Below are positions 1-35,658 of a stretch of 35,658 nucleotides of DNA, piece by piece. The stretch is from the NCBI RefSeq assembly GCF_015206885.1, contig NZ_JADEXY010000027.1, forward strand, positions 1 through 35,658. The letters are read 5' to 3'. Within the stretch, counting starts at the first letter, position 1. Each line of letters opens with the position of its first letter. Below the pieces are notes generated by a model. The model did no database searches and was not told the DNA's origin. It was given only the letters and a program-made list of their open reading frames with translations. A program made the position numbers and the translations under genes. This DNA comes from Microcystis aeruginosa LEGE 91341 (GTDB taxonomy: Bacteria; Cyanobacteriota; Cyanobacteriia; Cyanobacteriales; Microcystaceae).

Positions 1-32
1 AGTAGTGGTCATAGTTGTTAATTTGGTTATTG

Positions 33-161
33 GTTGTGGGGTGTGGGGTGTGGGGAGAGGGAATTATGAATTATGAATTATGAATTATGAAGTGGGGTGA
101 TGGGGTGTAGGGTGTGGGGTGTTTTCTCGGTGAACTGATAACTGATAACTGATAACTGATA
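33..161. repeat. Heptanucleotide tandem repeats (STRR cluster)
   Basis: Three adjacent short tandem-repeat tracts are visible: a GTGTGGG-type G-rich tract (about 33-58), four copies of AATTATG (62-89) and four copies of ACTGATA (134-161). Seven-base units of this kind are typical of intergenic DNA in filamentous and colonial cyanobacteria. No coding potential is seen. Confidence 0.9.
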
Positions 162-680
162 ACTGACTTCTAACCCAATTTTGGACAAAGATAAGCAAAA
201 ATTATTTATTGACTCCACAAACTTGAGAATATTTAAATTAACATTTCGCAATATTTACAAATTCTTAAGAATTAATTGAGAAAGATTTTTATTTAACAAC
301 GATGTTATAAGGGTAACAGCGATTTGATAGAATTTCATAGTGGGTTATTCTGTGCTTTTTTGGGTAGCAATGGTTGAAACCCTTGCCACACCTACAGGGT
401 GATCCTAATTAAGACGGGTAAATCAGTCAATTTCAGGGGCAACGATGATCTTTTTTTTGTGTAGTTTTATTGCAAAAAAAAAGTTTTTTTGACAAAAAGC
501 AAAAAGTATGATACAGACGCTGGTGTATTTCTGACTGCGAGTGATTATTGCAGAGTCAGGTCAAAATCAGGGGATTTTCTGTTTTCAAGTGATGAAATAC
601 AGAAAAGCAGCAATTCGATCGAGAAATCGATAAAAACAGCCTAGACTAGAAAAAGAATCCTCTATCCTGACAGCTATCCT
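162..680. other. Intergenic spacer upstream of rnz
   Basis: This AT-rich spacer of about 520 bases contains no convincing gene. It must hold the promoter of the rnz/tubulin-like pair, but no consensus -35/-10 pair stands out. Its one recognisable item is a 58-nt element at 440-497 whose inverted copy lies at 33381-33438. Confidence 0.6.
440..497 (-). repeat. 58-nt noncoding element, copy 1
   Basis: Read on the minus strand, this stretch matches 33381-33438 without gaps at 50 of 58 positions. The shared core includes TTTTGTCAAAAAAA, TTTGCAA, AAAACTACACAAAAA, AGATCA and CGTTG. Neither copy is coding. Function is unknown; it could be a regulatory site, the end of a small RNA or a remnant of a mobile repeat. 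Confidence 0.6.
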
Positions 681-1637
681 GTGGAGATTACTTTTTTAGG
701 AACCAGTTCCGGGGTTCCCACTCGTTCCCGTAATGTCTCTAGTATCGCCCTTCGGTTGCCGCAACGGGCGGAAATATGGCTGTTTGACTGTGGAGAAGGA
801 ACTCAACACCAGTTACTGCGTAGCGACCTGAAAAGTTCCCAAATCCGACGCATTTTTATCACTCATATGCACGGGGATCATATCTTTGGTTTAATGGGAT
901 TGTTAGCCAGTATTGGATTAGCCGGTTCTGCTCAGGATATTGATATCTACGGACCCCCCGGACTAGGGGACTATCTGCGTGCTTGTGCTAAGTATTCCTA
1001 TACCAATTTAGCCAATCGGGTGCGTGTCCATCCCGTTTCCCCCGGCATAATCTACGAAGATGAAGAATTTACCGTCTCCTGTCAGCTATTAAAACATCGT
1101 ATTCCCGCCCACGGTTATCGTATCGCCGAAAAAGACCGCCCTGGACGTTTTGATGTGGAAAAAGCCAACGCTTTAGGTATTCCCCCCGGACCAATTTACG
1201 GCAAGCTGAAAAAAGGGGAAACTGTCACCCTTCCCGATGGCAGAAAAATTCGCGGTCAGTCCCTCTGCGGAGAAACGGAAATCGGCCGTAAAATTGCCTA
1301 TTGTACCGATACTATTTTCTGTGAAGGATCGATCGAATTGGCACGGGATGCAGATGTGCTAATTCATGAGGCGACTTTTGCACACCAAGATGCTGGGTTA
1401 GCTTTTGAAAGTGTTCATTCCACTTCGACGATGGCAGCCCAGGTGGCCTTGGCAGCCCAAGTAAAATTGTTATTAATGACCCATTTTAGTCCCCGTTATC
1501 TACCGGGGAATTCTCTGGATATTTCCAATCTGTTAGAGGAAGCGCGGGCAATTTTTCCTAACACTAAATTAGCCTACGATTTCCTCACCTACGAAGTCCC
1601 CCGCAACCGTCAAGAAATGGTCTTAGGAGTTAAGTAA
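681..1637 (+). CDS. rnz: Ribonuclease Z (tRNA 3'-processing endonuclease)
   Basis: This metallo-beta-lactamase-fold nuclease trims the 3' trailer of precursor tRNAs in the cytoplasm. The 318-residue product has the usual length of bacterial short-form RNase Z. It opens with EITFLGTSSGVPT and carries the HxHxDH zinc motif at His62, His64, Asp66 and His67 (THMHGDH). It also has the exosite region rich in Gly-Pro around residues 170-190, the YCTDT aspartate near residue 210 and the late THFSPRY histidine. All metal ligands appear intact. The start is GTG, giving the N-terminus normal for the family. The next gene begins two bases after its stop, so the two are probably co-transcribed. Confidence 0.95.
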   Translation: MEITFLGTSSGVPTRSRNVSSIALRLPQRAEIWLFDCGEGTQHQLLRSDLKSSQIRRIFITHMHGDHIFGLMGLLASIGLAGSAQDIDIYGPPGLGDYLRACAKYSYTNLANRVRVHPVSPGIIYEDEEFTVSCQLLKHRIPAHGYRIAEKDRPGRFDVEKANALGIPPGPIYGKLKKGETVTLPDGRKIRGQSLCGETEIGRKIAYCTDTIFCEGSIELARDADVLIHEATFAHQDAGLAFESVHSTSTMAAQVALAAQVKLLLMTHFSPRYLPGNSLDISNLLEEARAIFPNTKLAYDFLTYEVPRNRQEMVLGVK

Positions 1638-1639
1638 TT

Positions 1640-4600
1640 ATGCCAGCAGCAGTGGAAGAAAAAAGCATGGTTCCCACGGTTTTAGTGGGTATTGGTGGTA
1701 CGGGTAACGAAATTTTATCGCGATTGCGTCGTTTAATAGAGGAAAGTTATGGCAGTTTGAGTAATTTTCCGATTGTCAGTTTTTTGGTGGTTGACACGGA
1801 TAAGGATTATAAAATCAGTAATCCTGAAGCTGCCGGCAGTGCTTTTAAAGATAACGAAAAACACTGGGCCCGGGTGAGTGGAAAACAGGTACAGGAGATG
1901 GTATCTGACATGGATAGATATCCCTGGATTAATAGTTGGTTTCCCCCGGAATTAGAGAGAAATATTACTTCCCTAGAAGCGGGAGCGGGACAAATTCGCG
2001 CCTGCGGTCGTTTTGCTTTATTTTGTAATTATCATGATATCCAAAGAAAATTTCTAGACGCGGTGAGACGGGTAAAGGGACAAGAAAACTTTATGCTTGA
2101 TCGCTATGGAATTAAAGTGGGTAATAGTGCTATTAATGTCTTTACTACGGGGTCTTTAAACGGTGGTACGGGTAGCGGAATGTTAATCGATCTAGGCTAC
2201 TGTATTCGTAATTGGTTACGAGGGGAAAGTAGTCCTTTGAGTACGGCAATTGTTCCCACTCCTGAAGCATTTGCGGGGATTAGTGTCGGCGATCGAGTTT
2301 TGGCTAATGGTTACGCTGCCTTGATGGAATTAAATTACTTTTCTGACTACAGAACCGAATATCATCAACAGTTTAGCAGCGGTTTAGTCGATGAAGTGGT
2401 TAGTAAATTACCTCCCTTTGATTTTACCTATTTAGTGGGGACAAAAAACGGCGAAGGTGATTTTAAACTCGGTCAAATTCGGGAAATGATCGCCCAAAAT
2501 ATTTTCCTAGATATGACCTCTGATTTTGCCCCCCATAAGCGTTCCATTAGAGATAATATTAAGGGTTCTTGGGCGCAAGCTGACCCAGGGGGACGCGGTT
2601 ATCCTAAGCAATTTATGAGTTTTGGGCTATCAACTATTGAAATTCCTATTGCCCAAATTCGTGCCTCCTTATCGGAACGTTTAGCCAAAGATTTAATTAA
2701 TTGGTGGCTGAATGATTCCGTGATTTTACCCGCTCAAATGTTGGAGTTAGTAAGAGGTGATATCCTCAAAAAAATGCGCTTGAGTGAAGGGGAATTAATT
2801 ATGGATTTATGTGCCGACAAGGATCGCTCTTTAATTGCCATAATCTCCCAATGGATTAACGAAACTCGTCAGGAAATCAATCAAGATAATTGGCTATCTT
2901 GTACCAAACAGGGTGTTAACATTTTAGGCAACGAACAGGGAAAAATTCTGCAATTTATTAATGATTATTTAACGCCAAGAGTTGAGGAATTTAAACGCAA
3001 TCATTTACTAGAATTGAGTCCCGATGAACGGCTGCACGGTGATTACCTGAAAAAGATTTATAGTAACCGGGATGAAATTATTCAACGGGGTAAAAAGTCC
3101 CTAGAAATGGAGTTTTATAATATCCTTGAGGATCGAAACCGTGGGGTAAAATTTGCCGAGAGTTTTATTCTTTTAGTACGACAAATCTTCACCGACATAG
3201 CAGAAAAATTCCGTCGCGATCAAGAACAGGTTTGGAGTCAAAACGAAAGTAAACGTCAACGAGAATACGACACAGCCTTGGCAGAAATTAATGATCTGAA
3301 AGATAAACTTCATATCTCGAAAAAAGATAAGATGGAAGAATATTGTGAACAAGCTTTAACGGGATTGGAAGGCTGTTTAATGGCCAATATTCAACGAAAA
3401 ACCAGAGGTGCAGGAGTAGAGGTTATTAATCGTTTACTGGAACATCTTAATCAATTAGAAAGCCGTTTTAATCGCTTTCGTCAGAAATTAATTCAAAGTC
3501 GCGATCTATTTAATCTGCAAGCTAATCAACAGATTGATAGTGCCGATGCTTTGTTAATTAATGGGATTAAATTATTTGACAGACAAGAATTAAATAGTCT
3601 TTATCAAGACTTTATCGAACAATTTGCTTCGGGGATTGCTGGTAACAAAAATGCCTACGATACGGGTATGGATAACCTTTGTTTACCCCTCTCAGAAGAG
3701 ATTTTAAAGCAATCTAGTCCCCTCTGGAAAGAAACGCGCCGCACCGACGAAAATATGCGTTTATTTGACATCACCGAGGTTGCCGATATTCGTCAAGGAG
3801 ATTTTCAAAAAGTTATCCTAAACCAAGCTAATCAACTCCTACAAAATGCTCCCGCTAGTAGTCGCATTCAGCAGGAATTAGCCGCTTGCGATCGCTTGTT
3901 AAAAATTTATAACAACGATACCGATATTATCAATAATCTTCGCATTGCTTACCAAAAATCGCGACCCCTAATTATGCTTAATCCTGCGGTTTTGCGAGGA
4001 AAAGATGCGGGTTTTACACCCCAATTAAATCAAAATGTTGCCCTGATTGGGGGAAGAAACACCAGTAACCCAGCAGCCCAAAAAATTATTCCGAAACTGC
4101 GGGAATTTATTGCCAACGAAGACGATATTAAACCCTTGGGAGACGTGGAAAAATATCGTCTTGTCTTCGTACAGGAAATTGGCGGTTTTTCCCTACGCTG
4201 TCTGGAGGGAATGCGAGATTTGCGGCAATCCTATCAGGACTGGAAAGGAGAATTTATTCTCGCTAAACGCGCCCAACAAATGGGGGAAAATCGCGATTTA
4301 CCCATCCCCGTACATATCCAAAAGGAACCGCCTTTCTGGGATGTTTTTCCCGAAGATCCGAGTATTTATCAATTGGTGGTGACAGCCCGAGCTTTGAAAG
4401 TGCTTTTTCCAGAATTCAATCGAGTCACTAATGAGAAAACAATTCGCTATGAAATTAAAACCGCAACGGGATTAAAAAAAGTCGATATCGCCACCAGTTG
4501 GGAAGATGCGGTACAGGTGTTAGAAGTAAAAGCTTGTCGCGAAGATAAGGAAAAAATTCAAAGTCAGGTGACAGCTAGGTTACAGGCTGCAGCCACTCCA

Positions 4601-4876
4601 GAGAAAAAACAAGCTTTGTATGGGACTTTCATTGAATATTTACAACAACGTTCCGAGGAGTTAACAGGAGGAAAAGACAATACAGAATATAAACGGGAAG
4701 ATGCAATTATTTTGCAGTTAATCCATAACTATAAGTTGGATAGCGGTGGAGAAATTCCTCTTTCTTCGGTGACGGAAGTGGCTAACCCAGCTTTAATTAT
4801 CTGCGGTAATTGTGGACACAAAAACCCGCCCTCGTCTAATTTTTGTTCTAAGTGTGGGGCAAAATTAGTTAAGTAG
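1640..4876 (+). CDS. Tubulin-like domain protein with C-terminal zinc ribbon
   Basis: This 1078-residue protein belongs to the bacterial tubulin/FtsZ-like superfamily (Tubulin_2-type). The N-terminus has a nucleotide-binding loop, VLVGIGGTG (about residues 15-22). The tubulin signature GGTGSG lies at residues 175-180 within FTTGSLNGGTGSGMLIDLG. A long middle part (about 450-750) is charged and helical, suggesting coiled coil. The last 24 residues form a CxxC-x10-CxxC zinc ribbon (Cys1055, 1058, 1069, 1072) like those on cyanobacterial signalling proteins. GTP binding and polymerisation are inferred from the family; the cellular role is unknown. Its start follows the rnz stop by two bases, so it probably depends on the rnz promoter. 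Confidence 0.8.
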   Translation: MPAAVEEKSMVPTVLVGIGGTGNEILSRLRRLIEESYGSLSNFPIVSFLVVDTDKDYKISNPEAAGSAFKDNEKHWARVSGKQVQEMVSDMDRYPWINSWFPPELERNITSLEAGAGQIRACGRFALFCNYHDIQRKFLDAVRRVKGQENFMLDRYGIKVGNSAINVFTTGSLNGGTGSGMLIDLGYCIRNWLRGESSPLSTAIVPTPEAFAGISVGDRVLANGYAALMELNYFSDYRTEYHQQFSSGLVDEVVSKLPPFDFTYLVGTKNGEGDFKLGQIREMIAQNIFLDMTSDFAPHKRSIRDNIKGSWAQADPGGRGYPKQFMSFGLSTIEIPIAQIRASLSERLAKDLINWWLNDSVILPAQMLELVRGDILKKMRLSEGELIMDLCADKDRSLIAIISQWINETRQEINQDNWLSCTKQGVNILGNEQGKILQFINDYLTPRVEEFKRNHLLELSPDERLHGDYLKKIYSNRDEIIQRGKKSLEMEFYNILEDRNRGVKFAESFILLVRQIFTDIAEKFRRDQEQVWSQNESKRQREYDTALAEINDLKDKLHISKKDKMEEYCEQALTGLEGCLMANIQRKTRGAGVEVINRLLEHLNQLESRFNRFRQKLIQSRDLFNLQANQQIDSADALLINGIKLFDRQELNSLYQDFIEQFASGIAGNKNAYDTGMDNLCLPLSEEILKQSSPLWKETRRTDENMRLFDITEVADIRQGDFQKVILNQANQLLQNAPASSRIQQELAACDRLLKIYNNDTDIINNLRIAYQKSRPLIMLNPAVLRGKDAGFTPQLNQNVALIGGRNTSNPAAQKIIPKLREFIANEDDIKPLGDVEKYRLVFVQEIGGFSLRCLEGMRDLRQSYQDWKGEFILAKRAQQMGENRDLPIPVHIQKEPPFWDVFPEDPSIYQLVVTARALKVLFPEFNRVTNEKTIRYEIKTATGLKKVDIATSWEDAVQVLEVKACREDKEKIQSQVTARLQAAATPEKKQALYGTFIEYLQQRSEELTGGKDNTEYKREDAIILQLIHNYKLDSGGEIPLSSVTEVANPALIICGNCGHKNPPSSNFCSKCGAKLVK

Positions 4877-4894
4877 AAATTAGATTTTGGTTTT

Positions 4895-4944
4895 GATCCC
4901 CCCTGCCCCCCTTAATAAGGGGGGTGCCGATAGGCGGGGGGATC
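4895..4944. repeat. G/C-tract inverted-repeat element (MITE-like)
   Basis: The outer arms are GATCCCCCC and GGGGGGATC. Inside is a near-perfect hairpin, CCCCCCTTA/TAAGGGGGG with a one-base centre. A second copy begins at 35619 and runs off the window. It lies between the convergent ends of the tubulin-like gene and hsdR, so it may also act as a bidirectional terminator. Confidence 0.75.
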
Positions 4945-5122
4945 CTCCTTGATCATGGGGGTGTCTGACAATTTTTAATACCCACCTACTTAGAGTTTCG
5001 TCTTTGCTTCCTTGATAGTATAAATTTACTATAAAAAATCGGAGCAAATATTTAGGGACGGTGATGATTATCAGAACTAAAATCAGCAACTTCGGAAAAG
5101 CGAAATATGGACAGTCCAGAAT

Positions 5123-6850
5123 CTAGGCAGCCGCGCTGTAATAAGGCGAAGGCAGACTTGGATAAACTCGCAGGATGTGACGGAAGACTTCTTCCGTTTT
5201 TTCTGCCACTTCTTCTTCCGTGTAGAGATCGACGGGTAAACCAGTATGATCGCTGTATAGAAAGTTGTGAATAGTAGTTTTAACCTCCGCCCGACTGGAT
5301 TCTTTATCTAGCCAACGATCGATCTTTAGTTTCTCTTGTTTTAGGGTTTCCAAAAGCTGCGTGGCGATCTGTTTAATTTTTTCAATGTCTTGCGGTGATA
5401 GATTCTCTTTGGTTAAAAGGTCGAACAGGGCCAGGGATTCCTCGTCTAATCCCTCGCTAACCGCCCGTTGGGACTCTTGATCGAGTTCCTGAATAAATTC
5501 TAATAAGGCCTCGAAGGTCTGTTCGATCGCCACCCGATCCTTCTCGAAATTATAATCAGCGATGATCTGCTCGTAATGTTCTTGAAAGTTCGTCCGTTGC
5601 AGATTCTGCTCGATCATTGTTCGGAGACGGTTTTCGATGGCGTTTTTGAGAGTTTGGACGGTGGTATTCTTGCGATCGCTATTGGCGAATTCCTGTTTCA
5701 GACGCTCGAAGTTGATTTTACTGATGTTGTACAGTGGGGTATCATCGGCCCTCGCTTCGGTGGTTACATCGATCGCCCCGTCGATTACCGATCGCATTTC
5801 CAAGAGAATTTCCCCGATGTCTATTTTCTCCCGATCACCTTGAACGCATTTATAGATCAGTTTAATCGTGTCGTGAGCCGGACGGTAGTGATTAACCGAT
5901 GGCTGATTAAGACAGGCCTTAAAAAGATGGAAGACCTCTTGGGAGAGGAGTTGAAAATTTTGTCGGGCCTGATCACTTCGATTGATCGCTTCCTTCGCGT
6001 CGTTAATGGCTTTATTGAAGGCAAAACTAGGTATTTTATATTCGAGGAGTGCGTCTAGGGATGCGTTACTTTCCCCCAAAAATTCTTTAACTGCCTCGAT
6101 CGATCGGGCCAATTCATCCAGTAAATTTTCTTGCGGTTTCGTGGGGTCGAGACTAAGATGGTCTTCCCTGCGTCCCTGATCGGAAATTTGGGCGAGATCG
6201 GCGAGAGCTTGGCGGAGATTTTTGAGAATTCCGCAGTAATCCACGATTAAACCGTTAGTTTTGCCCTCGTTAACCCGGTTAGCACGAGCGATCGCTTGCA
6301 TGAGCGTATGAGCTTTTAGGGGTTTATCGAGGTAGAGGGTGGAGAGGGAGGGAACATCGAAACCAGTCAACCACATAGCGCAGACGATGGCGATCCGAAA
6401 GGGGTGATCGGCTTGTTTAAAGGCATTTTCCGGGCTGATTCTTTTACCGTCCGCCAGTTCAAAGCCGTTTTTGATTACACTGCGATGGATAGTAATATCT
6501 AACCCGTGTTTCTGGAATTTGTCGATCTCTCCCTGTTCCTCGCTGACGATCACGGCCGTTAGGGTTGCTTCCATCCATTGAATCTGACGCTGACGATAGT
6601 TTTCCTCTTGGTCATCGGTAATTTTTTTGAGGTCTTTTTTCAGTTGTTGGATTTTTTCGCTCCAGTAACGATCGATCAGGTTATGCAGCTTGACACAGGT
6701 GAGCTTGTCGATACAAATCACCATAGCTTTGCCTGTTTCCCAAGCGGTGCTGTAATGTTCAACGAAATCACGGGCCAGCGCCTCCAACCGCTGCGGGGCC
6801 GTCAGGATGTAGTAATCCCTTCTTAATTCCGTTCTATTAAACCTACTCAA
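5123..6850 (-). CDS. hsdR: HsdR, C-terminal part (type I restriction subunit, interrupted)
   Basis: This is the 3' part of the type I restriction motor subunit. The open frame starts at a TTG, but its first three codons belong to the transposon edge; authentic HsdR sequence begins at FNRTELRRDYYILTAPQRLEALA. It contains the second RecA-like helicase lobe (AMVICIDKLTCVKLHNLI, then CAMWLTGFDVPSL), motif VI (LMQAIARANRV) and the helical C-terminal region that contacts the modification subunits. It lacks the nuclease domain, Walker A and DEAH box, which lie beyond the insertion at 8685-10194. Alone it cannot translocate or cleave DNA. Joining it to the upstream part at the GG junctions gives one uninterrupted 1076-residue frame, so decay has not gone beyond the insertion. 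Confidence 0.93.
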   Translation of the reverse strand: MSRFNRTELRRDYYILTAPQRLEALARDFVEHYSTAWETGKAMVICIDKLTCVKLHNLIDRYWSEKIQQLKKDLKKITDDQEENYRQRQIQWMEATLTAVIVSEEQGEIDKFQKHGLDITIHRSVIKNGFELADGKRISPENAFKQADHPFRIAIVCAMWLTGFDVPSLSTLYLDKPLKAHTLMQAIARANRVNEGKTNGLIVDYCGILKNLRQALADLAQISDQGRREDHLSLDPTKPQENLLDELARSIEAVKEFLGESNASLDALLEYKIPSFAFNKAINDAKEAINRSDQARQNFQLLSQEVFHLFKACLNQPSVNHYRPAHDTIKLIYKCVQGDREKIDIGEILLEMRSVIDGAIDVTTEARADDTPLYNISKINFERLKQEFANSDRKNTTVQTLKNAIENRLRTMIEQNLQRTNFQEHYEQIIADYNFEKDRVAIEQTFEALLEFIQELDQESQRAVSEGLDEESLALFDLLTKENLSPQDIEKIKQIATQLLETLKQEKLKIDRWLDKESSRAEVKTTIHNFLYSDHTGLPVDLYTEEEVAEKTEEVFRHILRVYPSLPSPYYSAAA

Positions 6851-6852
6851 AT

Positions 6853-8025
6853 CTACTCATGAGCAAATTTGACGTTAACTTCCTGCTTCACTGTAGTAGT
6901 GTCGGCACTATCTACTCCACAAGCTGACACGGTGGAACTCACCGCCAAAGAAGCTAGATTTAGACTAGCGTTCAAGTCTCGACCGCAAACTACATGGCAT
7001 TGTTCACACTCAAAAACTCTTTCAGTTAAAGATAGAGACTCTTTCTTGTACCCACAATTGGAACAGGTTTTACTGCTAGGAAACCACCTATCGGCTATGA
7101 TTAATTCCGAACCATACAACTGAGTTTTATAATCAAGTTGTCTTCGGAACTCGTAAAAACCCATATCCTGAACGGCTTTAGCTAATTTGTGATTAGCCAT
7201 CATCCCAGACACATTTAAATCCTCAATTACTATCTTGCCGTGGTTCTTGGCTAAATAAGTGGTGAGTTTATGTAACGTATCTTTACGGATATTAGCTATT
7301 TTAAAATGAAGTTTAGCTATTTGCCGTTGGGCTTTGTTCCAATTATTTGAACCTTTTACCTTATGTCGGTTCAAGTATTGAAGTCTGGCTAATTGTTTTT
7401 CGTATTTACGATAACTTTTAGAGCCTTCAAACGTCTCCCCTGTCGATAAAGTAGCTAAAGATTTAATTCCCAGATCACAACCAACTACATCATGAGTTTT
7501 ATTGGTTGTTTGCTGTTCAACTTCCATCTTAAAACTAATAAACCACCTATTAGCTTTTTTACTAAAAGTGACAGATTTTGGCTGGTATCCATAGGGTAGC
7601 GGCTCGTAGGTTTTTAACCAACCAATCACAGGAACTTTTATCTTTTGATGAGCAACTTTAATGCTCCCATCTAAAGTGAAACTATCCTGTTTACCTTTCT
7701 TCTTGAAATTTGGTGGTTTAGCTATCTTCTTGAAGCATCTTTTCCAAGCATCGGATAAAGCTCTTAACGCCCATTGGGGAGCGCATTTAGACACTTGATA
7801 ATACCAATCATGCTCTGATTTTACCAATGCTACCAACCATTTGTGAAGGTCAATAGCCGTAGGAAACTTGATTTTTTCATCAGGGTTAGCTTGATTATGG
7901 TCTAAAATTTGCTTGGTTAAAGCCAAACCCCAATTCCAAGCATGACGTGCGGTTCCTGCGTGTTGGGCTAATAATGAGCGTTGTTGATTATTTAGTTTTA
8001 ACTCAGTCTTGAATCCTAGTAGCAA
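6853..8025 (-). CDS. tnpB: TnpB, RNA-guided nuclease of IS607 element
   Basis: The 390-residue product is of the TnpB/OrfB family, ancestral to Cas12. TnpB is a guide-RNA-directed DNA nuclease that promotes retention of its transposon. The RuvC acidic residues are all present: Asp184 in VGCDLGIK, Glu268 in IVIEDLNV and Asp350 in GRDLNAS. A zinc finger is formed by Cys321, Cys324, Cys340 and Cys343. The usual DRDxNA motif reads GRDLNA, a change outside the catalytic Asp. The TTG start overlaps the end of the recombinase gene by 23 bases. The stop lies only about ten bases from the element end, so any guide (omega) RNA scaffold would overlap the tnpB 3' end and its guide would be flanking hsdR sequence. 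Confidence 0.92.
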   Translation of the reverse strand: MLLGFKTELKLNNQQRSLLAQHAGTARHAWNWGLALTKQILDHNQANPDEKIKFPTAIDLHKWLVALVKSEHDWYYQVSKCAPQWALRALSDAWKRCFKKIAKPPNFKKKGKQDSFTLDGSIKVAHQKIKVPVIGWLKTYEPLPYGYQPKSVTFSKKANRWFISFKMEVEQQTTNKTHDVVGCDLGIKSLATLSTGETFEGSKSYRKYEKQLARLQYLNRHKVKGSNNWNKAQRQIAKLHFKIANIRKDTLHKLTTYLAKNHGKIVIEDLNVSGMMANHKLAKAVQDMGFYEFRRQLDYKTQLYGSELIIADRWFPSSKTCSNCGYKKESLSLTERVFECEQCHVVCGRDLNASLNLASLAVSSTVSACGVDSADTTTVKQEVNVKFAHE

Positions 8026-8611
8026 CGTCTCTTAGCTCCTCTACGATTTTTCTATTTTTATGGCTTCTAGAGCCATACAATCTAGCGGAAAATACCGTAA
8101 TAATCTCTAAGACATCTTCTGCTAAATCCTCCTCAAATGTACTGTCTTCAGTTCGATTAATAATGACAACTTCAGTCCCGAATTGTTCACACAGACTAAA
8201 GATTAATTCACTACCAAATCTAAGTAATCTATCCTTATGAGTTAAGACTAATCTCTCTACTTTACTATCAACAATCAACCGAATTAATCGCTTTAATCCT
8301 TTTTTGTTGTAGTTAAGTCCTGAACCTAGGTCGTCTATAATTTCAACTTGCCAACCGTTTTGAGCGCAAAACAGTTCGACAACTTCTTTTTGACGTTCTA
8401 AATCCTTCTTTTGGTCATGACTAGAAACACGGCAATAGCCAACAGTATAAGAGAGATTCTCTTTTAAACCAAGCAACTGAGAAATTGTATAACGACGATG
8501 CCCATTAGCAGTCCGTTCTGGAATTAGTTTACCTTCAGACTCCCAACGCCTTAACGTCGATACGCTTACACCTTTCAATTTAGCGGCTTCCGATATGGTT
8601 AACTTACTCAT
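8003..8611 (-). CDS. tnpA: IS607 serine recombinase (TnpA)
   Basis: This is the transposase of the element. It has an N-terminal MerR-like winged helix (LTISEAAKLKGVSVSTLRRW) that binds element ends. The resolvase/invertase catalytic domain follows, with nucleophile serine in YCRVSSHDQ at about residue 63, and the supporting DLERQ, DLGSGLNY, HKDRLLRFG and VFSARLYGSRS motifs. The product is about 202 residues from ATG at 8611. An upstream in-frame TTG at 8629 is less likely, because the stretch before the ATG is itself a promoter -10 box. The gene appears intact and translationally overlaps tnpB. Confidence 0.92.
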   Translation of the reverse strand: MSKLTISEAAKLKGVSVSTLRRWESEGKLIPERTANGHRRYTISQLLGLKENLSYTVGYCRVSSHDQKKDLERQKEVVELFCAQNGWQVEIIDDLGSGLNYNKKGLKRLIRLIVDSKVERLVLTHKDRLLRFGSELIFSLCEQFGTEVVIINRTEDSTFEEDLAEDVLEIITVFSARLYGSRSHKNRKIVEELRDVATRIQD

Positions 8612-8617
8612 AGAACG

Positions 8618-8626
8618 ATTATAGCA
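8618..8626 (-). promoter_or_regulatory. Extended -10 promoter of tnpA
   Basis: TGCTATAAT, a consensus extended -10, reads toward tnpA only seven bases before its ATG. No good -35 is present. The transcript would begin at or next to the start codon, giving a leaderless or near-leaderless mRNA and favouring the ATG at 8611 as the start. Confidence 0.5.
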
Positions 8627-8652
8627 CAAGTCATGAGTAATTTTGGATAATA

Positions 8653-10194
8653 TTAGTTAGGTTTTTGGCTTCTGTATTTAACCCTTTCTAAACGGTCTTC
8701 TATCTCGACATTTTCGATCTCTAACTCTTCGATTTTGGCGGCGATCTGTTCGTTGAGGTCGTTGACGGCGATCGAGAGTTTATCACCCCTTGCATCATAG
8801 TAGAGGGGAACGGTAGCTTTATCCTCGACCGCTCTCTGGAAGTCGTAGGTGGAGACATAATCCCCGAAATAGCGTTTAGTGATCTCGTCGTTGCTGACTA
8901 GAGGGGTGCCGGTAAAACCGATAAAACCAGCGCCCGGAAGTGCAGCCCGGAGGTTGCTGGCCAGGGTTCCGTACTGGGTTCGGTGGGCTTCGTCGCTGAT
9001 AATGATGATATCGTTTCGGGAGTTGTAGGGTTGGTCGGGATTGACGGTTTGGTTGAATTTCTGGATGAGGGTGAAAATATAGGCTTTATGCTCTCCCAGA
9101 AGACTCTGTAACTGTTCGTTACTGGAAGCTCGGCAGAGTTCTTGCTCGTTATTGGTCAATCCGGAACCGGCAAAGGTATAGTAGATCTGTTCGTCTAGAT
9201 CTGCGCGATCGGTACAGATAACGAAGGTATAGTTTGCGCCTAGTTTACGGCGAATTTTGCGGGTGAAAAAAACCATAGAGTAGCTTTTTCCGGAGCCTTG
9301 GGTATGCCAGAAAACCCCAAGTTTGTTATCTTTTATCCCACCCTCCCGCCATCTTTTCACAGAATCGATCGCTTGGTTAACCCCCAGAAACTGGTGATTC
9401 CGGGCGATAATCTTGCAGGTTTTGCCAGTGGAGTTATCGAAAAGGACATAATTTTCCAACAGATCGATAAAGTTATTTTTATCGCAGACTCCTTTTAGCA
9501 TGGTTTCCATATCGACAATGCCGGGGTCACTCTCGGCCAGGCGTTTCCATGGGTGAAAGTGTTCGTATTTGCCGCAGAAACTACCTATTTTCGCGTCTAT
9601 GCCATTAACTAAAATCGCAAAGGCGTTATAGGCGAATAGATGGGGGATAGTACGGATATACTTCAATAAATTCTCGTCGTAGGCCGCTTTTAGGTCGCGG
9701 TTGAGGTTTTTCGCTTCTAGGAAGAGTAGGGGAATGCCGTTAACAAAACCTACCAAATCCGTGCGACAGAGGTAGATTTCCCCCTGTATCCACAGTTCTC
9801 GAACCGCTAGAAAATGGTTATTGCTGGGTTGGTCAAAATCAAGGATTTTTAGGGTTTGTCTAATTAGCTCTCCTTTGGCGTTGCGGTAGCTCACCTGTAC
9901 TCCATCGAGAAGGAGTTGATGTTTCTCTTGATTGGTGACGAGAAGGGTTTGACTAGAGTTGATTTCTTCGATTTGGAGAATGGCGGAATTATAGGCTTCT
10001 TCGGGAAGGTTGGGGTTAAATTCTCGTAATTTCTGTTTTAGGTAGCGTTTGAGGATAACTTCTTTCTGATTTTGCCGTCCGAGCAGGCTGTTTTCACCGT
10101 AATCCTCTTGATTATAAGCATAGACACTCTGCCAACCAAGTTGATCTCGCAGACAGTTGGCGGTGAGTTCTTGTACTTTATCCTCGGTGGTCAT
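8653..10194 (-). CDS. hsdR: HsdR, N-terminal part (type I restriction subunit, interrupted)
   Basis: The 513-residue N-terminal portion of HsdR carries the PD-(D/E)xK nuclease core (Asp146, then Glu160-Ala-Lys162 in LLFLEAK). It also has Walker A TQGSGKS at 298-304, the DEAH box at 401-404 (IIISDEAHRTQYG) and motif III FTGTPL near 428-432. HsdR sequence ends at Arg504; the last nine codons (VKYRSQKPN) are read from the IS607 element before a stop. Helicase motifs V and VI are on the separated fragment at 5123-6850, so ATP-driven translocation and therefore restriction should fail. The gene follows hsdS by 85 bases and was presumably the last cistron of the operon. Confidence 0.94.
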   Translation of the reverse strand: MTTEDKVQELTANCLRDQLGWQSVYAYNQEDYGENSLLGRQNQKEVILKRYLKQKLREFNPNLPEEAYNSAILQIEEINSSQTLLVTNQEKHQLLLDGVQVSYRNAKGELIRQTLKILDFDQPSNNHFLAVRELWIQGEIYLCRTDLVGFVNGIPLLFLEAKNLNRDLKAAYDENLLKYIRTIPHLFAYNAFAILVNGIDAKIGSFCGKYEHFHPWKRLAESDPGIVDMETMLKGVCDKNNFIDLLENYVLFDNSTGKTCKIIARNHQFLGVNQAIDSVKRWREGGIKDNKLGVFWHTQGSGKSYSMVFFTRKIRRKLGANYTFVICTDRADLDEQIYYTFAGSGLTNNEQELCRASSNEQLQSLLGEHKAYIFTLIQKFNQTVNPDQPYNSRNDIIIISDEAHRTQYGTLASNLRAALPGAGFIGFTGTPLVSNDEITKRYFGDYVSTYDFQRAVEDKATVPLYYDARGDKLSIAVNDLNEQIAAKIEELEIENVEIEDRLERVKYRSQKPN

Positions 10195-10279
10195 AGGGTC
10201 GATTGTGCGGGGGAGTGGTTTATTTTATTAATATTGCCAATTTTCAGGGATTTTTACAGGTGCGATCGATCTTTCGCCT

Positions 10280-11440
10280 CTACACCTCGATCTCTCCATT
10301 CATAAGTTTCGGAAGTAGTATGTCACGCGCTTGTTTTAGTTTTTGATTTTGCTTTTGAAGAACTTCTTTTTGCTCGAATATAGAATCTAAAGTTTCTGTC
10401 GCTAATTCTTGTAATTCGATTGAAGGTACTAATATAGAAATTTCTCTTAGTGCTGACTGTCGGATTCCGAAGACTGTAGTTCCCGTTTCTCTTGAATGAA
10501 TTTCTGCTTGAGTTTTAGGAGTTAAAAGAGTACAAAATAACATTGCTGGTTTAATAACATCTACATTGGCTCTAATAGCATAAAGTCTTTGACTAAGACA
10601 GAATTTTTGCTCGGAAGTTAAATAGTAAAGTTCACCTAATGGAGCTTCAGAGGTCATTAAAATATCATATTTCTGTAATTCTGTTTTCATCCACTTTTCA
10701 TACAAGCTCTCATTGACAAATTTACATTTGTCTAAGTTGATTAATTGATTATTCTTTACATTAAGTGCCGAAAGTGCTGGAATTCCAGAATTAGACCAAT
10801 CTCCACCAAGTTTTTTAGGTGTTTTGCCACGATAATCAATTATATCTGATATGACTTCCTCTAATTTTAAATATTTCCACCCTTCAGGAATACCATCGAT
10901 AATCGGGGTGTGTTCGTGTCCAGGGAAGCGTAAACGGACGAACCATTCCTTGTAAAGTAAGCGGGCTGAACGTTCTAATAACTCGATGCGGCGGCGATTA
11001 TTTTCGATTAAATCATCATATTTGGAGAGGATATCGGCGATTTTTTCTTCTTGAGATTTATCGAAAGCCAAAACTTTAATATTAGCAATGTGATTTCTAT
11101 TTAGTGTAGGAACGCCAGTACCGAAATTAAAACGAGAAAAATCAATATTTTTTAATACATAATAAATAAATCTTGGGTTATGTTCTTTAAAATCTTTTAC
11201 CCATAGTGTAGTATTAAGTGGCCAAAAATCACCAGCTACATATTGACCGCCACCTATACTACCACTACGACCAATTACAACTCCCGGCCCCTTAACTTTG
11301 GCGATGTTGTGAGAACCGATTATACCTGTTGAAGCCACAACAGGTATATTGCCTATAACTCGCTGTATCTCTGGAAGATCAAAACCTCTTTGTAGTATGA
11401 TTAAATTATTTAAAGCTATATATTTTTTGTTTAATTTCAT
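10280..11440 (-). CDS. hsdS: HsdS, type I specificity subunit
   Basis: HsdS determines the bipartite DNA target of the HsdM/HsdS methylase and the full restriction complex. The 386-residue product shows the expected two-fold plan. Target recognition domain 1 spans about 1-125. A conserved helical spacer spans about 128-172 (EEKIADILSKYDDLIENNRR, then LLYKEWFVRLRFPG). Recognition domain 2 spans about 185-335, and a second helical region near 340-386 ends DILLPKLMNGEIEV. It appears intact. Recognition domains vary by strain, so the target cannot be read from sequence. The 300-base gap to the DUF559 gene contains repeat debris, so its original coupling to hsdM has been disturbed. Confidence 0.93.
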   Translation of the reverse strand: MKLNKKYIALNNLIILQRGFDLPEIQRVIGNIPVVASTGIIGSHNIAKVKGPGVVIGRSGSIGGGQYVAGDFWPLNTTLWVKDFKEHNPRFIYYVLKNIDFSRFNFGTGVPTLNRNHIANIKVLAFDKSQEEKIADILSKYDDLIENNRRRIELLERSARLLYKEWFVRLRFPGHEHTPIIDGIPEGWKYLKLEEVISDIIDYRGKTPKKLGGDWSNSGIPALSALNVKNNQLINLDKCKFVNESLYEKWMKTELQKYDILMTSEAPLGELYYLTSEQKFCLSQRLYAIRANVDVIKPAMLFCTLLTPKTQAEIHSRETGTTVFGIRQSALREISILVPSIELQELATETLDSIFEQKEVLQKQNQKLKQARDILLPKLMNGEIEV

Positions 11441-11482
11441 AACTTAATTTTCAACTTAACTAATTTACATTGTAAAGGTAAT

Positions 11483-11535
11483 AAATCCCCAACCCTTCAA
11501 AATTCTTAGCAATTCCATCAGCTAAACGAATCGCC
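11483..11535 (-). pseudogene. Relic copy of the hsdM 3' end
   Basis: This stretch repeats the last codons of hsdM (copy at 12201-12250): the encoded peptide reads RAIRLADGIAKNFEGLGI, against AIRLADEIAKNFEGLGI in hsdM. It differs at only a few bases and breaks off upstream, where an apparent deletion of about 21 bases separates it from a further short match. It suggests that the segment between hsdM and hsdS was inserted or rearranged with duplication of the hsdM tail. Confidence 0.75.
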
Positions 11536-11596
11536 CGCAGATGTAACCTTTTCTAACTTACCAAATTTGGGAATCACCGGTGGGAAGCAGGACTTT

Positions 11597-11726
11597 TTAT
11601 CCCCCTAAATCCCCCTTTTCAAGGGGGACTTACGCAGCCGTAGCGCCCGTCTCACCACCAGCACCCCTACCGCGCTCCAGTTCCGGTTCCGGTTCCCCCC
11701 TTGAAAAGGGGGGCTAGGGGGGATAA
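11597..11726. mobile_element. 130-bp GC-tract inverted-repeat element (MITE-like)
   Basis: Arms of about 32 bases lie at 11597-11628 (beginning TTATCCCCCTAAATCCCCC) and 11694-11726 (ending CTAGGGGGGATAA) and are near-perfect reverse complements. The centre is non-coding. It has no transposase and so could only move in trans. It occupies the gap between the DUF559 gene and hsdS. Confidence 0.75.
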
Positions 11727-11741
11727 CCTTTTCAAGGGAAG

Positions 11742-12161
11742 CTAAGGAGGATCATCAACCTCCGTACAGACAGGAAGCGAAGAAATAAACCCCGATATTT
11801 TCTCACAAACCGCCTCGAAATCGTATTTAACCTCATCATTGGTGAAACGGATCACCGTTAATCCGTATCCCTCCAAAACCTTCGTTCTTCTAGCATCATA
11901 AGCCATTGCCTCCGGAGTAAGATGAACCTCCCCATCCACCTCGATCACTAATTTCAACTTCGGACAATAGAAATCAACGATAAAATGATCGATCGGTCGC
12001 TGTCGCCACATTTTTAAGGGAAATTGCCGGAGAAAAGCCCATAACTTTTTTTCTGTCGGTGTGGGATTTTTTCGCATTTCCTTGGCTCTAGGGACTAAAT
12101 CGGGATTGTAGGGTAGAAAATAAACACCGTATTTTAATTTAGACACGATCGCTATCTCCAT
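11742..12161 (-). CDS. DUF559 endonuclease-like protein (Vsr fold)
   Basis: The 139-residue protein of the DUF559 family resembles very-short-patch-repair endonucleases. A helix PTPTEKKLWAFLR (33-45) is followed by the family hallmark RPIDHFIVDFYCPKLKLVIEVDG, giving a PD-(D/E)xK-like core with Asp63, Glu74 and Asp76, all present. The ATG at 12161 is preceded by AAGGAG at good spacing. The gene lies between hsdM and hsdS, 35 bases after hsdM, inside a segment flanked by duplicated hsdM-tail sequence. DUF559 genes are common accessory passengers in cyanobacteria. A mismatch-repair or nicking role next to the methylase is only inferred. The last residues run into low-complexity repeat-adjacent DNA. 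Confidence 0.85.
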   Translation of the reverse strand: MEIAIVSKLKYGVYFLPYNPDLVPRAKEMRKNPTPTEKKLWAFLRQFPLKMWRQRPIDHFIVDFYCPKLKLVIEVDGEVHLTPEAMAYDARRTKVLEGYGLTVIRFTNDEVKYDFEAVCEKISGFISSLPVCTEVDDPP

Positions 12162-12196
12162 CGGTCTCCTTTAAGGAAATATACCCAAGTTCTTTT

Positions 12197-14254
12197 TTAA
12201 ATTCCTAACCCTTCAAAATTCTTCGCAATTTCATCAGCTAAACGAATCGCCTCGAAGTTGAGATCATTTAACTCCAGATGAATTTCGCGTAACGTTTCCT
12301 CGAAATCGAAACCCTCATCTTCCTCCTCTGGGGAAACGCCGACATAGCGTCCGGGGGTTAAACTCCAATCATTCGCCTGTAACTCCTCGCGATCGACCAC
12401 TTTAACCAACCCTTCCACATCCCGCAGCTTGGCATCGGGGAACCTTTCTAATAACCAGTGAGCGTGACGGTAGAAACTACGAACCGATTTAAGCTGTTCG
12501 ATCGCATTCTGACGGTTTGTATCGGCTTCTTTGCGTAAGATATTGAGTTCGCGGGAATTCCACCACAGTTTACTATCTCTTGCTCCCAGATCCTTCTCGG
12601 CACGCTCGATCGCTCGACCTAATAATTTATTCACCAGATCCGCCTGTTTGCCCAGATCCCGGCTAAATTCGCCGTATTCGTGATAACGACGGACAGCCTC
12701 GTGTAAAGTATCTAAATCATCAGCATTATAGGAAATCGGAGGGAAACTGGCGTATTTATCCATGTCATCCTTAAAAAGCTCAGATGCTGTTCGGAGTTCT
12801 AACCATGTCCCGTCTTTTTCATCGATGAGATTATAAAATTTCTCTAGTGCCTCCGTTAACCTGTCCAGATGCTCGCGATAGTTTTGTAAAAGAGCGATCG
12901 ATCCCTGATACTCTCGATCGATACTCTGGCAATAACCGACAACCAAATCGATAAAACGCTTGGATTCGCTCCGATAGAGCCAGACGATCGAGAGAATATT
13001 CTGTAACTGCTCTGGGCTAAAATCGTTGATCGTCCGGTTTACTTTCCGGTAAATATTGCGGGCATCGATCATTAATATCTTATCTTGAAGCTCGGCGGGT
13101 TTTCCTCGATTGAGAAACCACAACTCGCAGGGTACGGAGCGGGTATAAAAAAAGTTAGAGCGGATGGCGATCATTATGTCCACCGTTCCTGTCTCGATTA
13201 ACTTCTGTCTTACCTTGCCTTCGTCTCTCCCGGCGCTGGAAGCTTGGGAAGACATAACAAAACCGGCTTTTCCTCGATCATTGAGATAGCTGTAGAAGTA
13301 ACTGATCCATAGATAGTTACCGTTGGAAACTTTGTTATTTTTATTGACTCCTGGCAATCCGAAGGGTAAGCGCTCATCACCATCTACCTTACTGTCCACC
13401 TCGTCCACGTTAAAGGGAGGATTGGCCATTACATAATCCACTTTCCCAGCTAATGCCAGCGGATCCTCGTAGTAGGTGATCGCTTTTTGGATATCCCCTT
13501 CTAAACCGTGAACTGCGAGATTCATCTTGGCTAAACGAATCGTGGTCGGATTCTTCTCTAACCCTTTAAAAGTTAACATCTGGGGGTTGATGCGCTGTCT
13601 CTCAACGAAATGTGCGCTCTGGACAAACATTCCCCCCGAACCACAGGCAGGATCGAAAACCAATCCGTGATCGGGTTCTAAAACATTGGCGATCAAAGAT
13701 ACTAGAGAAACGGGAGTAAAAAACTCTCCGTTATCGTGAGCTTTGAGATTAGCGAATTGAGTTAGGAAATATTCGTAAATTCGCCCGAAAATATCCCCAT
13801 CGGCTTTTTTTAACTCTTCCGGGTTTAAAATCCGTAGTAAATTCCCTAATACCACGTTATCTAGCTCTTGGTACTCCGTTTTCGGTAAAATACCCCCTAA
13901 AGGTGGATAATCCCCCTCGATCGATAGCATTGCTTCCATTAAGGAGGTCGATCGATTGACGCTATCGGGGAGCGCCACCAGAAAATCGAACTGAGCTTTT
14001 TCTTGGAGATAGATCGCTCCTTTGCACAAGAAATCTTCTTTGATTAAGGAGCGTGTTTTACCCTGTCGCTTCGGTAAATCCGCCTCTACCTCCCTCTTAA
14101 CCTTGAGAAAACGACTATAGGCATGACGGAGGAAAATCAAGCCCATAACGGGCAGAAAATACTCGTTACTGGCATAGTTAGAATTAGCTCGCAGAGTATC
14201 GGCCGCTTTCCAGAGCTTTTTTTCGATCGCTTCGATGTTGTCCAGTTGGGCCAT
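12197..14254 (-). CDS. hsdM: HsdM, type I DNA methyltransferase subunit
   Basis: The adenine-N6 methyltransferase subunit transfers methyl groups from S-adenosylmethionine to the site chosen by HsdS. In 685 residues it has the N-terminal helical HsdM domain (MAQLDNIEAIEKKLWKAADTL onward), the SAM-binding motif DPACGSGGMF at 201-210 and the catalytic NPPF at 278-281. The C-terminal part is long, helical and charged (about 430-685). It appears intact and is the first gene of the minus-strand operon, starting 291 bases from the divergent DHH gene. With hsdR broken but hsdM and hsdS intact, methylation without restriction is the expected phenotype. Confidence 0.94.
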   Translation of the reverse strand: MAQLDNIEAIEKKLWKAADTLRANSNYASNEYFLPVMGLIFLRHAYSRFLKVKREVEADLPKRQGKTRSLIKEDFLCKGAIYLQEKAQFDFLVALPDSVNRSTSLMEAMLSIEGDYPPLGGILPKTEYQELDNVVLGNLLRILNPEELKKADGDIFGRIYEYFLTQFANLKAHDNGEFFTPVSLVSLIANVLEPDHGLVFDPACGSGGMFVQSAHFVERQRINPQMLTFKGLEKNPTTIRLAKMNLAVHGLEGDIQKAITYYEDPLALAGKVDYVMANPPFNVDEVDSKVDGDERLPFGLPGVNKNNKVSNGNYLWISYFYSYLNDRGKAGFVMSSQASSAGRDEGKVRQKLIETGTVDIMIAIRSNFFYTRSVPCELWFLNRGKPAELQDKILMIDARNIYRKVNRTINDFSPEQLQNILSIVWLYRSESKRFIDLVVGYCQSIDREYQGSIALLQNYREHLDRLTEALEKFYNLIDEKDGTWLELRTASELFKDDMDKYASFPPISYNADDLDTLHEAVRRYHEYGEFSRDLGKQADLVNKLLGRAIERAEKDLGARDSKLWWNSRELNILRKEADTNRQNAIEQLKSVRSFYRHAHWLLERFPDAKLRDVEGLVKVVDREELQANDWSLTPGRYVGVSPEEEDEGFDFEETLREIHLELNDLNFEAIRLADEIAKNFEGLGI

Positions 14255-14545
14255 GAAATTTTACTCAAGAATTAGGTAGATGGTCGAGCCTGAAGGGAAA
14301 AATAAGGGATTCTGTATAGTATCTATCTTCTCAAGTAATGGCAGCGATGGTTAATTGCCTTCACCGCTCTCCCAGAACAAACAGGAGAGGTCTTTTGATA
14401 GACTAGAGTTATGGCCCCAGAGTGGGGAGCTAGGGGCAAGAAAAGCTTAATATTTGAGATGAACCGATCAAGCCAGAATATCGTCTAGAATTGATTAGCT
14501 CAAAAAATCCTGACTGCATTTACCTTTAAGCAAACTTTTCTAAAA

Positions 14546-15769
14546 ATGATGGCTGAATTACTGAGTCTAGTTCCTGCCAAGTCCCTCGAAACCGATGTAG
14601 TGGTAGGGGAAGCACCGGCAGTATGTCCCCTTCCTCCAGTGACGGTTAGTAATGATACCCTACTTATTTCCCTAATCGATCGCCTGCGACGTACTTTGGA
14701 AAATCACCGCGGCGAAAATCAAATTGTGGTGATGCAGGATTTCCCAGATCCGGATGCTCTTTCTAGTGCCTGGGCCTATCAAATTATCGCCGAACAGTAC
14801 GATATTCACTGCGATATAGTCTATGCGGGTACTCTCTCCCATCAGGAAAATGTCGCTTTGGTAAAACTAACAGGTTTACCGGCTAAACGTTGGGGAGTCA
14901 ATACTCTCAAGGATAGAGATCTTTCGGTTTATCAGGGTTGTGTTTTTGTCGATGGTCAGGGAACCAATAGTCAGTTAACCACTCTGGTTAAACAGGCAAA
15001 AATTCCCATTATTGCCGTGATTGATCATCATACTCGCCAAGGGGATATAGACGCAGAATTTGTCGATATTCGCCCCCAAATCCGGGCAACAGCGACGATG
15101 TTAACCCAATATATCCAAAAAGGGTTAATAAGTTTTAATACTAGCGATACCGTCCATGTTAAGTGTGCCACTGCTTTGATGCACGGATTGCGATCGGATA
15201 CGAATAATTTAATGCAAGCGCAAGAATGTGAATTTATTGCTGCTGGTTATCTCAGTCGTTTCTATGATGCCCAATTATTAAACGCTGTCCTGCAATCGGC
15301 CAGATCCCGACGGGTGATGGATGTGATCGAACGGTCCCTAAAAAACCGTATTATTAAAAATAATTATTCGATCGCTGGGGTCGGTTATTTGCGTTATGAT
15401 GACCGAGATGCGATTCCCCAAGCTGCCGATTTTTTGGTGACAGAGGAAAATGTTCACACGGCTTTAGTTTATGGTATCGTTCACGATGAAGATGAAGATA
15501 TCGAGTTAGTCATCGGTTCTATGCGTACCAGCAAAATTACCCTAGATCCCGATGAATTTCTCAAGGAAGCTTTCGGACAGGATAACCAAGGTCGCTTTTT
15601 TGGTGGTGGTCGTTATATGGCCGGAGGTTTTGAAATTCCTATCGGTTTTCTCGGTGGTTTTAATAATAATGCCGAATACGCTAAACTCAAGTGGGAACTA
15701 TATGACACCCAAATTAAACAGAAACTTTCTCATCTGGTTAACCCCGATGAAAAGGTAATTCGCACCTAG
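14546..15769 (+). CDS. DHH family phosphoesterase (NrnA/RecJ-like)
   Basis: The 407-residue protein of the DHH/DHHA1 superfamily acts on short oligonucleotides or phosphoadenosine-type nucleotides. Metal-binding motifs are FPDPDALSSA (Asp68, Asp70), FVDGQ (Asp136) and the signature AVIDHH (Asp160, His161, His162). The C-terminal DHHA1 substrate loop reads GGGRYMAGGF. The family usually has DHDAxGS at motif I; here it is FPDPDALSS, a form common to cyanobacterial members. Two adjacent ATGs (14546 and 14549) are both possible starts. Nanornase or pAp phosphatase activity is inferred from the fold. The following sixA is 52 bases downstream on the same strand. Confidence 0.85.
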   Translation: MMAELLSLVPAKSLETDVVVGEAPAVCPLPPVTVSNDTLLISLIDRLRRTLENHRGENQIVVMQDFPDPDALSSAWAYQIIAEQYDIHCDIVYAGTLSHQENVALVKLTGLPAKRWGVNTLKDRDLSVYQGCVFVDGQGTNSQLTTLVKQAKIPIIAVIDHHTRQGDIDAEFVDIRPQIRATATMLTQYIQKGLISFNTSDTVHVKCATALMHGLRSDTNNLMQAQECEFIAAGYLSRFYDAQLLNAVLQSARSRRVMDVIERSLKNRIIKNNYSIAGVGYLRYDDRDAIPQAADFLVTEENVHTALVYGIVHDEDEDIELVIGSMRTSKITLDPDEFLKEAFGQDNQGRFFGGGRYMAGGFEIPIGFLGGFNNNAEYAKLKWELYDTQIKQKLSHLVNPDEKVIRT

Positions 15770-15821
15770 CTATTAGACCTCAGCTATCTGTTATCATCGC
15801 AAAGACCGACCCTAAACTGAT

Positions 15822-16316
15822 ATGAAACTTTATTTTGTGCGTCATGGATTAGCAGGACAATCGGGGGATTATCTCAACGATAGGGAACGTCCTTTAACCG
15901 AGGAAGGTAAGACAAAAACTGCTAAAGTTGCCCAAAGATTAGGACAGTTGGGGGTGAAATTTGACCTAATTCTCACTTCTCCCCTGGTGCGTGCCGTGCA
16001 AACCGCCGAAATTCTCCAAAAAGAGGGTTTAAGCCGTAAAATTGAGCAATTTAATCCCCTATCACCCAATGGCAATATTCAAGATTGGGTGCAATGGTGG
16101 CAAAAGTCGGACTATCAGCGAGAGGAAAACGCGATCGCACTGGTGGGCCACGAACCGGATTTAGGCTATTGGACGGAAATGCTAGTTTGGGGCAAGTTTC
16201 AAGGAAAATTATCGGTCAAAAAAGCGGGAATAATTGGTCTAGAGGTTCCCAATCAACAAAATCCCCTAGGCAAGTGTCAGTTATTCTGGTTGACAGCGCC
16301 AAAATTACTCCTCTAG
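15822..16316 (+). CDS. sixA: SixA-type phosphohistidine phosphatase
   Basis: The 164-residue histidine phosphatase belongs to the phosphoglycerate-mutase-like SixA branch, which removes phosphate from histidines of phosphorelay proteins. It has the catalytic RHG at residues 7-9 (MKLYFVRHG), the LTSPLVRAVQTAEIL segment and the second histidine motif VGHEPDLG. The length is typical of SixA and no domain is missing. It may share a transcript with the DHH gene upstream. The physiological partner is not identifiable from the window. Confidence 0.88.
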   Translation: MKLYFVRHGLAGQSGDYLNDRERPLTEEGKTKTAKVAQRLGQLGVKFDLILTSPLVRAVQTAEILQKEGLSRKIEQFNPLSPNGNIQDWVQWWQKSDYQREENAIALVGHEPDLGYWTEMLVWGKFQGKLSVKKAGIIGLEVPNQQNPLGKCQLFWLTAPKLLL

Positions 16317-16541
16317 GAATTAATAATAAATCCGTTGAGTAGAGGCTAGTTATGAGGAGAGGCACTCAGACAAAACGGAGAATAAATAATCAGTTTTTAA
16401 TAACTGGATTTAGTATAAAATAAGGCTTTTGACCTGTTAAAATCCGATGTTAGGGCCAGAAAATAGGATTGGAACCTTCAAAAACCTTGCATTATCTTTC
16501 TTGTAGTACACAGACTGGGACAAAAAACGCTTTACGGCTTT

Positions 16542-16569
16542 GTAGGGTTAATTCATGAATTAACCCTAC
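16542..16569. repeat. 28-bp perfect palindrome
   Basis: GTAGGGTTAATTCATGAATTAACCCTAC is its own reverse complement (written across positions 16542-16569). It directly abuts the point where the decayed antitoxin-like reading frame begins. It could be the relic of a small mobile repeat or of a transposon end that truncated that gene. Confidence 0.85.
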
Positions 16570-16571
16570 CT

Positions 16572-16811
16572 TCTATTTTTAGAGTTTACAATTTATGGAC
16601 TAATAAAAGTGTTAAATGTTACTTTAAACCAAATTTACTTGATAATATCAAAGAATATCTAGAAAAAAGAGTCTCTGTATCGGGGATAGTTACCTCTAGA
16701 GAAGAGGGGGAAAAAATCGGGATTAAAGTTGAGTCAATTGATCTTTTTCCTGAGAAAAAAGATTTACCTAGCATTGAGGAAATGATCGGAATTTTGGGAG
16801 GAAGTAATTAA
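16572..16811 (+). pseudogene. Truncated antitoxin-like gene (partner of PIN relic)
   Basis: An open frame with no start codon encodes about 79 residues: SIFRVYNLWTNKSVKCYF, later YLEKRVSVSGIVTSREEGEK, ending MIGILGGSN before a TAA. The pattern resembles the C-terminus of small proteins encoded just upstream of PIN-domain toxins in cyanobacteria. The 5' part is missing and is replaced by the palindrome at 16542-16569. Family assignment is from pattern memory, so it is tentative. Confidence 0.5.
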
Positions 16812-16825
16812 TTCGTTGATCAAAA

Positions 16826-16930
16826 AAGCTACACTACTGGGATTCTCGTGTTTTTTTAGCTTTCCTGAAAAATGAAAGGGATAAAATTAATGATCGTACT
16901 TTTGTTCTCAAAGCAGCCGAGGATGGTTAG
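16826..16930 (+). pseudogene. PIN-domain toxin remnant (N-terminal fragment)
   Basis: One frame reads LHYWDSRVFLAFLKNERDKI and on to FVLKAAEDG, then stops. YWDSxxFLxxLKNE is the N-terminal strand and helix of PIN-domain ribonucleases (VapC-type), whose first catalytic Asp lies in the WDS motif. There is no in-frame start, the sequence stops after about 34 residues and the rest of the domain is absent. It follows the antitoxin-like relic, so a two-gene module appears to have decayed. Confidence 0.55.
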
Positions 16931-16995
16931 GGAATCCGTCACCGCCGCCTACTCCAGTGCAGTGGAAGCCAGTCGCCTGAAGCAATCAAAACTAT

Positions 16996-17067
16996 CCAGG
17001 GTGCAGGAGTTGAACCTGCCTAGCACGAATTATGAGTTCGTTGCCTCAACCGCTCGGCCAACCCTGG
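16996..17067 (-). tRNA. trnI: tRNA-Ile (CAU anticodon)
   Basis: The cloverleaf closes fully. The acceptor stem is CCAGGGT/ACCCTGG, and the D arm contains GCCGAGCGGTTGAGGC. The anticodon stem-loop is ACGAA-CTCATAA-TTCGT with anticodon CAT, and the T arm is GCAGG-TTCAACT-CCTGC. The anticodon could suggest Met. However, the D-arm form and the AACTCATAATT anticodon context match the chloroplast and cyanobacterial tRNA-Ile whose C34 is converted to lysidine by TilS to read AUA. CCA is not encoded. Confidence 0.9.
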
Positions 17068-17131
17068 GTTATACTATTAACTCATTATAGATCGGTAATC
17101 ACTCCGAACGTGAAAATTCAGCCCCACCAAG

Positions 17132-17425
17132 ATGAAAAAATTTTCAATCAGCACCTCCTTGCAGTTAGGACTCCTTTTGATGGTAGCCATGTTAGCCGCC
17201 GGTTTCGGTAGCGGTTGGGTAGCCTATCAATTGGGAATCGCCTCGCTGAAGGGAGTCAGTCAACCGGATATCAACCCCGCTAAAAAGTTTACCAACGATC
17301 GCACCAGTTATGGACGCAATCAGACTTTTATCCCCGTGAAGGAAGAAGAGGTGCTGAAAAGAGTGAGAGTTTATATGCAACAACAGAAAAACAAACCGCA
17401 ATCAAAGGACGAAACCAAAGGATAG
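17132..17425 (+). CDS. Small single-pass membrane protein, unknown function
   Basis: The 97-residue protein has one strongly hydrophobic segment near the N-terminus (about 9-33, LQLGLLLMVAMLAAGFGSGWVAYQLGI) after a short basic start. A polar, Lys/Gln-rich tail follows and ends QQQKNKPQSKDETKG. It may be an uncleaved anchor with the tail on the outside, or a cleaved signal. I do not recognise a named family. It is 32 bases upstream of the CNNM-type gene, with a hairpin between. Confidence 0.7.
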   Translation: MKKFSISTSLQLGLLLMVAMLAAGFGSGWVAYQLGIASLKGVSQPDINPAKKFTNDRTSYGRNQTFIPVKEEEVLKRVRVYMQQQKNKPQSKDETKG

Positions 17426-17432
17426 GCTTTAA

Positions 17433-17453
17433 AAAAGGCGAATTTTGCCTTTT
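17433..17453 (+). terminator. Hairpin between the small membrane gene and the CNNM gene
   Basis: A seven-base stem AAAAGGC/GCCTTTT with a GAATTTT loop ends in a short T run just four bases before the CNNM-gene ATG. It could terminate the upstream transcript weakly or mask the start codon of the downstream gene. The U tract is short, so its strength is doubtful. Confidence 0.4.
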
Positions 17454-17457
17454 CGCT

Positions 17458-18789
17458 ATGGATAATCAGGATTTATTGACTCGTTTAATTTTAGTCTTTT
17501 TACTAATCGTCCTCAATGCTTTTTTCGTAGCGGCGGAATTTTCGCTCGTGTCTGTCCGTCGTACCCGCGTCAGTCAGCTAGTGGCTGCGGGAGATGTGCC
17601 AGCGCAGACGGTCCAATCTCTACAAAGAAGTCTCGATCGCTTACTTTCCACTACCCAATTAGGCATCACCCTTTCTAGTTTAGCTTTAGGTTGGATTGGG
17701 GAGAGTACCATGACCGTTTTTGTGAAGAAATTACTAAGTTTTTTACCCTTTTCTTTAAACTGGCAAAATCTTCTCTCCCATGGGTTCTCTCTTTGTCTAG
17801 CTTTTTTAATTGTTGCCTATCTCCAGATAGTTTTTGGGGAACTTTATCCCAAATCCCTAGCTTTAATTTATGCCGAACCGATGGCGCGATTATTAGCGGC
17901 ACCTATTGGCGTTATTTCCCGAATTTTTAAGCCTTTTATCGGTATTCTTAATCAATCAACTCGTTTTTTATTGGTTTTAACCCGTATCCCTGAAGTGGAT
18001 CTGCAGCGTTCTAGTCGGGTAACTTCCGAGGAATTACAATTAATTATCAGCATGGAAGGGGAATTAACGGGATTAGAAGCAGCGGAAAGGAAAATCTTAA
18101 ACAATGTTTTCCAGTTTAGCGAAATCACTGCCGCAGAAATTATGGTTCCCCATAACCGTTTAATAGCTATTCCCTCGACTGCAACTTTTGAGGAATTATT
18201 GCTCCAAGTAGTTAACAGTGGCTATTCTTGTTATCCTGTGGCAGGAGATTCTGGTGATGATATCCGTGGTCTGATCGATTTTAAAGATTTAGCTTTACCC
18301 CTTGCCGAAGGTCAGTTAAATTTAACAACCCCGATTAAAACTTGGTTGAAACCTGTGCGTTTTTTCCCCGAAACTACCCCTTTAAATGAATTACTAAGAG
18401 TGATGCGGGAATCATCCTTAAAGATGGTTATCATTGTGGATGAATTTGGCAGAACAGCAGGTTTATTAACCCTGAAAGATTTAATCGGTGAGATTCTGGG
18501 AACTTTTTCCCCTAGGGATGAATCGGGAAAAGTGGAATATCAAATCCTCGATGAATCAACTTTTCTCGTACAAGCACAAATGAATTTAGAGGATGTGAAC
18601 AAAGCATTAAATTTAAGCTTACCCTTGGCCGATGAATACCAAACCCTAGCTGGTTTTATCCTCCATCATTGGCAAAAAATACCGAGGGTGGGAGAACAAT
18701 TATATTACCAAAATTTAGAATTTACCATCATTTCTAAGGTAGGTCCTCGCTTGGAACAAATTAAGATTTATCGACAACAACTATCCTAA
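17458..18789 (+). CDS. CNNM/CorC-type membrane transporter (hemolysin family)
   Basis: The 443-residue inner-membrane protein has a DUF21/CNNM transmembrane domain (about 1-200; LILVFLLIVLNAFFVAAEFS, LGITLSSLALGWIGE, FGELYPKSLALIYAEP). A cytosolic CBS pair follows (about 205-345; EIMVPHNRLIAIPSTA, KMVIIVDEFGRTAGLLTLKD). The C-terminal CorC_HlyC domain is at about 360-440 (TFLVQAQMNLEDVNKALNL, GFILHHWQKIPRVGE). Family members affect Mg2+ or other cation export; the old name hemolysin is misleading. The copy appears intact. A second, broken copy at 29637-30297 shares the sequence from codon 8 through the downstream spacer. Confidence 0.92.
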   Translation: MDNQDLLTRLILVFLLIVLNAFFVAAEFSLVSVRRTRVSQLVAAGDVPAQTVQSLQRSLDRLLSTTQLGITLSSLALGWIGESTMTVFVKKLLSFLPFSLNWQNLLSHGFSLCLAFLIVAYLQIVFGELYPKSLALIYAEPMARLLAAPIGVISRIFKPFIGILNQSTRFLLVLTRIPEVDLQRSSRVTSEELQLIISMEGELTGLEAAERKILNNVFQFSEITAAEIMVPHNRLIAIPSTATFEELLLQVVNSGYSCYPVAGDSGDDIRGLIDFKDLALPLAEGQLNLTTPIKTWLKPVRFFPETTPLNELLRVMRESSLKMVIIVDEFGRTAGLLTLKDLIGEILGTFSPRDESGKVEYQILDESTFLVQAQMNLEDVNKALNLSLPLADEYQTLAGFILHHWQKIPRVGEQLYYQNLEFTIISKVGPRLEQIKIYRQQLS

Positions 18790-18864
18790 GAATATAAACA
18801 AGAAACAACTTTTCTCATTTAACCTTCTCCATCGTTAATCGCGTCAATAGCTGCCCACTCCTAT

Positions 18865-19192
18865 CAGGGTAAGCAAGCGCATCTTAATAATTCTTGACAA
18901 AATCAACTTTATAGCAGTTTTCATAAGAATGAGGTATGAGCAAGGAGCTTAAACCCTTTGTTGGCAAAACTTGTCCATACCTCAGTAACGTGAAAAGCGC
19001 TATATGTAAGTTGCTTACCCAGGGGGCGATTCAGGCATATTTGAGGAGAATTTGCCCTCTCAATTGTTAAGCAAAAATCGACCAAATTATGAAGATTTCG
19101 TAACCATTCTGATTGACTGGTATCACTTGAAATGCCGACGCAGATCACAAAATTGGCCAATTATCAATAGCGTTTGAGATGCTCTCACCCTG
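18865..19192. mobile_element. Remnant element with matching ends (IS/MITE debris)
   Basis: The left end reads CAGGGTAAGCAAGCGCATCT and the right end, read inward, CAGGGTGAGAGCATCTCAAA, an imperfect inverted pair. No complete transposase is present. A 79-codon minus-strand frame (18921-19160) is not recognisable and may be a fragment. The left end abuts exactly the place where the CNNM duplication stops, and the right end is eight bases before the -35 box of the giant gene. Confidence 0.55.
18911..19003. repeat. 93-bp imperfect inverted-repeat element
   Basis: The arms at 18911-18938 and 18976-19003 match at about 20 of 28 positions (ATAGC..TTTTCA..TGAGGTATG). The ends are TA-rich, as in MITEs derived from IS630-type elements. 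It lies nested within the larger remnant at 18865-19192. Confidence 0.6.
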
Positions 19193-19199
19193 GACAGTA

Positions 19200-19229
19200 T
19201 TGACATTTGGAAAAATGCAATGCTACGAT
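19200..19229 (+). promoter_or_regulatory. Putative promoter of the giant RTX/FG-GAP gene
   Basis: TTGACA (19200-19205) and TACGAT (19224-19229) are separated by 18 bases, a good housekeeping-sigma promoter. It would give a leader of roughly 85 bases before the ATG at 19321. No strong Shine-Dalgarno sequence precedes that ATG. Confidence 0.55.
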
Positions 19230-19320
19230 GTTTTTATTGATAATTTAAGCCGTTCAACCCCAATAAGAAAGAGAGAAAAAGGCTTATCTGTTCCCAATTT
19301 ATCTAGAACACTAAATCGCC

Positions 19321-22300
19321 ATGAGTAATCTGATAGACTATAATACGATTCAACAAACTATCGTGAGCAATTCTACTCAGCGATTAGTGTCCACAAGTAA
19401 CAATAAATATTATTGGTGGAATGATTATAATCAAAGTTATAATTTTTTAGTTGATACCAGTTTTATCGTAAATTCTCAGGGTATTAACTATTCTATTAAA
19501 CAAGTTGATTCTGACAATGCAGGAAACTTTTATTTTCTGACATCAACTGGTAGCGGCGGTTCTCAGCAATACTACTTATGGAATTGGAATTCTTCATCTC
19601 CAAATTTAGAGGGTGCTATTTGGATTCCTTATCCAGCAAATCCTAGCTATCACAATTTTATTGACTTTACGGCAACAAGTAATGAATTATGGGTAATCTA
19701 CAACGGCGGAATTGTTCAGCAATATTTATGGAATTCAACCCAAAATACATATAATCTAGGGTTTTATGGCATTTTAGGCAATTCGGGATCCGCTAAAACG
19801 ATAACCACAGGAAAAGAAGATGGCTCAGTTTGGGCAACCGATATTCAGGGGAATCTCTACAGTTGGAATGGGACAAGCTTTAATCTATTTAATGGGGGTA
19901 ATAATCCCGCTTTCCAACAAATAGTTTCTCTCAACAGTCAAACTCTGTTAGGTTTAGACAATAGTGGCAATATCTATGCTTGGTCAAGTGGTGCTAATGC
20001 TTTTATTGAGTTAGATAATGTCATTCCCAATTTACCCGTTTTTAAGCAAATCCAAATTGATGAAACAGGGATTTTATACGGAATAACTAACCTAAGTGTT
20101 CCTTATCAAGTGGGCAATCTTAGCTCAATTTTAGGGTTAAACAACTCCAGTGGCCAACCCTTTGGTCTGACGACTGTTACAGATGGTAATGGTGTCACCC
20201 ATGCAGTTTGGAATCAAAACGGACAAATCTATTACGGTTATCAACCTTCTGGGACTAATGGTCAATATGTTGGGGTGACACCGCTTAATGGTGGTATTGG
20301 AAGCCAAAGTCAAGGAAGCACCGCCAATTTAACCTTAACTAAGACACAAAATGGAGGAGTTGTTGCGTCTTGGATAGGGGGAAGTGGCAATAATGCGGAA
20401 GTTTATACTTCTTCCCTAAGTTCTTCTATTTATGGGGGTTATCAATGGAGTTCTCCCACACAGTTGACTGACGATGAATTAGAAGACACAAATTTAAACG
20501 TTGTGGCTTTAAGTAATAACAATCTTTTAGTAACGACTCGAAAAAATAACCAAGCTGTTAGTCAACTGGTTGATATTAGTCAACTTCCTGTAACAGCCAC
20601 TGACTCAAATCAATTAACCTTTAAACCCAAAGGAACAGAATTTACCTACTCAATTGTTCCGGGGGTTTTGGACAGAGCATCTGGGATTATTACTCTCCCT
20701 AATTATGTTGCTATTACTGTCGGGGTCGGGACGGGTAATTTACCTAAAGCATTCGAGTCTATTAAAAAGAAATTTGGGAAATATTTTAAGGGTTTTAATA
20801 TCAGTGCAGATATTGATGCTACCACTTGGGATTTTAGTTCTCAGTCTCCCCCAGCCTATAATAGTTTAAAACTTAGTGCAACCCTCGGACTGGGAAAGGT
20901 ATTCTCAGAGTATGTTGATTTAAATATTTTATTTTTTGCACAAGGGGCTGGGGCATGGAAAACAGTAACTAGCTATCCTTCTAGTGTTAGAGCTAAAGCG
21001 GGGGGGGGATTTGATCTTGAGGTAAATGCCCTTGCAATGGTTCTAAATAGCTTGTTTCCCGGTACAGGTGAGGCCTTGGAAGTACTTAGTAAAAAAGGTG
21101 TGTTTAGCATTAATGCGGGGCCAGTAGTAGGGCTTGATCTTAGCTTTACTACAAGTATTCAATTTGACGAGAATACAAAGAACATTCAACCCAGTGATTA
21201 CTTTTTTAAACTGGTTGATAAAGATGGCGCTCCACCAACCGATGACACCCCTCAGGCGGAGCTCTTTTGGCACTTAGATACAACTAAATTTTTTAGCTTT
21301 TTAGGTGACGCCTTTTCATCCGGGGATGAAAACTTTAGTTTGGAAATCAAAACCGGTCTTTATGTTAAGGCCAGTGTATTAAAAGATTTTATTAAGGTGG
21401 ACATTAAAGGGGTTCAGACCGAAGACTTTGATACCCAGGGTTTTTCGGGGGCGAATTATACCAACAAAATTAAAGTTACAGTTACTCCGCTTGTCTTCTC
21501 AGTTTCCTATGTTAACTATATCCGAATTAATGATAAAGTCTCTGGTTTAACTGGAGAAAGCGAAATTTTTCAAAATCACCGAGGATTACCTGCCAGTGTT
21601 TCATTAGAACCTAATTCCACAATTTATCTAACTCAACCCGGTTACTCTACATTATTAGGAGAAGATGTCAACGATTTAATTGATAGTAGTGATATATCCT
21701 ACATCATTGCTCCTGATGGCACAACAGTTTACGGCACATTTACAGGAAGTGTAGATGACAATTCAGCTAATCTTTCCTATTTATACTTTTTGAATGGAAC
21801 ATTAGGCAGTAATGGTATTAACTGGAATGCCAACAGTTTACAGGCTATTTCCAATACAGCCGGAGCAAATCAAACCCCAAATATTGCCCTAGATACAAAT
21901 GGCAATGTTGTAATTGCTTGGCAATATGAATCAATCAATAATCCCACCGTACAGCAGATTGCTACTACCCCACCGGGACAAGTTTATGTCGTATATGGAC
22001 AAACAGGAAATAACCCAGTAAACTTAGGAAACTTCCCAGAAAATCCCAACCCATCTGGGTTCTATTGGACATTAGACAATGAATACTTTGCCAGTTTTGG
22101 GCAAGCCGTGACCGCTTTAGGAGATGTTAATGGCGGTGGTAAAAATGATTTTGCCATGACTGCACCGGATCTTGATGATGAACAAGGCGGCGTTTATGTG
22201 GTATTTGCAGAAGACTATAACCAAGTTAATGACCTCAATAATTTGGGTAGTAATGGACTGCTTTTGACGGGACAAGCGTTGAGTGAATTGGGTTACAGTA

Positions 22301-25300
22301 TTGCCAATGCGGGAGATGTCAATAGCGATGGTAAAAGTGATTTAATAATTGGTGCGCCTGGTTTAAATAACAATCAAGGAGGTGCTTATTTACTCTATGG
22401 GGGAACCTTATTTGAGACATCTCAAAGCCTCACAAATATTGATACTTTACTCAGCAATAATCCAGCTTACGGACAACAAATTACTAACCCCAATGGACAA
22501 GCAGGAGATCGTTTTGGTTCTGTAGTAACAGGGGGTTACGACTTTAATGGAGATAGTCAAGCAGACTACGCCATCCTGTCACCCAATGCCAATCAAGAAG
22601 CAGGAGAAACTACCTTAATTCTCTCCCAGTCTATTGCTAACGAGGTATTTACTTTAAGCGTCAACCAAAGCGGTAATTTAGTCCTATTCAATCAAACCAA
22701 GAATACTCAAGTTTGGAGTACCAACACCTCACCTCCAGAGCCTCAATATGCCAGTTATTATCAAGCTACCATGCAATCAAATGGTAACTTTGTTTTATCT
22801 GAATGGGCCGGTGAAGCTCAACTCTCTTACTGGTCAACTAATACAGCAGGAAATCCGGGTGCTTATCTTGCGTTGGGTGAAGATGGGGGTCTGTATATAC
22901 GCAATCAACAAGGGAATAATATTTACACTTTCCATCAAGGTACAAATCCCAATACTTCAAGAGTTAGTCGCCTCAACGAAGGAAATAGCATTGTTTCTAA
23001 TAACTCCAACTCCAATTTAACCTACCAAAGTTACCTCGGTGGGACAATAACCATAACTAACAGTACCTCAGCGGTTAATAACAATACTCTGTTAGATCTA
23101 ACTAGCATCGCTCTAATTCCAGACGTTAATCAGGATGGCAAGGCAGATTTACTGATTGGTGGAACAGGAGCTGCAGTTATCCTATTTGGCGCGAATTTAT
23201 CCACTCAAACCTTAGATTTAGGAACCATAAACCCGGGTCAAGGCTTCGTTATTTTTGATGATTTAGACAACCCTGCACCGTTACAAGTAAGTAGTGCTGG
23301 TGATGTTAACGGCGACGGTATTAACGATGTAATTGTTGGCTATCCTGCTACCCAAGATGCTAATGGAAATTATCTTGCAGGAAATAGTTACATTATTTTT
23401 GGTAGTTCAAATCTTTCCTCAAACCAAAATAACAGTATCGGTTTCTCCGGAATCAATGGAACAAATGGCTTTACTATTACCGGTGCTGGAACAGAAGTCA
23501 GCGGTGCTGGCGACTTAAACGGTGATGGTGTAGGAGATTTACTAATTGGTGAACCCAATGGAGGTAATAATCAAGCCGGTGTAAGTTATGTCATCTACGG
23601 AGGAAAGAGTAACAATATTGGCAGCGTCGCTAATATTAATGTTAGTAACATCGGCACAACTGTTCAGGGTTATGTAATTGGTCAAGGAGGAGCAAATCAA
23701 CTCAGCGGGTCTTCTGTTAGTGCAGTAGGAGACTTAAATAATGATGGTAAAGCGGATTTATTAATAGGAGCGCCGAATACAGTTTCTAGTGATGCTCTCA
23801 ATCAATTACAACAAACCATCACCTCCAACTATGTCATCGGACAAGTAAGTAATGGAACCTTAAATACCCATAATTCAACCCCCACAGCCATCCCTTGGTT
23901 ACAACCCGGTCAATCTGTACAAAGTTTAACCTCAACTCCCTACGGTGTTCTCGCTATATGGACAACTAGCACAGGTTCAGGAGAAACGGCTCAAACTAAC
24001 TTATCTGTCGCCTTTTGGGTCCCTAGTGGAACGACAGGAAGTTGGAAAAACTATCAATCTAGCGTTACTACCCTTTCTGGCTCTAATTTGAGTTTTTCTA
24101 GCATCAATGTTAATGCTAGTAATAATAGTATTACTTTAGGTTGGGTTGTGCTTGATTCCACAACCGGAACCTCCAGTCTTGGCCAAAGTATTTATAACGG
24201 AAATAATTGGAATACGGCTAATTCTATCCAAACAGATTCTAATCCTACGCCACCGGAACAGATTGATAATATTATTAGTAATCCCACCACCGGTAGCACC
24301 AGTAATAGTGTCTTCTCAGTAAGTCATAAAACCGTCAAAGAAACCGTCAAAGAAAATGAAGGAAAAGTGACTTTTACCATCACTCGAGAAGGTGACATCA
24401 ATACCAGCAAAACCCTAAATTATCGCACAGTAGATATTAGCGCCACCGCCGGAGCCGATTACGAACATAAAGCTGGAACCATCACCTTTACTCCAGGCGA
24501 AATCAGCAAAACCATTGAGGTGAAGATTTTTGACGATAACTTATTAGAACATCTCAAGGAGAAATTTAAGTTAATCCTCGAAGATGGTCAACAAACCACT
24601 TTAACCGCTTACGCCACTTTACAGGATACCAACCAAACGATTAACTTATTGGCTATAGATAGTGGTTTTTCCATGATTGGTCCATTCAATGATCAATTAG
24701 GTCAAGCTTTAGGTAGTGCGGGGAATGTTAATAAGGATACTAATGGCAATAATAATAATGCCCCTCTTGATGATTTCTGGATTTCCGCCCCCGGAGACAA
24801 TAACAGTCAAGGCAGCATCTACCTAATTTTTGGCTCTCCTTCCGTACAAGTATCAGACCAAGGACTTAACTTAGATAGTCCCCAGTCAGGTCAAAACGTT
24901 GTCAAAATTACAGGGGATGCAACGACTACTATCACCTCCCCCCAAAGTGGCAATAGTCTTAGTTCTTGGTCAGGTTCTTCTAAGAGTTGGTATGCGATCG
25001 CCGCTTCTAACGCAACCAATCAAGGGGGAACGAACGATAGTAAGATTTATATTTTCGATAATTCAGCGATTACTCAAACCAGTGGGGCGATCGCCCTTAA
25101 TTCCCTAACCACATCACCCCTAACAGGTAACAGTAGTGACGGTTTTGGAGAAACAAGTCTGTTAGCAGACTTAAATGGTGATGGAACACCAGAGTTAATC
25201 GTCGGTTCTCCGTTAGGTAATCAAGTTAAGGTCTATCAACTATCAGGGTCTGGTAAAAATATTACTACCAGTCTGATTGCTACTATTAATGCTCCCAGTG

Positions 25301-28300
25301 CAGGTCAAGGTTTAGGGTCTGCCTTACAAGTCTTAAATTTAAATGGAGATGGTAAACTTGATTTAGCCATCGGAGCGCCTGTCGTTAATCCAGTAAGTGA
25401 TCCCAGCAATCCTCAAGATATTCGCGGTTATGGTGGTGCAATTTATGTATTATCAGGAAGCCAATTTAATTGGTCAAATACCAACGCATCTATCAACTTA
25501 ACCGCTACTACAAGTGCAACTAACTGGGTTTTTGATGGCATAACCAGTTTCACCAGTGGAAACGTTAACGGTAAACTGAATCCAAGTACCGGTGAGCCAA
25601 GTAGTAATCCCGCTACGAACTACGGTTTTTATGATGGAGTTGGTAATGCGATAACCACCCTAGATTTGAATGGAGATGGTCATTTAGATTTAGTAATCGG
25701 TGCGCCTAATGCTGCGGTTAGTGGTACTACTAATCTCGGCAAAGTTTATGTAATATTCGGAAATTCTGGCTCATTACCTTCGAGTTTAGCCTCTATTGGC
25801 GCGGGTAAAGGAGTAACTTTTGCCGGGAATTTAGCTTTAGGACAAGCGGGTTGGGCTGTTGCTAATGGAGGTGATATTAACAATGACAAAATTAGTGATT
25901 TACTCATCGGCGCACCTTTTGCTTATGGTAATGCTGGTAGTGCCTATATAGTCTTTGGCAGTACAAATGCCTTCTCATCGGGTGGCACAATTTATCTCGA
26001 TCCCAATCTAACGGATTCTCGTGTTTTCCAATACCAAGGAGTAGCTAACCCATTAAGTAATAGTAATCCTTCTAATGCAGGTAATGTGGGACAGAATCTT
26101 AATGGGATTGGGGATATTAATGGCGATTACGGTTCTATTACGGGGGGAGATGATATTATTTTGGGGGCCCCTAGTAGTAATGATGGTAATGGTCATAGTG
26201 AGGCTTATGTGGCCATTGGACATCCTTGGTTACAGGGTGGACTTTCCCTGAATGTTAATGATTTACGCAGTGATAATGGTTTTATCTTAGTCAATAAATA
26301 TCCCGGCGTTTCAGTAGGAGATGTTAATGGGGATGGCTTTGATGATTTTGTTAATGTTGGATCATGGTCATCGGGGGCAACAAATGAATTAACAATAGGA
26401 GCAAGCACCTTAACCAATGTTGGCGCTCCACGAACTTACACCCTTACCGCCAATGATTTGAATTTACCTCTTGGTAATTCAATTATCTCTCCTAGCACTA
26501 CTTTAATTGCTCACGGGGATTTTAATGCGGATGGTTATGAAGATATTGCTCAAGGTAGCCTTAACAACCTAAATGAGACAACGGAACTACTAGTCAATAT
26601 GGGTAATAGCATTGTGAACAATGTTATTGCGGGTCAAACTTTATTTTCTTCTTATTACTTCTCTATTCTTTCCATTCGTCAAACCTGTGCAGGGGATATT
26701 AATGGTGATGGCTATGATGACTTAGTGGTTCTAGCTTCGATGATAGACAACATTGTTGAAAATACTACTTCTTATCAAATTCTTTATTTCTTGGGTTCAG
26801 CAAATGGGTTGAGTTCCCAATCCCAGCAGAGTTATGATCTTGGTGAGATGAGCTATGCACCGGGGATTGGAGTAGCGGATATTAACGCCGATGGAGTCTC
26901 AGAAGTTATCACCCTTGAATACGAACTTGGTGGCTCTTCTTTCGAGGTAGAACTCCAAACACAGGTTAGTGTTTACCAATTCAATAATGACATCCATTTA
27001 CCCCTTTCTGAGCTATCCTTGAGTTTTCTTAGCTCTCCTTGGACAGATAGCAGTCCTAGGAATGGGTATTGGCCAACAATCAATGGCCTAATCAACTCAT
27101 CCATTAGTTCTGGTGACTTTAACTCTGACGGTATTGAAGACACATTAGTGTCTATCGCCGAAACATCTTGGTATGAGGGTGAAGGTGTACAAGCTTATCC
27201 CGTTATGCGCTCTACCATCTTATATGGCACGGGGAAAACTAACAATTTTGGACAATTTCAAACAAATATTGATTATAATAATCCGAACTACACTTATTCG
27301 GATAATCTTCCTTCTCCTGCTGTTGCCGTTGGAGACATAAATGCTGACGGTTTTGATGATATTCTTTTTGACCAGGTGATTCCTTTCAATCCAAGTTACA
27401 TCCAATTAGGTTCATCGGAGATTACCCCCTATACCCCCACAACACCGCCCAATACCAGCCTGAATAGCAACACAATTGTTCTCAATGGCAGTCAAAATCA
27501 GATTCCCATTCAAGGCTTGCCGAATCGAACCCTACCTTATCAAACCAATGCCGGTGGGGATGTCAATGGTGACGGTTATCAAGATATCATCATCACTGAT
27601 ACGAGCAATTATGACTTAACCTATGTCGTTTATGGTCAAGATTGGTTAACCGCAGATGAGCAAAATAGCGGTAGTGAAACCTTTACCTTTTTTGACGGAA
27701 CGAATGGTAATGATGTTTTTACCATTCCCTCGAATGTTACTACTCCTAAGATTGTGTTGCGGGGTCAAAATGGCGATGACTTTATGTTAATTCCCACCGC
27801 TAACACTTCTCAGATTTATGCTTTCGGCGGCGAAGGAGATGATCAAATTGGCTTAGGTGGTGAATACGGAACTGATAGTAAAACTATCGGTAAAATTGAT
27901 GGAGGTGGGGGTTTTGACACTATTTTTATTCCCCAAACAATAGGTCAACAAACTCGGCTTTATCTAGATGCTAACATTGGTCATCTGTTTAATATTGAAG
28001 CTGTTGATATTGGCTACAATAATTCCGTTCAATTTAATAAGTCTAGCTTGCTGCAAATGCTCGACAGCAATCAAAAGCTATTCATTAATGGTGCTTCTCC
28101 TTCAAGTGCTTATTACTCCGATCCTTCCACTGTACCTTGGACAAAATTAGGTTCTGATGCTTATGATGGAGCAGTTTATGAAATTTATGGTATTACAAAT
28201 ACCGCCATTGAGGTTTGGATTGAACAGGGAATTACCTTTACTTCTCTAAATAATAATGGACCAAATCTCCAAAATCCGATCACCAATCAAACCGCCACAC

Positions 28301-29046
28301 AAGATACCGGTTTCAACTTCCAAATTCCCACTAATACCTTTGTTGATGTTGATCTAAACGATACCCTGACTTATTCAGCTACCCTCAGTAATGGTGATGC
28401 TTTACCCAGTTGGTTAAACTTTAACTCAACAACCCGAACTTTCAGTGGAACTCCTGCTTACAAAGATGTTGGTAATCTCAGTCTAAAAGTAACCGCAACT
28501 GATAAACCGGGAGCAAGTGTTAGTACAAACTTCACCCTACAAGTGTTCCACCCAGTATTAGTTCCCTCTAGCGGTAGCCTGATTAAAGGAACCCCAATAA
28601 ATGATCGCATCGATGCTTTGGGTAAATCCGGTACTTACCGCTTAGAAAGTGGTGCTGGTGATGACTTGTTAATCGGTTCCAACCAACGAGATGTTCTCAA
28701 CGGTGGAAGTGGTAATGACAGTCTCTATGGTGAGGGAAATATAGATAAACTTTATGGAGAAGAAGGAGATGATCTACTTGATGGTGGTTTAGGTTCAGAT
28801 TTTCTCTATGGCGGTGCGGGTGCTGATAGCTTCGTTCTCAAGTCAGGAAATGGTAGCGATCGCATTCTTGATTTCAACTCTGCTCAAGGCGATAAATTGG
28901 CTCTCAGTGGAATCAACTTCGGACAGTTAAGCTTTAACAGCAACCAAATTCTTTTGGGAACTGAAGTCTTAGCTTATGTTACTGACAATCTCGGTAATTC
29001 CCTCACGGGATTGAACAATCATCCTGAATGGTTTGTCTCTCTCTAA
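19321..29046 (+). CDS. Giant FG-GAP/lectin/Calx-beta/RTX surface or secreted protein
   Basis: This 3241-residue protein has no N-terminal signal peptide. Residues 1-400 are Trp/Gly-rich repeats resembling a beta-propeller ([13 protein letters not shown]). About 20 FG-GAP/VCBS-type Ca-binding units (GDVNGDGxxDxxIGAP) follow, some seven before and thirteen after the middle. A bulb-type lectin-like segment lies at about 1105-1206 ([18 protein letters not shown]). A Calx-beta domain is at 1661-1767, a degenerate RTX patch at about 2792-2847, an Ig-like/cadherin-like domain at 2979-3079 and canonical GGxGxDxLYG repeats at 3089-3174 before a short C-terminal tail. RTX ends with no signal peptide imply type I secretion and Ca-dependent folding outside the cell. 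Adhesion or carbohydrate binding is inferred. No ABC exporter is nearby. Confidence 0.85.
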
Positions 29047-29085
29047 TTGCTTACCAATAACCAAAATTTAACTCGGATAAACAAG

Positions 29086-29598
29086 ATGAAAATCAACCCA
29101 CCCAACTTTGTCTTAGCTGCTACAACAACCCTGCTTGTTAGTAGCTTCTCGACCGCTATACCAGTTCAAGCACTAACTTGGACTATTAATAATGGTTCTC
29201 TGACTGGAACTAACCCGATTACCGGTAGTTTCACCATCGACAATGAAAATAGCGCAACTCCCAGTCTTACTTTTAGTAACATTATAATTGGCCTTGTCAA
29301 TTTCACGAAGGCTGACTTAGCTAACATTAGTTTAGCTAATCCTACTGGGAGTGGTATAGAAGCTATTGATTGGGTTAATGGCTCTAATAGCCTCTCTCTA
29401 GTTTTTAACTCTCCCTTTTTAACGACAGCAGAAGGGACAGTTACTTTAAATGATGTTGTTAGTGATTTTAATGGTGATATCGTCACTGGTTCTGTTACAG
29501 GTGTATCAAATCCCCCAACTACCGTCCCCGAACCTAACTTGAGCTTGGGACTGATTGCTTTTGGTACACTGCTAGTGGTCAGATCAAGGTTTAATTAG
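29086..29598 (+). CDS. PEP-CTERM sorted exported protein
   Basis: The product is about 170 residues from ATG 29086, chosen because the codons from the TTG at 29047 precede a proper signal peptide. It has the cleavable signal (MKINPPNFVLAATTTLLVSSF, Ala-rich cleavage near VQA), a Ser/Thr/Asn-rich middle predicted to be beta-strand, and the C-terminal sorting signal VPEPNLSLGLIAFGTLLVV followed by RSRFN. The PEP-CTERM motif, hydrophobic helix and basic tail are the substrate signature of exosortases. It begins 39 bases after the giant gene stop and probably shares its transcript. The individual function is unknown. Confidence 0.8.
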   Translation: MKINPPNFVLAATTTLLVSSFSTAIPVQALTWTINNGSLTGTNPITGSFTIDNENSATPSLTFSNIIIGLVNFTKADLANISLANPTGSGIEAIDWVNGSNSLSLVFNSPFLTTAEGTVTLNDVVSDFNGDIVTGSVTGVSNPPTTVPEPNLSLGLIAFGTLLVVRSRFN

Positions 29599-29636
29599 GG
29601 TTTGCTGAAAAAGGCCTAGGCTGGGGTAAGATTGGC

Positions 29637-30297
29637 TCGTTTAATTTTAGTCTTTTTACTAATCGTCCTCAATGCTTTTTTCGTGGCGGCGGAATTTTCG
29701 CTCGTGTCTGTCCGTCGTACCCGCATCATTCAGCTAGTGGCTGCGGGAGATGTGCCAGCGCAGACGGTCCAATCTCCACAAAGAAGTCTCAATCGCTTAC
29801 TTTCCACTACCCAATTAGACATCACCCTTTCTAGTTTAGCTTTAGGTTGGATTGGGGAGAGTACCATGACCGTTTTTGTGAAGAAATTACTAAGTTTTTA
29901 CCCTTTTCTTTAAACTGGCAAAATCTTCTCTCCCGTGGGTTCTCTCTTTGTCTAGCTTTTTTAATTGTTGCCTATCTCCAGATAGTTTTTGGGGAACTTT
30001 ATCCCAAATCCCTAGCTTTAATTTATGCCGAACCGATGGCGCGGTTATTAGCATCACCTATTGGCGTTATTTCCCGAATTTTTAAGCTTTTTATCGGTAT
30101 TCTCAACAAATACCGAAGGTGGGAGAACATTTATATTACTAAAATTTAGAATTTACCATTATTTCTAAGTTAGGCCCTCGCTTGGAACAAATTAAGATTT
30201 ATCGACAACAATTATCCTTATGATATAAACAAGAAACAATTTTTCTCATTGATCCTTCTTGATTGTTAATCGCGTCAATAGCTGCCCACTCCTATCA
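29637..30297 (+). pseudogene. Broken second copy of the CNNM-type gene
   Basis: This is a near-identical duplicate of 17480-18866. It begins at codon 8 of the CNNM gene, runs to the equivalent of about 17955, then jumps by deletion of about 710 bases to the gene's last 40 codons. It continues through the spacer that follows the intact gene, ending at CCTATCA two bases before the mltA start. A T run is one base short (TTTTT for TTTTTT near 29897), shifting the frame, and the stop codon is altered. It is non-functional and marks the right boundary of the inserted block. Confidence 0.92.
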
Positions 30298-30299
30298 CC

Positions 30300-31421
30300 A
30301 TGAAACACCTTTTGGCACTCCTCCCCCTCAGCTTGGGATTAATTGCCCTCACCCCCGCAAATTTGCCCCTAGAACGCCTTGAAATCTCACAATTAGGAAC
30401 ATCTACGGGATACGATGAACGACTGCTAACGGACAAAAAAACCCTACTACAAGCGATCGATCATAGTTTACGTTATCTGAATAGCTCGGCGGCGATCCGT
30501 GCCTATCAAAACTATCCTATTCCAGAAATAACTCGTCAGCGAGTGCAGCGTTCCTTGGTACGGTTTCGTCAATTAGTGCAGAATTCTCCCACTCCCGCAG
30601 CTCTACAAAAGGCAGTTAAAAAAGAATTCATTTGGTATCGTTCTTTGGGTAATGATAGCCAAGGAAATGTTAAATTTACTGGTTATTTTGAGCCAATTTA
30701 TCAAGCAAGTCGGCAAAAAAACGCCGAGTATAAATATCCTCTCTATCGCCAACCTACTAACTTTTCTCGCTGGTCTAAACCCCATCCAGCTAGGGTAGAA
30801 TTAGAGGGAAAAGATGGTTTACTAGGGGAAAATAGCCGTCTAGCGGGATACGAATTAGTCTGGTTAAAAGATCGCTTAGAAGCTTATTTAGTTCATGTGC
30901 AGGGTTCGGCAAAATTACGTTTACCTAATGGTCAAATTATGAGCATTGGTTTTGATGGCAATACCGAGCATCCCTACACAAGTCTGGGAAAAGAAATGAT
31001 TGCTGATGGTATTTTTCCCGCTGAGGGTTTAACCTTACCAATAGTTTTGGATTTTCTCAGAAATAATCCTGAGCAATTAAAGAATTATATTCCCCGCAAT
31101 AATCGGTTTATTTTTTTTCGAGAAACCCACGGTGCGCCTCCCACTGGTAGTATTGGAGTTCCAGTTTTACCAGAAAGATCGATCGCTACAGATAAAAGTA
31201 TTTTTCCCCCCGGTGCTTTAGCGGTAATTGAGACAGAAATTCCCCAGGAAAATCTTAATAAAAAATTAGTGAGTCGCTATGTTCTCGATCAAGATACTGG
31301 CAGCGCAATTAAAGGTGCCGGCAGGGTAGATATTTTTATGGGAACAGGAAAAAATGCTGGTGAGCGGGCCGGTTTAATTAATACTCCCGGTCAATTATAT
31401 TATTTATTATTGAGGGAATAG
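30300..31421 (+). CDS. mltA: Membrane-bound lytic murein transglycosylase A
   Basis: The 373-residue MltA-family enzyme cleaves peptidoglycan glycan strands with 1,6-anhydro-ring formation. The N-terminal hydrophobic leader (MKHLLALLPLSLGLIALTPA) lacks a clear lipobox, so it may be secreted rather than lipid-anchored. The MltA domain includes KFTGYFEPIY, YPLYRQPTNF, LVHVQGSAKLRLPNG and FFRETHGAPPTGS. The C-terminal 3D domain holds the catalytic Asp344 in GAGRVDIFMGTG. It is intact. The duplicated CNNM tail forms its immediate upstream region, implying that CNNM and mltA were adjacent before the island was inserted. Confidence 0.93.
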   Translation: MKHLLALLPLSLGLIALTPANLPLERLEISQLGTSTGYDERLLTDKKTLLQAIDHSLRYLNSSAAIRAYQNYPIPEITRQRVQRSLVRFRQLVQNSPTPAALQKAVKKEFIWYRSLGNDSQGNVKFTGYFEPIYQASRQKNAEYKYPLYRQPTNFSRWSKPHPARVELEGKDGLLGENSRLAGYELVWLKDRLEAYLVHVQGSAKLRLPNGQIMSIGFDGNTEHPYTSLGKEMIADGIFPAEGLTLPIVLDFLRNNPEQLKNYIPRNNRFIFFRETHGAPPTGSIGVPVLPERSIATDKSIFPPGALAVIETEIPQENLNKKLVSRYVLDQDTGSAIKGAGRVDIFMGTGKNAGERAGLINTPGQLYYLLLRE

Positions 31422-31499
31422 GAAATAGTATAGGTAGAATTAAGATAGACTTCCCAGAATCAGTTATCATACTTAAGTGAGAATTTAAACAATAGAATC

Positions 31500-32660
31500 A
31501 TGAAAAAAACCGTAAATATAGATTGGTCGGATTGTGGTCCAATTACTTTAGTAGTCGTGCAGCCGACTTCTTTTTGTAATCTCAATTGTGATTACTGTTA
31601 TTTACCCGATCGCCATTTAAAAAATACCCTATCCTTAGATTTAATCGAGCCGATTTTTCAGAGGGTTTTTAGTAGTCGTTTTCTCCAAAATGATTTTACC
31701 ATTTGCTGGCACGCAGGTGAACCCTTGGCAGTTCCCATTAGTTTTTATGAAAGTGCCTTTGCTAAAATTGCAGAAGTTAGCGAGAAATATAATCAGCAGG
31801 GTTACTGTTTTCGTCATTCGGTACAAACTAACGCCACTTATATTAACGATGCTTGGTGTGAATTATTTAAAAAGCATGATGTTTATGTGGGAGTCAGTCT
31901 TGATGGACCGGCTTTTATTCACGATATCCACCGGCAAAACCGCAAGGGAACTGGTAGTCATGCTGCTACCATGCGGGGGATTTCTTTCTTGCAAAAACAT
32001 GAAATTGATGTCAGTATCATCGCTGTTTTAACAGAAGATTCTCTCGACTATCCCGACGAAATTTTTAACTTTTTTTGGGATCATGGTCTTACCGATGTGG
32101 CTTTTAATATGGAAGAAACAGAGGGGATTCATTCACAATCTTCTTTAGATAAATTAGGTATTGAACAACGTTATCGCCAGTTTATCGCCAGATTTTGGCA
32201 GTTAGTCACGGCTAAACAAGGAGAATTTAAGCTGCGGGAATTTGAGTCGATCTGTAGTTTGATTTATGCCGATGAACGCTTAGAAAATACCGATATGAAT
32301 CGACCTTTTATGATTGTCAATTTTGATAATCAAGGTAATTTTTCTACCTTTGATCCAGAATTACTATCGATTAAAACCCAACCCTACGGCGATTTTATTT
32401 TTGGTAATGTTTTGACAGATTCCCTGGAATCTATCTGTGAAACTGAGAAATTTCAAAAAATTTACGCTGATATGCGCGGTGGAGTTGATTTATGTCGGCA
32501 AAAATGCGATTATTTTGGGGTTTGTGGGGGTGGTGCCGGTAGTAACAAATATTGGGAAAATGGCACTTTCAACTCCACAGATACTAAAGCCTGTTTATAC
32601 CGGATTAAGTGTATCACCGATATAGTTCTCGATCGCCTAGAAAATTTATTAGAAGTTTAG
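31500..32660 (+). CDS. grrM: GrrM/OscB-type radical SAM/SPASM peptide maturase
   Basis: The 386-residue radical SAM enzyme is of the type that installs cyclophane crosslinks in Gly-rich GrrA precursor peptides. The 4Fe-4S cluster motif is SFCNLNCDYCY (Cys26, Cys30, Cys33), followed by WHAGEPLAVP. The C-terminal SPASM region has Cys332, 336, 342, 365 and 371 (CRQKCDYFGVCGGGAGSNKY), and the mid-protein stretch FSTFDPELLSIKTQPYGDF is typical of GrrM. It appears complete and starts at an ATG 78 bases after mltA. No Gly-Arg-rich precursor gene is recognisable within several hundred bases on either side. Confidence 0.82.
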   Translation: MKKTVNIDWSDCGPITLVVVQPTSFCNLNCDYCYLPDRHLKNTLSLDLIEPIFQRVFSSRFLQNDFTICWHAGEPLAVPISFYESAFAKIAEVSEKYNQQGYCFRHSVQTNATYINDAWCELFKKHDVYVGVSLDGPAFIHDIHRQNRKGTGSHAATMRGISFLQKHEIDVSIIAVLTEDSLDYPDEIFNFFWDHGLTDVAFNMEETEGIHSQSSLDKLGIEQRYRQFIARFWQLVTAKQGEFKLREFESICSLIYADERLENTDMNRPFMIVNFDNQGNFSTFDPELLSIKTQPYGDFIFGNVLTDSLESICETEKFQKIYADMRGGVDLCRQKCDYFGVCGGGAGSNKYWENGTFNSTDTKACLYRIKCITDIVLDRLENLLEV

Positions 32661-32699
32661 GGGAGTCGGGTGTTAGGGTGTGGGGAGAATAAATAAAAT

Positions 32700-32727
32700 A
32701 ATCTCCTATCTCCTGACTCCTGACTCC
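32700..32727. repeat. Short tandem repeat (CTCCTGA type)
   Basis: ATCTCCT/ACTCCTG units repeat in tandem between grrM and the kinase relic. They are another cyanobacterial heptamer tract and abut the left end of the element at 32728. Confidence 0.65.
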
Positions 32728-32850
32728 GGGAGCATCTCACCTTTGTAACCCCTAAATCAGGTTTTTATGGCAAGCTATTTTGAAAGCCTTGCTAGAAACA
32801 AGTTCTAGGGATAAATATAATTACTCACTTGCATAAATTGAGATGCTCCC
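32728..32850. mobile_element. 123-bp element with 12-bp perfect inverted ends
   Basis: The ends are GGGAGCATCTCA and TGAGATGCTCCC. The interior is non-coding. The kinase frame loses homology at its right end (after YIEG), so insertion or deletion here truncated the kinase. The ends resemble the CATCTCA part of the element at 18865-19192. Confidence 0.65.
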
Positions 32851-33219
32851 TCGATATATTCCTGTATGAGATATTGTCGCCCGTCATTACCGGTAAAATA
32901 GGCGTAAAGTTCGGGGATTTGTGGGTATCTTCCCAAACTATCTAAACGAATCGCTTCTTCTTTAAATAATTCTGCTGCTTTTTGTAAAGTTCCTGTTCCC
33001 TGCGCTGACGGAAAAAATTGTTTAATCACACAATAGGGTTTTGAGGGTTTATCTTCATCTATCGCTTGAAATGTCTTACCAAAACCCCCTTGACCGATTA
33101 ATTTTAGCGCTCGATAACGTTCTGGTGAGCAGTAATTGAGAACCGCACTTATGACAGAATTTATCCGTGGGGGTGTTTTTGTGCGAACAATCGGGATTGA
33201 GACAGAGACTAAGACTCAT
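32805..33219 (-). pseudogene. Ser/Thr protein kinase relic with N-terminal zinc ribbon
   Basis: From ATG 33219 the frame reads MSLSLCLNPDCSHKN with Cys6, Cys11, Cys22 and Cys25, the four-cysteine cap of many cyanobacterial Hanks-type kinases. A single extra base near 33124 then shifts the frame. The next frame continues ERYRALKLIGQGGFGKT (Gly-rich loop), VIKQFFPS (the ATP-contacting Lys) and LIQEYIEG. It ends where the 123-bp element begins, before the HRD catalytic loop. No kinase activity is possible. The rest of the gene is absent from the window. Confidence 0.8.
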
Positions 33220-33380
33220 AGCCGTTTGACAAGTGTGGGAAGATTAACACCTATTATAGAAAAAGAAAGCAAGCTAGAGCGACTCTAGTGGGTAAATTTT
33301 CTCTGATAATTCGCTGAAAATAAGGTGACAGGTGGTCAATCCACAACCCGCTATACTTTGTCCATACCACAATTTAGCCA

Positions 33381-33438
33381 TTTTGTCAAAAAAATTTTGA
33401 CTTTGCAACAAAACTACACAAAAATTAGATCAACGTTG
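33381..33438 (+). repeat. 58-nt noncoding element, copy 2
   Basis: It matches the reverse complement of 440-497 at 50 of 58 positions without gaps. The longest identical runs are TTTTGTCAAAAAAA and AAAACTACACAAAAA. It lies about 400 bases upstream of the leader/WD40 genes. Confidence 0.6.
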
Positions 33439-33696
33439 TTAGGGAAAAAAGGGATAATTGGCGAAAGTGTTTGGTTTTGCTCAAGGGAAAAGTCTAGATT
33501 TAGTAAGGGTTTTAAGACAACTCAGACCATTAAAACCCTAAAAATTACAACAAAGGCCATAATAGCATAATGCAAAATTATACCAGAATGGCTGGAAGTA
33601 TTGCAACCTCGTAAATAAATAACAATTATTCTCAATAAATTCTTAAGTAAAAATAAATATTACCGATTGTAAATTTAAATATTTTTAAGTATTGAG

Positions 33697-33717
33697 AGTA
33701 TTTATATATAAAATACT
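33697..33717. promoter_or_regulatory. AT-rich inverted repeat (possible operator)
   Basis: Perfect arms AGTATTT and AAATACT are separated by ATATATA, about 105 bases before the leader ORF. It could be an operator or simply AT-rich promoter DNA. Confidence 0.3.
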
Positions 33718-33819
33718 TATCATTTTGCCCTGATTGCCTCTGACTTTTCCCTCCCCAGAGTAATTTTGGGGAGTCAGTCGTCGATACCAAACTAGGCTAC
33801 ACTCTATAGGAGAAACCCG

Positions 33820-33855
33820 ATGACTAACTTGATTATTTCGCAAAAATATGGCTAA
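33820..33855 (+). CDS. 11-residue leader peptide overlapping the WD40 gene start
   Basis: ATG at 33820 is preceded at seven bases by a strong AGGAG and encodes MTNLIISQKYG, then TAA. The stop overlaps the next gene's start: the last codons, TAT GGC TAA, contain ATGGCTAA. The WD40-DnaJ gene has no Shine-Dalgarno of its own, so ribosomes ending here could restart on it. It may be a translational-coupling leader; a chance ORF is possible. Confidence 0.45.
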   Translation: MTNLIISQKYG

Positions 33856-35527
33856 AAAGCTCGATTTTGTTATTCCCGCCGTCGGTGGAGTCACAGGAGC
33901 CAATTTATCTGCTTGTCTGGGAAATATTGGCTTAGTCGGCGGATTTGGCGGTATAAGCGTCGGTTTAGTGGGAATGACGGGGATTGGCATCCTGACAAGT
34001 TCGGCAATTTATGCCAGTCTGCAAGGACTAGAAACAAAGGATCACAATGTCGGGTTAGCTTTGGGGACAGGAAGCCTTGGCGGAATCGTTATCTACTCTA
34101 CCTTTGGGGGTGTGGGAGTTGCGGTTAAAGGTACAGCTTTCGGTGTTGGTGTCGGTTCTATGGCGATCGCTGGTGGACTAGTCGGGTTAGGAATCTACGG
34201 ACTGATGAAAATGTTATCTCCCATCTACTCCGACGATAATTTTTATAGGAATCTAGAATTTTTTGATCGCATTACTAGAGAGTACGAAGAAGCTTTATTT
34301 TGGCAAGAAGTTACGGGGAAATATGAAAATCTAGAGGCAGAATTACAGCGACTGTTAGAAGAAGTATCTGTTCAGGAAAATCAACAGTTAGATTCTACAG
34401 AAATTACTATTCCAGAGCGTTTATCTTGGCAGTGTTTCCAAACTCTTAAAGGTCATCAGGAAAATATTGGGGCGATCGATGTTAGTCCTGATGGTAAAAT
34501 TATCGCTAGTGCGGGAGAAGATCAAACCATAAAACTTTGGCAGCGAGAAACGGGTAAATTAATTTATTCCTTTGTGGGAGTTAATGAACCGATCCAAACT
34601 TTGGCTATAAGTCCTAACGGTAAATCGATTATTGTTGGTGGATTGGATGGCAGAATTAGTCAGTGGCAATTAGACACTAAGCAGTATAAAAGTAGTTTTT
34701 TCGCTCGTGTAAATGCTCCTGATAGTCACGATGGTGTAATTTTACAATTAGCTTTTGCTGCTAATGAAAGATTTATTGTTAGTGCTAGTAATGACAAAAC
34801 TCTGCGAATCTGGGGTTATCAGACAGGAGAATTAAAGCGAACTTTAATCGGTCATGAGGAGGCAGTTAATACCTGTGCTATTAGTCCCGATAGCCAAATT
34901 ATTGCTAGTGGTAGTGATGATAAAACTATTAAATTATGGCGATTTGATCATAGTTATGCTTATCAAACTTTTAGCGGTGACAGGGCAGCCGTTAACAGTT
35001 TAGCTTTTAGTAATGATGGTCAATATCTAGTTAGTGGCGATAGTGATAAAACGATTAAAATCTGGGATATAAAGACAGGAGAAATTATTAAAAGTTGGCA
35101 GGCACACCAGCAGGCAATTATCAGTATTGCTATTAATCCTCATCGCCATCTAATTGCTAGTGCTTCCCGAACAGAAATTAAAATTTGGCAAGGACAAACA
35201 GGAGAATTAATTAAAGTTTTACGGGGAACTGCTCCCTTAAAATTTAGTCCTGACGGTCAGTTTTTAATCACAGGTAGTTATGGAGGTAAGGTAAAAATAT
35301 GGTCGGAAATGTTAGGAGAATTAGAAATATTACCCTGCGAGTCCGAGGATTGGTGGGAGGTTTTAGAAGTTTCTAAGAATGCCAGTTTTTCAGAAGTTAA
35401 ACAAAGATATTATCAGCTTGCTCGTCAGTATCACCCCGATCACAATTCTTCCACCATGGCGATTAAAATTATGCAAAAAGTTAATCGAGCTTACGAGCAG
35501 TTTTTATTTTCTATCTCGCAACAGTAA
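33848..35527 (+). CDS. Membrane-anchored WD40 repeat protein with C-terminal J domain
   Basis: The 559-residue protein has three parts. Residues 1-125 are Gly-rich and hydrophobic with several membrane-type segments (IGLVGGFGGISVGLVGMTGIG, VGVGSMAIAGGLVGLGIYGL). After a charged helical linker (about 126-195), seven WD40 blades fill about 197-490 (ASAGEDQTIKLWQ, ASGSDDKTIKLWR, VSGDSDKTIKIWD). The last 60 residues form a J domain with the Hsp70-activating HPD at 529-531 (YYQLARQYHPDHN). J domains stimulate DnaK ATPase, so it may recruit DnaK to clients bound by the propeller at a membrane. That function is inferred from the parts. Its start overlaps the 11-codon leader. Confidence 0.85.
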   Translation: MAKKLDFVIPAVGGVTGANLSACLGNIGLVGGFGGISVGLVGMTGIGILTSSAIYASLQGLETKDHNVGLALGTGSLGGIVIYSTFGGVGVAVKGTAFGVGVGSMAIAGGLVGLGIYGLMKMLSPIYSDDNFYRNLEFFDRITREYEEALFWQEVTGKYENLEAELQRLLEEVSVQENQQLDSTEITIPERLSWQCFQTLKGHQENIGAIDVSPDGKIIASAGEDQTIKLWQRETGKLIYSFVGVNEPIQTLAISPNGKSIIVGGLDGRISQWQLDTKQYKSSFFARVNAPDSHDGVILQLAFAANERFIVSASNDKTLRIWGYQTGELKRTLIGHEEAVNTCAISPDSQIIASGSDDKTIKLWRFDHSYAYQTFSGDRAAVNSLAFSNDGQYLVSGDSDKTIKIWDIKTGEIIKSWQAHQQAIISIAINPHRHLIASASRTEIKIWQGQTGELIKVLRGTAPLKFSPDGQFLITGSYGGKVKIWSEMLGELEILPCESEDWWEVLEVSKNASFSEVKQRYYQLARQYHPDHNSSTMAIKIMQKVNRAYEQFLFSISQQ

Positions 35528-35618
35528 AAGTGTGAGGGTAGGGTAAGTATTTAACTATCTTTCGATTCTCCCTTACTTATGGTGATATATAATTAAATTG
35601 AAGATAAATTTTGTCTTT

Positions 35619-35658
35619 GATCCCCCCTGCCCCCCTTGATAAGGGGGGTGTCGATCCC
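35619..35658. repeat. Second copy of the GATCCCCCC inverted-repeat element (partial)
   Basis: It has the same organisation as 4895-4944: GATCCCCCCTG, then CCCCCCTTGATAAGGGGGG. It runs off the end of the window, about 90 bases after the WD40-DnaJ stop, in a terminator-like position. Confidence 0.8.

Follow-up and report, generated by a model that had tools for sequence, protein, structure and literature searches.

Results

An IS607-family element within a type I hsdR gene

The window (the whole stretch of DNA analysed, 35,658 nucleotides) carries hsdR, hsdM and hsdS genes that are clustered as a type I restriction-modification system, in an order conserved in relatives, together with an element bearing tnpA and tnpB that is flanked by two hsdR open reading frames, at 8653-10194 and 5123-6850, both on the reverse strand (Table 1). 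The 5' part of hsdR comprises 503 codons and two bases of codon 504, and the GG of the element completes this codon as AGG.

Table 1. Features of the interrupted hsdR locus and of the inserted element.
Feature	Position	Strand	Description and basis
hsdR 3' part	5123..6828	-	Pfam T1R_D3-like (domain 3) and T1RH-like_C (HindI-like C-terminus); intact homologues
Predicted 20-nt guide	6809..6828	-	hsdR sequence directly past the right end; position by analogy with ISXfa1 as described in PMC10711439
GG crossover dinucleotide, right end	6829..6830	-	Preceded by C, giving CGG; right-end rows
Predicted guide-RNA (omega/reRNA) scaffold	6829..6945	-	Right end, overlaps the 3' end of tnpB; covariation
IS607-family element, GG to GG	6829..8683	-	1855 bp, net insertion 1853 bp; empty sites and full-length copies
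tnpB, RNA-guided nuclease	6853..8025	-	D184-E268-D350 present
tnpA, IS607 serine transposase	8003..8611	-	ORF from TTG at 8629, first ATG at 8611
GG crossover dinucleotide, left end	8682..8683	-	With G at 8684 forms GGG, the inferred TAM
hsdR 5' part	8684..10194	-	Pfam HSDR_N (nuclease domain) and SWI2_SNF2 (first of the motor domains)
hsdS	10280..11440	-	Open frame; Pfam Methylase_S, two specificity-domain stretches
Small DUF559 gene	11742..12161	-	Between hsdS and hsdM; Pfam
hsdM methyltransferase	12197..14254	-	Open frame; Pfam N6_Mtase and HsdM_N

Comparison with other Microcystis genomes showed that hsdR is uninterrupted in three of them (G003, G004 and G011), and the intact HsdR of G003 passes TIGR00348 (489.5 against a cut-off of 284.6). 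The hsdM product is 98-99% identical to those of the same three genomes, without gaps, over 685 aa, and the best segments of hsdS are 40-45% identical to theirs; HsdM scored 93 bits against the NCBIfam hsdM cut-off of 243, and HsdS was likewise under its own NCBIfam cut-off. The DUF559 gene is also present in G003, G004 and G001, at 98.6-100%. Both hsdM and hsdS have open frames, so a state in which restriction is lost while methylation by HsdM and HsdS is still possible is expected, and we infer this state for the locus.

The TnpA contains the Pfam domains MerR (residues 11-47, helix-turn-helix) and Resolvase (63-192) and the motif YCRVSS, and it scored 214 bits against the IS607 transposase model of NCBIfam (NF033518, cut-off 110) and matched the ISC1926 TnpA of the PDB at 2.7e-28. 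The insertion of an IS607-type element that splits hsdR at GG, as put forward in a preliminary description of this DNA, was upheld by this score and by the three uninterrupted homologues. In nine full-length copies, tnpA is free of stops and frameshifts in five and tnpB is free of stops in eight, so that many related elements may now be immobile. Microcystis is a genus of bloom-forming cyanobacteria, and IS607 elements with a TnpB are a common kind of mobile element.

Ends of the element and native hsdR junction

When the two flanks were fused at a single GG, the resulting 3219 bp aligned without gaps to the hsdR of G003, G004 and G011, at 99.3%, 98.0% and 97.5% identity, respectively, and the fused frame had no internal stop. 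The expectation that removal would be scarless, leaving an open frame with no other lesion, was thus borne out, and a search for further stops or frameshifts found none in either half. The sequence of the homologues across the native junction is AGAAAGGGAATTAAG, which encodes DRLER-ELRRDYY in an uninterrupted protein of 1072 aa. The preliminary description had read this junction as DRLER-FNRT-ELRRDYY in a protein of 1076 aa; the homologues carry a different sequence at the exact junction, so this reading has to be replaced, whereas the insertion itself stands. The difference lies in 12 bases, TTTAATAGAACG, which had been assigned to hsdR and are absent from the uninterrupted homologues. A right boundary at 6842-6843 was rejected because these extra bases are missing from the empty sites and are found in other copies of the element, and the span of 6842..8684 first proposed becomes 6829-8683.

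The copies of the element agree with these ends. Five full-length copies of at least 96% identity, the one in hsdR and four elsewhere, all span positions 1-1855 of the query from GG to GG, and five more partial copies at the same threshold each touch one end that is identical to that of the full-length copies. Among 23 different right-end sequences taken from fetched loci, 22 finish in CGG, 13 bases past the GG chosen earlier, the exception being a degraded copy (L058). The left flank shows GGG in 20 of 21 rows (the misfit is L010), a pattern that is absent at the right end. At three other insertion sites, the flank matches in insertion-free genomes overlap by 2-3 bp, and at one of these (L109) the overlap was verified in letters; at a second empty site (L103) the string sought was not found. 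By eye, neither end is an inverted copy of the other, and comparison with the empty sites of relatives revealed no target duplication in hsdR. The traits given for the IS607 family are insertion at GG without duplication of the target and a lack of terminal inverted repeats (PMC6188088). At the level of sequence, these comparisons confirmed that a complete IS607-family element, with tnpA and tnpB, interrupts a type I hsdR without target duplication. For the reading of genomes, the lesson is that the boundary of an element should be set by empty sites and other copies and not by whichever GG first leaves the frame open.

TnpB, its inferred TAM and its predicted guide

The residues D184, E268 and D350 of the TnpB line up with the triad of solved TnpB and TnpB-like nucleases, and its zinc ribbon was recognised as Pfam Cas12f1-like_TNB. 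It scored 310 bits against the NCBIfam model guided_TnpB (cut-off 100) and failed the exception-level model IS607_TnpB (268.6 bits against a cut-off of 350), so we call it simply a TnpB that an IS607 element carries.

The conserved GGG of the left flank is a candidate TAM. A G precedes GG in 27% of cases in the window, and 20 of 20 by chance would have a probability of about 3e-12, a rough figure since the rows are not fully independent. Depletion of a GGG TAM has been published for the TnpB of the IS607 element ISXfa1 (PMC10711439), and AGGAG or GAGGG are described as the TAMs of other IS607 TnpBs (PMC11061315). The G ahead of GG may also stem in part from the (G)GG preference that TnpA itself has (PMC6188088), which confounds the TAM call.

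The right end carries a putative structured RNA, for which there is covariation. In an alignment of 19 of the 23 right-end rows (L058, L061, L062 and L076 were omitted as degraded, distant or too short), 33 pairs were found, 11 of them changed on both sides, and none of 500 shuffles matched this result, while slid controls gave 0-4. Against such an RNA, folding the right end with the guide as a single sequence gave nothing exceptional (z -1.23; 25 of 200 shuffles as good), and a search of the window against Rfam at the gathering score returned only a tRNA; splicing at the RNA level by a group I intron or IStron was rejected on the same search.

We infer that TnpB takes the right-end RNA with the adjoining hsdR sequence as its guide. 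The first 17 bases of this predicted guide are exact beside GGG in G001, G003, G004 and G011, and all 20 were seen in their letters, so that GGG and guide occur there with no mismatch; the occupied allele of the strain studied here (G000) reads CGG before the same guide. An excised allele would thus offer GGG with a perfect match, in contrast to the CGG of the occupied one, and TnpB is predicted to cut empty alleles and so to restore the insertion as long as some chromosome copy is still occupied.

Distribution and fate of hsdR in Microcystis

Among 12 Microcystis genomes, this hsdR is present in five, being intact in G003, G004 and G011, split in G000 and broken otherwise in G001, and it is absent from seven, two of which have a distant homologue at 35%. 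The IS607 element lies inside hsdR only in G000. A mixed filled and empty state of the hsdR site was seen in none of the genomes searched, which gave one match per genome, and neither the empty nor the filled junction was matched exactly in viral contigs. A scan with the C-part of HsdR confirmed two of 80 candidate stretches, both on contigs of Microcystis aeruginosa MAGs, and added no further sites. hsdR was rejected as a hotspot of the element, as copies in other genomes reach at most about 10 bases into hsdR among the matches listed, for which up to 25 candidates per genome were scored.

The hsdR of G001 is in eight pieces, with one break about 20 bases from the IS607 site, and the nine frames examined in the gaps or alongside the pieces all match families of DDE-type transposases; this breakage looks like loss and not like switching. 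The hsdR of G000 has six private changes among the four alleles compared, four synonymous and two at amino acids, with no stop or frameshift. These changes are too few to distinguish selection from recency, and dN/dS was therefore dropped. A related insertion of a similar element occupies one common site in two species-level genomes, G010 and G011, which points to stable residence.

Discussion

We consider it probable, with good confidence, that this is a recent IS607 insertion by which HsdR was lost and methylation left possible, and which is retained through the action of TnpB. The element would have entered GGG in hsdR fairly recently, by TnpA-catalysed exchange at GG, and would have broken HsdR at codon 504, right after the first motor domain, abolishing restriction while HsdM and HsdS could keep methylating. 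Excision by TnpA would recreate an empty site that carries GGG and a perfect guide target; this site would be cut by TnpB, and the cut allele would be refilled by repair from a chromosome copy still bearing the element. Reversion would then be rare unless TnpB fails or all copies lose the element, so that hsdR is predicted to be hard to switch back on and the insertion to be retained. Polyploidy is described for cyanobacteria as a whole (PMC9360974) and may or may not apply to this strain. Full-length excision of an IStron went undetected in published tests (PMC4227781), which counts mildly against easy excision.

The preliminary description had suggested a reversible off-switch. In such a switch, regulated excision by TnpA in some cells would restore full HsdR, as in the nif elements of Anabaena. 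The exact ends and the uninterrupted frame after excision would permit such a restoration, and the tnpA, hsdM and hsdS frames are all open. This reading is nevertheless not supported and we judge it very unlikely: both states of the site were found together in no assembly, although assemblies could hide a minority state, and the element is a mobile IS of which relatives carry copies in unrelated positions, is not fixed in hsdR across them (four carry the empty site with GGG and guide) and has a relative whose insertion is common to two species-level genomes. The same gene was lost to other insertions in G001, and the inferred targeting by TnpB would act against the empty state. Another possibility, which is compatible with retention by TnpB, is that the insertion is a first step of gene decay, restriction being dispensable, any IS tolerated and further breakage or loss lying ahead. 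The eight pieces of hsdR with their DDE-type transposase frames in G001 and the lack of hsdR in seven of 12 genomes argue for this, but the G000 gene shows only its few private changes and an unbroken frame in each half, and we hold decay to be a tentative reading, somewhat short of even chances.

The draft assembly is in 280 contigs, and the split could in principle come from the fusion of unrelated contigs. Such an artefact is extremely improbable, as the element has a single match in the G000 genome, leaving no repeat to mislead an assembler, and as its junctions are exact from GG to GG, the same as at other sites. It is just as hard to believe that the TnpB-RNA complex has taken on a TldR-like role, with hsdR repressed or guarded by it. 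TldR is nuclease-dead, while the catalytic triad is present in this TnpB; the inferred guide does sit in hsdR by position, but a guide in its own flank is expected of any TnpB insertion, and no sign of domestication was seen.

Retention by TnpB, the preferred reading, can be carried further, to an RNA-guided lock in which TnpB makes the loss of restriction self-reinforcing. Every departure of the element would leave an empty hsdR copy to be cut and overwritten throughout the many copies of the chromosome. Since the intact hsdR alleles of neighbour strains share the target of GGG and guide, incoming alleles would be cut or converted along with empty ones; the lineage would stay methylated and open to foreign DNA, and failure of TnpB would allow a one-step return of restriction. 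We regard this extension as unlikely. The locus, of which close relatives carry exact empty alleles, is a natural test case of whether an IS607 TnpB holds a chromosomal insertion in a polyploid bacterium, and it bears on whether a selfish nuclease can hold a state of restriction off and methylation on.

Comparison with known systems

No report of an IS607 element in hsdR was found among the titles and opening lines of abstracts listed from the open-licence literature, which gave no paper on insertion sequences and hsdR restriction-modification in Microcystis, and the available text of PMC11448079, on the mobile elements of Microcystis PCC 7806, does not mention IS607. The element resembles IS607, ISXfa1, ISC1926 and ISAsp22 (the last being an IS607 element of 1866 bp from Anabaena sp. 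90; PMC3542288) in its tnpA and tnpB, its GG ends and its lack of target duplication; it differs from these named transposons in its target, hsdR, and the likeness is one of features. It further resembles ISXfa1 in its GGG target, and short repeats were seen by eye near its right end.

The SpnIV tvr locus, phase-variable by excision and reintegration (PMC6265443), is similar in being a type I restriction-modification locus on which a recombinase acts, but there a dedicated recombinase and direct repeats shuffle hsdS, while here an IS breaks hsdR. The nifH, nifD and hupL elements of Anabaena 90, of 5.9-80 kb and removed in heterocyst development (PMC3542288), are alike in that an element bearing a recombinase splits a gene that exact excision restores. 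The hsdR insertion, in contrast, is a mobile IS of 1.85 kb. The genus Microcystis is not known to form heterocysts. A close parallel to the retention proposed here is the TnpB-driven retention and plasmid gene drive of PMC11870625, where IS200/605 is described and a Clostridium botulinum IS607 was used in a transposon trap. The two cases share a guide derived from the flank, a cut empty site and a multi-copy setting; that of hsdR differs in concerning a chromosomal gene and in being predicted from sequence alone.

Boundaries of the insertion in hsdR

Among named genomes, the C-terminal part of HsdR matched two Microcystis aeruginosa MAG contigs (97 and 99% identity), which places the window in Microcystis. 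An uninterrupted counterpart of the window's hsdR was found in three (G003, G004 and G011) of the 12 genomes of the genus. When the flanks of the insertion were joined at one GG, the resulting 3219 bp aligned without gaps to these alleles, at 99.3%, 98.0% and 97.5% identity, respectively, and encoded 1072 amino acids with no internal stop; the insertion is real and, as the preliminary description had held, clean and in frame. On the hsdR strand, the sequence of the empty site is AGAAAGGGAATTAAG. Comparison of the four alleles showed that the changes private to G000, the window's own genome (a draft of 4.49 Mb, 99.97% complete, with the window as contig C237), were four synonymous and two amino acid changes, with no stop or frameshift. 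Because the join is gapless, the private changes are few and the gene lacks stops and frameshifts, the insertion looks recent on the scale of the genomes compared, six changes being too few for a date.

The right end had initially been placed at the GG at 6842-6843, which is off by 12 bases and wrongly kept TTTAATAGAACG as hsdR. The ends of the other copies showed that TTTAATAGAACG is part of the element, whose extent is listed in the Table. Five full-length copies of at least 96% identity matched the GG-to-GG query end to end, five partial copies of at least 96% identity each reached one of its ends, and CGG was found at the corrected right boundary in 22 of 23 right-end rows from the fetched loci, the exception being the degraded L058. 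Both the former and the corrected join are in frame, so the error is invisible without relatives.

Coordinates of the hsd locus, neighbouring frames and related loci
Feature	Location	Strand	Loci	Remarks
hsdM, DUF559 gene, hsdS, hsdR in two pieces	window	minus		insertion sequence between the hsdR pieces
Element (tnpA, tnpB)	window 6829-8683	minus		inside hsdR
hsdS	window 10280-11440		L032, L033, L034	
DUF559 gene	window 11742-12161			between hsdM and hsdS
1078-aa frame	window 1640-4876			Tubulin_2
3241-aa frame	window 19321-29046			probably large surface or secreted protein
IS607 copy, same site and flanks	G011; G010		L005/L046; L039/L042	two species-level genomes
Split hsdR	G001:C1:443000-461500 and 911000-925000		L035, L036	DDE-type insertions
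Solo right end	G008:C214; G001:C1:5113000-5119000		L037; L038	about 300 bp, with guide-RNA region

The element and its relatives

The element is a member of the IS607 family. Its TnpA has a MerR-type helix-turn-helix followed by a serine-recombinase domain, scored above the curated IS607 cut-off and is similar to the catalytic domains solved for the ISC1926 and IS1535 TnpAs. Its TnpB, which scored above the general guided-TnpB cut-off and below the stricter IS607_TnpB one, could be aligned with solved TnpB nucleases and retains D184, E268 and D350. At three other insertion sites (sequence letters displayed for one), the flank matches overlapped by 2-3 bp in genomes without the insertion.

With the element alone as query and six candidates scored per genome, 33 of the family's 50 genomes gave matches, many of which were partial or distant; G000 gave one match. 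A related insertion appears at one site common to G011 and G010, where both flanks agree, the two ends of the G010 copy lying at the ends of two contigs. The sequences flanking the solo right ends of L037 and L038 match at 97-98%. The left ends observed in L011, L012, L021 and L084 are 51-64 bases long and 77-78% identical; in L021, what appears by eye to be a different TnpB-like frame, possibly of a related element family, comes next.

Probable loss of restriction versus a switch

The gene is interrupted within codon 504, between the first motor domain (267-494 in the intact G003 protein) and the match to domain 3 (641-702 in that protein). Since the later domains are missing, the truncated HsdR should not translocate or restrict, judging from type I enzymes. 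HsdM was 98-99% identical to that of three relatives, ungapped. HsdS is an open frame whose best segments were 40-45% identical to the relatives' HsdS, with one further segment at 53%; because this identity is so low, the strains probably differ in the motif that they target. The 40-45% identity of hsdS, against about 97-99% for hsdM and hsdR, makes specificity exchange at this locus probable. The DUF559 gene is present in G000, G001, G003 and G004 and had no match in the G011 stretch searched. Elsewhere in the window, the 3241-aa frame carries FG-GAP repeats, Calx-beta, an Ig-like domain and RTX calcium-binding repeats, and the 1078-aa frame, adjoined by a metallo-beta-lactamase-fold gene, combines its tubulin-like domain with a C-terminal zinc ribbon.

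The N-terminal part of HsdR had matches at E 1e-20 or better in seven of the 12 genomes, those of G002 and G005 being distant homologues (35%). The other five have the window's hsdR: three intact, G000 with the IS607 element and G001 in eight pieces at two places about 457 kb apart. All nine frames tested between or beside the G001 pieces matched DDE-type transposases. The G001 pattern fits tolerated loss of restriction. The proposal of a reversible off-switch is unsupported, and no sign of regulated excision was seen in any genome compared. The insertion is an ordinary, well-preserved IS607 element in a defence gene. The G001 hsdM match is likewise split in two, and one G001 hsdR break is about 20 bases away from the window's IS607 site.

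Predicted guide and retention

The consensus fold of the last 120 bases, from 19 of 23 right ends (four were dropped), had 33 pairs, in 11 of which both sides had changed. The observed covariation was not matched by any of 500 shuffles, although kin sequences may beat such shuffles even without structure, and slid versions gave 0-4 both-side-changed pairs. The window's right end folded alone was not exceptional (z -1.23), and no Rfam match was obtained. GGG was found at the left end in 20 of 21 rows, the exception being L010; in nine rows, including L010, the alignment started only at base 9-13, and ungapped extension was used to place the end. Four of the rows come from a related element (77-78% identity). 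In a TAM test of the IS607 TnpB of ISXfa1, a GGG motif is described as depleted, and the nucleotide next to the right end is assigned to the RNA scaffold (PMC10711439); for other IS607 TnpBs, AGGAG and GAGGG are given as measured TAMs (PMC11061315). A left-end G is no proof of a TAM, because IS607 TnpA itself is reported to favour (G)GG (PMC6188088).

The predicted guide starts with AATTAAGAAGGGATTAC, 17 bases of hsdR. An exact copy of these bases, immediately preceded by GGG, was found in G001, G003, G004 and G011, whereas AATTAAGAAGGGATTAC is preceded by CGG in G000; the remaining 45 of 50 genomes had no such match with up to two mismatches. Since empty alleles carry GGG and the guide match and G000 carries CGG, an excised hsdR allele would be a target of TnpB and the occupied allele would be spared. 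In a polyploid cyanobacterium, empty hsdR copies are predicted to be cut by TnpB and re-filled with the element. Of greater interest is the prediction that the element would work against being removed. TnpB-mediated retention is described in PMC11870625, in which TnpB is reported to act as a gene drive on plasmids.
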